Assembly (NCBI GenBank): GCA_003194525.1
Contig: NBIV01000143.1
Coordinates: 158,548-222,547, forward strand
From: Gracilariopsis chorda
Lineage: Eukaryota > Rhodophyta > Florideophyceae > Gracilariales > Gracilariaceae
Direction of reading: 5' to 3'
DNA length: 64,000 nt
Program-made: the position numbers and the translations under genes
The notes under the pieces: model-generated
Database searches by the model: none
Told to the model about the DNA's origin: nothing
What the model saw: only the letters and a program-made list of their open reading frames with translations
In this document: positions 1-64,000 of the stretch, piece after piece
How the letters are laid out: each line of letters opens with the position of its first letter
Numbering within the stretch: the stretch's first letter is position 1

Positions 1-1222
1 ATGGCCACGGCAGGAATGATAGGAGCGTCTGCTGTGTTCTCTGGGTAAAAGGTCTTGGCCTCCATAAGGCAATAGCCATAGATCTCCAATCTCCGAGCCG
101 TTTGCTTGTTGATACGCTTCATAGGATCTGTATGGGACTTTGTAATACAAAGTAGTGAATGTACGCAGTGAGGCAAGAGAATGATCCAATTCCAGGAGGA
201 AAGAAGGCCATTGCAAAGCAATTCCAAAGTGGGGTTCTCAAATTTCTGATAAACCACACGGAGAGCTTCAAATGTTGAATGAATCTCGGGTACCGCGCAG
301 AGCGGATCAGGCTACATTAGCGCTTTGATGCACTGACCAACTCGTGGAAGCGTCATAGTGGGCGAACGCGCAAGAATCTAAAAGACTCCAGTCGGATACA
401 ACGGCGCACAAGAAGGAGGAATCGAGGAAACACTTGCGCTTAACCGCCTGGGGTAACCTCACGAGCTACAGTTGACGCAGCAACGGCGATATCGGTGCTC
501 AGATACCCGCCCAGAAAGTAATCCGAATCGTTACCTGCTTTCCAGGCTGAACGGAGAACAGTGTAGAAGCGTCCTATAACCGGACTGCTATTACGGTGAG
601 CGTACATCGTAGAAAACGAGTTTTCATCGACGTTGTACCAGAGACAACCAAGCGTACAGGACCAATACGTCTCCAAGCTACACCGGAAACCCCTCTCTAA
701 ATCTTTCGGACACAAGATACACCCACGAAGGATATACTGAACCACCATCAGGTGGATGACGTCCACCAATTCCACAGGTAACCGGAACAGACTACCGTAG
801 TCGGGATAGCCATCAGACCTACATATCCAAACGTCCGGGTCACAGGGGAAGATAGTCACGCCTTCCAACATAACCTGGATAACGCAAAGAAGACCAACAA
901 AGCCCGTTTTACATAGAATATCTGAAATAACCAATCGGAGAACGGTTGTTAGTTGAGGACCTCATACCAGTGATAGGTCAGAACGGGCGGAGTCGGGCCA
1001 GAAGGTTACTGGTCACCTCGTAATTTTTCCATAATTGAAATATCGGTAATCTCCTCCCCAATCTATCACTGTCCACCAGATCATGAGACTCCACGTTATG
1101 CCAGCAGTAGTAATACCCGACGAAAAACCGTATTCGGGCTTTCGATACGAACTGTCACCCTTCTGGGCGATCTTGAACCAGTACAGCCGATCGAACGGAC
1201 ATTCGGTTATAGCCATCTCCAT
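1..1222 (-). pseudogene. Unrecognised degenerate coding remnant, runs off the window
   Basis: Three consecutive minus-strand open stretches (about 1013-1222, 440-934 and 316 to the window edge) read as ordinary mixed-composition protein and follow one another with frameshifts between them. The last one is open for about 100 codons up to base 1 and contains KRINKQTARRLEIYGY. I recognise no domain. It lies upstream of the gypsy 5' LTR in the opposite orientation. It could be the 3' part of a decayed host gene or of another mobile element. The coding claim rests only on open length and plausible composition. Confidence 0.3.
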
Positions 1223-1970
1223 AATGTTATACCAACTAGCCGGAGGGTACTACGGATCTTCGTGCCTCCGACACAACAAACACTGCAGAAGAGACTGGCA
1301 TTGGAACTCTTCTAGACAGCGCACGTACGCCGTATCGAATCGTGCAAAGGTCCGAAAGGAGCTCAAACACTCTGAAAGGGGGGTTCAGCCTACCTGTATT
1401 TCCAGGAGTCTTCGTCTTTTCTTTTAGGTTTTGCACGGTACATTCCACAGAAGTCCACATGGAGAGAATATGCGAATTATGGACGGTTCAAGGTAGTTGT
1501 TGGACATACGTTGGTATGCCAAAACCGATATTGGTGGCTCCTGCTCTCTACGGGAAGGCTCCAACCCCGCGGATTGCAATGGTCGACCTGTTGCTCTGGT
1601 ATCAAGAGGGGGTGCGCCCTACCACTGGTGGCGTAGTCATTAAAACGCGGGGAAAGGCGTAGGGATCGACCCGAGGAAGCACGAAGATGGTCGTTCTCTG
1701 AGGAGATGATAGTGATAGAGACAGGGAACTGAGTGGGATCGTGAAGAGAACTGGATTCTGTGGGAAGTGTTCTATGGATGTGGTATAAATAATGACCGAG
1801 CGGGCGTAGTGAATTCGAATTGAAGAAGAGGCGCCAGATACTAGCATGTTCGGAGAACAGGTGCGAGGGTTGAGAATGGTCTGGAAGTCGATGGTAAAGA
1901 ACCGAGTGAACGTTCGGAGCATCGAACATAGTTTCTATAGAATTTCTAACCCAGTTCTACCAGTGTCACT
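1223..1970. other. No supported gene
   Basis: Overlapping short ORFs exist on both strands (for example minus 1477-1929 and 1602-1922), but none carries a recognisable motif and they contradict each other. I see no repeat or RNA gene here. Confidence 0.4.
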
Positions 1971-3339
1971 TGTAGATAAACGCGTATCGGCATACCCTCT
2001 AGGAGAGGTGGATCATGAATGATTCATTACCGGCATGGCATTGGTTCAACTCAGGTATGAGTGGACCCTTGGAAATGTCCGGTGAAATTCAATATGAATT
2101 TTATTTGGTATTTTTGGAACCTTTAGAGGTGATTTCTGTGATATCTGGAGTAGATGAACGCATGATAAGCGTACGGATATTATTCATACCTGGCATGATT
2201 CACACGTGCCGTATTGCGCCGTGCCCGGCCATGCCGCTCAGTGACACAAACGCGTGGGCCACACGTGTGGCACACTACAGTAGAAGTATCCTTAGTTTTA
2301 TTACAAGGGTAAGAAGGGCCTTCGGCCCTATCACTCTTTCCTGCAGTTGTGACGTCTGCATCTTGCCTGCACGAGAGAGATGTAGGGCCTCCCGACCACA
2401 CTTTCCTGCAGTTGTGACGTCTGCAACTTGCCTGCAGGAAAGAGGTGTAGGGCCGCCCTACCATTCTTTCCTGCAGTTCTGACGTCTTTATCTGGCGTGC
2501 GGGAAACAGTGGTAGGGCCGGAACTTGAGCAGTCACAAACCTGAGAATCAAATGTTTTGGTTGACCAAAATGTTTGGTTATCATTGGCGCAAAAATTTGG
2601 GGAACCAAAAGGCTCAAAAAATGAACGTGAAGCAAGATTTTGGGTGCTGGCGCAGTTTGCGCCAAAAACCGATATCGTGCATTTTACTAATTTTTTAATG
2701 GGTGCGAAGGTCGTTGTCGCACAAATCCTTAGTTAGATTAGATGGCCCCATAGTAATTAAGGGAGGACGGCCTTGCCCTTTCACCATAAAATAAAGTTAA
2801 GCTGTGACTCGGCACTGATTTTATCGCCTGGGCGAAGTGAGTAGCTTCCTTTTGGGGTTCACCGCGTTCAATCTCGTTATACTCAGTCAAAACTTGTCAA
2901 CTAGAACCGCTGATTTGTCTTACTGCGTGGGTTCTCTCAGTGTTCATTGTTTTTATCGTATTGCATATTTTTTATAGTGGGAAAGGATAGTCGTTTGACT
3001 CATTACTGAGTTTTGCCGTGCTGGCCGAGTGAGCAGCTCTCCAAACGTCAGATCCCTTCCTGCTTTCCGCATGATCCGTCGGATTGTTTCTTTACCGTTG
3101 GTTCTTTCCTTCCGTTTCCAAGTTTCCACTTTTGACTCTCCGTGGACCAGAACAGCGCTTACGTGGACCTTTACACTAAGTTTACCGGCTAAGTCTTCCG
3201 TCGATATAGCCGGAAGCAACATCGATTTTACACCCAAACACCGTGCGGTACAAAGGGCCCTGTCGCTTTGCCTACCCCGCAAGAGAGCTAGGCTGCGAAA
3301 AACATGAGAAAATCTTCCGCCTAGAGATATTGAACCACA
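1971..3339 (+). repeat. 5' LTR of gypsy element 1
   Basis: The sequence starts TGTAGA and ends CCACA. It can be followed in the 3' LTR: 1971-2300 matches 13045-13350, about 2740-2790 matches 13370-13430, and 2800-3339 matches 20942-21502. The 3' copy lacks roughly 420 bp (about 2310-2730). The boundary at 3339 is set by the primer-binding site that follows. The right part holds U5-like pyrimidine-rich sequence. Promoter and polyadenylation sites were not resolved. Confidence 0.75.
2337..2520. repeat. Three tandem 65-bp units in the LTR U3 region
   Basis: Units begin at 2337, 2402 and 2467, each opening TTTCCTGCAGTT and followed by a TGACGTCT motif, then a GTAGGGCC motif at the end. The second unit is also nearly palindromic (TTTCCTGCAG with CTGCAGGAAA). 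TGACGT is the core of CREB/bZIP sites, so an enhancer role is plausible but inferred. The array falls in the part missing from the 3' LTR. Confidence 0.8.
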
Positions 3340-3341
3340 AG

Positions 3342-3359
3342 TGGTCTCCTGACCTAGAA
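3342..3359 (+). other. Primer-binding site of gypsy element 1
   Basis: TGGTCTCCTGACCTAGAA lies two bases after the 5' LTR. Element 2 has the same site with one change (complement of 44399-44416). The leading TGG is complementary to a tRNA 3' CCA end. The tRNA was not identified. Confidence 0.75.
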
Positions 3360-3802
3360 TCGGTTCACTTGCAATTTTTTTATCTCTTTGCGCAGTTCTG
3401 TGCTATCCCAGTTCTTTGGAAACCTCATATTCGAGTTCATTGAAGTTCCGAACACTCGGTTGACTGGCATCCTGGCTCCAAAATTCTCGGACTCATTCTA
3501 CAGATATTGTTGGTATAGTCCCTGCAGGATGCACCGCGCACGCGAACATCCGTTCCCAAACTTTTAGACAACAAGGAAGTTAATCGAAATAACCAACGAA
3601 CACCCTTGCCTGCGTCTGCTCCACGGGCTATAACCCAGGCAGTACCACCACCAATGGTCAAAATGCGGTCTGTGGCTTACGGTCGTATGGCCTCAGCTGG
3701 GTTTGCTAGACTGGAGTAGATGATCCACATATGTAAAGTAACTCATATTTCTGTCCTCGAGGAGGTACACAAGTTCGTCAAAAAGTCAATAATGCCCAAC
3801 TT

Positions 3803-5550
3803 TTGCATGTCTCAGGAGATATCCGACTTTTTCGTCAAGACTTGAGAACGATTTTGGAATATTTGGGTGCTCTAGGAACCTTCTTGAAGGACTACAAGAA
3901 GTTTCTCAATGACAATCAGGTGGCCTTGGAACGTGTGCACTCGTGTGGACACGGTGGAAGCGACCATCCGTATGGATACATAAACACTCATGGAAGCGGA
4001 AAACGAGGACATCTCTATCAATTCAATTCTTCACTTGAACAAACGACAGGCTCGTAAACCAAGAAAGGATGTTCACTACCTTGTTTTGGACTTTTCAAAT
4101 ACTGATTCTGATCGCCGCTTGGAGGATTTCTGGTCGGACTCACCGCGTTCTGATAAGGAACAGCTGGAGTACCGTGCGGCGTAGTCTAAGTCGACCTGTA
4201 CTACTCAGGGAGTCATTCGCTCTGGCGAGAAAAGTAGACATCACCTGAGATTCAAGGGATTAAATAAAACCCACCAATCCGCTTTACCGGAAACTGTTAT
4301 CGTATCGTTATTATCGATTGGATGTTTCCTTATCTACTCGGTCTGCAAGAAGTACCGGCAAGGTTAAGGATTGCTTCAAACGCATGAATATTACTCTTGA
4401 AGTGAGTCGTCACCCAGGATTAGATCCATTTCGGATGCTTGACTTCCTCGCCAGGTTCTTTCAGGAGGCTGATATACTCCGCATGAGTGCAGCCCAATCG
4501 TTTCTCGCGTTGCCACGTTTTCCTAACCGATATGGCTGAAGATCAGTTCAACTCCGTTCGGGGAACCTCGAGAGCCCCGGAATGAGGAGAAAACTGTTTG
4601 CTGGAAGCAGGTCACTACCTTTTCAGGTCATACGCTACGGAAAACACTATTTTCACGGCGATACTCACGCTACGCGATACGAAATAGAAGTCTGGTGGCA
4701 CCGAAACAGTCTATTCAACCCTCTTGAGTAAATCATTTCACCGTTGTAGTAATGTGTACTCCGCACAGGAGCGGTGTACAATGTTCGCTCAGGGATTGAA
4801 TCCCGCACTACGAGAGCTCGTCGCGCGACACTGTGAGGATAAATAAAAGATTTTATATCTTGAACTGGTCCAGTATACCCAAGCTAAAGGAAAAACTCAC
4901 AGTGCACGGAGTCAACCGAAACGATAGTCGGCGAGAGTTATTTTACGATAGGAGTCGTCACAATCGATGTCTTTGCTCCAGGGCAAGACCACGAAAGCGG
5001 ATATGGACAACTTCCAGTAAGTTGGCAGTCACCCTGACTCGTTTGGAACTACGGACCTTCCGTCCACATCAGCGCCAATTTCGGAGTAAACCCCCGCTTT
5101 CTACGCCGGTGCGGCACGGATATCGGCCACTCCGCTCACTCACGGATTAAACGGATCCCGTCTCACCGCCTTGGATGAGTCGTACCAAAGCCACAGCTTC
5201 AAACTGATAGCTATCATCCATACTATGAAGCGGCGCCAGCTATACGTCATAGATGTTACCATAATAGTCCTATTGCCCCAAAATGTGACTTGACAATCCA
5301 GAAGGTGCCCAAGGTTACCGTGAATTTCGAAACTTTGACGCAAGCTGATCGGGAACGAGTACCGATTACTTCCTATGGAGAGCTGAAAGCGTTACTTGCT
5401 AACGGTGCACTGGCACGAACGGATGTTCCCGTGGTTAAACCAACCCTTGATGACCGGGTGGACGCGGTTGTACACAGGAATGGGATTAATTCTGGTTTCC
5501 ACCATGGGGTGGTAACCCCGAGCTCGGTGAATCCCTTCTCGAAAAACTAG
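3803..5550 (+). pseudogene. gag: Gag of gypsy element 1 (degenerate)
   Basis: Remnants of the capsid protein are spread over several frames. The stretch at 4318-4539 contains a capsid segment (DFLARFFQEADILRMSAAQS) that matches the gag of element 2 (EFLSRFVIEADTLKVSEAQA). The stretch at 5290-5550 matches the gag C-terminus after the zinc knuckle (NFETLTQADRERVP against NYEALSEAERARVP). Upstream pieces (3803-4184) are acidic and poorly conserved. A clear CCHC knuckle is not visible. Stops and indels throughout make it non-functional. Confidence 0.65.
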
Positions 5551-5746
5551 AATGAGTAGTCACCCCTACGAGAGCACCGTCATCTGAGCCGAGGTTCAAG
5601 GCCGAGGCGGCACAGCCTCACTCCCCAGCTGTCAGGATCCTTACCATGAAAATGGCTACAGCCGACGTGAGCATGGAAACCATCTAGATTCTACGCCGTC
5701 CGTAGATACCTTCTCTTAGTTATATACTCTGGACAAAGCCCTTGTC

Positions 5747-6130
5747 ATGGCCGAGAGAAACTACAAAATTTATGCCGATTTTGGCCTGTCTAACAAATAT
5801 ATGGTTCGACAGTTATCTGTTTTAGATACATGGGCTCCGCCAAACCTTATCAACTCTGAACTAGTAATCCCAGCTCTTTGGGCTATATTCGCTGTGAGCT
5901 AGCCCTGGATATCGCTGATGCGAATAACAATACCCCAAAGACCGTGGGATACGTTCCTCTCGTAGTGAGATTGGGTACCTGTACGGTTGAACTTGACTCT
6001 TTTGTTTGCAACAAACTAACAACACAAGGTATTCTTGTTTGTGTCTTCTGTGATCGCGTTGTCGAGGCAACTCATCCCCGCGCAAAAACCGTGGAAGTGG
6101 AAAACGGTTCTACCCTACCGATTGTCTGAA
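5747..6130 (+). pseudogene. Aspartic protease of gypsy element 1 (degenerate)
   Basis: Starts ATGGCCGAGAGAAAC and reads MAERNYKIYADFGLSN, matching ARRNYKFYADIGSSN in element 2. The catalytic DTGA motif has become DTWA (LSVLDTWAPPN against LAVLDTGAGPN). After that, the frame breaks near 5870 and resumes at about 5878-6129 with the flap region (YVPLVVRLGTCTVELDSFVC) and CDRVVEATHPRAKTVEVENGS, again aligned to element 2. Loss of the active-site glycine and the frameshift show the enzyme is dead. Confidence 0.75.
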
Positions 6131-6639
6131 AACGGCTCAAGCGTGCCACGCAGAAACGTATACCGATACCGGCTGCTTAGGAAATACAGAACATGGACCA
6201 CGTTTCCACGAAACTTCGTATTGCTCAATAAGTTGCTGTAACACCACAGTCCCACTTCTGACTCAAATTTGTTTCCAAACATTGTGGATACCATGTGATT
6301 CAACCGCTTTCGTCGTTATACGACCACGTCAAATCGCACTTGCGAACGTAATTGAGTTGTTTCTATCAACCACGATGTTTCTTTTAAGGTTCTGGTGGCG
6401 AAATTTGGCAAAACCACTCAGTTGTTAGTCAAAAACCAAGTCCTATGTTCGGTTCTTCTACACCCACTGTTAATGAACCAAGTATTCCAGTAGTTGCCGT
6501 CCTTGGAGAGGGAAGCTCTAAAGAGGGGGAAGACAACTCCGTAAAGGCTGACAGTGATTAGTATCCCACCATCGAAAGTGAACGAACTACGGAAACCCGT
6601 GTGGTCCCACCTGGTTCAGAACAGTGGAATCCTATAGAG

Positions 6640-8080
6640 GAACTCGAGAAGCTCGAATTGGGTCATGTCTCCGACTCTCACCATGAGAAAGTACGGGATA
6701 TCTTCGTGAGCTTACCCCCATTTGGGAAGGTTCCCTTGGAACAATAGGAATAACAGAGCACGGTATTGATCTGTCACTAACCACTTGGCCAAATGCACAG
6801 TATCCCTATCGGGCTAGACCGAAAGCCCTTGAAGCGGAAAAATCCTGAGTTGAGAATATGTTACGCGCTGGCGTCATTGAACCCACTCAATCGCCCTGAG
6901 CTTCACCAGTGGTTCTTGTTCCGAAATTGCATGGATCGTGGAGATTTTGTATCGATTACCGACATCTTAACACAGTTACTGTCAAAGAAATCAGCCCGAT
7001 CCCTCGGATGGACGAGTATATCGACTCATTTGGGAGAGTTACGGTGCTCACAGCTCTCGACGCCATTTCGGGTTATTGGCAACTTTCTGATTGAAAGGAG
7101 AAAAGCGACAGAATCACATTTGCGTGTCACCACGGATTATATCGTTTCAAAAGAATGTCCTTCGGGTTAAGCAATGCACCTGCTACGTTTCAACGTGCTA
7201 TTGATATTCTATTGGCCAGGTTCAAATAGATAAACTGCTTGTTGTATCTCGACGATATAATAGTGTTCCCCAAAAACTTGGATGATCACATAATCTATGT
7301 AGGGAACGTCATGCGTGTGCTCCCGGATGCAGGTATTACCCTAAAACTCAAGACGTGTGAGTTTTGTACAGATTTGGTGAAGTATCCTGGACATGCAATC
7401 CGCCCCGGACAGGTTTCAATAGGCGAGGCAAGAGTTAAGTCGCTGAAGAACGCAAAACATCCGACTACGCAAACGGAAGTCCGGTCATTGTTTGGACCTT
7501 GTAACGTATATCCTCGGTTTTGTCCGACTTCAGCGAAGCTTGCAACACGTTTGAATGCTCTCCTAAAGAAGGGACAACCAGTTAAACCGGAAACATTTGG
7601 CATCGCCAAGGCGTCCGCCTTCACGACTCTCATCAACGCTGTGATGTCTCCGCCAATATTGGCTCTCCCAATTCTTGTTTTACCCTATGAAGTGGATACT
7701 GATGCTAGTGATAACCATGGTGGTTGTGCGCTATTTCAAGTTACCGAAGGTGGTGAACGATCCCCAATCGGATATTGGTCTCTTACATTGAACATGCACG
7801 AACGTGACTACTCGGTTTCTGGAAAAGAGTGTCTCGCCGTTGGTTAGGCGCTTGCCATTCTTCGACCATATCTTACGAGAACCAATTTTAAGTTACATAA
7901 GGATCAATTCTGCCTCTGTTGGCTTATGGAGACTGCCGAACACTCCGGATGCCTCATGCGCTGGCGCCTACGACTTCCGGAATTCAATTTCGAAGTACTC
8001 TACAAAAAGGGAAGCCTTAACAAGCAAGGCAACGCGTTATCGTGCTTGGGAACCATTATAGAAGCAGGACCAGTTGATCA
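6640..8080 (+). pseudogene. Reverse transcriptase and RNase H of gypsy element 1 (degenerate)
   Basis: RT motifs are visible in shifted frames: a leucine/proline-rich start near 6640, WRFCIDYRHLNTVTVKEISP at about 6936, and the polymerase box YLDDIIVF at 7242-7265. The ORF 7239-7847 continues through the thumb/connection segment to the first RNase H motif DTDASDNHGGCALFQ (about 7696). RNase H continues in another frame to about 8080, with LRLPEFNFEVLYKKGSLNKQ. The catalytic YLDD is intact, but stops at several points split the chain. Order and sequence follow element 2 closely. Confidence 0.85.
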
Positions 8081-8189
8081 TCTCGAGGTACCGTGTTTTG
8101 TCGTTGAGAACGATTCACGCAATATCGAGGATTGGGCAGACTACATTTCTGATGATATTCTCGCTTTTGAGACTTCGAAGCCCCCGAAT

Positions 8190-9502
8190 AAAAGCTCCTT
8201 TACGCCTATTACTCTTAAAGAGTTGATTTACGAACAAAACTGCGACCTATTAGGTATGCAGATTCGTGCTCGCCTCAATGAATGATATGACTTACCTTTT
8301 TCGACGAATGGTTAGGGATACCTTTTCAGGTTGGTTAATTATTCTCCACAGATTGTGGTACCCTACTCTTTATAGAGGTGGGTTCTTCATCTTTCTCAAA
8401 ACTTTAAACTCGGAGCACACCTAGGGGGTACAAAGTCATATCTGGCTCTCTGCAGAGATTTCTACTGGCTCGCTATAGCGTTTGACTGTTATACAGTTCG
8501 CCCCTCTTGTACGGAATACGCGAAGAACATCGTGAAGTTACAGAAATACTCTGAGAGTTTAACGCTGTTCCCAGCTCACGCTCCGCTGGAATCCGTGGCC
8601 ATCAATATACTCGGCGAGTCGATTCGGACACCCCAAGGGACCGCTATCTGCAGATAGTAACAGACCGGTTTTCTAAACTCGTACGGACAGTGCCGCTTAA
8701 ACCGATTACCGCTGCAGCGGTCGCACAAATCTTCGTCACCCACTGGGTATTCGTTTACGGTCCACCCGTCGATTTGTTATCTGCCGATGGTCCCCAGTTT
8801 AGGTCAAAGTTCTTTGAAGACTTCTATCGTATTCTCGATGTTCGAAATATGTTCGTCACAACATATCATGCGCAGAGTAGTGGACGAGTGGAACGATTTA
8901 ATCGTACGATGCTTAATGTATTACAATCATATGTTGCGGATCATCCTAAGGACTGGGACCTGTATGCAGATGCGATTATGTATGCTGAAAATACCCAGGT
9001 ACATTAGGTTACGTCGCTTTCACCTTTGGAGTTGGTGTTGTCTTGAATCCCACCGCCGGTGGCAATCGATGCTTTATCGACTTTGTCGGCGTACCCTTCA
9101 CCACGGTTGCACAGGGACAACTGGAGAGAATTGTCGAAAACAAGGATACTAGTTGCTCGAAAAGCTATGGACCAAGCTCAACATGCGTACAAGCGTAATT
9201 TGGACGGCAAGCTCCGTCAAATTCTACGGCAAGTTAACACAGATGACTTTGTTTTACTTCGTAAGGAGTATTATAATCCTGAAAAGGAGAAGCGTCGTAA
9301 TCTTTATCCAATCGTGTACAGACCCTATCGCGTAGTTTCTACGGCCAATGACATAGTCGCCCTGGACATTAACGACCAACACGAACGGGTTTCACGTGAC
9401 CACGTTATTGTATGTCCTCACTCTCACCCAGGCCCTGATATCGAGCATACCTCTGACGCTAATCTGGACTTAGAATACCCGCTCGCGGTTCATTCTCCAT
9501 AG
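8190..9502 (+). pseudogene. Integrase of gypsy element 1 (degenerate)
   Basis: The zinc-binding region (about 8390-8540) is recognisable in broken frames. The catalytic core reads through 8690-9007: a D in LLSADGPQFRSKFF, then TYHAQSSGRVERFNRTMLN containing the final E of the D,D-35-E triad, then DHPKDWDLYADAIMYAENTQVH, aligned with element 2. A GPY-like region follows at 9059-9502 (NLYPIVYRPYRVVSTANDIV). An in-frame stop after AENTQVH and other breaks inactivate it. Confidence 0.85.
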
Positions 9503-10612
9503 CGCCTAGTGATGCTACCGCATCCGGATCGTGGTTAATCGGATTTACCGAAGGTAAGGGATATCCATCTTCCGGACAAGTCCCCAGATATCCTACCTCA
9601 CTCCACTCAAGTCAATCTGCCATCCACCTTGCGCACTCGCAGGGTTCCACCTAAGGAGGGGGAGTGAGGTGCAATCACTGTCGATCTACTGTCGTCGCCA
9701 GGGACAATTATTCCTGAGCACCAAACGGTTAATCGCGCAGTGCGAGATGTGGATGTAGAACGCTGCAGGGAAAGTGTTAACCTCAGTAAAGCAAGCCTTC
9801 AAAGGGAAGACACCGCTGTAACAGTGGCTGCCACGTGACTCGCCTGCTGGAATCAGGACTTCGCAGTAGCAATAACAGGCAAGGCGTTGCTCTTCGGACT
9901 AGTGAAGAACCACTCTGACTTGGGTTACCTCGAAGAGACCGAAGACCCCGATCTGGTGTACACCACGCTTCGGCGCTTGCAATCTCTGATCGATGGGAAG
10001 AACGGGGCTTTCGTGGAACTCTTGAAGATCTAGAACGTTGAAACGTACGCCACGGCGTGTGGGAAGTAGACGCGCAATGTGCGTCACACGGCGCAGAGAC
10101 GGTATACGCACTTGGAAGTAACACACTCACAGCGTCGCGGAGCACTGAGGTGCAGAAGTAATGAACACCGTACTCCTGTATATGAGAACCCGCGCCACCC
10201 ATCAGCAATGATTTACCTAAAATGGCACCGAAACTTTGTAAACGTCCGGCAGCGACCGTTATCCAAGCAGGATCCGCTTCCATGAGGACGGAGTGTGGCA
10301 TACGATTATCTTTTTCACACGGTTATTTCGACCCTGTGAGGCGTTAACCGAATCTCGGACGCTACCGTATGACGGTTAATGACTCTTTGGAGCTCACTAT
10401 AACAGGTATTACTCTGGAACGCATGTTTTTTCTCGCACACTTTCAGATTTGCACTACGACGCGTATAACTGAAGTTACCGATCAGCCGATCCGACGGGCC
10501 CACGGAAAGAGAATTCCAAGTCCCTGGTCCCCGAGAACCGGAATTCCCTTGCTCATGGTTGGAAAGGAGTCGCTTGGTACCTCTGAAGGGTGCACCGTTA
10601 CGATAATCTGTA
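9503..10612 (+). other. Degenerate integrase tail of gypsy element 1
   Basis: This corresponds in position to the long low-complexity linker between integrase and chromodomain in element 2. No frame stays open for long on the plus strand. Minus-strand ORFs (9783-10301, 10315-10635) look like chance frames. I see no other feature. Confidence 0.5.
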
Positions 10613-10846
10613 ATGGCAAACGTAAAATTGGACACTTATTCCCGAGAATTCGTCATCGAACGTAACGTGCGTCACGAATATGACCCAAAAGGGTTGGTTT
10701 ATTACCCAATCAATTGGTATGGATTCCCTCCAGAAGAACACACGATGGAACCCATCGAACATCTACCTAGGTCAAAAGTTCTGCAATATCACCGAAGACC
10801 TCGGACATCCATACCAGTGATGGTGGATACAGCCCAAGTATGGTAA
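10613..10846 (+). pseudogene. Chromodomain of gypsy element 1 integrase
   Basis: Reads YSREFVIERNVRHEYDPKGL, then YYPINWYGFPPEEHTMEPIEHL and SKVLQYHRR. It aligns with the C-terminal chromodomain of element 2 (VMEDIADHYTDDEDHRLRYR, WYGYPPESDTWEPIENLPRS). In chromoviruses this domain directs integration to modified histones. The usual W of the WEPIENL motif is M here (TMEPIEHL). Confidence 0.8.
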
Positions 10847-11340
10847 AACCATACCAGGTCCTTGAAGGGTATGAATTGACCGCGAAGCGGAAATGCTCGA
10901 AGAAGAGAAGAAGAACAAGAAGATGCTCACGGATGGAACAAGAACTTGATGAACTGTAGCAAGCAAAATACTACCGAATTAACGGTTATACCGGATTAAC
11001 GGTTTGAAGAAGAGAAGTCATGATGATGAAGAACACTCTGAAGTGGAGAATGCAAAAGAAACATGAAGAAAGAAGTACGAAGAACCACAAGTTTGGTTTA
11101 ATCCAGAAGCCATCGGAACATCTATCACCAATACGTGAAGATCAGAATACTGAGTACAAGTTATCCCGACGATGGGCCCGCACCAGAGTGGCTGGTTGAC
11201 TGAGGATAGTTCTCCGCGGTGAGAGCCAGCAGCTGTCCAACATCTTCCATGTCCGGAGGTACCAGGATTCCAAGGTTTTGGAGGTTTTTGCGCTACGCAA
11301 TGAAGTGAGTGTCCGTTATAACTGTATGTGGCTCGTTCGC
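10847..11340. other. Purine-rich spacer between pol and the antisense ORF
   Basis: The plus strand is dominated by GAAGA/GAAGAA runs (for example 10890-10925 and 11006-11020). The same purine-rich character on the sense strand occurs in the equivalent place in element 2 (36567-36809). It is a shared feature of the convergent region; its function is unknown. Confidence 0.5.
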
Positions 11341-12885
11341 TAGAGGTTGTGGCTCATTTATCTGAGTTACGAAGCCTCATCCTTCCAAAGCACCCGATTT
11401 GTTGGGCGCCTCAGCGTTGCTCGGAACAACCGAATCCGTGACTGGTCCATGGTAAAGGCCGCCACTCCCATTGGCCTCGTAACCCATCATCGGATCATCG
11501 AAGTCGACCTGCGGCTCGTAATCGTCATGAAATACGAATCATATCAGATGGCTTGCTGTTATGGTCCGCAGAAGACTGTATTGCTCGAATGCATGAGCAC
11601 AGGACACCATTGCACCCACATATGGTTCATAATAGACAAAGCCTCCATGAATGCCGGCGAACCGAAGAGTTGTCACAAGGATTCATAAACCCTGAACTCG
11701 GCTATCGCACTAAAAGGTATCCCAGTTGACCTGGTCGATCACATCCAAGATGTATAAGACTTCTTCCACGTTGCCTTGGAATCTCAATGGGATGAACAGT
11801 TCGAGCTGTTTGATGATGTTCCTTACCATCGGGGGTATGAACCAAAGAAGGTAGTTGTCATACGCTTCCCAGAGAAGGAATACCGCTACGTGGGTAGCCC
11901 ATTCTGCGGCAGGAAGCGACCAATAATCAGATTTCGGATCATCAATGATGTGGGAACTTATATAAGTTAAAAAGGGAGACAATTCCCGTAAACACCCCTT
12001 GAGACCTCAACTTGACGCCACCACGGTTGTACCGCTGCGAACAGACCCGTCAACGATTGCGGGAGATACCTTTTGGTTTCGATATTGGTGTAGGGAATCA
12101 AATAACCATGTCGGGAATACGCCTTGCGCTCAAACCGAATCATCTTAGAGAACGCCGCTTGCGTTTCAAAAGTTGGAGGAACCGAAATTCTGCAGGGATG
12201 ATGGGCCTCGCCCAACAGAGCATATCGGACTCCATGGTTACCTGCGTTGCGGTTTCGAAGTGTGCCATATCGAACTGGGCCAGAGTATCCCTATAGGATA
12301 CTTCGCCATAGGAGCAATACCTCGAAATCGTATTCACTGGGAATCAGATGTTAACTTGGAGTACGCATGAGCCGTTTATAGGCGAGTCGCGTCATTTCTT
12401 TTCGGCCTTGGGGCCGAGATGAACTGACGCGACTCGCCTATAAACCAATCCAGGTTTTCTCCATGGGTGAGGTCTGTGCTTAAGATGTTAGTATCCAACA
12501 CAATTTGTCCTCACTAATCGTGTGAAGTGAACACGTCCGGTGGAAGCCCCAGAGAGAACGCCATCTTGTGCGTAGAACTGGATCAGTGGCAGGTTGAAAA
12601 CCTCAGACACGTGAAATTCAAAGAGCTTGGGCTTAAGTCGAAAGATTTTGTAACGGATCCCGTGCTTCCAGGGTTACCCTCTGGACCCACACGAGTTGGC
12701 TGATTACGACCGGAGTACCCTGAGAGAATTGCCACGTATACATGTACCAGAAAGCTTACTAGAGCATTACCATGAGGCAATGGAGCCGTAAGAAACTGGC
12801 TCAGTCCGGAAGACGAAGGAGTGATACCCCCAGACTGGGGAGCACCCATTTCGGGATTTTGCTGGTTTGTAGTATTGGAGTTCAT
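11340..12885 (-). pseudogene. Antisense accessory ORF of gypsy element 1 (degenerate)
   Basis: This is a minus-strand counterpart of the ORF at 34883-36566 in element 2, lying between pol and the 3' LTR, opposite to pol. Matching segments in order: N-terminus MNSNTTNQQNPEMG at 12885 against MNPNNPFYTSQSNDDMQ; PAEFRFL and SRHGYLIPYTNIE (12060-12230) against RAEFRFL and SRLGYLVPYKMIE; LDVIDQVNWD (about 11710-11750) against LDVMDQVNWD; GGFVYYEPYV against GGDFIWYDPWT. The frame is broken in several places. No known domain is recognised; it is neither gag nor pol. Confidence 0.75.
12375..12444. repeat. 70-bp perfect fold-back
   Basis: A 20-base arm at 12375-12394 (TTTATAGGCGAGTCGCGTCA) has its exact reverse complement at 12425-12444. 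The loop contains a second stem (CGGCC with GGCCG). Perfect arms within a heavily mutated element suggest a later insertion or a recently formed inverted duplication. No target-site duplication is visible. Confidence 0.85.
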
Positions 12886-13044
12886 TTGTGAGGATGACGT
12901 ATGGTATTTGGTGTTGTAAATGTTCGTTTGTTGCGTTATGCATTGAACAGGACAAATTTCAGTAGCGCTTATGGGTAGTCGGGTCCTGTGTACCCTTTTT
13001 CGGATGCGGGTCACTCACTTTCGTTGCAATTTTTCCTGAAGATG

Positions 13045-13434
13045 TGTAGAGCAATACGTACGCGCATGCTCTCTAGGCGAGGAAGATTATGAATGAATCA
13101 GTACGGACGTGGCATCGGTTCAGCGCATGGACGAGTGGAACCTTGGAAGTCTGGTTGAAAATGGATATGAATCTTATTTGGTATTTTCGAACACTTCTTG
13201 GGTGATGTATACGATATATGGAAAAAATGGACGCGTGGTACGCATACGGAGGTTATTAGTGGCGGGTATTATTGAAACGTGTCGTGCTGCGCGGCGAACG
13301 GCCATGCCTCTCAGTGATACAAACGTGTAGAGCACAAGTGTGGCACACTACAGTAGTAGTATTATTAGTTTCCTTATGATCCAATAGTAAATTAAAGAGA
13401 GCATCCTTGCCTTTTTATACTGAAGTGAAGATAA
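13045..13434 (+). repeat. 3' LTR of gypsy element 1, left part
   Basis: Aligns with the start of the 5' LTR (CTCTAGGCGAGGAAGATTATGAATGA against the region at 2000-2022) and runs through GTGGCACACTACAGTAG to the insertion point of the TIR transposon. The U3 tandem repeats of the 5' copy are absent. Confidence 0.8.
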
Positions 13435-13457
13435 CGTCGGTGTTCTCGGAATGCTAG
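13435..13457 (+). repeat. Left terminal inverted repeat
   Basis: CGTCGGTGTTCTCGGAATGC followed by TAG; its reverse complement with one change is at 20919-20941. It lies exactly at the break in homology to the LTR of element 1. Confidence 0.88.
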
Positions 13458-13662
13458 ATAAGGGTGCTAGATCGCAAGTTTGTTAGGCAATCACTCAAAA
13501 AATCTACGAAAACGCTAGATTCTGCTAGTTCGTGGTGGTTGGCAAGCAAAAAAAAAATTTTTTCGGAAATCACTCTTTCATATTTTCTATTGTCATCCGT
13601 CCCTAGTACCTCACTTCGCTAGTTTCAAGTTTAGAGCAAGTTCTTTGCTCACTAAACGCTAG
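13453..13662. repeat. Subterminal GCTAG repeats
   Basis: GCTAG occurs at 13453, 13466, 13514, 13524, 13618 and 13658, six times in 210 bp. The right end has the reverse form CTAGC at 20810 and 20919. Short subterminal motifs repeated near both ends are typical of transposase binding sites in CACTA-type elements; binding here is inferred. Confidence 0.65.
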
Positions 13663-13681
13663 TTAGAGGGCTCGAAATGGC

Positions 13682-13702
13682 GCTGGCCGCGTAGCGGCCA
13701 GC
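13682..13702. repeat. Subterminal hairpin, left end
   Basis: GCTGGCCGC (13682-13690) and its exact complement GCGGCCAGC (13694-13702) are separated by three bases. The stem is nine GC-rich pairs. A second hairpin sits about 200 bp from the right end. Confidence 0.7.
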
Positions 13703-13876
13703 GGCCCCACCCCCATGCAACCCAAATTAACTTACATATTTCCATCTCGTGGATTTCAAACTTCAAATTGTCAAAGTTTGGAGCCCAACTGTTCTCTCAG
13801 CCTCACTGGGTGGCACCCACACTCTTGAACACCAAACATAAAAACTCCCTTAGCATCCTTACCAGCCTTCTTCTCC

Positions 13877-14640
13877 TTATCCTCTCATTCCACGCCTCCT
13901 CTTCAACCGACTCTCACCTTCTATTCCTTCGTCGTCCTTCTCCTCCAACCTCTTCCTTACAGCCCCTCGACCGGGAGTAACAGGAGTGCCTTCCCCGACA
14001 ACAGCTCTCCCTTCCGCATCACACACCTTCTTCTGCATTTCCTCGATTAGATGCACAGCCCTACCAACCAGTAAAAGTTGCTTCTCCAACACCAAAACCC
14101 GTCTACGCATCTCCTCGTTCTCCTTCCACAGTCTCCTCAGCTCCTCACCCACACACGCCACAACCCCATCGACATGCATTTCCGCCCACACCCCAGCCTC
14201 CCTTGCCCTCCTACGCAGCTCAGCCACAGCACCCATAGGCACCCCTTCCTCTGAAGAACTCAGCACCATCCCATCCCCCCCATCTCCACCACAACCTCCT
14301 CGATACACTCATCCAAACGCTCCTTAAGCCCTCCGCCCACGCTCCTCACCATTTTCTTCACATCGCGGTAAAACCGACTCATTCGCCCCGCCCCACCTCC
14401 TCCTCCTCCCCGTCCTCCTCGACTTCCCTCGCCCTCACTTCCCTCCCCCCCATCCCCTCCCATCATCGTCCCAACCCCAAGCTCCCCGAACCCAACAACG
14501 TTCCTTCCCTTGCCCTCTTCACCATCACCCTTCCCTTCCTCCTCCTTCTTCGTCCTTGGAGGCGTCTCGGGGACCTCCCTCTTCTCCACTTTATCCAACA
14601 ACGCCAGTAGCTCCTCATCATTCACGTCTTCGCTAGACAT
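13877..14640 (-). CDS. Coiled-coil acidic protein, one frameshift
   Basis: Two overlapping minus-strand ORFs (14640 to 14260 and 14308 to 13877) appear to be one protein of about 250 residues split at a C run near 14275-14282. The start at 14640 opens MSSEDVNDEELLALLDKVEK. A glycine/glutamate-rich linker follows, then MSRFYRDVKKMVRSVGGGLK, then a long charged helix after the frame change (ELRRLWKENEEMRRRVLVLE) that is clearly coiled-coil, and a basic tail (RLKRRRGMRG). A DNA-binding or transposase partner role would fit a second protein of a CACTA-type element, but no family is recognised. The homopolymer shift may be a sequencing error. Confidence 0.55.
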
Positions 14641-14882
14641 GGCTACTACACGCCCCACCACAACGGCGCTCCCGTTCCTATCCCAACCACCAAGCGAGCA
14701 CTCCCCAGGTACTTATCCAACCGCATTTTTTCACTCGCCCGTTTTCGCGCCATTTCCCACCGAGTCGTGTCCCACCAATAATCTGAAACGAAAAATTTAG
14801 AACGACATTAGTTTAACACTTCCTTCAGTTTACAACTCTATCACACTAACTTAGGTATGTACAGGTAGAACTACGAACGTGT

Positions 14883-15756
14883 CTAAAGAAATGGTTCAAA
14901 ACGAGAACCAACAGGCCTACAGTGCTCTCCTAGATTCGCAACATACCTTCGAAAATGGTACTCCAAGTCCATATCCACAGCCATACCCAAAAGAAGCAGC
15001 ACGAAAAAGATAGTATTCTCCACTACAGGCGCGAGTCCCCTTACCTTGTGCAAAGAAGTATCGCTCAGGAACGTGAAAATCAAGTAGGTAAACACAACAG
15101 GGAACACCCTTCCGATATAGAGCCTCATAGTAGCCACACCATCTCTAAACCCAAGCACCTTATTCAAACCACCGTATACGGTCCTGCACACATCCAAAAT
15201 CAGCCCAACACTACCTCTCTGCACATATGGGAGCTCTCTCTCATTGTTAATGCTGTCCCTAGTCACAAAAAACATCGTTAGCCGTTCAACCACATACGAC
15301 ATACCCCCAAACATGAAACCACCAGTGAAAAATGCAAGAGCACCAGTCCTAAGTTCCATTCCAATCGAAATTGGCGCTTCCAAGAAGTGATAGCCAACAA
15401 AAATACAAACATTCAACGGCAAAAGACCTGCCATCGTGAATCCAAGTAGTCTGTTTCGAATCACAGAAATCCGTGCCATTCGCTGGCTGTCCCGCAAAGG
15501 TACGTATGCCAATGAACCAAAATGCCTTCTATGCAATGCAAACACCATATCGAAGATAAACAAATGCAAAACAGTCTCCAGAATTACCACAATCAACATC
15601 TTCGGAGACATTCGAACATCCCCTACCACATAATGCATCAAAAGCGGTTTCAATACCCCATAAAGAGCACCAATGGCTAATGAAAACAGAAACGCATATG
15701 CGCACCAAGCCCATGCTTTTCGCTTTTCCTCGCGTAGTCGGCATTTCTATGTCAGG
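14883..15756 (-). CDS. Multi-pass membrane protein of unknown function
   Basis: The frame is open from a TAG near 15757 to the stop at 14883. The first ATG lies near 15638; upstream codons encode another hydrophobic stretch (WCAYAFLFSLAIGALYG), so the start may be further upstream across an intron. Five further hydrophobic segments fall, counting from a non-ATG start at 15653, at residues 19-40, 69-91, 104-130, 183-199 and 211-228, separated by basic loops. That gives about six transmembrane helices in 256-290 residues. No family is recognised. It is unbroken, lies inside the TIR transposon and is divergent from the methyltransferase gene, so it is most likely cargo. Confidence 0.65.
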
Positions 15757-16068
15757 CCTTCGCAGCGAAGCGGATTTCCTGGGACAATGCTTCTTCGTCT
15801 TCGTAGAACTCTTATTCCGGCCAAGAACCACGCTGCAATCTTGAAGCGTTCGCGTGATCAAGTTGTCGTGGCACCCAGTCGCGTAAGATGCTCTCGTGAT
15901 CACGTCTGCTCGGTTCAGGCGACGTGAGCATCTATACTTTTGAAATACATGGTATTGAAGACGTTTCCTGACAACCATTAAGTTCATTTAGGCGGCGCTG
16001 CAATGCACCTGTAATGATTTTGCATTGGTATTCGAAGTTTGTTTTTGGGGGTGGCGGCCAGCAGTTCC

Positions 16069-16185
16069 GAAAATCAAAAAATTAGTTTAAAATTAGTGTC
16101 TGGAATGAACGGACATCTGCGGTACGACCTAGTAGGTCATGGGCGGAAGATGCATGGTTCATTTTACACTAATTTTTTGATTTTC
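16069..16185. repeat. Inverted repeat between divergent genes
   Basis: GAAAATCAAAAAATTAGT at 16069-16086 is repeated exactly in reverse complement at 16168-16185, with shorter matches further in (ATGAAC/GTTCAT). It lies between the membrane gene and the methyltransferase and ends just before TCTGAACAG. It could be a small MITE, a promoter dyad or part of an intron. Confidence 0.7.
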
Positions 16186-16219
16186 TGAACAGCTGGGTGG
16201 GGATAATGAGGTCGAAGAG

Positions 16220-17263
16220 GTGGTGGAGAGTGTGGCTGCTCCAAGAGCTACTACTGGTCTGCAGACAACGACATTGTCTCAGAGACTGACGTACAGCGTG
16301 AAGGAGACTGGTGTTCAACCTCCACCGTATCCGAAGACTTTAGATCAGTTGATGTCGTACGAGTACTGTGAGAGGCAGATGTCCCGCAGCTTCCGTCTTC
16401 ACAACTGCAGTTTCCAAGACCTTGTCAAAGTCGACGACAACAAGTCCGGGGACAGCGAACTATCCATTGAAGGAAGGGTACAGTTCGTGCTTTCGGATCC
16501 CCCATATGGGACTCGTGCAGAGCGTAATCGGGAGAACAGTGGTCATGATGTTCTCACCGAGAAGACCATGGCCCGGGCATGGAAAAGAATTTCAAAGTTG
16601 CTACGTCCCGGTGGGCATGTTATATTGTTCTGCTCGTGGGATCAGATACAGAAGTGGCGGGAGGTGCTGCGGAGTGTTACGTACACAGATGACTCTGGCA
16701 CAACTCGTTTTTCTTTTGTCGTGGACGAACAACCCCTCCAGTTCGTACGATCCATGGGGAACTCGATGGGTAATCCGGGAAGGCGGAGCTGTCGGCTGTA
16801 CCAGACGTCGGAGTATGCCGTACATGCAGTGCGCTCTGGGGTCCCGTATTCCCAACAGCACAGAATGGTGAACTATGAGAACTTTAATTTTATCCCTTCA
16901 CGCTACCCGGCATATCACGCAATCATAGACCAGGTGCCGCCTATGTCTTATGGCGAAACTCTGCTATGGAATGTGACAAACTCGGAGAGAATCACTACGA
17001 GGAAAAAGGTGCGACCGGAACAGAAGTGTAGGGCATTGCTGAAGGAACTCATTTGCAGGTTTAGTCAGCCAGGAGACCTAGTGGTTGACCTCTTTGCGGG
17101 GACGTTCTCTACAGCGATGGCATGCATGGAACTGCCGAAGCACCGGATATTTGTAGGATGTGAAGACGATAAAGCTTGCTTTGAACACGCAAAGCATGCT
17201 GCTATTGTTCGTTTTGCTTCTATAATCCGGGAGGGAAACACCAATCTTGAGAAGAACCAATAG
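16220..17263 (+). CDS. Beta-class DNA N6-adenine/N4-cytosine methyltransferase
   Basis: A protein of 347 residues if the GTG at 16220 starts it; the frame is open from 16181 with no ATG, and TCTGAACAG at 16184-16192 resembles a 3' splice site, so an upstream exon is possible. Motif IV (DPPYG) is at residues 93-97, motif VI (LRPGGHVILFCSW) at 128-140, and motif X/I (ELICRFSQPGDLVVDLFAGT) at 276-295, followed by RIFVGCEDD. The order IV before I is that of beta-class amino-methyltransferases (Pfam N6_N4_Mtase), a mostly bacterial class acquired by a few eukaryotes. It ends in TAG and continues in the same frame into a SET fragment. It is transposon cargo. DNA methylation of the host or of the element is inferred. 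Confidence 0.85.
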   Translation: MVESVAAPRATTGLQTTTLSQRLTYSVKETGVQPPPYPKTLDQLMSYEYCERQMSRSFRLHNCSFQDLVKVDDNKSGDSELSIEGRVQFVLSDPPYGTRAERNRENSGHDVLTEKTMARAWKRISKLLRPGGHVILFCSWDQIQKWREVLRSVTYTDDSGTTRFSFVVDEQPLQFVRSMGNSMGNPGRRSCRLYQTSEYAVHAVRSGVPYSQQHRMVNYENFNFIPSRYPAYHAIIDQVPPMSYGETLLWNVTNSERITTRKKVRPEQKCRALLKELICRFSQPGDLVVDLFAGTFSTAMACMELPKHRIFVGCEDDKACFEHAKHAAIVRFASIIREGNTNLEKNQ

Positions 17264-17665
17264 CTCAGGAAGATGGCCCATACTGTTGTCATCGCATTTC
17301 CAATGGGCAGATTGAGGCATACCTTGTCATGGAAGGCAGTCAATGGCTTTTCTCCGTACCAGATGCTTCCCCCACACGTCGTCCAGTTCCTGTCGACGCT
17401 GTGGAGAAGTGAAGAGGTAGCCAAATTGGGTAAGAGCAGGACCTTCGATCAATGGTCTAGCGTGGTGCAGGGTAGGATGAATCTGGAGAACATGAACTTG
17501 CTGCTGGCAATGGAAGCTGTGCATTATGGACTACGAATCAGCAAGTCTACTATTCGCCACGATAACGCTGGTGTTGGAGTGTTTCCAACTCGTCGAATTG
17601 CTGTAGGGGAGGTAGTGTGCTACTTCTATGGGACACTCGTGTATCATGATCTGACGTGGAATTGA
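17264..17665 (+). CDS. Partial SET domain in frame with the methyltransferase
   Basis: The frame is the same as the preceding methyltransferase, separated from it only by the TAG at 17261-17263; the first ATG is at 17273. About 100 residues of unrecognised linker precede LRISKSTIRHDNAGVGVFPT and RRIAVGEVVCYFYGTLVY, the N-terminal half of a SET lysine-methyltransferase fold (GxGxF, then I-x-x-GE-V). The C-terminal SET half (N-H-x-C, Y of the active site) is not visible in this frame, which stops at 17665, or in the next. It is either truncated or completed by an unrecognised segment after a frameshift. Confidence 0.6.
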   Translation, partial: LRKMAHTVVIAFPMGRLRHTLSWKAVNGFSPYQMLPPHVVQFLSTLWRSEEVAKLGKSRTFDQWSSVVQGRMNLENMNLLLAMEAVHYGLRISKSTIRHDNAGVGVFPTRRIAVGEVVCYFYGTLVYHDLTWN

Positions 17666-18144
17666 AGAAGCAGTTAGAGGAAGCGAGAAGCAAGTTAATG
17701 GGAAAGGAGGTAGAGAAGAGCCGAATCTTATGTGCATGGAGAATGAGTGCGATTGACGATCTTACATATTCTGGATTTCAAGTTGCTCGAAGGTTAAGGG
17801 ACTTTGGTGGGGAGGACATGTACTTTAAGAACGGAGCTGCGGTAGAAGTGCTGGCAGAGTTTATGGGATATGAGGTGGTACCGGGAGGCGAAGGGAAGAC
17901 AGATTATGTGGATGGAACTGTGATGCATTTGGCACGCTTGGATGCTTGGATCGGATGTGTTTTGACTGCGTTGGACACGAATGTGGGCCGTGGAGGAAAA
18001 CGGCAGTTATTGTTTTCAAAGTTGTTTGGTGAGTATCTCCCGCTTGCTCTGGAGAACATAATTGGGGTGGCATGGGAGAGAGTGAGGGAACGGCACCATG
18101 AGGAATTGGAGAATGTTTGGATGTCTTGGAGTAGTGAGATTTGA
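17654..18144 (+). CDS. Continuation ORF after the SET fragment, unrecognised
   Basis: It is open in a different frame that overlaps the end of the SET ORF. It begins ELKKQLEEARSKLMGKEVEK (coiled-coil) and runs 160 residues to a stop at 18144. It could be the C-terminus of the methyltransferase-SET protein after a frameshift near 17650. Its last 280 bp overlap the 3' end of the minus-strand transposase ORF, so one of the two reading frames there is probably not used. No domain is recognised. Confidence 0.4.
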
Positions 18145-20377
18145 AGAGGACGTGGGCATGTTCGAATATGCCTGCGTCGTTGAAGTGCAGACCTCCGTAT
18201 CTACGTATGTCGTCGACGATGTGATCGAGGAGATGGAACTTGAGGGTACCGAGGTGCGAAGAGTGGTAGGGTCCGAGGACGGTGGTGGCTGTGAGTTTGA
18301 AGGATCTGATCTGTCGTTCGAGTGATTTGAGAGAGTCTTCGGTCCATTCGGAAGTGGAGTTGTATCGCATGGCGTAGAGAACGAGATCTGTGTACTTGGT
18401 GAAGACGGAAGTGATTGGGGAGGAGTCGATTTCGTTGCAGCATCTGTCGAAGAATGCTCCGATGAAGGGGAATACCATGTCGAGTGCGCGGTAATCTTTT
18501 GCTTCGAGCATTCCACGGAGTCCTTCTGTGGTGAAGAAGCCGTTAAGAGCTTGAGCGTTGTCGGAGGTGGAGAAGTCTATGTGGAGTCCAGTTGCAGGGG
18601 AATCTTTTTCGATGGCCGCAAGAATGGAGTTGGAGTGTTTGAGGATGGAGGTGCGGATGGATTGGAAGGATCTCTTGGATTTGCTGGGACCGACAATGGA
18701 GAAGAGGGAATCGGATCGGAGACGTTCGATTGCGGTGGCTTTGATGAGTTTAGAGACGCCGAGGTGGAAGTTATGCAGTGGCTCGAAGGCGAAGATGTTG
18801 TAAGAAGAGAGAAGCGGAGTGATGTTGAAGATGGGGTTTGATTCGAAGAGAGAAGTGTACTTTGCGAGGGAGAGAGAATGAAGTGCTGTTGCTGCCTCTT
18901 CTTTTTTGGTGCGTGCCACTTTTGGTTTCCGGGCGAGTTGCGCTTCCTCGGATTCGCGGAGAAGGCAGGTGTGCTGTCTGCGATTGGTTCGAGTTTGGAG
19001 TTGTGTGCGGAAGGGGATGGGATCTGTATTGAGGAAGAGGTGTTCCCGAGGGACGGTGCATCTCGGGCAAGGGTGCTGCGGCCGTGTTCCGTGGGAGATG
19101 GCGAGGATGTCCTTTGCTTCGGGGATGTCTGCACAATAGCTGGCGAGGATGGGGTGGCAGTGGCGGAGGACACCGTGAGCGTCACGGAAGGAGAATCCTG
19201 GGAGCGCAGAGGTGAGGAGTGGGTTGAGGATGGTAGAGATGGCGCGCTGAATGAGGTTCATTTTGGTCTCGCGTGGGATGTTGGAGGATGATTTCGGGAC
19301 GTAGTCGCCGCCGTCGTCGAAGGCGGTAAACGGGGAGAAGGAGGTTGGAAGGTATCCGAGGAGTGTGAGATTTTCGGATATACACTTTCGGCGGAGGGCA
19401 TCGGAGAAGTTGAGAAACGTGACGTGGAGGGGGTAGGAATTGACGGAGGAGCTTTTCAGGGAGGTTGCGGACTTGTCCGAGTAGAGCTGGACGAGGCCGA
19501 TGAATGATTCGATACCGGTTTCCTGGGGGGTGTGCCAGACGATGTCATCGACGGGGGACTGCATAATTTCCTGTTTGATGGCTGGGACGACTTTCTTTCC
19601 GAGGGCTGCAGCCATGGGATGTGCGAAACCCGGGTGACCAGAAGACGAAGAAGATGAGGAAGATTGAGATACCGGCTGGAAGAAGGTGTTGTTGAGGTGT
19701 GCGAGTGCGAGTTGTTGCTTGAGGACGTCGATGGCACGTTTCTGGAAGAGGGTTGCGGAGAAGGTGTTGCGCTTGTCTGTGACGGTGGAAGGGATGAAGC
19801 CGTTGGAGCTGATGCGTTGCTTGAAGAGGTCCTCTTGCAGTGCGAGGCACTGCCTGGCGGAGGAGATGGAGGTCTGGAAGGAGGACTTGGAGAAGTCTGG
19901 ATGGTTGAGGATGGAGATGAGCTCGTCTGCTTTGCGGGTGCTGACGGAGGATGCGATGGAGGAGATGTAGAGGACGAGTTGTTCGAGATGAGGGTTGTCG
20001 GCGAGAGGGGAAGGGGAACGAGAAGGGGGCGGGAGAAGGGGGTTTGAGGAGGAGACGGAGCCGATGGCGTGACTTGCGATATGGTAAGCGTCTTGGGTTT
20101 GAAGAGAGAGGGAAGCCTGTTGAAGTTCATATGGATCATCATCGGCGAGGGGGACGTTGTTGGAAGGACGGTGAGAGGGAAGGGGAGGAGAATTGATGGA
20201 GAGGTTGGGAACGGATTTTCGCTTCTTGGTCCTGGGAGGGAACTGAACTGGAGCGGTGCCTGTGGAGGAGGAACGCTTGTTGGCGGTGAGGCGATGGGGG
20301 CACCTGCGTTGGTGACTCTGAAGAGAGTATGTGGTGCGGCCGTGGAAGGAGCAGCGAGGGTAGCAACAGGGGAACAT
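17861..20377 (-). CDS. Plavaka/tnp2-like transposase
   Basis: The open frame extends up to 20581, but the ATG at 20377 starts directly before an N-terminal zinc finger (MFPCCYPRCSFHGRTTYSLQ then SHQRRC), as in Plavaka transposases, giving about 838 residues. A serine-rich linker is followed by the core: SYPLHVTFLNFSDALRRK, LTLLGYLPTSFSPF, HPILASYCADIPEAKDIL, HPCPRCTVPREHL (zinc knuckle) and FAFEPLHNFHLGVSKLIK, then HLLDHIVDDIRRYGG and EHAHVLFKSHYSKTSKH near the end. These match the order of the tnp2/Plavaka family. The frame is uninterrupted, so it is possibly active. The last 80 or so residues are low-complexity and overlap the convergent plus-strand ORF. Confidence 0.78.
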   Translation of the reverse strand: MFPCCYPRCSFHGRTTYSLQSHQRRCPHRLTANKRSSSTGTAPVQFPPRTKKRKSVPNLSINSPPLPSHRPSNNVPLADDDPYELQQASLSLQTQDAYHIASHAIGSVSSSNPLLPPPSRSPSPLADNPHLEQLVLYISSIASSVSTRKADELISILNHPDFSKSSFQTSISSARQCLALQEDLFKQRISSNGFIPSTVTDKRNTFSATLFQKRAIDVLKQQLALAHLNNTFFQPVSQSSSSSSSSGHPGFAHPMAAALGKKVVPAIKQEIMQSPVDDIVWHTPQETGIESFIGLVQLYSDKSATSLKSSSVNSYPLHVTFLNFSDALRRKCISENLTLLGYLPTSFSPFTAFDDGGDYVPKSSSNIPRETKMNLIQRAISTILNPLLTSALPGFSFRDAHGVLRHCHPILASYCADIPEAKDILAISHGTRPQHPCPRCTVPREHLFLNTDPIPFRTQLQTRTNRRQHTCLLRESEEAQLARKPKVARTKKEEAATALHSLSLAKYTSLFESNPIFNITPLLSSYNIFAFEPLHNFHLGVSKLIKATAIERLRSDSLFSIVGPSKSKRSFQSIRTSILKHSNSILAAIEKDSPATGLHIDFSTSDNAQALNGFFTTEGLRGMLEAKDYRALDMVFPFIGAFFDRCCNEIDSSPITSVFTKYTDLVLYAMRYNSTSEWTEDSLKSLERQIRSFKLTATTVLGPYHSSHLGTLKFHLLDHIVDDIRRYGGLHFNDAGIFEHAHVLFKSHYSKTSKHSPIPHGAVPSLSPMPPQLCSPEQAGDTHQTTLKTITAVFLHGPHSCPTQSKHIRSKHPSVPNASQFHPHNLSSLRLPVPPHIP

Positions 20378-20581
20378 GGTGCGGGAAGGAGAGTTGAAGG
20401 ATTGGAAGGAGAAAGGGGAGGAAAGGGGTTGGAGAGCGAAATGCGGGAGCGTAATTATTATGGCGCACGGGGATGAAGTGGAGCAGGTGATGCCGAGCGT
20501 TTTGCGCTGGGTCGTGGACTGGTGCATGCTATGCAAGGCCGCAGACACTGACAACGAGTGAAGGATAGCGAGGGCTATCAT

Positions 20582-20918
20582 GTTTTGTAAACTCTAATGT
20601 ATTTCCTATATATGTATTTATCTGAGCATCCTATCCTTCTATTTGAAGGGGCAGTTCCGGTGGTCCGGTCAGATTTTCAATCTCACGTTCACATGTGAAG
20701 GTATGTAGTAGTGGAGTCTGGACTCCACTTCGCGGAGTCCGGACTCGGTTTTTGGTCCGAAATAACTTGGAAATAGGAAGTGCTTTACTAGTTTATACTT
20801 TCAAAAAACTAGCAGTGTTGAATGTGTGAAAATATTTTGATGGAAATTGATTCATTCAAAAGTGGGTTTTAAGAGTCGATATCCGTCCATTTCAATTCTT
20901 TCCCTTTTGATTGTCAAA
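20582..20918. other. Right subterminal region of the TIR transposon
   Basis: There is no gene. It contains a hairpin at 20714-20746 (13-base arms built on GAGTC/GACTC, one mismatch, loop of 7) and one CTAGC motif at 20810. Composition becomes A/T-rich towards the end. Confidence 0.6.
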
Positions 20919-20941
20919 CTAGCATTCCGAAAACACCGACG
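20919..20941 (-). repeat. Right terminal inverted repeat
   Basis: CTAGCATTCCGAAAACACCG followed by ACG is the complement of 13435-13457 with a single C/T difference. Homology to the LTR of element 1 resumes immediately after it. Confidence 0.88.
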
Positions 20942-21502
20942 AAAGTGTGACTCAGCTCTGAGTTTATGGCATATGCGAGGTGTCCAACTCCTATCGGTCT
21001 TTTACCGCGTCCAGTCTCGTTATAATCACCCGCGCAGTATCGAATAGAACCGCTGATCTGTCTTATCATGTGGGTTTACCCACTCTCAACTCTTGTTACC
21101 GTTTTGGATACTTTCTTATAATCGGAACAGATATTGGTTCGAATCAGTATTGAGGTTTCCCTTGCTGGCTGAATAAGCAACACCTCTACCTTTGGGTGTT
21201 TTTTGGATTTCCGCACAATCCGCTGGGTTGTATCTTTTTTTCCTGATTATTTTCCTCCTTTTCCCTTTTTTCCATTGGATTCTGCGTGAAATGGAACACT
21301 GTGTACACGAACCTTTGCAATAAGTCGACCCGCTGATAACCCGATTCTCGGTAGCACCCCCGTCGTTATAGCTGGAAGCCACCTCAGTTTTACTCCTGAA
21401 CACCGTGCGGTACGGAAAGCCCTGTTGCTGCACCTTCCTTGCAAGAGAGCAACCCCGCGAACACCTTGGGAGGATCTCATGTCTAGGAATATTGCTCCAA
21501 AG
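20942..21502 (+). repeat. 3' LTR of gypsy element 1, right part
   Basis: Aligns with 2800-3339 of the 5' LTR: GTGTGACTCAGCTCTGA against TGTGACTCGGCACTGA, AGAACCGCTGATCTGTCTTA against AGAACCGCTGATTTGTCTTA, and CACCGTGCGGTAC in both. Its end is placed near 21502 by analogy with CCACA in the 5' copy. Confidence 0.78.
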
Positions 21503-22640
21503 AGATGTGTTCGTGTCATATTGGCGTCATGACACCAAGATGTCCACTCTCCGTTTGCTTGGGGTAGAAATGACGATTGGGTTACTCTTTTCTCCAAAAG
21601 ATCGAGTAGAGTAAGTCTAGATAGCGTAGACACATTAGAAAGAGTGCTAGAGACCACTATAATCAAAATGATGTATATAGTACCTAAAATCTAACGGAAC
21701 CTAATTCCGCAGTGTCTCAGACCTAATATAAATTGCCTAAAACCAGGGCCCTACAATTAATACCCACCACCATTACTCAAACGACGGCTTCAGAATGCAC
21801 CACGCAGTCGTGAAGCAAGCTGAGGAAGAAGGGATGTCGTAGAATGGCCCAACGCGAGCATGATACAGGCAGGAGTTGAAGGGAGCTGGGCAGAGAGATG
21901 CAAGACACAAATCAAGACCAAGGTGGACAAGATGCTGGGGTGAACCGATCGGGCGACCCAACCTGGAACTCTGGGACGTGGTAAACGTGACGGAATGGAG
22001 GGGCTTGAAGCCAATCTCTTCACGTATGCAGATATTTCCGCACGACCCTACTAGGTTTTAACTATGTGTTATCTGTTGAAAGTAAATGGCCCCATTCAGA
22101 GCGAACACTGGCTCAGATTTCTTGGGAATTTATAGTAGCTAAGGGGCTCTATCGGTGCCAACGAGCATATTTACTGTAGCGGAAACGCCGGTCCTCGTGA
22201 TGAGTAAGGCCAGACGTCATCTCACCAAAAAGTGTAGTGTCTAGTTTTAGTGATCGATACAGACAGTTTATTACCTCGTATAACTATTAAAAACGGTAAA
22301 AGAGTAGCGGTATACAACGGCCAACGTTTTCCGCAAACTAGCTGATCATACCTGACGCAGTTGTCTGTTTGGCCGTGCAGCCCTTGAGCAGCGTCTCCTC
22401 ACTACTACAGTTCGGATCACTGAGCTCATCTTTTGACCGGGCTTTCCAGGAAACCGCTGAGGCATTTCCAACAGGTCGGCACCGTACACCAAGCACTGTG
22501 CTTCCCCACAGAATGTCGTACTAACCAGAATCCATTCTCTGGTAACAAGTCCGAGCAGACGCAACTTCTGATACAAGACCGCGAAGCAAAACGGCGATGC
22601 ACAAAGCTGGCATAACTAGACCGCAGAATCAGCTCAAGAG
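21503..22640. other. No supported gene; relic DNA between elements
   Basis: Short ORFs on both strands have no recognisable motif. The right part may hold the lost gag region of copia element B, but I cannot show it. Confidence 0.35.
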
Positions 22641-22689
22641 GGAATCACCACATTTGAGGAAGCGATCAAAATGTAGAACCGAAATTTTT

Positions 22690-23400
22690 CATAGCAATAT
22701 CTAGAGCTGGATACTCTGCAGACAAACACAGCACGCTCACTCTTCTTGACTGCGCTGAAAGTCACGTATCCGTTCATGACAGAAAACTCTTCTGAGCATA
22801 AAGAACAATGCAGTTTTAAGTGGTTTGAAATTTGGACTGCGATATACAAATACAGGAATTTGAAAGATAGAGCTCAAACTTGGTAACGGGATCACTTTGG
22901 GCACGGAAAATGCGCCTTTCTCTGAAGTACATCTTATATGATTATCTGCTCTGGCAAACCACACTCATGTGGAATTCTGAATCACGGACGGTCCTCCTGG
23001 GTTCATTATTAAGAATCCAATCTCAAACAAGTACTACACAAGTCCCTACCGGGGGATGGACTCTATCCTGCTCCCAATCCGACACCACCACCACATTCTC
23101 AAACCACAATACCTCAGCCAGTAAATATAGCCGAGAAATTTGCATGAGAAATTAGGACACTCTGGAAAGAGAAACTACTCTCTTGTATTCACCAGTCGGA
23201 ACTTATCTCGGACCTATATCAATCAGAATTAAACACTATCTATTGTAATCCATACGTAGAAGCCCGAACTTAGGCGAGCACTACCCATTCGCTCTACATA
23301 AGTGCCATCACAACCACTTGATATGAAACAGACAGATCTAAATGGAACTATCCCCCAAACATCAATACAAGGTTCCAATTTATGCCAGCCCTCCTCGATG
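22690..23400 (+). pseudogene. Copia B protease and pre-integrase remnants
   Basis: The stretch TLTLLDCAESHVSVHDRKLF near 22730-22790 has the shape of a copia protease (LxDxGASxHVxxDRxLF) with the DSGA motif decayed. LGNGITLGTENAPFSEVHL (about 22880-22940) fits the following strand. NLHEKLGHSGKRNYSL near 23140 is the GAG-pre-integrase motif (LHxxLGH). Many stops lie between them. Confidence 0.55.
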
Positions 23401-24195
23401 ACAAAAGGAAGGCTCCTTAAATATGTTTCTAGACCAAAAAAGCCCCATATGTTTCAGTTGTTGAATGGGTGGTTTGATTGCTGAAATTTCGTTTTCAGTT
23501 GTCACCCTGGTGTCGTACTCCTGCAGCAGCCTCGCCGTGACCTTATCCCAAGAGAGGTCTTCATCCAGCAATGTCTGAAGTGCAGATATGAATGACACGT
23601 AAACACTGTCTCCTGTGCTGCCAAAACTCGAAAAGAGTACGGCAATCTGCATCGTCTCTTCAATTGGGCTTCCCATTGCTTCTAGACTCGAGAAGATAGA
23701 TTCCAATACATCTACGTAGTCAGACATCACAGTTCCTTCCACTAATCGAGTCTGATGAAGCTTCGTTTGCAGCTGTACTATAGTAGCTGCATTCTCTTTT
23801 GCATAACGTTCCTTCATCTGTCGATACATGACAAAAGGATTTTACCTTTCCGATGCAATAGCACGCAGCGGTTTGTCACCCAAAGATAGAACCAAGTACA
23901 TGCGCGCTTTGGATACCTTGAGCTTCATCTCTTCCGAAAGCGCGTCCATGTTTCCCTGATCAGATTGATCCTCCAAAACGACCTTCAAAAGATCCTTCGA
24001 TTCTAGAAGTGCTTCAATTCTCATTTTCCACAGCGTAAAATCTTTATGGTGGCTCGCCATAAATCTTGGAAACTTCTTAACCGAATCTTCTTCCATTTTG
24101 ACTGTTCCTCTTCCTAAAAAAGAGGTGAGACCAAGCACCAGTGACGGAATCAAATCAATTAGAGTTGTATCCCCTTTTGTGTGCGATGCTACCAC
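23380..24195 (-). pseudogene. gag: Copia A gag (inverted)
   Basis: Two minus-strand ORFs (24195 to 23842 and 23829 to 23380) form one copia gag with a frame break near 23840. They carry FPRFMASHHKDFTLWKMRIE and ALLESKDLLKVVLEDQ, then the UBN2-type core (YAKENAATIVQLQTKLHQTR and FSSLEAMGSPIEETMQIAVL, LLQEYDTRVT). The zinc knuckle that should follow is on the opposite strand at 24540. This strand switch is the evidence for an inversion with breakpoints near 23400 and 24465. Confidence 0.8.
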
Positions 24196-24463
24196 TGTTG
24201 AGTGGGTGGTTTCCTCGGCTTTAGAGAGAGCGAGTATTCTCAGGTCTTTATATGCACCTATGTAAAACCTTGCTGAAACCTAAGGTGCTAGACACTTCAG
24301 TGGTCACAGTGCAGGGGACCACTAAATACGGATATCACATCAAGGTAGTGGTGTCAATCTTTTTTCGTGAGAACGGATGACACTACTGTGCTCATCTCTC
24401 TTACTCACGTCTGACCTCTCACGCGAGGTATTGACGTGTCTCATGGCAAACATCTCTCTCTTA
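24196..24463 (-). repeat. 5' LTR of copia A, inverted
   Basis: This is the reverse complement of 28624-28896 with scattered differences: CAATACCTCGCGTGAGAGG, GTGGTCCCCTG, and TATATAAAGACCTGAGAATA (here TATAAAGACCTGAGAATA) are shared. The first few bases of the LTR (TGATG) are lost at the inversion breakpoint. Confidence 0.82.
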
Positions 24464-24465
24464 AG

Positions 24466-24881
24466 GGGCAGCCGAATCCATCGAATCACATCACCCAATG
24501 CAGTAGGAGCAGAACGTGCCTTGAAGACCAGAGTGAAAGGCAAGTGCTTCACATGCGGACGGAGAGGCCACTACAAGCGAGATTGTCGATTAAATGTTCA
24601 TAACAAGGGTGAGATTCACCATAGAGCTGGGATATTTCAGGCCTTCCTTGCGCACCAGGAGGAACATACCTTTGTGATTGATTCCGGAGCTACATCCCAC
24701 ATTGTTGGTGACAAATCTCTAGCAGAGCATTTCACACCTGTACAACCTAGGACCATTGCCCTTGGCGATGGAAGGCGTATACAAGCAACAAAAGGTGGAG
24801 CGTTACTGTTAAGGATGTCCCAACGGAATACAGAAGACCTGGAACTGGAACTGAAGGATGTACTCTATGCGAAGGAAATGG
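24466..24881 (+). pseudogene. Copia A zinc knuckle and protease
   Basis: CFTCGRRGHYKRDC (CX2CX4HX4C) is the nucleocapsid knuckle, followed by the protease catalytic motif FVIDSGATSHIVGD at about 24670-24711 and the substrate strands to LKDVLYAKEM, where a mini-LTR element interrupts. Catalytic DSGA is intact. If the insertion is removed, the frame continues into ECNLVLCLRLVENG at 25602. Confidence 0.85.
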
Positions 24882-25059
24882 TGTCAATTTGGAGAAGCAA
24901 AAAGGTTACTACAAACAGACGTGTTTAAATAGCTTAGTAAACTCTAAATTAGCATGCCTAACAGAAATTACGGAGAACCACTTTTTCGCTAAGTTCTACG
25001 GGCATCTCTGGAGTGCGCAAATCAGTTTGATGCGCCGGCCTAGTGGGTAGCCATCGACA
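24882..25059. repeat. Left LTR of the mini element
   Basis: 178 bp, TGTCAATTTGG to CATCGACA, about 97% identical to 25422-25599 by eye. Confidence 0.82.
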
Positions 25060-25421
25060 GTCATGACTGCCATATGCAGGAAAATGGCGCCACCCGCTAG
25101 GCCCCGGGTTCGAGTCCCGAGAGAAATAACTTCGCCAATATTTCGACTTCGTGAAAACAAAGAACCGGGCACCTGTAAGCCGTTGCTGACAGCTACGGCA
25201 AGGTCGGGGCAGAAGAGTAGTGGAGTAATGCGAGGCGGGCAGCTTACAGTCGATACAATGAGCTGAACGAGATCAAGTCGAGTTCGATAGTCTGATCATC
25301 TGGAGGATCTGACTTGAGATCAAGAAGTGGATTAAGTGGAATTGGAATGAAAAATTGGAAATTGCACTCCGAAATTTCTGAGATAATTGCTCGAAAATTT
25401 CGGAGCCCGAAAAAGATTGAG

Positions 25422-25599
25422 TGTCAATTTGGGGAAGCAAAAAGGTTACTACAAACAGACGTGTTTAAATAGCTTAGTAAACTCTAAATTAACATGCCTA
25501 ACAGAAATTACGAAGAACCACTTTTTCGCTAATTTCTACGGGCATCTCTGGAGTGCGCAAATCAGTTTGATGCGCCGGCCTAGTGGGTGGCCATCGACA
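25422..25599. repeat. Right LTR of the mini element
   Basis: 178 bp, TGTCAATTTGG to CATCGACA; the high identity to the left copy indicates a recent insertion. Confidence 0.82.
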
Positions 25600-25601
25600 T
25601 A

Positions 25602-26907
25602 TGGAATGCAACTTGGTATTGTGCCTACGACTGGTCGAGAATGGGTACGTGGTGTGGTTCGATGGATCCGGCTGCACCATCACCAAGGACGGCAAAACAA
25701 TCAAATTGCAGCAATGTGAAGGAGTGTATACCTTGTTGGCTAAGGAAACTGGCCATAGAGCTATGGGAGCTAAGGATCCCAAAGGTTTACGACTCTGGCA
25801 TGAGAGGCTTGGTCATATTGGAAAACAGCAATCCGCCAAATGGCCAGCAGAAAGCCTGTGTTGGGGCTCAACCTAGAGAACAGGCCTCAGCAGGGTGCAG
25901 ACTATGTTCCGTGTATTGAAGGAAAGATGAACAGACTGATCCTGGCTGGAAGAAGCACAGGCAATGCACACATTGGAGATGTAATATTCACCGACATATG
26001 TGGGCCGCTCAGTACACCTAGCATTAGCAACAGAAAGTACTTTGTATCATTCATCTATAAGAAGTCCAGGTACAAAAATGTACGCCTAATCTCGAAGCGG
26101 AAGGAATTGACAAGTCAGTTCAGGTGCTTCCAAATGAAGTTTGAGAGACAAACGGAGAAAAAGATCAAGCTTGTGTACTCGGACAACGGACCAAAGTATG
26201 TGGAACTACGCAAGTACCTCGCCACTGAAAGCATTGACTGGGAAAACAGCGCACCATACACACCGCAGCAGAATGGTGTGGCCGAACGCTTCAATCGATC
26301 GGCGATGGAGATGGTCAGGGCAATGCTAAGACATGCAGGGTTGCCTTTACGCTTCTGGGGAGAAGCAGTAGTGACTGCGACAAGGATATTGAACAACTTG
26401 AGCAGCAACGCAACAGGTGGGAAAACGCCTCACGAAATGTTGACTGGGAATGCCCCGAACGTCAGCTCGATGAGGACCTTTGGTTGCGAAGTATGGGTTC
26501 ATGTCACTAAGAGGAAGAAACTGGAGAGCAAAGCTCGTCGTGGCATCCTCCTGCGTTGCTTAGCTCACCTCAACTACCGTGTTTACGATATTGAAAGAGG
26601 TTCCATTAGGTTCGCAAGGCATATTACCATCAATGAAACTGCATTCCCGGGGAGAGAATTGTTCGGGAACAGCGCTCAAAACGTATCAGTTGTCCAGGAG
26701 GATGTAGTTCAGCAAGAACCTCCATCACTTAGCCCGCAAGATGAAGAATTTCATGTCGAAGTACCTGTAGAAGATGTGGATGAACGTAGCCCAGAAGTGG
26801 AATTCGGGAAGGTGGAGAATAAAGACAACGGCACAAGGAACCTTGGAAATGAAGACGGACATGAAGAAGCAGATGGGACAGAACATGAAGCCGAACAACA
26901 ACCATGA
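25602..26907 (+). pseudogene. Copia A pre-integrase and integrase
   Basis: It resumes at ECNLVLCLRLVENGYVVWFD, continues through LWHERLGHIGKQQ (the GAG-pre-integrase HxLGH motif), then the integrase core after a frameshift near 25840: DVIFTDICGPLSTPS with the first catalytic D, YSDNGPKYVELRKYL with the second D, and TPQQNGVAERFNRSAMEMVR with the E. An acidic linker follows. The ORF 25840-26907 ends at TGA. The single frameshift and the stop make it inactive as read. Confidence 0.85.
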
Positions 26908-26934
26908 AGTATTGAGTCAAGCGAGGACTTAATA

Positions 26935-27732
26935 ATGACACCAAGAATCCAAGAATTCTTAACTCATTACCCAGCACGACGCTATACAGAACGTAATCGT
27001 CAACCCCCAGCAAGATTCTCTGACATGCATGACAGCTCCCTCATCTCACGGGCGCACAGTGCTAGTTCTACTCCCGAGGATTTGCAAGAAGCGAAGCAGC
27101 CCACTGATTGGAGGAGCTGGGAGAAGGCAGTCGAGGAAGAATTGGCATCTCTGAAGAAAATGGAAACATGGGACGTGGTCCGTACACCCACGGGAGCAAA
27201 ACTCATTGGCTCCAAGATCATCTTCGCTACAAAACAGAGTGATAAAGTTTCTGTCTCCACATGCAAGGCTAGGATAGTCGCAAAGAGATGCCAACAAGGA
27301 CATTTACCCCAACTATACTCACCTGTAGTTGACTTTGGCACAGTCCGTGTGGCACTAACACTCGCCTGCTTTCTTGGTCTTGAAATACATCAGCTTGATG
27401 TGAAGCGTGCAATTCTGAATGGTCACATTGACAAGGGTGAACCGATTTATATGCTACCTCCAGAACGACTGAACATCGGTTTGCAAGACGACGAGGTGCT
27501 CAAGCTGAATAGATCCATCTATGGTCTAAAGCAGTCAAAAACGATCTGGAGCAGATTGTTTACTAAACGCCTTCTGAACCTTGGATTCACACAGTGCTTG
27601 ACAGACCCGTGCTACTTTTATATGGGTCGCAAAGAGCAGAGACTATGGCTTTTACTCTACGTTGATGACGTCCTCCTCATGGGAAAGGACAAAGATCTCA
27701 TAGCCAAGATGAAGAGCTTGCTGGCTTCATAA
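26935..27732 (+). pseudogene. Copia A reverse transcriptase
   Basis: In frame with the integrase ORF. It carries LDVKRAILNGHIDKGEPIYM, YGLKQSKTIWSRLF and the polymerase box LLLYVDDVLLMG (about 27652-27687). It ends at TAA (27730-27732) and then continues in frame as FEMKECRKTNSFLEVYIQRE, the normal RT thumb sequence. The stop therefore interrupts rather than terminates the protein. Confidence 0.88.
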
Positions 27733-27738
27733 TTTGAA

Positions 27739-28620
27739 ATGAAAGAATGTAGGAAGACAAACAGCTTCTTGGAGGTATACATTCAACGAGAGGAAGACGG
27801 ATTGATATTGCACCAGCAGCCATGTGTAGAGAAAAGTCTCACTCGATTCTGCATGGAACGATCTAATGCTGTCGCCACTCCCATGTGCAATGGATACAAA
27901 ATATCAGAGGGGTCCAATGCAGAATGTTTGTCATCCTAGACTACCTATCAGGAAGCAATTGGGTCACTTCTCTATCTCTCGACCCGCACGAGACCTGACA
28001 TATGTAACGCGGTCAACATTCTCTCTCGCGCGCAGGCGGACCACACTGTCGCACAATGTAACGGAGTCAAGAGAGTGCTACGATACCTGAATGGCACTAA
28101 GAGATATGGACTCACAATTTCTGCTACGAACAATGGCAGAGAAGTGCTCAGTGCTTATGCAGACGCAGATTGGGCTGGTGATTCGACTGACAGGAAGTCA
28201 ACCAGCGGCTTCTGTCTCTATTTACTCGGAAATCTGGTAGACTGGCACACAGTTAAGCAGAAATGCGTTGTAGCAACTACCACCGAATCGGAATATATTG
28301 CGCTTTCGGAATGCTTGAAGCAGGTGAAATGGCCGCGTAATATTCTCGGAGAACTAGGACGTGCAGAGAATTTGGAACCTACGAATGTATACGAAGACAA
28401 CACCGACGTCTTGTAATAAGCATCAGGTGGTCGTAGAGCGAAGTATGTCGAACTGAGGTATCATTTTGTTCAGGACGAAGTGAAGTCTGGATCTATCAGA
28501 CTACAGCATTGCAGCACAGATGACATGATTGCTGATATTTTTAACAACCCAGTGGCCAGGGCGCGATTCAAGGTGTTACGAGGGCTTTTGGGTGTATTTG
28601 AAGGTACTCATGGCATGGGG
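27739..28620 (+). pseudogene. Copia A RT C-terminus and RNase H
   Basis: The frame continues through a TAG (27937-27939) to TRPDICNAVNILSR, then the RNase H motifs YADADWAGDSTDRKSTSGF, TTTESEYIALSECLKQVKW and VYEDNTDVL, then two stops (28414-28419) and the C-terminal AKYVELRYHFVQDEV with DDMIADIF. The order is typical of Ty1/copia pol. Each stop could arise from a single C-to-T change of a Gln or Arg codon. Confidence 0.85.
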
Positions 28621-28623
28621 GGA

Positions 28624-28896
28624 TGATGTAAGAGAGATATGTTTGCCATGAGACACGTTAATACCTCGCGTGAGAGGTGAGACGTGAGTAAGAGAGATGA
28701 GCACAGTAGTGTCATCCATTCTCACGAAAGGAGATTGACACCACCATCTTCATGTGATATTCGTATTGAGTGGTCCCCTGCATTGTGACCACTGAAGTAT
28801 CTAGCACCTTATATTTTAGCAGGGTTTTACATAGGTGTATATAAAGACCTGAGAATACTCGCTCTCTCTGGAGCATAGGTAACCACCCAGTCAACA
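28624..28896 (+). repeat. 3' LTR of copia A
   Basis: 273 bp from TGATGTAAG to CAACA. It holds a probable TATA box (TATATAAAGACC, about 28838) and matches the inverted 5' LTR at 24196-24463. Confidence 0.82.
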
Positions 28897-28999
28897 TCAG
28901 TCTATACGATGGTGCAAAGCGTGCGCGAAGATCTACATCCCGCACAATAGGGTTTACCGAGGTCTTCTTGACGGTGCGGGTGAGACCAAGTCTGACAGT

Positions 29000-29165
29000 T
29001 TCATTACATAAGCGTTAGAAAACGAGATCAAGTTAGAATATACTCCATCATACGAGCATCAATCAAAAGGTGCAGAGAAGCTGATACAAGACTTATGGAA
29101 TACTACGCGAACGTCTTTACAAGCTTCCAAGGTCCCGGAAGAACTTCGGGAAGAAGCCACCTCAC
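29000..29165 (+). pseudogene. Copia B integrase fragment
   Basis: Reads LENEIKLEYTPSYEHQSKGA then EKLIQDLWNTTRTSLQ, corresponding to the copia integrase segment ending in the catalytic glutamate (T-P-x-x-x-x-Q-x-G-x-A-E). It follows directly after element A and completes the integrase interrupted near 23400. Confidence 0.6.
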
Positions 29166-29800
29166 ACTAAAAACCGTTTAACAAACGCAAGGATACAAAT
29201 GAAAGTTCCGTACTCAACGTGGTTTGGAAAAAAGTCAGACTTCTCCACTTTTCACAAGTTCGGACCGGAATGAAACGCCCTTATTTAAGGATCAGACACT
29301 GCCGAACAAGAAAATGCTTCCAAGAGCAGCACTCATACAATTTGTAAGAATAGTTAGTGGAAGACAATTGCATCGCTTCTATATTTCGTTGACCAAAGTC
29401 ATGAGGTGTCGACAATAGGTCTTGAAGATATCCAGAGAGGAGCTCCCTTTGCTCTCTGACTTGATCTACTTCTCATCAACTGAAGTAGTTCGAAAAGAAA
29501 GAGAGCTTGAGGAATATAAAAAAGGCAAATGAATGCTACCCTTGCACGCTGTCTAATTCCCCAAACCGGACCTTCAAAGGGAAATGATCAGAAGACAGTT
29601 CCAAGGAATGTCTTAGGCTTTAGGATGATTCCCAAATGAGCGGATGCAATAGGCAGGGAATTCAATACCCTTCTAGAGAGAAACAAATGAACTCTCATAG
29701 ACGGAGAACCAGAGATTAAACTTCTTCCATTCTTCTAGACGTTCATAGCAAAGCAACTTCGATCTACATTACTAAGAGTTATATCAAAAGCAAGGTTCGT
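29166..29800 (+). other. Decayed copia B linker
   Basis: By position this is the integrase-RT linker of element B. Stops are frequent and nothing is recognisable. Confidence 0.35.
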
Positions 29801-29809
29801 GGTACGAGG

Positions 29810-30410
29810 TGACATGCAACGCCCTTACTTGGGATGTGATCCCTAGTACAATTATGCACCTGTCTTGATGATGGAAACAATCCGCTTGGTACTCGCAAAA
29901 GCGGCAGTTCATGATATGATACTCGAGATGATGGACATAAGTAGCGCATACCTGTGCGGAGATCTGGGAGAACTGCACATAATAGAGCAACTGCAGAATT
30001 TTTCATGGTCTTCCTTTCTACCTGAAAAGCAATGTTTAATATTGAAGTCCACATATAAAGCCAAGCAGGCTGGACAAGTCTGGGGCTCAGTGTGGAGATC
30101 GGTGCTTCTGCGACTCGAATTCAGTCAATTATAAACAGAAACTGGTTATAAAGGTATCAATCAGGGACCATGGGGAGGTATGATCCTGGAAATAGTGATT
30201 GATGACGCAGTAATGTTATCAAACACAAGATATCTCTTTGAAGATTTCACAGAAAAGATTCAAAAGCTATTCAAAGTAAAACTTTGGGAAAACGAAGTCA
30301 AGAAAAGGACAGAAGCGACATGAGAGTTAGTCAAAGGAGATATGCGGATGCCTTTACGAAAAGCATATGGTCTGAGGCCAAGCTGACGATGCCAAGGGGA
30401 TACTCCCGTA
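29810..30410 (+). pseudogene. Copia B reverse transcriptase remnant
   Basis: The ORF 29865-30134 reads MMETIRLVLAKAAVHDMILE, MMDISSAYLCGDLGELHI and then KAKQAGQVWGSVWRS, the copia RT palm segments. IVIDDAVMLSNTRYLFEDF at about 30195-30250 is the decayed YVDD box (now VIDD), and QRRYADAFTKS (about 30330) matches the downstream connection. Frames shift between the pieces. Confidence 0.7.
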
Positions 30411-30723
30411 CTCGTTTGACCTACCCAGGTAGGGAGAGAATGAAAATGACCTCTCGCCCACGCATTACGGTCGCCACCAGAGACTTGTATGATAGTTGAT
30501 GCATTTGGCCGTAGCATTTTGGTCTGAAGTCGTGTTTGCAGCGTCAATGTTTGTTACGCAAGGGCACGGCCTTTTCATGAGGCACATGGCAATTGGTAAG
30601 AGGATCTTATGGTACCCATGATATGTGCTTTTTTTTTCCGTTGGGTTCTGCAGGCCCAATGAATAATTTAGTGATGTAGATCGGGCTGGAAGTTGTCAAA
30701 GAAGAACAAAGTTTACAGGTCTC
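30411..30723 (+). other. Decayed copia B segment
   Basis: Position corresponds to the RT-RNase H junction. No frame is long enough to interpret. A T9 run occurs near 30630. Confidence 0.35.
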
Positions 30724-30948
30724 TTGGGGAAGGAGCATGAAGCACCAATAATGTGGAAGACGACAAAACAGACGCTTTTGGCGCTGTCTTCTGGAGAAAC
30801 AGAGTACATTACACCATCGTATTTCAGAAAGGCGCTTCTATTGCTACGGAGAATTTATTGGGAACTACGCAATGAACAAGTCCTTGACAACAAACCGAAT
30901 GGACTATATACGATCTGTATATTCACAGATAGCTTCACTGCTATCTAA
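30724..30948 (+). pseudogene. Copia B RNase H remnant
   Basis: Reads PIMWKTTKQTLLALSSGETE then YITPSYFRKALLLLRRIYWE, the copia RNase H motif (W-x-S-K-K-Q, S-S-x-E-A-E-Y), ending in FTDSFTAI. An LLTKVICQ-like segment near 31080 fits the final copia motif. Confidence 0.7.
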
Positions 30949-31110
30949 ATCCTCAATACTTCCAGAAGGTTTGATAAGAACAAGCACATATTATTGAAGC
31001 CTCATCACGTAAAAGACATGGTGTAATTTGGTGTTCTGAACACAGAACTCATACGGAAGGAAATGCAACCGCTTGATTTGCTTACCAAAGTAATATGCCA
31101 AATGTCTTGG

Positions 31111-31590
31111 ATACGCTACTTTTTCGAAGTGTCTTGCATTCTTTTTTGGTAATAAAATTTGGTAAACTTTCTAATCGTCTAAGTTTTGAGTTTGTTCTTC
31201 TTTGAATTATTTGGGTTGAACAGAACTATTGGACAGGCAGGTGAATCCGTTTATTGCCTTCTTTCTTTAGTCTATTTTGTTTTCTTTAGAACAGGTTCCT
31301 CATTGAAACAAAAGTGCTATACTTTTTCCTTTGCCCGCACATTTTCCGCAGCTGGATTTACTGCGTCGGATTTTGTAACGGTGAACACTATACTTGCTAG
31401 ATTATTAGTTTAGATTGTTTTGAAGCGCAATACATCGCCATGCAGCATCTTAGCAGAGAAAGGTGTGAGATGCTCTGATTTCATTAATGTCTGATTTTTC
31501 ATGCATTTTCTCCAAAAATGACCGCAATAATGATGATTCATGAAGAAATTGGCGATTTGCCCTTCGATATGCGACCCAGAGACTGTCAGC
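31111..31590 (+). other. 3' flank of copia B, T-rich
   Basis: T-rich sequence that may be the decayed 3' LTR of element B. One open frame (31186-31413) is phenylalanine-rich from composition and not a convincing gene. Confidence 0.3.
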
Positions 31591-31599
31591 TACTGTAAT

Positions 31600-32080
31600 A
31601 AAACCAGATCATTGATCTGAAGCATAATCCCGATCCATACGTGATAATCACGATCGGATTGTCTGATTTGGATCAAGTTTGATTGAACTAGCTAAAAGGA
31701 TAGGGTTGAGCTCGTCGTGCCAATGTCCTGGAAGGCACGACCTCCTGGGAGCCGCCAGCGGGCACAGATGCAGACGTGTGCCAGCACAAGTTGTACAACT
31801 AGGCCACGTGTCATATATGTGGTACAAGCGAGGCTTGGCGGTTACATCATGAAAAAACATGAGTTTTCACAGTTTATGCATGAATAATCATGCAAAAAGA
31901 AGAAATGCATAAACGTCATCACATCTCACTGAGATGTGATGACGTCTTTACAGTCTACCAGTGAGACGGGCTGTAATTGCCACACGTTGCTCCGTGTCGT
32001 GTCTTACAAACCACCGCAGGCGGTTCCGCTGCTAGTGTCTATCGGACCGGTGCGCTGACTTCACATGAAGTCAGCGCAAC
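31600..32080. repeat. Cluster of perfect palindromes
   Basis: Dyads include: 31872-31881 with 31905-31914 (GTTTATGCAT, 10 bp); 31913-31928 with 31930-31945 (16 bp, centre of one base); 32052-32063 with 32066-32077 (GCGCTGACTTCA, 12 bp); plus CAGATCATTGATCTG near 31606 and TCATGAAAAAACATGA near 31846. A TATA-like CTATAAGTACTTGTAG follows near 32176. This would fit the U3 of an LTR or a transposon end; no partner copy is in the window. Confidence 0.7.
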
Positions 32081-32552
32081 GGCACGCAAAATTAAAAAAA
32101 ATTGAAATCTGATCCGCATGGCCCCAGATTTCAAAATTTGAACTTGAAACATGGCCAACCGGGTGGTCTTTCAACTATAAGTACTTGTAGAAGACGACCA
32201 CTGAGACATAAGAGCAGCTCAGTGGACTTCAGGTCACATGCGAGCAACAAAACATGAGTTCGAACCTCGCTGGGTTTCATAAAACTCCAAAACTCCTTCG
32301 GGAGCTCGACTAATTCTAAATATATTTACACTCTCAGAACTTTCTGAACACCCACTTAAAGAGCAGAAAGAATACGGTGACATCTGTTCAAGGGGCAGTT
32401 TCGTCATAGAGTTTAAATAATCTAGCAAGTCTAAATAACGCGGATTGAATTAGTATGGGGCTAAAGGTAAAATGAACTTATTGTAAACTTTTGCATTCAA
32501 ACATAGATTTTTAATATAAAAACGAAGGTTGACAAGTTTATGGACATCTTCA
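32081..32552. other. No supported gene
   Basis: Contains the TATA-like stretch noted above, a GAGTTCGAACCTCGC motif at about 32250 and A/T-rich sequence bordering the piggyBac-like gene. No ORF of interest. Confidence 0.35.
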
Positions 32553-33998
32553 TCAGCTTCTGAACTTCATTATACCGTGACACTGTTCAATTTGTTTCAT
32601 AAAGCAATCTCTATTAGTACCAGTGTGACATAAAAACACTTCTTTTTCCTTTCTGATATAGCACCCAGAACATAAAAACTTGGACTTTGTATTACCTTTG
32701 CAGAAATTGCATCGTCCTTGATATAAAGCTTTTGTAATCTTGCCATTCTTGTTTTTTCTCCTTCTATTCGTCTGCATTAAATGCAAGCCAGTGCCTGCAA
32801 ACATTGGCGTCTCATGAACATTTTCCCATTGTTGCTCATCTCTACTCATTAGACCTGTGGTATCCCATGTATTCTCAATTAGTTCATCAGCCAATTGGCA
32901 ATAGAAGTGGTGCGGACTTTTCACGTTTCTGGTTCTATTTGCGGCTTTGTACAACTTCCACGCGTCCACAATACAGATCGATAAAACAGAGCAATTCACT
33001 CGAAATGACCACTCTTTCACTTCAATTTTCTTCTCCAGATTCAGATCATCTTGTCTGCATCTGTTATGGCGATCGACCATTGAACAGTTTTTGTAATACT
33101 CTTCACACACTTCGGGAATTGCGACCTCCAATTCCACTTTCTTAGAAATATTTCCCTCCCGTCTCCAACTTTCTCGAATAATAGGAGAACCAGCATTAAC
33201 CGTGCCAGAGGTTGATACGAAATACCTTCTTTCTCTGTCCATCCAAATTATAGCCATATGTCATTATTGATAATGCTTCCTTTCGATAGCATATATACAA
33301 AATCTCCCCTGTCCGATAGAGTAGTTTCGGAGAGATGTGTCATAGGATATTCACGAGTAGAATTTTTGATGACTCCAGTAAACCTTAAACCTTTCTCCAG
33401 TAATGCTTTCGCGGTACTGACAAACGCAAAAAAGGAATCTGCACATACCAACCTTTCTGATCCAAACCATGGTTGCACTAAGCGAAGTAAGACTGCCGTT
33501 CCATGGGCGTTATCAGAATCAAAAACTTGTTCCGGAATATTTGCACCCATGTTGAGCTCAATGTTCAGCATTATGCCACTTCGTGCACAACATACGGCCT
33601 TCATTTCAAGACCATTTTCTGGCTTTCTATCTAATGCCGTATAGTGTGGAAGCCCAACATCAAACCAATTACCGCCTAATACGCACCATCGTGACATTAC
33701 TTCGTCAACACATAAGGCATGTGATGGCGTGACAAAAGACCGACGATGGTCATTGATTGCCTTCACAAAATCTGCTACGAAAGACCAACGCGCGATTCCC
33801 TGCTCTTCAGTCACACCATTTCCGCTGAAGCATATTGAACTTCTAAGCATTTCAAATATGTTCCGTGACATCGCAAGACCAATATTTGGCTGAGGAATAA
33901 ACTTAGCAAAAGGCTCGAGGCTCCAAAGATCCCGTGTGCTAGAGAACTCAATGCGAGTCATGAGGATAAGAATTCCAAAGAATTTGAGCAATTCTCCC
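32553..33998 (-). pseudogene. piggyBac-like transposase, C-terminal part
   Basis: Two minus-strand ORFs overlap (up to 33998 and 33257 to 32553), with one frameshift near 33250. GELLKFFGILILMTRIEFSS opens the DDE_Tnp_1_7 (piggyBac) core. Catalytic aspartates are likely in LCVDEVMSRW, VCADSFFAFV and MVDRHNRCRQ. The C-terminal cysteine-rich zinc domain is present (CNFCKGNTKSKFLCSGC then CHTGTNRDCF). Its N-terminal part is 11 kb away at 45158-45917, because gypsy element 2 inserted here. A domesticated or once-active DNA transposase is possible; it is dead in its present form. Confidence 0.82.
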
Positions 33999-34734
33999 TG
34001 TGGTACTCCACTAATGCCTGTAAGGGCCTCGGTAGCGGGGTGGAAAGCCACAAACGAACCACGAATGTGGGTGTTGCCTTGCGGGCTACGGGGCTAGAAG
34101 ATCAGTGCCAAGGTGGGAGCACCAGCAGTACGAATGTCACGTGTGTGAACAGCGTATCCGAGAGCGGAGACTCAGCGTAGCCAAAAGATAAGAGTATCAG
34201 ACGGTCCTGTGGCAAACACAACAATATCAATAAACAAAAGAGCAAAACGAGAACAGTCAGCTGTAAAACACGTGAGGATATCCTCGGAACAAAGAGCTAT
34301 AGCTAAGAAACGATTAAGTACTGATACTATATGTGCCTCTGTGTCGTAAACGACTTAGGATTCCTGACGGTCTGACCAAAGGGTCAGGAGCTGAGGGTGT
34401 TGGTTGGCCTTCGCCTCCTTCACCTGGGCAGGTCGCCCTTTACTAGGCTGCGAAGCCAATCAATAGTCTGACAGTAGTGTCTAAATGTGTGGCTCTCCAC
34501 TAACTATAATAATAAAATATAAGAAAATAATTAATTAATTAGTGGCGGCCCACTACAGTACCATGCACAGCAGTGCAGTGCCAGATTACCATCCATGGTT
34601 CACATTCCTCCATAAAGGGGTTACATTCATAGTCCTTGCTGGGCAGCCATGTACTGTAGCACCATACTATGAATGTCGTCCTCGACTCAGCTCACGATCC
34701 GGCATACCGATACCATTGCATTCCAAATGCTACA
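33999..34734 (-). repeat. 3' LTR of gypsy element 2
   Basis: 736 bp, TG to CA on either strand. On the minus strand it follows a polypurine tract (complement of 34735-34745). Confidence 0.92.
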
Positions 34735-34745
34735 TATCCCCCCCG
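34735..34745 (-). other. Polypurine tract of gypsy element 2
   Basis: The minus strand reads CGGGGGGGATA immediately before the 3' LTR, the usual primer for plus-strand synthesis. Confidence 0.75.
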
Positions 34746-34882
34746 TTAAGCGCGGAGCACCGCGACGCAAGAGTGCATAAATACGCGGTCTGTCCTCCGA
34801 TCTTCCGGTTTCCTTTCCTTCACAACGAAGATCACGAACCAAGCAAGCTTCAGACTCTGACGAACAGTGCCTTCTTTGTTCA

Positions 34883-36566
34883 ATGAATCCGAATAATCCG
34901 TTCTATACATCGCAGTCGAACGACGACATGCAGATCCCGACGTCGGGGTTCAATCCTCTCGCAGTGGCACCTGCTTTCTCGAAAAAGCCTCTGCCTCAAG
35001 GGCATCAACCTTACGCTCCAGCGTACCTCTCTTCGACTGCGCGATTCAATCAGCCGTCTGCGGCGAGCGTACAGAACTTTCCGCACTATGCCGATCTGGT
35101 CTATAAGAATCCTCAGCAGCATACTGCACTCTTCGCCCAAGCTCCTTGGTTCTACCCCGCGGCGGTCCGCAATGAAGGTATGATCAATCAGTACGTCGTG
35201 GCGGGGCGCCTTCCCGATGATCTTCCGCTGTACGCGGTTTAGGCCGAGGATTGGCTTACGCACGATATCGCGACGTCGTGGTGAGACCATGGTTCAGGCT
35301 CGTACGAGGTTCACTCGGTTTGTATATCAGCAGATGCGCCGCACAATCAGTACCGTACCTCTAGGTGAGGATTGAAACATGGATACATGGGCAGCCCGTA
35401 CCAACGGCGAAGCGTACTCGTACCTCGAGAACCTTGCAAACTTGGACGTTCTCCAATGAAGGTCTCGCACGACCGTGGACAACGCAGCTCTCTGCTTCGA
35501 TCAACCCTTGTTGCGCGCCGAATTCCGGTTTCTTCGAAAACGGGATGTTCCGTTCTGGGAGTTCCCTCGACGGGAGAGGAGAAGGAAATCACGTCTCGGG
35601 TATCTGGTGCCATATAAAATGATTGAGATTGACAGCATTCGCCGATTTGCGCGGAACGGACGCTACGTTCCCATTCCAGCCCACTGGAACACTATCAAGA
35701 GTCCTCGTGGTTGCCCGACGGAGTTACATCCAGTACTCACCTACTATGGCTCCGAGCTAGCAAAAAGTCCGTATTCCGGATACTGGGTCGTGGCCTACAC
35801 GGAATTCATCGCCAAGACGGCGTGTTACATCCTGTGAGATGTATACTACACATATCGATTATGGTACATGACGCCGGTAGCACGGCAGCTAGGGAGATCA
35901 CTCGATATGTCCCTTGTGTTGGGTTCAAGTGCCAACCAGGCCGACTTTCACCATCTTCTAGATGTTATGGACCAAGTTAACTGGGATCTAGTTCCGAATG
36001 AACATCGCGCTCGTGGCAGCTTGGCCTTGAGTGCCGACCATTCTCCTGGACGGAACAGTAACCAAGGTGGCGATTTCATCTGGTATGACCCCTGGACTCG
36101 TGAACATGTCACAACTGAAGCAGCTAAACATCTGCGCCAAAACCGTCGGGCGATGCAGACGACTCAGACTGTTAGCTATGTGTTTGAGCCGCAACTGGCA
36201 AAATCCGATGCATTCGATGACGAGGAAGGGTACGACGATCCCGTGATTGACGAAATGGACGACAGTGAATACGTCGATCTCGACAATATAGAGGGACCGA
36301 TGCCGGTGGAACAAGAGAACGTGCAGCAAGCACAAGTTACTCCAGCTCCTGCTGTTGGGTCGGTTTCACAATAGAATCCTGAAGAGCAGGCTCCTGCAAA
36401 CGAGACGGCGCAGCAGCAACCGACAAGCAGTGGAGGGAATAACCTCGACAACTTGAGGAATTTCCTCATTGAAACGGGGCTCCCTCCTATGCCCGTACAG
36501 GGTCAAAATCGTGCTGGGTTGATGCAGCTTCTCCGAAATCATATGAAAATGAGCCCTTATGGTTAA
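34883..36566 (+). pseudogene. Antisense accessory ORF of gypsy element 2
   Basis: A coding frame runs opposite to pol between the 3' LTR and the end of pol. It starts at ATG 34883 (MNPNNPFYTSQSNDDMQIPT). Near 35235 it shifts frame, then stays in one frame to the TAA at 36564, broken by TGA at 35373, 35457 and 35835 and TAG at 36372. The total is about 560 residues: a Pro/Gln-rich N-terminus, a basic central part (RRERRRKSRLGYLVPY), aromatic segments (YWVVAYTEFIAKTACYI; DFIWYDPWTREHV), an acidic stretch (DDEEGYDDPVIDEMDDSEYV) and a short helical C-terminus. A homologue lies in the same place in element 1. No known family; an env-like, regulatory or acquired gene is possible. Confidence 0.75.
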
Positions 36567-36809
36567 ATAGGTACCTAGATTGACCATCAACCGATTATCG
36601 GTATGAATCCAAGTAAGCTTGAAACCTATATCCCTCATACTTCTTTTTCCATGCGAACCATTCGCTTTTGTCTTCTTGTCTTCAAGTCTTCAGTTCTTCG
36701 TAGCTTCCTACTTCATCTTCGTATGTCTTCATAACTCTTCTACTTCATCTTCTGATGCATCTGTTTCATGAGTCCATGCAAGGACGCAGTACACTGCAGA
36801 CGGTAGGGG
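36567..36809. other. Pyrimidine-rich spacer between the antisense ORF and pol
   Basis: The plus strand is rich in CTTC/TCTTC repeats (GAAGA on the element's sense strand), as in element 1. The two genes converge here. Confidence 0.55.
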
Positions 36810-39275
36810 TTATCCGACCATCGCAGAATTGATATCCTCTTGAACAGCCAGTCCGTAACGCTTGCAATAGCGAAGTATATGCGACCTAGGCAGATTTTCT
36901 ATGGGTTCCCATGTGTCAGACTCAGGCGGATACCCGTACCATCTGGTCCTGTACCGTAAGCGGTGATCTTCATCATCAGTATAATGATCGGCGATGTCTT
37001 CCATCACATATTCTTGCGTCTTCGCAGTTGAGTCGTTACTGCGTACAGTATCCCTGTGACTGGATGTTTCCTTAGGAACATCTCGCGAGAACGCGTCGAT
37101 TTGCGTTGTTAAACGACTTAAATTTCCCCTCGGTGGGTGTCCCTCTACTGAAGGGTGACGCAGAGCGATTCCTCCACCAGTGTGGTATCTCACTGCTAGT
37201 CTCCTAGGGTCCGGTGCCTTTGATGGCTTAGCAACAACAACATTTCCGTTCGGTTGATCCGATGTTTCTTGTGTACTGTCGCCACTAACAGTCTTTAGCT
37301 GTTTGAGGCTTTTCGAAGAGGTTGGCCTCTTGTCCGGGCTTACAATAGCCGGTAGGGTTGGGGTGATCCCCTTCTTGGTGGCTGCACCAACAGACACAGA
37401 ATCTGCCGACACAGTTTTCTTCTCGCTATGTGGCCCTTCCACAATAGCTTCGCTCACTGTAGCGTCACTAAATGATGAAAATCCATCTTCTCTCTTCTCC
37501 GATTCCAGGATATCTACACTGATCACAGTACCCTCCTCCGGTTGACGAACGTCAACGTTTGGCGAGGAATCATTCACGTTGCGTTCATCTTCTTTAGCCG
37601 GCAGTGGCTCTTCACGAACGGTCGTGTCCTTTCCGCTACGGGCGGCGTTTTCGGTTATCCGACCGTCATATGACACGCTCACGTCGCGCGGAGTGCTACT
37701 GGTAGGTGTAGCGCTCTCCACGGGGGTCGCCCCAACGTCGGCGATGTCGCCAGGCATCGCGCCGTGGTCCGACTCACTAAATTCCGGTGACACGGAGCCG
37801 TGTCCCAAATTTGGAATGCCAAGTGGCACTCGTGTGTGCACTGAGTAACCGATTGGCGGTACATCTAATATTTCCGACTTTGGGAGAGGTTGCGCGGGCA
37901 ACAGCTCACCCGTGTCCACACGCGTGGTATCTGCACTGGCAGGGGCATTCGGTGCGTTCACCAGAGGCTCTTGAACAGGTGCATTCACCACTCTATCGCG
38001 CAAAACATGCTCCACTTCAATTCCTCGTTTGATGAAAACGGTGTCTTCTTTGAATTCAACAACTTCGTGCGGCCCTGTCGCAATCGGGGCTAGCTTGTGA
38101 CGGCGTCGTCTTCCTTTCTTTTCTTCGGGCACCTTCCCGTCAGTTCTCTCCAATCTCACGAAGACGTGTCCTCCAACCTGCAAATCCGGTATGGCCGGTC
38201 TGGTCGTCGCATCGTAGTTGCGTTTAAACCATTCCTGGACCTTTCCCATTTGCTTAGCGCCCTGCATAGCGCGTGCGCGCAGCTCGTTCCTCCATTGTAG
38301 GTGAAACTGAGCCGGGGTCGGCATGTCTTCTTCGCCATCGTCCTGTGAGCTAACCTCGAGTCGTAGAGCCGGTGGTCGGCGTGACAGTACCAGCTCAAAC
38401 GGAGCAAACTTCGTCGTCGAATGCACCTGTGTATTGTACGCGTAACAGAGAGTATCCGTGTACAGATCCCAATCCTTCGGGTGGTCAGAAATGTAGTGCC
38501 GGAGAGCAGCTAGCAGAGTACGATTGTATCGTTCTACCTGACCGTTACACTGCGGATGATATGTCGTGGTAAACACGTTCTTAACACCCAGTATCCTGCA
38601 TACATCCTGAAAGAAGCGAGCAACAAATTGCTTTCCGTTATCTGAGAGCAGATTATCCGGGGGTCCGTAGTAGTAAACCCAATGGTGGATAAAAGCTCGT
38701 GCTATCATGGGAGCGGCAATCCGTTTAAGCGGAACAGTTTTCACCAGCTTCGAGAAGCGATCGGTAAATACCAAGAGGTATCTGTTTCCTCGCTTAGAGC
38801 GAATTAATTCCCCAAGTATATCTATGCTCACATACTCCAAAGGCACCTTCGCCGGAAATAGCTTCAGCGGCTTCTTCTTTTTCCACAGTTTCACTCTGTT
38901 CCTAGCGCACGTTGCGCACAACTTAGCCGTAGCGTGGCAGTCCATCTCCAATGATGGCAAATAGAAGTCTCTTCTTAGGCTTAGATAAAGCTTCGTACCC
39001 CCTGGGTGAGCAGATAGCTGAGAATAATGGGCAAGATGCAGTATCCTGCTCTTGAGAGAGTGTGGTATTACAATATGAACATAGGCTTCGACAGTTCGAA
39101 CAAATATTCCACGATCATCGAGACGAAAAGGTAGCACCTCCCCCCCGTTAAGACGTGAGCTGATTGCCGCACAAGAAGCGTCAGTGAACTGTTCGCGGAG
39201 TAGCTCCTCGAGTGTAATTCGTTCGAGCTGCCGATCAGCATCAGTATCCGTTGTCTGTGCTATCAGTATATCCAT
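36810..39275 (-). CDS. Integrase with C-terminal chromodomain, gypsy element 2
   Basis: Open for 821 residues, preceded by an in-frame TAA at 39279-39281. The N-terminal zinc domain has HLAHYSQLSAH followed by CHATAKLCATCARNRVK (HHCC). The catalytic core has the first D in YVSIDILGELIRS, the second in LLSDNGKQFVARFF, and the E in YHPQCNGQVERYNRTLL. A GPY-like module follows (KLAPIATGPHEVVEF), then a long low-complexity linker of about 300 residues, then a chromodomain at the C-terminus (VMEDIADHYTDDEDHRLRYR, WYGYPPESDTWEPIENLPRS). All three catalytic residues are present. This architecture places it among chromovirus-type Ty3/gypsy elements. Confidence 0.93.
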   Translation of the reverse strand: MDILIAQTTDTDADRQLERITLEELLREQFTDASCAAISSRLNGGEVLPFRLDDRGIFVRTVEAYVHIVIPHSLKSRILHLAHYSQLSAHPGGTKLYLSLRRDFYLPSLEMDCHATAKLCATCARNRVKLWKKKKPLKLFPAKVPLEYVSIDILGELIRSKRGNRYLLVFTDRFSKLVKTVPLKRIAAPMIARAFIHHWVYYYGPPDNLLSDNGKQFVARFFQDVCRILGVKNVFTTTYHPQCNGQVERYNRTLLAALRHYISDHPKDWDLYTDTLCYAYNTQVHSTTKFAPFELVLSRRPPALRLEVSSQDDGEEDMPTPAQFHLQWRNELRARAMQGAKQMGKVQEWFKRNYDATTRPAIPDLQVGGHVFVRLERTDGKVPEEKKGRRRRHKLAPIATGPHEVVEFKEDTVFIKRGIEVEHVLRDRVVNAPVQEPLVNAPNAPASADTTRVDTGELLPAQPLPKSEILDVPPIGYSVHTRVPLGIPNLGHGSVSPEFSESDHGAMPGDIADVGATPVESATPTSSTPRDVSVSYDGRITENAARSGKDTTVREEPLPAKEDERNVNDSSPNVDVRQPEEGTVISVDILESEKREDGFSSFSDATVSEAIVEGPHSEKKTVSADSVSVGAATKKGITPTLPAIVSPDKRPTSSKSLKQLKTVSGDSTQETSDQPNGNVVVAKPSKAPDPRRLAVRYHTGGGIALRHPSVEGHPPRGNLSRLTTQIDAFSRDVPKETSSHRDTVRSNDSTAKTQEYVMEDIADHYTDDEDHRLRYRTRWYGYPPESDTWEPIENLPRSHILRYCKRYGLAVQEDINSAMVG

Positions 39276-39278
39276 GAC

Positions 39279-40913
39279 TTAATCGTCTTCGTCCCATGTT
39301 TCCACTTCTATCTCTGGAGATACCAGCTCTTCCATTGTAAGACAAGGGATGTCATCATCAATTTCCAATTGGGTTTCGCCCAGAGTTTCGAGCCGCGAAA
39401 GTGCGTCAGCGTGGACATTACAGGTCCCTTTCTTGTATTTGACTGCGAAGTCAAGTTCAGAAAGACGTAGCCGCCAGCGCATTAAGCGTCCTGAAGGGTC
39501 AGAAATTGACGTAAGCCATATTGAGCAAGAATGATCCGTGTTGATGTTGAAGTTTACTCCCTGTAGGTAAAGCCTAAGGGTCGTAAGAGCCCATACTACA
39601 GCTAAACATTCCTTTTCGGAAACGGAGTAGTTCTTCTCTGCCTGATGCAGTGAACGAGACCAATATCTAATAGGATAACGCTTACCGTATTCGTGCGTTT
39701 GAAAAAGAGCACACCCTACTTGTTAATCACTAGAATCCGTGTCGACGGAAAAGGGTAGATCCGGTTTCGGAAATCGTAGCACTGGGGCTGAGGTCAGCAT
39801 CTGCTTCAGTGTTTTGAAAGCGTCCATTTCGGCTTCCCCGAATTCCTTCAACTGTGAGGGTTCACCTTTCTTCAATAAATCGTTCAAATGCGCAGCAACA
39901 TGCGAGTAGCGTGGAACAAATCTCCTGTAGACATTACAGAGCCCTAAGAAGGCACGTAGTTGCGTCTGTGTCCGCGGCGGTTTTGCTTCACGTATTGCAG
40001 CGGTCTTCGTCTCCTCGATTTCCAAAGTTCCCGGTTTGATCCGGTGTGCAAGGTACTTTACCTGCTTCGTGAACCATTCACACTTCTTAATATTCAATGA
40101 GATTCCCGCATCATCCAATTGCTTGAGGATTGCCTCGACATCATAGAAATGGTCTTCCATGTTTCGAATATAGACAATGATGTCATCCAAATAGACTAAA
40201 CAAGTCTTCCACTTATACTGTGAGAGTATGATATTGATTGCGCGCTGAAACGTCGCCGGAGCATTGGTTAAACCAAAAGGCATTCGCTTAAAGCGATATA
40301 ATCCTGCGTGACAAACAAAAGCGGTCTTGCTGCGGTCTTTTGGTGCCACGAACACTTGCCAATAACCCCAATTTGCGTCAAGCGTAGTAAAAACTTTGGC
40401 TTCTCCAAGGCTGTCGATGCATTCATCCATGCGCCGCAATGGATAGGTATTCTTCACTGTTACTGCGTTCAGTTTTATGTAGTCAACGCAAAAGCGTAAC
40501 GATCCATCTGCTTTCAGAACTAACACCACGGGTGAGGCCCATGCTGATTTAGCTGGCTCAATAATTCCTTTCTCCAGCATGGAGTCAACATGTTCCTGTT
40601 CGATTTGTCGAGCTCGTGGCCCTGCCCGATACGGTATTTGGGCGATGGGTCTAGTGCCCGGCAGCACGTCGATGTGATGCTCGGTAGCAGCGATCTGGCC
40701 AAGGTGGCCATTCCACATATTTGAAAACTTCTGCAGTAGCCTGCGTAATTTCTCGCGATACTCCTCAGGAACGTGTTCCATCTTCACGCCCTCGAAAGCT
40801 TCTTCAGTTTCCTCCTCGGAAACCTTCTCCTTCTTCACGTTGTTCGTCGCTGTTTGTGCCGGTGCCGGTTGCGAGTCACTCTCATGTGAAATTCCCAAGA
40901 CGTCTGCCGTCAT
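39279..40913 (-). pseudogene. Reverse transcriptase and RNase H, gypsy element 2
   Basis: One frame with a single internal TAA (39723-39725). RT motifs: WASPVVLVLKADGSLRFCVD, YPLRRMDECIDSLGEAKVFT, AFVCHAGLYRFKRMPFGLTN and the polymerase box CLVYLDDIIVYI. The TAA falls inside the first RNase H motif (PFSVDTDSSD, stop, QVGCALFQ). RNase H continues to CNVHADALSRLETL and ends at 39279. The first ATG of the RT ORF (40913) follows the protease stop in the same frame. Without readthrough the product would lack RNase H and integrase. Confidence 0.9.
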
Positions 40914-40943
40914 AACATGAGTAGGTATGACTACCGAAGGGTG

Positions 40944-41801
40944 TCACAGAGCGGTCCCAAGCACCTGATTCTTGTGCAATCTGCACTCATTGACTCCGGT
41001 GTTGCTCACCAGGATTTTGAATGGCCTATTGGGCTCCACTTGGGCAATGCCGTTAGCGACCAATATTCTATGGGTATGATAAAGTGCCGAGTTCGGCTTA
41101 ATGAAAACAAGTCCATGCTTCGCAGTCGTAAATGTTGTCCAAGCCTGATGTTGGGGAGGCACCACAGTCATCTGAGACACACGAATACGTGGTGAAGTCC
41201 TGCCCTTCGGGGCTTCGTATTCCTGCGAAGGCGGTAATGGAGCAGCTGCGTTTGAACGCTTCAATGGCCTCCGTACTATCGGTACAGTGGACCCGTCGTC
41301 CAACTCAACTTCCCAATTCTTCGGACGAATTGCTTCGACAAGCCTGTCACAATAATCACAACCCAGCACAACTGGTGCAGCTAACGTGGTACAAACGATA
41401 AACGGCAACATGACAACATGATTTCCAAGTTGAACGACAAGTTTTATCGTTCCAAGAGACTTGATGGGTCTCTTGTTGGCATCCCGGATATCCGGTAAGC
41501 ATGCCTCCTGGATTCGAGCTCGCTCGTCAGACTGTAGTTCAGACAATCTGATGAAATTTGGCCCAGCGCCAGTGTCGAGAACTGCGAGCCTGCGTGACAG
41601 GAGAGAATTTGACGAGCCGATGTCGGCATAGAACTTATAATTCCTGCGGGCCATGATCATGACGTAGTCCGTTCGTCTTCCTGGGCACACATACCGTCTC
41701 CATGGGCGTTTCAAAGCGCAGTGGAGCTGCACTCGTTTTCCGACATTCGAAGATCTCTCTGATCTCAGAAGCTTCGGTTTAAAATCCCGGGAGCGGGGCA
41801 A
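40944..41801 (-). CDS. Aspartic protease region, gypsy element 2
   Basis: 285 residues, same frame as RT, separated from it by a TGA (40944-40946). The catalytic motif LAVLDTGAGPNFIRLSEL is intact, followed by a flap region (IKLVVQLGNHVVMLPFIVC) and CDYCDRLVEAIRPKNWEVEL. The upstream part is basic. The C-terminal half (about 150 residues) precedes RT and is conserved in element 1. Gag ends 63 bp upstream in another frame, so a frameshift is needed for a Gag-Pol fusion, or the frame has been broken. Confidence 0.85.
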   Translation of the reverse strand: MPRSRDFKPKLLRSERSSNVGKRVQLHCALKRPWRRYVCPGRRTDYVMIMARRNYKFYADIGSSNSLLSRRLAVLDTGAGPNFIRLSELQSDERARIQEACLPDIRDANKRPIKSLGTIKLVVQLGNHVVMLPFIVCTTLAAPVVLGCDYCDRLVEAIRPKNWEVELDDGSTVPIVRRPLKRSNAAAPLPPSQEYEAPKGRTSPRIRVSQMTVVPPQHQAWTTFTTAKHGLVFIKPNSALYHTHRILVANGIAQVEPNRPFKILVSNTGVNECRLHKNQVLGTAL

Positions 41802-41863
41802 TGTCGCAACCCGGGCCGGTAAGATGGGATCGATCTTTACCGACCCCCTGAGGACTCCCTCCT

Positions 41864-43968
41864 CTAGTTTCCCGATTGAGCAGGCCTAAGAACCACCACC
41901 GTTGCGTTCCCCATCTTCGCGTCAGCGCGTCCTTGCTCCACTTTCTGGATTTCCCCTTGGCGTCTGGCGTCTGCTCTAACCCAAGCTTTGGCCTGCCAAT
42001 ACGGATTGGCCGGTACACGGGCACGTTCAGCTTCCGAAAGGGCTTCATAGTTCAGGATGACCTGATCAAGGTTTCTGACCGACAGCGTGCAATCTGCCGA
42101 CAAATGGTGTCTAGCATAGCAGCTATAACAAATCAGGCCTTCCCTGTTCTGTCGCCCCTGGTAGTTGCCTACCAAGCGATTGTTTACCCAACTGGGTCTC
42201 TTCTCAGTTATCCCTCCTGGGGGCGGAACGACCGCATTTCTTTGGTACGGATACCTGTGTGGTTCCATAGCCATCAGTTCAGAATTCTGAAGATACTCAG
42301 TTGAAGGCAACTCCGTGGTCGGTATCGACCCAGCTGGTTCATCCAGATACTGCACAGCATCATGCTCCGCATGGCCTTCCCGTGGCGTCTGCGTCGAAAG
42401 GTGCGAATCCTCTGGCGATTCCAGATACATGGCTTTGCCCCTCTTCGCAGAACGCTGCACACTTGCATCTTTAGTGGTGTACGTCCCAAGACGTCGGGTT
42501 GCAGAGCCCACTCCACTGCGGGCTCGGACCGCATCTCCTTCCGCCTGTGCGAATTGAATAAGCTCCAAGAAGCGAATTCGAGGATGCCGTTCCCGGTGAC
42601 GGGCAACAAGTGACTTGACAGTCTTATCTAGCCCATCGATGTAAAGCGTCATCTTGTCATCCATACTGTGAACATTTCCGCAACGAATTGCTGCACTATT
42701 CAGCCTCGAGCTGTACTCCACCTCTGTCTCTATATCCTTCTGGGTAACATCCCTGAGATCCAAGATTGCCCCACGAATGGCGTTCGAAGTAGCGTAACTA
42801 CGCAACAAATACTGATAAGCCTCAGACCAACAGGTGACTCCACCATCATCTGCATTCAGCGAACCGCTGACAGCACGATACTGTTCCAGTGCGAGCCTTC
42901 GCAGAAAGTGTGGTAAAGCCACGAAGGCCTGCGCTTCGCTAACCTTGAGAGTGTCTGCCTCTATGACAAACCGACTCAAAAACTCAAAGATGAGTATGGG
43001 ATCCGTCCCATCAAAGGTGAGTTCATCCAAACCAACTTTCAATCGGCGAATGTGATCCCCCACTTTTCCCGTCTCGCGACCTGATCGCATTGTTTTACGA
43101 ACGCGTAATCGATAGTACCGATAATTGGTAATCTTCCGATAAAGCGGATTCGTACACGAAAGGCGCTTCATTCCCCGGTGGGAAGGTCCCTTCTTGAGAC
43201 ACGAAACTGAGTTAACACTCTTCCTCCTTCTCGTGCGGCGAGATTCTTCCTCGTCACTCGAGCTACTGTCGTCCTCTGACGAATCGTCCTCAGAACTCTC
43301 CGAAGAGGAGTCATCATCATTGGAATACTCCGAATTCTCATCAGAATCATCAGGTTTGTGGACTTCCACTTCTTAGACCGCTTTGAAGACTGCTTCTTCC
43401 GTTCTTTCCTTTTCGAAGGGGCTTCGGTTGGACCGACCGCTTGCGCTTCGGAACGTTCTGCTTGCACAGGTGTGTTCACCACGTTCTCAAGTCGTTCCAG
43501 GCGAGGATTAAAGCGTGAGAGGACCTCCTCAACAGTGACCGGTATTGCCGATGGGGTACCCAAAACGTTTCCTTGCATGTCCATCAGGCGGTTGACGCCT
43601 TCTCGTACTGTCCGAACGACATCAGCCATCTGAGAATCATCTCTTCTGTTCTTCAGAGCAATCTGCTCTCGCTTCAACGTCTCCAATGACGATTCTAACA
43701 AGTTCACTTGACTTTGCATTTCGTCTAGACGGAGCTTCTGCGACGCAGATTCCGCACGGAGCCGCTGTATTTCAGCACGTAGAACGTCCGTTGACGACGA
43801 ACCCTCACGGGCAGCGGGTGTTGGTACCTCGGAAGGTGTTCCAGCCCCTCCTGTCGACCTCGACTTCACTGCTTGCTGATATAAGCGGTTGCCCGCCTCT
43901 GTAGACGTGGCTAAACGACTACCAGCCGCATCAGGCTTTCCTGAACTACAACGGCTTCTTGTCTGCAT
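41864..43968 (-). pseudogene. gag: Gag, gypsy element 2 (one frameshift)
   Basis: The first ORF (43968 to 43168) starts MQTRSRCSSGKPDAAGSRLA and has a coiled-coil segment (LRAEIQRLRAESASQKLRLD). Near 43370 the frame shifts into the second ORF (to 41864), starting in an acidic Ser/Asp/Glu-rich stretch, then the capsid (VGLDELTFDGTDPILIFEFL, AFVALPHFLRRLALEQYRAV) and a CCHC zinc knuckle (CYSCYARHHLSADC). The total length if joined would be about 700 residues. A shift in the middle of gag is not a normal expression signal and probably inactivates this copy, unless it is an assembly error. Confidence 0.85.
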
Positions 43969-44421
43969 AACGACCGAATACCCACTGGTGTTCCAGATCG
44001 TTCAGCGAAAAACGCAATACAAAACGAACACGTAGCGCAAAGAGAGTCGCAATCGACACAAACCAACAAGATCGACAACGACAACTCCTCTGCACTCAGA
44101 AAACAAAACAGAAAACAAACTTCACAACAAATCGATAACGATAACAACAAAGCACTTCTGCACTCAGAAACACAACAGAAAACGAACTTTCCAAACTTCA
44201 GATCTCTGATATAACGAGTGAACAGTATGGTTCAGACCTGTGAGCCTTCTGTCTCAACAGAGTCCGTAACGACGGTTCCAACTGCGTTCCAAATATCAAT
44301 GGCGCGAGTAAAGTCCGAATCCGGAAAAGACGATGTGAACAACACAGAATACTTCTCGAAAGCGAGTAACCGAACCACACCAAAGCGGCAAACTGATCTT
44401 CTAAGTCAGGAGACCAGTTTA
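43969..44421 (-). other. Leader of gypsy element 2 with primer-binding site and short repeats
   Basis: It lies between the 5' LTR and gag. The primer-binding site is the complement of 44399-44416 (TGGTCTCCTGACTTAGAA), separated by about five bases from the LTR and nearly the same as in element 1. An A/C-rich block holds two copies of a roughly 35-bp unit (CTCTGCACTCAGAAAA near 44085 and TTCTGCACTCAGAAAC near 44155). Confidence 0.75.
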
Positions 44422-45157
44422 TGTGGTATTCCACTAATGCCTGTAAGCACCTCGGTAGCGGGGTGAAAAGCCACAAACGAACCACGAATGTGGGTATTGC
44501 CTTGCGGGCAACGGGACTAGAAGATCAGTGCCAAGGTGGGAGCACCAGCAGTACGAATGTCACGTGTGTGAACAGCGTATCTGAGAGCGGAGACTCAGCG
44601 TAGCCAAAAGATAAGAGTATCAGACGGTCCTGTGGCAAACACAACAATATCAATAAACAAAAGAGCAAAACGAGAACAGTCAGCTGTAAAACACGTGAGG
44701 ATATCCTCGGAACAAAGAGCTATAGCTAAGAAACGATTAAGTACTGATACTATATGTGCCTCTGTGTCGTAAACGACTTAGGATTCCTGACGGTCTGACC
44801 AAAGGGTCAGGAGCTGAGGGGGTTGGTTGGCCTCCGCCTCCCTCACCTGGGCAAGTCGCCCTTTACTAGGCTGCGAAGCCAATCAATAGTCTGACAGTAG
44901 TGTCTAAATGTGTGGCTCTCCACTAACTATAATAATAAAATATAAGAAAATAATTAATTAATTAGTGGCGGCCCACTACAGTACCATGCACAGCAGTGCA
45001 GTGCCAGATTACCATCCATGGTTCACATTCCTCCATAAAGGGGTTACATTCATAGTCCTTGCTGGACAGCCATGTACTGTAGCACCATACTAGGAATATC
45101 GTCCTCGACTCAGCTCACGATCCGGCATACCGATACCATTGCATTACAAATGCTACA
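44422..45157 (-). repeat. 5' LTR of gypsy element 2
   Basis: 736 bp; partner of 33999-34734. Most of the visible differences are transitions (about 11 of 16). Confidence 0.92.
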
Positions 45158-45917
45158 CTTCCCCTGAAGTCCTCCGAATGTCTTTACTTTCTAACCGAAC
45201 ATTTTTTTCTGTTCACTATGAACTGCAAATGCTGCATAGGGAACATCCAAAGGAAGAAATCTAATACACTCATGTTTGGAGGAACGTGACGCGGTAAAAT
45301 AAAATCTCCGGCTGTGCCAACCAGTTTCCACTAATACATTTGCATACAAACATTCAGAGGACTCAACTTCGTACAGGTTTCCTACACACGACCATGAATC
45401 ACAGTCGATTGGACAGGTCCATTTTCGCTTAATGAACTTGTTTGTGGCTGCAAAACGTGCGTCTCAGATGGTGTCACAAGAGCATCTTCCTCGATAGTTT
45501 GCGTATTATTGGGTTCAACATCGGTAATAGGCTCTTCTGCAGCATTCACGGCTTCGTCAACACCGGTACTTAGTGTGATTCTAGATGGAGGTAGAATTAC
45601 TTCTTTTTCTGGGTTCGGTAGACTAAACTTCACAGTCGGAAAAGTGAGATTTCGATTGTTGACCTTTCCAATGTCAACATTGAGGACAGAACCTTGTACC
45701 GTTGTTGAATTCCATTGAGACACATAGTAACGTTTGCATTCAGCGTCATTTGTAACCAGACAAGCACGGCTGTTGACAGTTGTTCCAACAGTTTTGCGAA
45801 GATCTGTGGACGGGGCCATTGTGTACGAATGTTGTTGATGATAGTGCTTGATGTAACAGCTACGACTGTTGGTGAAAGGTTGTGGACATGGTTCAGCACT
45901 GCCGGCGTGGAAGACAT
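45158..45917 (-). pseudogene. piggyBac-like transposase, N-terminal part
   Basis: The segment adjoining the LTR reads FILPRHVPPNMSVLDFFLWM then FPMQHLQFIV (about 45190-45290), the start of the piggyBac DDE domain (S-x-x-E/D-F-F, then IV-x-x-TN). It joins GELLKFFGILILM at 33998 once the gypsy element is removed. Upstream, frames 45382-45819 and 45630-45917 supply an acidic, Thr/Pro-rich N-terminus (PNNTQTIEEDALVTPSE), as is common in this family. Frameshifts are present. Transposon ends and TTAA sites were not found. Confidence 0.65.
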
Positions 45918-46504
45918 GATGAGAAGATCAAAGTGAAAAAGTTTTGGGAAAGTTTTAAGGTTTTGATAAAGTTCTAGAGTAATTAATACTCACCTCATAT
46001 GAGGTCGCTGGTCAGATAGACACTAGTAATGGGCAGAGGGCACGTTTTTGATAACTTCACGTCTAATTGACATCAGACATTGTAACATAAACGATTGCCA
46101 ATCCAAACGGAACATAATACCCTGCGACAGCTGGTATCGTGGATAGTCAGAGCAGAGACAGTTATACGTAGAAAGAAGGGCGCGTGCAAGAGTTATAAGA
46201 GGAGCGGAAATGCACAGAATAAAGAAAGGAGAGGGCCAAGGAATAAAGAGGGCGGACTCCGAGCAGTTGTGCTGTCCACAAGTGTTCTTCGATTACCCTT
46301 GGTAACCCTTTACCATACATACCATCCGTTGCAATTGAGATGGCGTCAACACAATCCACAACGACGCCACTTGCACATATTCATTTGATCAGTATTACAA
46401 GGGTACTCGTCAACTACGTGGAAACATTGTGAGATTACATTGGCAACAGTGTCATTAGTTCAATTTCAACGGGGTTGTCGTCTACGTGTACACCTTTCTA
46501 GTTG
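45918..46504. other. No supported gene
   Basis: Left flank of the duplicated block. One plus-strand ORF (46095-46388) has no recognisable motif. CTCATATGAG at about 45993 is a short palindrome. Confidence 0.35.
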
Positions 46505-46659
46505 TGGGTCATCGTCAGCAGTTGCATCGCGCCCATCACCAGTTCAGTGCACCTTTCTTCGTTCTGTGAGTAAAGTTATGTTTTTGACCCTCGCATCCAC
46601 TTTGTTGGACTGGTGGTGACAAACAAGTATACCACTTCGGAGCAATTGACCAGCTGAGA

Positions 46660-48843
46660 CGCTTGTTCTCACTGCCCATTGCGGAGTTTGCTTTATTGAT
46701 TAATCGACGCTCGGGAAAGTCTCTTCTTTCCCAAACCATGCAATACGCTACGTTTATGGAGTTGTACAAACAACGCACTGACACTATTCTCAGCTCGAAT
46801 ATTGAAAAATACAGCGTTATCGGAAAAAGGCGATCACGAGAAGGCGATCTATTATTCATCCAATGCTGTCGGAGGCGCACATAACAAAGACGTGAAAGAG
46901 CTTTGCGGCACATGTATTTTGGGTCTTAAAGCTCGGGAAGCACTCGAAAGCAGCTGATACCTTGGAAATTTAACGAAACGCATCCCAGACAACTCCATGT
47001 TGGCGTACATCATGAGCGAGTTACATCGAAAAACGACATCTCCAAGAAAAGCATATGTGGTTGTAGAAAAAATGATGAGAGATTGTAAAATTCGTGCTCA
47101 GAGGAGGAGCTCAGCTCGTCAGAGCAAACTCAAACCGATTCAAGTTCTTCTGGAGATTATCATCGGGATTCGCTTTGTTGAGGAGAGATATCTCGATGCT
47201 GCCGACCTTCTTTCAAGATGAAAGATAGTAACACAGATATTGTATGTTGGATGCTTTTTGTACAACGGTTATTGGAAGCTGTATGTCACCATCGCTTTCT
47301 TTCTACCACTGCAGCCGAGCCTACTTTTCAGGAGTTCTAGGAATTCCAAGCAGAATAGAAAAACACGTTGTTCTACTTTGACCAGTCGCGGACGCATGTA
47401 GAAGAGGATCAAACTTTTCTGATAAGACATGAGCGTCCACCTTACCACTCTATATAGGCGCTGAGTTGGAGGACCCGGTTGATGCCCGGCTTATTTGAGC
47501 AGTTTGTGCTGTATTGGAGTTGGCGATATGAGTACAGCAAATTCTGATCTGGAATGGGTGCTATCGGTACATCCCCGTTACATGTTGGAGCCTCAATGCG
47601 GTACCCACAGTTTCAAACTCCGTAAGAAGTGGTCTGAGTAAAGAGAAATGCCACCAAGAAGTATTCAGGCCAAACTGAGCACTGCTCTTTGAAGGTGAAG
47701 AAAACAAAACAGGAAGTTGATGCCCTCGCCCGAGGAAGGGAGCTCTTTCAGAAAGGCGACTTCAGAGGGTTTCTTGTTCAAGATTTCACTCCTCTAGAAA
47801 ACGCTTTATTTCTTTGTAAGCCAGGCAGACAACCAGAAAGCCTAATGCTGAAGGTTCGAAAAACAGTAACGATGATCTCCTCGGTGTACGTGAAGGCCAT
47901 GAGAAGCAATCCGATAATTTTGCACCCGCAGACATTACTGAATCCATAGGGCAGAATTCGAACACCAAATAGATAGAGAAAAGCTTCAGGCACTTGGAGC
48001 TACTTTGATTGCGGAAATGGCAGTGTGCCCGTGCCAAGCTTAGGATGACTTGGGAAACCGTAGTCCCTGGTTCGCATTTTTGAATGCTTGGCTCATCTTC
48101 GAATAGCTGGGGGTCGGCCCGATGTGAAACTGCGTTTAAAGGCGTTGGACGTTATCGTGTCTACGGCGGTCGGTGATGGTGCACGTGCCCATGATTCAGT
48201 AAGATTTTTTTTTGGAAGCACCAAAGAATACGGATATGGAGTTCGCATGCTCAGTCATAGACCAAATGAGGATGGAAACAGATGGGCAGCGCTGTAGATC
48301 CTTTCAGTTTCTGAAACGATTATGGCGGAAGAACATTTCGCCGCTCTTACCTTATTTGGTTGGGAATTGCTCTAGTCGAGGAGGGGTTAACATCCGTCGA
48401 TACACGGAAAGTGATATATCTTCATCCGATGAAAATGTTGCCTAAGCATCCTCTTCTATGCCTGTTATTGGCCATTCGGACTTCATACGTTGTGGAAGGG
48501 AAAATCATCCAGAATCGCAACGAGATGGTTACGTATGCGCTGCGTTTTCGGAGCGATTATATGCGAAATGGCAGAAAAGGGGTTCTACCGGAAGAGCATT
48601 GCTTGTACAACACGGAAACTAGCCACGATTTTGGAAGAGATATGCACCACCTTCGCCTGTTGCACTTTGTAACTGAAGCTTACATGCGAGTGCTTGACAG
48701 TGAGAATGAGGGTGCGACAAAAATGCTATATCAGAATGGACCAATTTGCGACGGAACGCGGCGTTCAACTTTGTACAGATCTACAGGGAGGGTGGGGATA
48801 TCAAAATGACTGGCGCAATCTGCAATGAATACTTTGTTTTCTG
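46660..48843 (+). pseudogene. TFIIIC TPR-subunit (GTF3C3/TFC4-like) pseudogene, copy 1
   Basis: Plus-strand fragments in shifting frames: a TPR-like helix pair near 46810-46960 (with copy 2: GDHEKAIYYSSNAVGG, ELCGTCILGLKAREALESS), EVDALARGRELFQKGDF at about 47705, DGQRCRSFQFLKRLWRK near 48280, HPLLCLLLAIRTSYVVEGK with QNRNEMVTYALRF (48450-48545), GVLPEEHCLYNTETSHDFGR with MHHLRLLHFVTEAYMRVLD (48580-48700), and AFNFVQIYREGGDIKMTG near 48765-48820. The last three follow the C-terminal pattern of the TFIIIC TPR subunit (YN-x-GR-x-H-x-x-GL-x-H-x-A, AAxNL-x-x-IYR-x-SG). That protein helps recruit TFIIIB for RNA polymerase III. The frame is broken many times. Confidence 0.6.
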
Positions 48844-49208
48844 AAGCGGTGCGTTGAAGCAGGTAAACAAGGCTATACGCAAAGCTCTATGCAGCACTTC
48901 AGTGGTTCATGAGATGACAAGTTTACGTGAGATATTGGGGCTGACCACTGTTGCGTGCAGATGCGGCATTGTGCGCTGAGGTTCGACACAGCGTTGTAAT
49001 GGATAGTGAAATAATTGCGGTTTCAGCTGCAGCAGAGGATGATAACGACGAAGGGCGGCGACAAGCTGTAGAAGGAATTTATGACAAGATGCAGGCGTTG
49101 AAAATAGTAGCGGTTCAAGAGAAGTAGAGCATAGCTGATTAATACCGTTGATTGATGAAACTGAGAACTAGACGGAAGAAGTATAGTGAGTGCGAAGGTG
49201 GAGATGAC

Positions 49209-49988
49209 TTAAGGAACGACTTCATCGTTGATGTCAAAGAAGACCTCACTGCGGTTAAGATCGTCTAAGCCTGCAGGACGAGAAATCATGAGTGGCTTTG
49301 CAAGACGACTAGAAGGTAGATCATCCGAAGTGGAATCACTCTCGAATCCTTTTTCCCACTCACTATCACTATCTGAAGTGCCGCCAAGATGTTGCGGATG
49401 GGGATAGTAATCATGGAGACGCGAGGCGTCACCGCTACCATGGGAGGAGAGAGTTGTTAGATGATGTGCCATGGTTTGTCTTCTCAGCATTCTTTTACGA
49501 TTCTTCTTCTCCTTTCTGATGGGCTCTCTCTTGTCACGTTTGCGCTTGCGAAGAATGATTTCCACTTTGAAGCGGATACATTCATCGCCAGGAACGTTGG
49601 GCATGCGGATGCAGGATATGGTGGTTCCGGCTTTGATGTGCTCTACTTTGGCAAGTTTGTTGCCTATGTCGTGGTATCGACGGATGATTTGATCGTCCAG
49701 TTCGTTGGGTGGTTCTTGTAGACAGAGGGAGTAGGGAACGATTTGACGTTGATTGTTGTCGTTGAAGATTGCTGGACCACCTAAGGGGATGAGTTCGACA
49801 ACGATTTTGTAAAGGCCATCTGCAGGAACAGTATAACTTGCTGAGCCATGGTCGAAACAAGGATGTGTATTGTCTTCAACGATGTCGCGTTCGATTTCCC
49901 ACCCTTTTACTACGGTCTTCTCCGCGGACGGTGGTGGGGGGTTTGTACTGGGACAGTGGAGCGCCGAAAAGTCGCAAGCGGCTTCCAT
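49209..49988 (-). CDS. Intact 259-residue protein with a possible C1q/TNF-like jelly-roll
   Basis: Uninterrupted ORF starting MEAACDFSALHCPSTNPPPP. Residues about 45-135 contain HGSASYTVPADGLYKIVVEL, then IKAGTTISCIRMPNV and CIRFKVEIILRKRKRDK. A pattern of YTVP-x-DGLY, then a glycine turn and a final strand, resembles C1q/TNF-type beta-sandwiches. A basic segment (KRKRDKREPIRKEKKNRKRM) and an acidic Ser-rich C-terminus (GTSDSDSEWEKGFESDSTSD) follow, suggesting an intracellular, possibly nuclear protein. The duplicate at 62210-62997 is broken by single-base insertions. The fold call is by pattern only. Confidence 0.55.
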   Translation of the reverse strand: MEAACDFSALHCPSTNPPPPSAEKTVVKGWEIERDIVEDNTHPCFDHGSASYTVPADGLYKIVVELIPLGGPAIFNDNNQRQIVPYSLCLQEPPNELDDQIIRRYHDIGNKLAKVEHIKAGTTISCIRMPNVPGDECIRFKVEIILRKRKRDKREPIRKEKKNRKRMLRRQTMAHHLTTLSSHGSGDASRLHDYYPHPQHLGGTSDSDSEWEKGFESDSTSDDLPSSRLAKPLMISRPAGLDDLNRSEVFFDINDEVVP

Positions 49989-49999
49989 TGGAGGAGCTG

Positions 50000-50950
50000 A
50001 AACTGCTGGTGAACAAGCCTTTCGAAGAGCAGGGGTGTGTGTGGGGGTGAAGGGTGGAGATTACTAAGATGAAATCAGAATAGGATAGAGAGGTGATGGA
50101 AGGAAGGCAGTTCATTGAATGTGTGTTGTGCTTATCAGGGCGTGTGTTTGTACGTATGAGTTACATCCATGCACGAATGCGGACTACGAGGGACGAGAAG
50201 GGGCAAATTTTGGTCCCGAGCCGCAGGGGTACAGTACCATTTTTCCCTTCGCGTGACCCGCAACTGCGCGAGTTGTTGCGCGAGTTGTTCGATATAACGT
50301 GCTTATCGCACTGTTTTCCAACATGTAGCCAATCAACAGCAAAGTAGGAATGGGTGAGAAATGGCTAAAGAAAAGAGATCGAAATCAAAGGACCGATATC
50401 GATAACATCATCGATGGAGTGAGATAAGCATGGAACGTTGAGTTATGCGCGCTGGTTAGGTGCTATGAAGCAGGAATCAAGGTGGAAATACTTTACGTGC
50501 ATGGCTGTGCTTGAAGGTGGCGCGGGCGGTTATGGGGAAGCGGCGTGACAAGACGGCGGGCCCTTTTCTCTTCAGGCGGGCTACAATGTCCGCGCATTGC
50601 AGGCGCGGCCAGACGATGCCGCAGACATTGACCATTGGCAGATTGCGTCCCGTTGAGGCACGTCGGCCACTCAGATTCGCACAAGTTGACAGACCATGCA
50701 TCGTGCTTGCCCACGGCGATACCGTCGTTGCTGTGATGCACCTTCCAACTCGTGGCGCACGCGTTCCTCTTGCTGTACTAGACACTTTGAGCCGTGACTT
50801 CTCACCATCTTAAATGACAACGGTACGTAGCTTTAGAATCTTTCTGTTCCGTTTCGTTACCGTTGGTACTGTTTGCCAAGGGTATGTCAAACTTTAAGAA
50901 TTGTCTCGCCAGTTTAGAACGCACGACGCCCCACTCCACCACTGCCATAG
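50000..50950. other. Intergenic region with overlapping ORFs of doubtful status
   Basis: Contains plus ORF 50511-50813 and minus ORF 50477-50785, which mirror each other in a GC-rich stretch. Both survive in the duplicate, so conservation cannot decide between them. Also a repeat of GCGCGAGTTGTT at about 50275. No motif is recognised. Confidence 0.4.
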
Positions 50951-50960
50951 TTTTATAAAC
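50951..50960 (+). promoter_or_regulatory. TATA box of the zinc-finger gene
   Basis: TTTTATAAAC lies about 80 bp before ATG 51040, followed by the dyad GATACTATCATAGTATC at about 50979. The block from GTTACCGTTGGTA (about 50864) through the ATG recurs at 58080-58265 and, up to the window edge, at 63870-64000. Confidence 0.6.
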
Positions 50961-51039
50961 CCGGCCACTTCGTTCGAGATACTATCATAGTATCCCGGCC
51001 GCGCGTATCAGAAGAGTTTCCATTCCATTTATCGTCGCT

Positions 51040-52199
51040 ATGTCATCCAACAAAACAGTTCCCGGCCCGCCAAGATCTTCCTCGGCGGTCAAGCGTCTCG
51101 CCTGCACAGAAGAGGGTTGTGACAAAACTTTTACTAGCAGACAAGGCCGAAAGAGACATATGCGCATGCATACCGGTGAGGAGCCGTACTTTTGTTTTGA
51201 TTGCGAGAGGAGCTTTAAATGGAGGAGTGGTTTGGTACTCCATAGGCGTCACACGGACTGTTCTCCCTTCGCTTATGCGTTTATCCGTCGCAACGAACAG
51301 CGAGCACAGCCTCCGAGACAGGCTGGCCAAACTGCTCCACCACCCGATATGAGAGGTGAAATAGATGCATTCGTCACACAGCTTCAGCAACAGCAGGTAA
51401 ATCTTTGGCATGACGCGGACCAAACACAGAGTGCCGCTATAAATGCTGCTCTCTTGCGCCAGCAGCAAATTCACCCAACCTTGCAAGAGCAACAACGGAT
51501 TCGTCAACAGGACGAGATCGAACGCCAACAAGGAAAGCAAGGTTTGATTCAAATACAAAGACAGTTCCAGCTCTCCCCCCAAGAGCAGCACGAGCAGACT
51601 GTCCAGTCTTTTACACCCATGTCCTTGATTCAAACAACTCCGCTCAGCCTGTTTATGCCACCCAGGAAGGCATGTGCAGCTATTCAACACCGCAGCCTGC
51701 CACGGAGTCTCACAGTGTTCACCAAATACCGCAGCAAACTCATGCATACATTGGGTACTCGGAGCCCGCGACATCAAATCGCGAACAGCTCTACTACGCA
51801 GAGCCCGAAAACTACGAGGCACTCCCAATCTCGTACATGCGACCAACTCTCCCTGGATTGCACCATGAAGTTTGGAGCACACAAGCTTCTTCGCAGAGCA
51901 ATGCCCCAGATACACGTTGGTGGCAAGGTGAAGATCGAGAGATTTTTGACTGTTCAGAAGACGCCCATGCTGCGAATACGGGCAATGAGTTCCATCTGGA
52001 CCCAAACGATGACATTTTTGCTGCGTTACAAGATCCCGATGCGGACCCTCATGGCCAGATGGATATCAACTTTGGCTGCAATCAAGAGCTCCTAAACGAT
52101 GACTTGGGAATAATAACAGATGCAGTGCAATGGGGCAATGGGGGGGAGAATGATGATGAAACATGGTTTACATTAACCGACAGGTCAGTGCTGCAGTGA
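51040..52199 (+). CDS. C2H2 zinc-finger transcription factor with Gln-rich and acidic regions
   Basis: ATG 51040 opens MSSNKTVPGPPRSSSAV. Finger 1: C22, C27, H40, H44. Finger 2: C52, C55, H68 and H71 or C74, a slightly irregular end. A glutamine-rich coiled-coil follows (QEQQRIRQQDEIERQQGKQG, about 145-165). The first frame then degenerates, while a second frame carries native-looking sequence from PVYATQEGMCSYSTPQP (51648) to an acidic C-terminus (FHLDPNDDIFAALQDPDADP) and stops at 52199. Excising 51601-51647 (GTCCAG to CTCAG, 47 nt) as an intron would join the two frames into about 370 residues; a frameshift is the alternative. A DNA-binding activator is likely. A truncated paralogue lies at 58265. 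Confidence 0.75.
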
Positions 52200-53351
52200 C
52201 ACTGCCGTTATCTAGAACCATTGATTGTTGGTCGCCTTTGGGCTGTTGTAAAGACAGATCTTTAATGTTTGGGAAAGGAAGAGGTGGAGGTTAACAAACT
52301 ATCACCAAGACGTCAGCAGAGCTGAGATCCTACAGGACGATCCAAAAGATACATACTGTTTCCGGGAGTGGTGGGCGGGTAATTTGAAGTGCTAGAGGAT
52401 ATCGTACATCGAACACGATGATACCGTAGCTGATCAGCAGAACAACAACACGATGATACCGTACTTGATCAACAGAACAACAACGAAAGATCGCCTTTTC
52501 GAATATGGCGCCTGCCGAATGTTTTGTAGCCCTTCACAGCCAAACGTGGCTCCGATGAATCCACTTCTGCAGTGCCCTGGAATATTCAGCGTCTCTGTCA
52601 TTGTAGTAGTGCTCTTACACAAACTATCCGCAACTGCTCGTAAACTTTCTAAAGGAGTGTGGTTGTCATGACATTAGATGAACTGATGTCAGGCAATTCT
52701 CTTACAACATACTTCAAGAAGGGATCCCGTTCTCGATCTATGAGCGATCGCCCCATGTCAATCGATTCTAAGATTTTTGGCAATCGGTCACAGGAAACTG
52801 GCTCGTCCTTTTTATTCGTGGGCCTTCGGCTACTCTTGACCGCCTGTCGGGTGGGCTGAAGTACAGAGGAAAGTGTTCGTGCAAAATGAGTGACATTCTT
52901 AACACTGGGTTAGAACCCGGTCTTTTCGGGTGTATCGGTCATCTTTCGTTGATTCTGCCCGAATTAGGCAACGGCTTGTGTGGACCATGTACTACTGGCG
53001 TCTCGCCACTGGGGATTACATTAGCGATGCCGGGCGCGTCACCGCGAATCCCATTTCCACACATGCGCCGTAGCTTTCTATCTCCGCATACCTCACAGAC
53101 CTTCCGGTTTGCATACAAACGAACATGATGGGATGACTAGTAAGTGTACTTGATGGCGAAATTAAGTTGGATATGGACATAGTCATTATGACTGCTACCC
53201 CAAACCATGCACAAAGTAAACTTTTGGGGACAATGAGCTTGCACATAGCCGAGAAGGACAACGAAATCTTTAGACCTTGCCCGGAGGTAACCCACCGTCT
53301 ACGTCCTGCTCTTCAGACGCTAATGTTTGACGATCTGTGGGCAGAAAAGGC
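52200..53351. other. No confidently supported gene
   Basis: Two imperfect tandem copies of an approximately 40-bp unit (ACGATGATACCGTAGCTGAT and CACGATGATACCGTACTTGA) lie at 52417-52490. The minus strand near 53100 reads KVCEVCGDRKLRRMCGNG, a cysteine pair that may be a decayed zinc motif, but nothing extends it. Confidence 0.35.
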
Positions 53352-54868
53352 TTACAAGATGCAAAAACGACGTCTTGAAGAGTCTTTAAGTTCCTCTTCA
53401 ACAACGCAACACCAGTGCCGAGGTCCAGTCGATGTCAGAAACGATATAGCATTTTGCCAAATGTCCTTGTTATACGGATCTGACGTGATCTTTTCTGTCA
53501 TTGCTACTATGTGCTCATACGCCGTTCTCCCTCTCGCAACCAACTGAGTCTGAGTTGCGAAGAGGCATGACACAAAAAGCAGCTATTACCACATGTACCA
53601 ACACCAAACATGATTCCCACGGGGTAGCTTCTCATCAAAACAGCAAGCGAAGGGGATGTCATTGCCACGCGAACGACAACAGAGATGAAAACCATTTGCA
53701 CTATAAGAGTTGCAAGTACACCTAGCAAAAACTGTCTGCTCGTATTGAGACCGATAGAGTTGTTGAGCCACGAACACTCATGGTCAAACATTCGCACGCA
53801 AACATCTCGCTCCGACGCATGCATTGATCGTGCAGGCTTCTCTGTTAAACATGTGTAGCAATAAGCAGATGGCAGTAAATCAATGTCTTTGTCATTGTCA
53901 ACACACTTTTGAATGTAGCGCACCAATGTATCACAGGTTTCTCTCGTAAGATCGTCTGCATTTTTAAACACTGTGGTGAGAGGGCATACAACGCTGATAA
54001 ACAACAAAACGTGAGCTACGACAAGGGATGGCAAGCTTATGAGCCTGGTTCCAATCGTGGGCTGCCAGAACTTGGCGTAAGAAATTGCGAGAATAGTATA
54101 ATAGAACAGAACAGAACAAGACCGTAGCGCGCTGGATGCTTTGCGCGACCTCGTGCCGCCTGTGCAGTGCCCAAGAAACCTTCACGCAACTCTTGCTCTA
54201 ATTCGCGTACCAACTCTTGAAGGTTGGTACGCGATTAGAGCAAGAGTTGCGTGAAGGTTTCTTTTGGAACGGCGCTAATTGGTAGGGCGTGTTTCCTAGG
54301 ACATCTGTGATGGAGGCGTCTGCACCAGCATAACATGCGCATTGGCTATCAAGTGATGATTCCTCTGCAAAGCTCTGTGTAGCGCTGTGGCACCCTGCGA
54401 TCGACGGCATCTATATCGGCTGCATGAACAACTGCAAGGCAAGTGACGCAGTGATGGTGACCATAATAAGCGGCCCATAGCAGTAGCGTGTGAGATTAAT
54501 TGTCGACAGTACGAGCCAGTACAGGCCATTTGGAAAGAATGAGAGGCAGAACGGCTACCCTTCCATACTGCGTTGCATATGTTGGTGCGTCGTATCCATT
54601 GGCACCACGAAATGAACAATCTGCCCCGGCATCGAGCAAAGCGCTGACATTCTGCAAAGGCGCTGACACGTACGCCTAGTGCAGGGGGGTGGGTATGCTG
54701 CAATTGTGGGGGATTGGAAGACAGGCAACCAAGCCTCGTAGCGAGGGGTAGAGGAGTGGCAAGAAGTGCAGCTGAGGCCAATGGCGCCCAATGCAGCGGG
54801 GTGTGACCTTCATCGTCGGACTGCAGGAGCTGCTGGGGGAGAGCAGGATCGATGAGCCGCGGAAGCAA
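53352..54868 (-). pseudogene. Ankyrin-repeat DHHC palmitoyltransferase pseudogene
   Basis: The minus strand starts with ankyrin repeats in broken frames (DDEGHTPLHWAPL; GATALHRALQRNHHLIANAH; AGADASITDVLGNTPYQLA). Hydrophobic segments follow (ATVLFCSVLLYYSRNFL; SLVVAHVLLFISVVCPL). The cysteine-rich domain reads CYTCLTEKPARSMHASERD then CVRMFDHECSWLNNSIGLNT, where DHHC is DHEC and two zinc-binding Cys/His positions are changed. A transmembrane segment (FLLGVLATLIVQMVFISVVV) and SDPYNKDIWQNAISFL at the C-terminus complete the HIP14/TIP1-type plan (ankyrin, TM, DHHC, TM). Such enzymes S-acylate proteins at Golgi membranes. Frameshifts, motif loss and a fold-back insertion show it is dead. Confidence 0.8.
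54173..54263. repeat. 41-bp fold-back hairpin
   Basis: The left arm 54173-54214 and right arm 54223-54263 are exact reverse complements apart from one extra T in the left arm, separated by eight bases (TCTTGAAG). The arms read AAGAAACCTTCACGCAACTC and so on. It lies inside the ankyrin-DHHC gene at the junction of the ankyrin and membrane parts. Confidence 0.92.
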
Positions 54869-55426
54869 CGAGGGTCGGTCGCCTGCGCGGATTAAGGCGG
54901 TCAGGGAGGGAGCTGTTCCGTGGCGCCCGTGGCGGTGCGCGAAGACGGTGGGCGGACGCGGACGCGGACGCGGTCGCGGTTGCGAAGAGCTGCGTGCGGT
55001 GGCAGAGAACCAGCGCGGAGCAACGCTAACGGTGCCAACGCTACAGCGTACTGTACCTAACTCACCTTGTATGACGTCGCGTCGCGGGACTGCCGAGCAT
55101 CGCCGGGTGGCGCTGCAGAAGGAGTCGCTTCAAGCGGCCCCGTCCTGTGCCACGTGTTGCTTTCTTTTCAGCCACATCATGCTTGCGTTTGCTTTTGATC
55201 CGAGCATCAATTTGCGTATGAAGTGGCATTGCCATCACCCATTGGCCCAGCGCGATCCTCCGCTCCAAGTGCGCGCTTGCTGTTCGGTACCGTTGGTACA
55301 CTCGTAGTACCGAATCGGTACCAACGGTACCAACAGTGGCGGCTTTCCAAGCCCCGTCTGTTCGAAGGCAGCGAGCCGGCTTGAACCCAGTATGCACTGT
55401 GCCACACGTGAACTATACCAGAAGAA
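54869..55426. other. GC-rich segment without a supported gene
   Basis: Contains a GCGGAC/GCGGTC array at 54950-54982 and an inverted repeat of GGTACCGTTGGTAC (about 55285) with GTACCAACGGTACC (about 55319). The element ACCGTTGGTA also precedes the zinc-finger genes. ORFs on both strands (plus 54852-55307, minus 55062-55397) are unconvincing. Confidence 0.45.
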
Positions 55427-56473
55427 ATGAGATTCCGCGGCCGCCGAGGCCGTGGTCGCGGCCACTGCCGTGGTTACAGTCACGATCAAGACGAGTTCAA
55501 CGACCATGTTCCTATGCAAGCTCCAGCAAGTGAATTCTCCGGTGATGCTTCCGCTTTGCAAGCCCATGTAGAATAAATCAACGAGTGCCGTACCCAGCTT
55601 ACAAGCCACTGCTGGGAATGTGGCAGCTACTTTTGAATATCGCTCTGCACATCGACCGTATACAGGTTGATCCATGTGCCCCACCCAGTCGTGCTCGCGC
55701 CGCAGTTCTCCTTGCGGCCACCAACTTTTCCACAACGTGCTATAGAAACCAAATTCGCATCCCTGCTTTCTATGACTTTCTTGTGCGTAAAATCGTACGT
55801 CAACTGTGACATGTACAGATTATTTCCAGAAAGGGCGGTTGGGCATCCCTGAAAGGCGGTGACATAACAATAGACCGTCCTTCTCAACACGTGCTCCAAC
55901 GCTCCAGTTGTCTCACTCGCGATAATCACCTTGAAAATCGCTTCTGCATCGGTTTGCCGCCCCGCGGCCGCTCCATCCACGCTGCCACCGCCGCCTATCT
56001 CTTGTTTGAACTGCTACCTAGCGTGCTAATGCATGTTGTATTCGCTGATAATTCCGATGAGCAAGATCTGGAACATCATATCAAGTCGTTGAACAGCAGA
56101 ATGCATTTTGGGAGTTGCCCTCCGAAAACGATCTCATAGCCTTTATCGCGAAAGGCATTGTTCTGGCACGGCTTTCAGGCGCTTTGGACACGGCTTCAAC
56201 AAAAGGCAGCGTTATCAAGTCCATATCTTCTTTTCTTTGGAGCGTTCTTTTACATTGTCTGATGGAACGGTTGTCACCAGGATGGGCTTAAAACCTAGAG
56301 TCTCTCTCTATGGAATGCAAATGGATATGGCGGAGCGCACAGAGTTGCGTGTAATTCAATTGTTGCCTCTACATAATACTACAGGGTGGATGCATTTGCT
56401 AACGTACTGCGGACCGAGATACGCCATGCATATGGTCAGCCGTTTGACGTGGCAATTCCGTGTTGGCTTCTAA
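55427..56473 (+). pseudogene. RG-rich leader and unrecognised fragments, possible Argonaute N-terminal region
   Basis: ATG 55427 begins MRFRGRRGRGRGHCRGYSHD, an RGG-type N-terminus like those of many Argonautes, and continues for about 46 codons to a stop. Later pieces in shifted frames (AAVLLAATNFSTTCYRNQIR near 55700; NCDMYRLFPERAVGHP near 55805; ORF 56108-56473) could be decayed Argonaute N and linker domains, but the match is weak. The link to Argonaute rests mainly on PIWI fragments 200-1300 bp downstream. Minus-strand ORF 55627-55980 is an alternative reading. Confidence 0.3.
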
Positions 56474-56661
56474 TGCGCCCTGCCTCCGTGTGAGGTTCTT
56501 ATTCAATGAGTAGCGTTAGTGCAATTTAGTAGTACAAAGACTGGGAGAGGATAGATAGATGTTTGCGCTACGGAGAGGCCTCTTATCGAGGAATCAGGTG
56601 CTATAAGAAGCCCACTCGCCCAAGACCGGGGTTAGAGAGGAGGACAAGTAGAGCAAGGGAC

Positions 56662-57399
56662 TCAGAATAATAAAGCAGTTGCGCTTTGATCAGGAACTTT
56701 ACATACTCTTATTGTTGGAGGTGGTATCCATGGAAAGAGTTGTGTCTTATCTGCTTTCAAAGTCCGCTTTACGATCATATCCTTATGTATGGTCATGAGT
56801 TCGTTGTAATCAATGACAACGCTATGAAATGATAAGGCTGCGCTACACAGCGACCGTAATGTCAGTATCAAAGACTGTACCATGTGAAACATTGCTCGAC
56901 CTATCACCTTCCTCTCTCTTAAATGGGATGAAGCGAGTTTGATGACGCTTATTGACGAAACTGAAGGGATGTTTGGTCGCATATCCCTGCCGATGTCCAT
57001 AAAAACCCGTCGAATACCAGCCACTTCTTCTTGCATCACTTCCTGCAACGGACCTTCAGAAACACCATCACGGAACACGATAATCTTCCTCGCACGCATC
57101 GTTCCCTTGAATTTGTCATACCACACCCTGTAATCTTCTTTGAACAAGTCTCCAATTCCTGAAACCATCTCCTTTCGTCGCGTTTGCCAGTGAGGCGCAG
57201 CCGAGAACTGCAAGCCCTGACGATCTCTCGTAATCATAAAATTAGTCGCAGCAAGGTCTTCGTCAATGAAGAGAACTCTGGCGCCCGCCTCTGATTCTTC
57301 TATGATGTTTGCAGCTTGTGAGGTCGATTCAGATAGACTGTAAAAAACTGATTGGCACCTTTCCAAATGGAAGGTTGTTGATGAAGGGGGTAACATCAC
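56662..57399 (-). pseudogene. Argonaute PIWI-domain fragment, minus-strand copy
   Basis: An ORF of 245 residues. Residues 55-140 read MITRDRQGLQFSAAPHWQTR, then GIGDLFKEDYRVWYDKFKGT, then ARKIIVFRDGVSEGPLQEVM and EEVAGIRRVFMDIGRDMRP, the PIWI core with the hallmark RDGVSEG. Near residue 145 the frame slips; in the next frame VNKRHQTRF, then SSNVSHGT, continues the PIWI consensus (KRHHTRF, NVPPGT). The upstream part of Argonaute (PAZ, MID, first catalytic D) is missing or unrecognisable. It is the only copy here that contains the RDGVSEG motif. Confidence 0.8.
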
Positions 57400-57436
57400 T
57401 CCCGTAACACCGTGGCCATCTTCTGCTCGAATTTAC

Positions 57437-57760
57437 ATGCAAGAAGAAGTGACTGGTATTCGACGGGCTTGTGTGGATATCGGCAGGGATATGTGACCCA
57501 AAATCACCTACATTATCGTCACTAAGCGTCATCACACTCGCTTTTTCTCGGCTAAGGGAGAGGAAGGGGATAGGTCGAGCAATGTTCCACCTGGTATGAT
57601 ACAGTCGTTGATACTGACAATACCGTAGCTGGTACCGCACCATCACAATTGCATTTCATGTCTTCACACTGCGGCGATCACGCCTGCTGGCTATGTGTAA
57701 CAACAACGAAGATGAACTCCGTCCCCTTTCTGTTCTGTTATCCTTCACTCCTTCTGCTCC
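57437..57760 (+). pseudogene. Argonaute PIWI-domain fragment, plus-strand copy
   Basis: Begins abruptly at MQEEVTGIRRACVDIGRDM, followed by a stop, then PKITYIIVTKRHHTRFFSAK and SSNVPPG. After a short insertion, the strand continues as TVVDTD-like and HFMSSHCG, and NNNEDELRPLSVLL near 57710 fits the DEN-x-x-x-DELQ segment near the Argonaute C-terminus. It is about 82% identical by eye to the opposite-strand copy 400 bp upstream. Confidence 0.75.
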
Positions 57761-58080
57761 TTCAGCAATATTTATTGTTTGGTGTAAAAGTGGCTCTCGG
57801 TAACGACGAGCAGCCAGGCCATCAGGTAAAGAACCCGATGTCCGTTAGTGGGCTAAAAAGCTATCCGTAAATCCCAGCCTTATGGTTTCGGGGGATGAGC
57901 AGTAAAAACTTTGGCGGAGCAGACGAGTGAGGAGCTGCGAGTGATGGTCAGACCCTTGAGCTTCGACGGCGGCTTGCCGCGATGAACCATCGTCAAAGGC
58001 AAGTCGCGAGGTCTGCAACGTGTCACTCGCAGGCATGCGTTTGGATAAATCATCTTCTGCGTGCCTAGAAACACCATTTT
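57761..58080. other. No supported gene
   Basis: Short ORFs only; no motif recognised. Ends at the conserved zinc-finger upstream block. Confidence 0.4.
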
Positions 58081-58190
58081 GTTACCGTTGGTAGACCTAC
58101 CGTTTACCAACGGTGTGGCAAACTGTAAGAATTGTCCCGCCAGTTAGAACGCACGACGTCCCACTCCATCACTACCATAGTTTTATATAT

Positions 58191-58200
58191 CCGCCCACTT
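58191..58200 (+). promoter_or_regulatory. TATA box of the truncated zinc-finger copy
   Basis: TTTTATATAT in the same position relative to ATG 58265 as TTTTATAAAC is to 51040. Flanking sequence (CGTTCGAGATACTATCATAG) is shared. Confidence 0.6.
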
Positions 58201-58264
58201 CGTTCGAGATACTATCATAGTATCCCCGCCGCGCGTATCAAAAGAGTTTCAATTCATCGTCGCT

Positions 58265-58760
58265 ATGCCATCCAACAAAACAGTTCCCGGGCCGCCAAGA
58301 TCTTCGGAGGTGGACAAGTGTTACCGCTGCACAGAAGAGGGTTGTCAGAAAACCTTTACTAGTATATCGAACCGAAACGTACATATGCGCATCCACACCG
58401 GTGAGGAGCCGTACTTTTGTTTTGATTGTGGGAGGAGCTTGAAATGGAGGAGTGGTTTCGTATCGAATGAACGTGCCCATAGGCGTCGCACGGACTATTC
58501 CCTCTTCGCGTATGCGTGCAGGGATATGCGACCAAAATCACCTACATTATCGTCACTAAGCGTCATCACACTCGCTTCTTCCCGGTTAAGAGAGAGGACG
58601 GTGATATGTAGAATGTTCCACCTGGTACAGTCGTTGACGCCGACATTACCGTCGCTATGTAGCGCAGCCTCAGAATTTGATTTCATGTCTTAACACTGCG
58701 GATATCACGCCGGCTGGCTACGTGTAACACAAGGAAGATGAACTCCGTCGGGCTTCTTGT
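58265..58760 (+). pseudogene. Zinc-finger/Argonaute chimera
   Basis: The first 80 codons duplicate the zinc-finger gene at 51040 with substitutions (MPSNKTVPGPPRSSEVDK; fingers CTEEGCQKTFTS and CFDCGRSLKWRSG). The second finger has lost its first histidine (FVSNERAHRRRTD). At about 58509 the sequence changes to an Argonaute PIWI fragment starting GCAGGGATATGCGACC. In its own frame this reads PKITYIIVTKRHHTRFFPVK, then NVPPGTVVDADITVA, but the zinc-finger frame runs out of phase with it. It is a rearranged, probably non-functional fusion. Confidence 0.8.
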
Positions 58761-59503
58761 CTGTGTGCATTCTCGGGCAGTGCGTTAACAGTGCATTGTA
58801 GAAGACAAACACGAGAAACGATTCTCTCAGAATCACACAGCCTGATAGGTTCCTTTGTTCTCGGTTGCCGAATCGAACTTCGAGTCAGTTAACGCACATC
58901 TCCGAGATTGATGAAGTTTCTGGAACGACCGAATTGTAGTGGATAACACTAGAGCGCTCATCACAGCCCTCTCAGTAAATCGGAGGCATCGAACCCCGGA
59001 CACTTTCACCCTCCTCTCTGCGCTAGCAGCCGACCAGCGCACACGAATGAAAACATCCACCATTTTCGTTGCCTTCGCAGTCGCAACCAGGATTGGTCCC
59101 TGATTCTCCTTTACTCTTAACCGTATTGTTCGGGATGCAGATTCTTTCCAAAAAGAGTTCGGATAGTTCATCCGACCAATTTGCCGCCCCCAACCTCAAT
59201 TCGGTACTTCCTTCTTCTTGATTCGTCTCTCGACAACTCTTTGCGTTCCACCTGGACCAAATAGAAGACATTCTGGATGATTACTCCTTAGCTGACGATG
59301 ATGCGACACAGCTGGTATACCAACCTTGCTTTTAAGACTTGTTGAGATGAACCAGGCAGCCTCAAAATGCGATGGACAAACGTGTAGATATTTTGTGGTT
59401 GTCCTGGTATATGCCTCACTCGTGTGGAAGACAAGCGTTATGTGCATCAGTGCTAGCCGAAGCAGACTGTGAGCTGCAACCTTTCACAGAACACGCCAAC
59501 AAC
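58761..59503. other. No supported gene; end of first duplication unit
   Basis: Minus ORFs 58833-59171 and 59023-59271 show no recognised motif. Homology to copy 1 starts abruptly at 59504. Confidence 0.4.
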
Positions 59504-59659
59504 TGGGTCATCGTCAGCAGTTGCATCGCGCCCACCACCAGTTCAGTGCACCTTTCTTCGTTCTGTGAGTAAAGTTATGCTTTTGACCCTCCCATCCACT
59601 TTGTTGGACTGGTAGTGGCAAACAAGTATGCCACTTCGGAGCAATTGACCAGCTGAGAC

Positions 59660-61843
59660 GCTTGTTCTCACTGCCCGTTGCGGAGTTTGCTTTATTGATT
59701 AATCGACGCTCGGGAAAGTCTCTTCTTTCCTAAACCATGCAATACGCTACGTTTATGGCGTTGTACAAACAACGCACTGACACTATTCTCAGCTCGAAGA
59801 TTGAAAAATACAGCGTTATCGGAAAAGGCGATCACGAGAAGGCGATCTATTATTCATCCAATGCTGTCGGAGGCGCAAATAACAAAGACGTGAAAGAGCT
59901 TTGCGGCACATGTATTTTGGGTCTTAAAGCTCGGGAAGCACTCGAAAGCAGCTGATAACTTGAAATTTAACGAAACGCATCCCAGACAACTCCATGTTGG
60001 CGTACATCATGAGCGAGTTACATCGAAAAAACGACATCTCCAAGAAAAGCATAAGTGGTTGTAGAAAAAATGATGAGAGATTGTAAAATTCGTGCTCAGA
60101 GAAGGAGCTCAGCTCTTCAGAGCAAACTCAAACCGATTCAAGTTCTTCTGGAGATTATCATTGGGATTCGATTTGTTGAGGAGAAATATCTCGATGCTGC
60201 TGACCTTCTTTCAAGATGAAAGATGGTAACACAGATATTGTATGTTGGATGCTTTTTATACAACGGTTATTGGAAGCTGTATGTCACCATCGCTTTCTTT
60301 CTACCACTGCAGCCGAGCCTACTTTTCAGGAGTTCTAGGAATTCCAAGCAGAATAGAAAAACACGTTGTTCTACTTTGACCAGTCGCGGACGCATGTAGA
60401 AGAGGATCAAACTTTTCTGATGAGACATGAGCGTCCACCTTACCACTCTATATAGGCGCTGAGTTGGAGGACCCGGTTGATGCCCGGCTTATTTGAGCAG
60501 TTTGTGCTGTATTGGAGTTGGCGATATGAGTACAGCAAATTCTGATCTGGAATGGGTGCTATCGGTACATCCCCGTTACGTGTTGGAGCCTCAATGCGGT
60601 ACCCACAGTTTCAAACTCCGTAAGAAGTGGTCTGAGTAAAGAGAAATGCCACCAAGAAGTATTCAGGCCAAACTGGGCACTGCTCTTTGAAGGTGAAGAA
60701 AACAAAACAGGAAGTTGATGCCCTCGCCCGAGGAAGGGAGCTCTTTCAGAAAGGCGACTTCAGAGGGTTTCTTGTTCAAGATTTCACTCCTCTAGAAGAC
60801 GCTTTATTTCTTTGTAAGCCAGGCAGACAACCAGAAAGCCTAATTCTGAAGGTTCGAAGAACAGTAACGATGATCTCCTCGGTGTACGTGAAGGCCATGA
60901 GAAGCAATCCGATAATTTTGCACCCGCAGACATTACTGAATCCATAGTGCAGAATTCGAACACCAAATAGATAGAGAAAAGCTTCAGGCACTTGGAGCTA
61001 CTTTGATTGCGGAAATGGCAGTGTACTCGTGCCAAGCTTAGGATGACTTGGGAAACCGTAGTCCCTGGTTCGCATTTTTGAATGCTTGGCTCATCTTCGA
61101 ATAGCTGGGGGTCGGCCCGATGTGAAACTGCGTTTAAGGGCGTTGGACGTTATCGTGTCTACGGCGGTCGGTGATGGTGCACGTGCCCATGATTCAGTAA
61201 GATTTTTTTTGGAAGCACCAAAGAATACGGATATGGAGTTCGCATGCTCAGTCATAGACCAAATGAGGATGGAAACAGATGGGCAGCGCTGTAGATCCTT
61301 TCAGTTTCTGAAACGATTATGGCGGAAGAACATTTCGCCGCTCTTACCTTATTTGGTTGGGAATTGCTCTAGTCGAGGAGGGGTTAACATCCGTCGATAC
61401 ACGGAAAGTGATATATCTTCATCGATGAAAATGTTGCCTAAGCATCCTCTTCTATGCCTGTTATTGGCCATTCGGACTTCATACGTTGTGGAAGGGAAAA
61501 TCATCCAGAATCGCAACGAGATGGTTACGTATGCGCTGCGTTTTTCGGAGCGATTATATGCGAAATGGCAGAAAAAGGGGTTCTACCGGAAGAGCATTGC
61601 TTGTAAAACACGGAAACTAGCCACGATTTCGGAAGAGATATGCACCACCTTCGCCTGTTGCACTTTGTAACTGAAGCTTACATGCGAGTGCTTGACAGTG
61701 AGAATGAGGGTGCGACAAAAATGCTATATCAGAATGGACCAATTTGCGACGGAAACGCGGCGTTCAACTTTGTACAGATCTACAGGGAGGGTGGGGATAT
61801 CAAAATGACTGGCGCAATCTGCAATGAATACTTTGTTTTCTGA
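59660..61843 (+). pseudogene. TFIIIC TPR-subunit pseudogene, copy 2
   Basis: Same content as 46660-48843. Some stretches are better preserved here: KYSVIGKGDHEKAIYYSSNA is in frame at 59809, and CDGNAAFNFVQIYREGGDIK (61747-61806) keeps the TFIIIC C-terminal motif intact. Most frame breaks are shared with copy 1 (for example the stops after REALESS, DAADLLSR and LLNP), showing the gene had decayed before it was duplicated. Confidence 0.65.
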
Positions 61844-62209
61844 AGCGGTGCGTTGAAGCAGGTAAAACAAGGCTATACGCAAAGCTCTATGCAGCACTCC
61901 AGTGGTTCATGAGATGATAAGTTTACGTGAGATATTGGGGCTGACCACTGTTGCGTGCAGATGCGGCATTGTGCGCTGAGGTTCGACACAGCGCTGTAAT
62001 GGCTAGTGAAATAATTGCGGTTTCAGCGGCAGCAGAGGATGATAACGACGAAGGGCAGAGACAAGCTGTAGAAGGAATTTATGACAAGATGCGGGCGTTG
62101 AAAATAGTAGGGGTTCAAGAGAAGTAGAGCATAAGCTGATTAATGCCGTTGATTGATGAAACTGAGAACTAGACGGAAGAAGTAAGGTGAGTGCGAAGGT
62201 GGAGATGAC

Positions 62210-62997
62210 TTAAGGAACGACTTCATCGTTGATGTCAAAGAAGACCTCACTGCGGTTAAGATCGTCTAAGCCTGTAGGACGAGAAATCATGAGTGGCTTT
62301 GCAAGACGACTAGAAGGTAGATCATCCGAGGTGGAATCACTCTCGAATCCTTTTTCCCACTCACTATCACTATCTGAAGTGCCGCCAAGATGTTGCGGAT
62401 GGGATAAGTAATCATGGAGACGCGAGGCGTCACCGCTACCATGGGAGGAGAGAGTTGTTAGATGATGTGCCATGGTTTGTCTTCTCAGCATTCTTTTACG
62501 ATTCTTCTTCTCCTTTCTGGTGGGCTCTCTCTTGTCACGTTTTGCGCTTGCGAAGAATTGATCTCCACTTTGAAGCGGATACATTCATCGCCAGGAACGT
62601 TGGGCATGCGGATGCAGGATATGGTGGTTCCGGCTTTGATATGCTCTACTTTGGAAAGTTTGTTGCCTATGTCGTGGTATCGACGGATGATTTTGATCGT
62701 CCAGTTTCGTTGGGTGGTTCTTGTAGACAGAGGGAGTAGGGAACGATTTGACGTTGATTGTTGTCGTTGAAGATTGCTGGACCACCTAAGGGGATGAGTT
62801 CGACAACGATTTTGTAAAAGGCCATCTGCAGGAACAGTATAACTTGCTGAGCCATGGTCGAAACAAGGATGTGTATTGTCTTCAACGATGTCGCGCTTTC
62901 GATTGCCCACCCTTTTTACTACGGTCTTCTCCGCGGACGGTGGTGGGGGGTTTGTACTGGGACAGTGGAGCGCCGAAAAGTCGCAAGCGGCTTCCAT
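62210..62997 (-). pseudogene. Duplicate of the 259-residue protein, frameshifted
   Basis: Counterpart of 49209-49988. At least five single-base insertions (near 62540, 62560, 62692, 62817 and 62915) break the frame into pieces. All substitutions are minor. Either it lost function after duplication or these are base-calling errors, as several fall in homopolymers. Confidence 0.75.
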
Positions 62998-63960
62998 TGG
63001 AGGAGCTGAAACTGCTGGTGAACAAGCCTTTCGAAGAGCGGGAGTGTGTGTGGGGGTGAAGGGTGGAGATTACTAAGATGAAATCAGAATAGGATAGAGA
63101 GGTGATGGAAGGAAGGCAGTTCATTGAATGTGTGTTGTGCTTATCAGGGCGTGTGTTTGTACGTATGAGTTACATCCATGCACGAATGCGGACTACGAGG
63201 GACGCGAAGGGGCAAATTTTGGTCCCGAGCCGCAGGGGTACAGTACCATTTTCCCTTCGCGTGACCCGCAACTGCGCGAGTTGTTGCGCGAGTTGTTCGA
63301 TATAACGTGCTTATCGCACTGTTTTCCAACATGTAGCCAATCAACAGCAAAGTAGGAATGGGTGAGAAATGGCTAAAGAAAAGAGATCGAAATCAAAGGA
63401 CCGATATCGATAACATCATCGATGGAGTGAGATAAGCATGGAACGTTGAGTTATGCGCGCTGGTTAGGTGCTATGAAGCAGGAATCAAGGTGGAAATACT
63501 TTACGTGCATGGCTGTGCTTGAAGGTGGCGCGGGCGGTTATGGGGAAGCGGCGTGACAAGACGGCGAGCCCTTTTCTCTTCAGGCGGGCTACAATGTCCG
63601 CGCATTGCAGGCGCGGCCAGACGATGCCGCAGACATTGACCATTGGCAGATTGCGTCCCGTTGAGGCACGTCGGCCACTCAGATTCGCACAAGTTGACAG
63701 ACCATGCATCGTGCTTGCCCACGGCGATACCGTCGTTGCTGTGATGCACCTTCCAACTCGTGGCGCACGCGTTCCTCTTGCTGTACTAGACACTTTGAGC
63801 CGTGACTTCTCACCATCTTAAATGACAACGGTACGTAGCTTTAGAATCTTTCTGTTCCGTTTCGTTACCGTTGGTACTGTTTGCCAAGGGTATGTCAACT
63901 TTAAGAATTGTCTCGCCAGTTTAGAACGCACGACGCCCACTCCACCACTGCCATAGTTTA
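62998..63960. other. Duplicate of intergenic region 50000-50950
   Basis: The same overlapping ORFs (plus 63519-63821, minus 63485-63793) are preserved with only one visible amino-acid-changing difference. No function can be assigned. Confidence 0.5.
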
Positions 63961-64000
63961 TAAACCCGGCCACTTCGTTCGAGATACTATCATAGTATCC

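Follow-up and report, generated by a model that had tools for sequence, protein, structure and literature searches.

A 7.5-kb interval of the genome of the red alga Gracilariopsis chorda (13435..20941 of the window, the 64,000-nucleotide stretch of DNA analysed here) is, by its sequence, a non-autonomous, internally deleted derivative of a DNA transposon that was active recently and has a transposase of the Plavaka type. Comparison with longer copies reveals that the "methyltransferase gene" and the "SET fragment" of this interval are pieces of one 1065-aa protein, a predicted beta-class amino-methyltransferase fused to a SET domain (MTase-SET). The element may therefore write its own epigenetic marks, and we judge the chances to be even that the transposon encodes a dual writer that marks its own DNA and nearby chromatin, the window holding a deleted copy of it.

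A deleted copy of a young transposon family

The element is bounded by a pair of 23-nt terminal inverted repeats (TIRs) that are 96% complementary (13435..13457 on the + strand and 20919..20941 on the − strand, each assigned from the TIR match and a genome-wide count of TIR ends). Flank comparison identifies a 2-bp target site duplication, AA, at 13433..13434 and 20942..20943. Such 2-bp duplications flank 12 of 12 copies available with both ends, the window copy included, as well as the copy designated C53. The host site is the 3' LTR of an older retroelement and the insertion is clean, as the rejoined flanks align across the junction with the 5' LTR copy (window 2747-3332) and at 38 other genomic places (40 rows, of which the first two are the halves in the window itself). 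TIRs, AA/AA duplication and rejoined-flank alignment together confirm the original prediction that a 23-bp TIR pair interrupts this LTR. The genome search for further copies that it proposed returned 187 TIR ends with at most two mismatches versus 1 for a reversed-pattern control, and the left end of the element has 40 scored genomic matches, of which all but the window's own lie at 98-99% identity (39 matches). On these sequence comparisons the TIR family is young and high-copy. Subterminal GCTAG repeats (six by motif count, 13453..13662, + strand) are candidate transposase-binding sites; six of the element's seven GCTAG copies fall within the first 230 bp, at the left end, and CTAG occurs seven times in the first 260 bp, a count reached by 1 of 10000 simple base shuffles.

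The transposase gene (17861..20593, − strand) is C-terminally truncated, retaining residues 1-834 of 1160 followed by an unrelated tail. It contains a Plavaka transposase domain (PF18759; 18755..19543, − strand) with E 3.3e-21 and 76.3 bits versus a cut-off of 26.3. The C(2)C motif of this domain is CPRC (19058-19069, − strand); no H(3-4)H follows it in the stretch tested, the nearest candidate, read by eye, being HNFH. A 2-bp target duplication agrees with the 2 or 3 bp of Plavaka (CMCT) elements and not with the 8 bp of a KDZ transposon of the Zisupton type. Described Plavaka elements end in TGT..ACA (PlavakaA) or CATCA..TGATG (PlavakaB) in the cited sections of PMC12730594, whereas the termini here read CGTCG..CGACG, and the element is therefore filed under neither.

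From the longer copies, the full-length element is estimated at about 18 kb. These copies encode MTase-SET, the 1160-aa Plavaka transposase, a 417-aa membrane protein with five hydrophobic segments in its full form, a ParB/dioxygenase-like protein whose large gene runs divergently from MTase-SET, and two proteins of no known family (276 aa, at the left end, and 821 aa). In the window, the left-end gene survives as a remnant split across two frames without a Pfam family (13877..14712, − strand), and the membrane-protein gene is N-terminally truncated, with residues 143-417 of 417 kept (14883..15746, − strand). A frame at 15532..15987 (− strand) opens with what is left of the ParB/dioxygenase-like gene, an N-terminal stub, the remainder having been lost in a deletion of ~5.4 kb; the 1283 residues of this protein that were tested have no match in the window, and the stub upstream of them alone remains. 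Residues 586-739 of the 821-aa protein persist at 17650..18144 (+ strand). By eye, that protein appears coiled-coil-like.

The methyltransferase domain of MTase-SET lies at 16181..17263 on the + strand (PF01555, E 7.4e-20), with motif IV (DPPYG, 16496..16510, + strand) and, C-terminal to it in the beta-class order, motif I (DLFAGTFS, 17087..17110, + strand). Downstream, 17264..17665 (+ strand) comprises the linker and the first ~30 SET residues (17567-17656), the remaining SET sequence being deleted; this piece alone gives no Pfam match. By tblastn, MTase and SET remnant together retain residues 425-910 of 1065, the N-terminal ~424 residues are gone, and a stop codon now divides the MTase part from the SET part. 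On this reading of its sequence, a complete MTase-SET protein cannot be made from the window copy.

The two Pfam matches uphold the prediction of a DNA methyltransferase and a Plavaka transposase. The same prediction held the transposase, methyltransferase and membrane genes to be unbroken, but measured against the longer copies none is complete, and these truncations rule out an intact five-gene element. Of the five coding regions counted originally, the separate SET fragment is real sequence but not a gene of its own: in other copies it occupies one frame with the MTase, as the C-terminal domain of that protein.

The MTase-SET protein and its neighbours

MTase-SET, which is open in copies other than the window's, consists of an N-terminal domain, a beta-class DNA amino-methyltransferase and a SET domain. 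In one copy (L012) a single open frame matches the MTase at E 3.6e-18 and SET over the full profile (positions 1-105 of 105). In the main family the SET match is weak, its 23.3 bits exceeding the cut-off of 22.4 by 0.9. In a 42%-identical lineage (L038) SET scores 30.6 bits (E 4.8e-7). Precomputed annotation places both domains in 8 of 14 database homologues, 16 of 16 aligned members match the MTase and 11 of the 16 match SET at E 0.001, and the fusion is found in distant proteins at 32-43% identity.

In beta-class amino-methyltransferases motif IV precedes motif I. The same order holds here, the DPP at 524-526 preceding motif I (D721, G725) in a PF01555 domain. Motif IV D-P-P is invariant in 16/16 aligned members, and the fourth residue is Y in 14 members, the remaining two having F or L. 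Because motif IV is DPPY, the enzyme is probably an N6-adenine methyltransferase, producing N6-methyladenine; the N6_N4_Mtase domain by itself cannot separate 6mA from 4mC (PMC8885841). Sequence matches in the PDB are amino-methyltransferases, namely DpnA (E 8e-7) and CcrM (E 1e-5), with weaker matches to MboIIA (E 0.016) and RsrI (E 0.047), all over the motif I half. The canonical motif of SET lysine methyltransferases is NHxC, in place of which the aligned members with SET carry ND or NE followed by a variable residue (NDP, NDY and similar). Among prokaryotic contigs, a search for close relatives of one MTase-SET homologue (P0002) gave nine candidate stretches, none of them confirmed.

Purifying selection acts on MTase-SET, to judge from dN/dS values of 0.14-0.21 in a comparison with a ~70%-identical subfamily (MTase 0.139, N-domain 0.150, SET part 0.212; dS 0.67 to 1.1 by region). 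Its neighbours recur as well. Across 109 MTase places, where 2-5% would be expected to have any given partner within 20 kb, a ParB-like region lies within that distance at 54 (53 on the opposite strand) and a dioxygenase-like region at 40 (all 40 opposite; 92 of 131 rows used, with mostly small fragments left out and neighbouring rows merged). A transposase place is found near 42 (41 opposite), a figure drawn from a list of 54 matches (52 of 375 candidates scored), so that absence of a transposase near an MTase is not firm; conversely, an MTase lies no more than 20 kb from 41 of the 52 transposase places. Gene order and orientation are also kept in the ~70%-identical subfamily.

We compared 13 complete copies, the 12 available with both ends plus C53. 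C53 alone has the whole MTase-SET gene, and seven have no MTase-SET match (L015, L019, L020, L023, L025, L028, L029). MTase-SET is therefore not needed in cis. Each of the seven is a deletion derivative whose transposase is truncated, so the pattern that the original prediction had set against itself, TIRs enclosing nothing but the transposase with the methyltransferase and membrane genes elsewhere in the host, appears only in partial form. The check that it proposed, whether the same genes recur between TIRs, gave a fixed order with the transposase in the high-copy family and the ~70% subfamily, and no MTase-SET in those seven copies.

The ParB and dioxygenase labels of the divergent partner are putative, resting on motifs. 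The protein has no significant match in Pfam, NCBIfam, PHROG or the PDB; its ParB region reaches an hhalign probability of only 49.5%, and the HxD..H motif of its dioxygenase-like region is invariant in 9/9 sequences. Beyond that motif, Pfam finds no TET/JBP dioxygenase in it. A first homologue query returned 0 sequences and a narrower region 7.

Possible functions of a putative dual writer

Architecture, mobility, co-inheritance and purifying selection can all be read from the sequences, and the likeliest function would be self-marking against silencing. MTase-SET would methylate element DNA, perhaps at the element ends, and its SET domain would methylate a lysine of nearby chromatin. These marks might keep copies expressible or tune transposase access to the ends, and the ParB/dioxygenase-like partner could supply DNA binding or edit the marks. 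The earlier claim of an element equipped with epigenetic writers of its own fits the family, in which MTase and SET form one protein between the TIRs in fixed gene order, but not the window copy, a deletion derivative. A search of the host for C5-cytosine methyltransferases, with prokaryotes as search controls, gave no match, and 5mC silencing to evade may therefore not exist in this host. An MT-A70 search found 0 in the host but 0 in the control genomes too, and is therefore uninformative. The RPB2 of the host scores 1240 bits against the best PDB entry, presumably that of fission yeast, and 1217 against the next, presumably the human one.

The link between the gene pair and Plavaka does not extend to all lineages. 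In two divergent lineages, 34 MTase-SET places (drawn from 67 rows after 22 belonging to the two main families were set aside and fragments merged) include none with Plavaka within 20 kb, and 20 of them keep the divergent ParB-like gene. A helicase-like frame adjoins one such place (PF00270, E 9.3e-6, 25.9 bits, just under the cut-off of 26), and an OrsD zinc finger adjoins another. The ParB/dioxygenase-like and MTase-SET genes look like a module moving between element types, much as TET/JBP genes moved between transposon superfamilies (Kojima 2025, PMC12730594). That the pair is its own unit, travelling between unrelated mobile elements with Plavaka as one carrier, is compatible with self-marking and seems to us about as probable as its converse, although the 34 places were viewed without element ends, and their transposase could be a Plavaka too divergent for Pfam to recognize, or could lie at a distance of over 20 kb or off the contig. 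More tentatively, and with less confidence than in either proposal, we suggest a two-gene epigenetic cassette riding several unrelated mobile elements, in which a single polypeptide writes a DNA base mark and a histone/protein lysine mark beside its divergent ParB/dioxygenase-like partner, so that its carriers would have a self-contained chromatin identity that does not depend on the methylation machinery of the host.

The writer might instead restrain the element, marking its own ends or chromatin and so lowering transposase binding or transcription after invasion. Dam methylation restrains some bacterial transposons in this way. Together, MTase and SET could produce a repressive mark, the GCTAG repeats cluster at the left end, where the transposase would bind, and derivatives retaining the MTase have multiplied (608-aa MTase frames in 10 places, 647-aa frames in 3). 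Derivatives without MTase-SET have multiplied too, however, one deleted form being common to L019 and L028 and another to L020 and L029, and we regard such copy-number control as rather unlikely.

A gene captured once and riding along without serving the element would accord with the frequent pick-up of genes by transposons and with the seven complete copies that lack MTase-SET yet have moved. The dN/dS values, the neighbour order fixed in divergent subfamilies and the conservation of the fusion in distant proteins argue against such passive cargo, which we consider very improbable. Descent from an integrated virus or from an insertion of giant-virus type is scarcely credible: amino-methyltransferases are frequent in phages and large DNA viruses, but the unit here has TIRs, 2-bp duplications and a Plavaka transposase, neither a capsid nor a polymerase was recognized by Pfam in the scan of seven proteins from longer copies, and viral contigs, scanned with MTase-derived motif patterns only (80 of 132 loci kept), gave MTase-domain matches only, with the SET region reached by 0 of 80 viral ranges among the matches listed. 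By a strict pattern, 0 of the 80 viral loci listed have a single frame in which a ParB-like motif precedes the MTase motif, the arrangement sought for a split phage ParB-MTase as source.

Comparison with known epigenetic cargo

To our knowledge, transposon cases involving epigenetic enzymes comprise erasers (TET/JBP), single writers (SET, cytosine MTase) and host-captured MTases. Retrotransposons reportedly carry cytosine methyltransferases (work of de Mendoza, 2018), which are C5-cytosine enzymes without SET; the present element likewise encodes a DNA methyltransferase, but an amino-methyltransferase fused to SET.

Among the closest systems is the TET+ Plavaka, for which, as for other TET/JBP-encoding fungal DNA transposons, escape from silencing has been proposed (Kojima 2025, PMC12730594). 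In the sections cited, it shares with our element the Plavaka transposase, 2-bp duplications, a cargo enzyme acting on DNA methylation and a cargo common to several transposon types; its cargo is an eraser, whereas here a DNA amino-methyltransferase fused to SET would act as writer, with no TET/JBP Pfam match. HarbingerS and MuDR elements of Phytophthora are also DNA transposons encoding a SET-domain protein (Kojima and Jurka 2014, as cited in PMC12730594), but belong to other transposase superfamilies, and that account mentions no DNA methyltransferase fusion where it treats them. The N4CMT of bdelloid rotifers is, like MTase-SET, a bacterial-type beta amino-methyltransferase coupled to chromatin in a eukaryote; as the cited part of PMC8885841 describes it, N4CMT is a captured gene that marks transposons, with a chromodomain reader and an SPPY (4mC) motif, whereas MTase-SET is transposon cargo with a putative SET writer and DPPY, not SPPY, and Pfam lists no chromodomain in it. 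The Plavaka giant repeats of Amoebidium are similarly large, intron-poor multigene repeats flanked by Plavaka transposase, but tyrosine recombinases are named there and an MTase-SET protein is not mentioned in the portion cited (PMC11244446).

In a transposon-borne DNA amino-methyltransferase-SET fusion, a single enzyme would link a mark on DNA bases to one on chromatin. Young, near-identical copies that have the writer share one genome with others that lack it, and the family therefore offers a natural within-genome comparison, one that bears on whether transposons' own writers evade, exploit or restrain silencing.

The window element and its genomic copies

The element at window 13435-20941 is bounded by 23-nt TIRs that are 96% complementary and carries an AA duplication on both flanks. 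Each of the 12 copies with both ends available (the window's included) is flanked by a 2-bp duplication, with eight different sequences among them, and the copy on host contig C53 has one too. When joined minus one AA, the flanks align across the junction with the 5' LTR copy at window 2747-3332 (66% over 607 bp) and, at 73-81%, with 38 places elsewhere in the genome, these being the 40 rows of the search less the window's own two halves. Because the alignments run unbroken, the window element inserted cleanly into an older retroelement's 3' LTR, in agreement with the original prediction. Six of seven GCTAG repeats fall within its first 230 bp, and by its tested termini it fits neither of the Plavaka subgroups described in PMC12730594.

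Within the 91.3-Mb assembly (1081 contigs), the right TIR pattern occurs at 187 places with at most two mismatches, against one for the reversed control. For the left 523 bp of the element, the best 40 of 134 candidates were scored as matches, the window itself included; the others are 98-99% identical and cover the whole query in all but one case. Twenty further copies were fetched, with right-hand stretches added for two. The ~70% subfamily is also TIR-bounded: on contig C46, matches to the dioxygenase-like region, the ParB-like region, the MTase and the transposase come in that order after a TIR at 175,528, and the transposase match stops at 192,604. These copies demonstrate a transposition unit.

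Segments of the longer copies have no counterpart in the window near element positions 2275 (about 5.4 kb), 2617 (about 80 bp), 2768 (about 1.7 kb), 4218 (about 2.3 kb) and 4681 (about 1.3 kb). Restoring them gives about 18.3 kb, a composite length that none of the fetched copies shows whole. Since contigs end inside copies L011, L014, L022 and C114, long copies probably break the assembly, so that complete ones are under-counted. The C53 copy spans 11,851 bp between TIRs and holds open genes for a 276-aa protein, the 1065-aa MTase-SET, an 821-aa protein and the 1160-aa transposase; neither the membrane gene nor the ParB/dioxygenase-like gene is present. In the C114 copy, which is interrupted by the end of its contig, a 417-aa membrane protein is encoded and the 1283 tested residues of the ParB/dioxygenase-like protein are all matched; the MTase-SET of this copy is broken.

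The window element is a deleted copy of this large transposon, with every gene truncated or split. It keeps residues 1-834 of the 1160-aa transposase, 425-910 of the 1065-aa MTase-SET (with a stop between the MTase and SET parts), 143-417 of the membrane protein (417 aa in a longer copy) and 586-739 of the 821-aa protein; the left gene is split over two frames and the partner gene is a stub. The transposase, methyltransferase and membrane genes, originally read as unbroken, are thus each truncated relative to longer copies. The family does encode both a SET domain and a methyltransferase as predicted, but the SET domain is not a separate coding region: in the C53 copy the two form one 1065-aa frame.

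MTase-SET is matched in 6 of 13 complete copies (the 12 plus C53), the whole gene only in C53. Copies whose TIRs enclose only the transposase, with the methyltransferase and membrane genes elsewhere as host genes, had been named as a sign of incidental cargo; the remaining seven give no MTase-SET match, but the transposase is truncated in all seven. Several deletion forms have in turn multiplied: 608-aa MTase frames recur in 10 places, and among the copies devoid of MTase, L019 resembles L028 and L020 resembles L029.

Other repeats lie elsewhere in the window. Direct repeats of 743 bp (97.6% identical; 33999-34741 and 44422-45164) enclose integrase, chromodomain and reverse transcriptase frames at 36813-40943 and are probably the LTRs of a young Gypsy-type element; piggyBac-type transposase frames (DDE_Tnp_1_7; 32556-34093) overlap the first. 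Copia-type integrase and reverse transcriptase frames occupy 25804-27729. A frame with C2H2 zinc-finger matches under Pfam cut-offs (50959-52092) adjoins a 4.5-kb direct repeat, 98% identical (46505-50995 and 59504-64000). On host contigs C276, C428, C152, C413 and C891, RPB2-like fragments occur besides three long polymerase genes, and are perhaps viral or plasmid-like polymerase remnants.

The MTase-SET fusion and its divergent partner

The 1065-aa protein matches N6_N4_Mtase at residues 518-756 (E 3.6e-18) and the entire SET profile at 882-1044 (23.3 bits; cut-off 22.4), establishing the writer architecture. The protein of the C539 lineage, 42% identical to it, scores higher for SET (30.6 bits) and lower for the MTase (56.4 bits). 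PDB sequence matches, all over the motif I half, are the amino-methyltransferases DpnA and CcrM (E at most 1e-5) and, more weakly, MboIIA (0.016) and RsrI (0.047). The motif IV D-P-P and the motif I D and G are invariant among 16 aligned members, and the arrangement, with motif IV ahead of motif I, is that of beta-class amino-methyltransferases. The DPPY motif points to putative N6-adenine methylation; according to PMC8885841, an MTase domain by itself cannot decide between 6mA and 4mC. In aligned members the SET part carries ND or NE followed by a variable residue instead of the usual NHxC. A database search returned 14 homologues, eight with both domains precomputed, at 32-43% identity. Two of the homologues, P0013 and P0014, lack a SET match and carry a ParB-like motif ahead of the MTase; their ParB-like region is weakly related to the element's by hhalign (probability 49.5%, E 1.7e-4).

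The partner gene is divergent from MTase-SET. Its protein contains D-G-x-[HN]-R (D, G and R invariant in 9/9), which we take to be ParB-like, and near its C-terminal end an HxD..H, likewise invariant in 9/9, which we take to be dioxygenase-like; family profile and PDB searches gave no significant match to back these labels. Both regions lie within one open frame of 1417 aa on C550 and C204. Between the two genes, a 36-bp inverted repeat (window 16058-16093 and 16161-16196; 92%, 67-bp spacer), with further inverted repeats in longer copies, perhaps marks a regulated two-way promoter. Seven partner homologues were found, and matching contig figures for one of them, P0015, and the MTase-SET homologue P0002 (each 4 contigs, longest 20,528 bases) suggest that the pair may occur together in another organism too.

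Linkage, selection and divergent lineages

Among 109 MTase places, at least 42 lie within 20 kb of a transposase place (in 41 cases on opposite strands), at least 54 of a ParB-like place (53 opposite) and at least 40 of a dioxygenase-like place (40 opposite), against a chance expectation of 2-5% for each; conversely, an MTase lies no more than 20 kb from at least 41 of the 52 transposase places. The counts demonstrate linkage and are minimum values, as only the best candidates of each search were scored. Selection is also evident: between L012 (main family) and L124 (~70% subfamily), dN/dS is 0.168 overall; by region it is 0.139 in the MTase, 0.150 in the N-domain and 0.212 in the part of SET ahead of a frameshift. 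The corresponding dS is 1.0 over the whole and 0.67 in the short SET part. As L124 is partly degraded, the real constraint is probably stronger than measured. The predicted possession of its own writers thus holds for the family, as a conserved MTase-SET fusion between TIRs, linked to the transposase.

A search with the C539 protein revealed two further MTase-SET lineages. A ParB-like region lies near 20 of their 34 places and a dioxygenase-like region near 14, all on the opposite strand, whereas no Plavaka match occurs within 20 kb of any of the 34. On the evidence of the internal regions of the divergent lineages, the gene pair therefore looks like a module common to at least two kinds of element. 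Downstream of a divergent MTase-SET on C172 (L125) is a stretch read as helicase-like, whose PF00270 score of 25.9 bits (E 9.3e-6) narrowly misses the cut-off of 26, and an OrsD zinc-finger frame adjoins the C539 gene. An MTase of any lineage lies within 20 kb of 65 of 114 Plavaka places; 14 of the 114 have a ParB or dioxygenase-like region without MTase. Plavaka with either region, MTase being absent among the matches listed, occurs on C28, C125, C190, C320, C346, C473 and C1065; such places may represent a fifth lineage of the module.

Putative function and significance

We propose that the transposase would act on the TIRs and subterminal GCTAG repeats, and that MTase-SET would mark the DNA of the element as well as a lysine in the chromatin close by. 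Such marks could keep copies expressible or tune transposase access, and the partner may recruit to the mark or edit it. The main functional rival to this proposal is self-restraint. A search for C5-cytosine methyltransferases gave matches in 10 of 14 control genomes and none in the host. Evasion of 5mC is therefore less likely than the use of a mark that is foreign to the host, but this is weak evidence for a eukaryote given that all controls are prokaryotes.

Transposons with epigenetic enzymes are already known. Published accounts cover the Plavaka elements that carry TET/JBP, together with the termini and duplications of these elements (Kojima 2025, PMC12730594, which also cites SET in Phytophthora elements), giant repeats flanked by Plavaka with tyrosine recombinases (PMC11244446) and MT-A70 enzymes (PMC12695648). 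Among the matches listed in the one collection searched, titles and abstract openings described no transposon with an MTase-SET fusion. Beyond the original account, the cargo of this large transposon really includes a conserved DNA-MTase-SET fusion, with a putative marking function.
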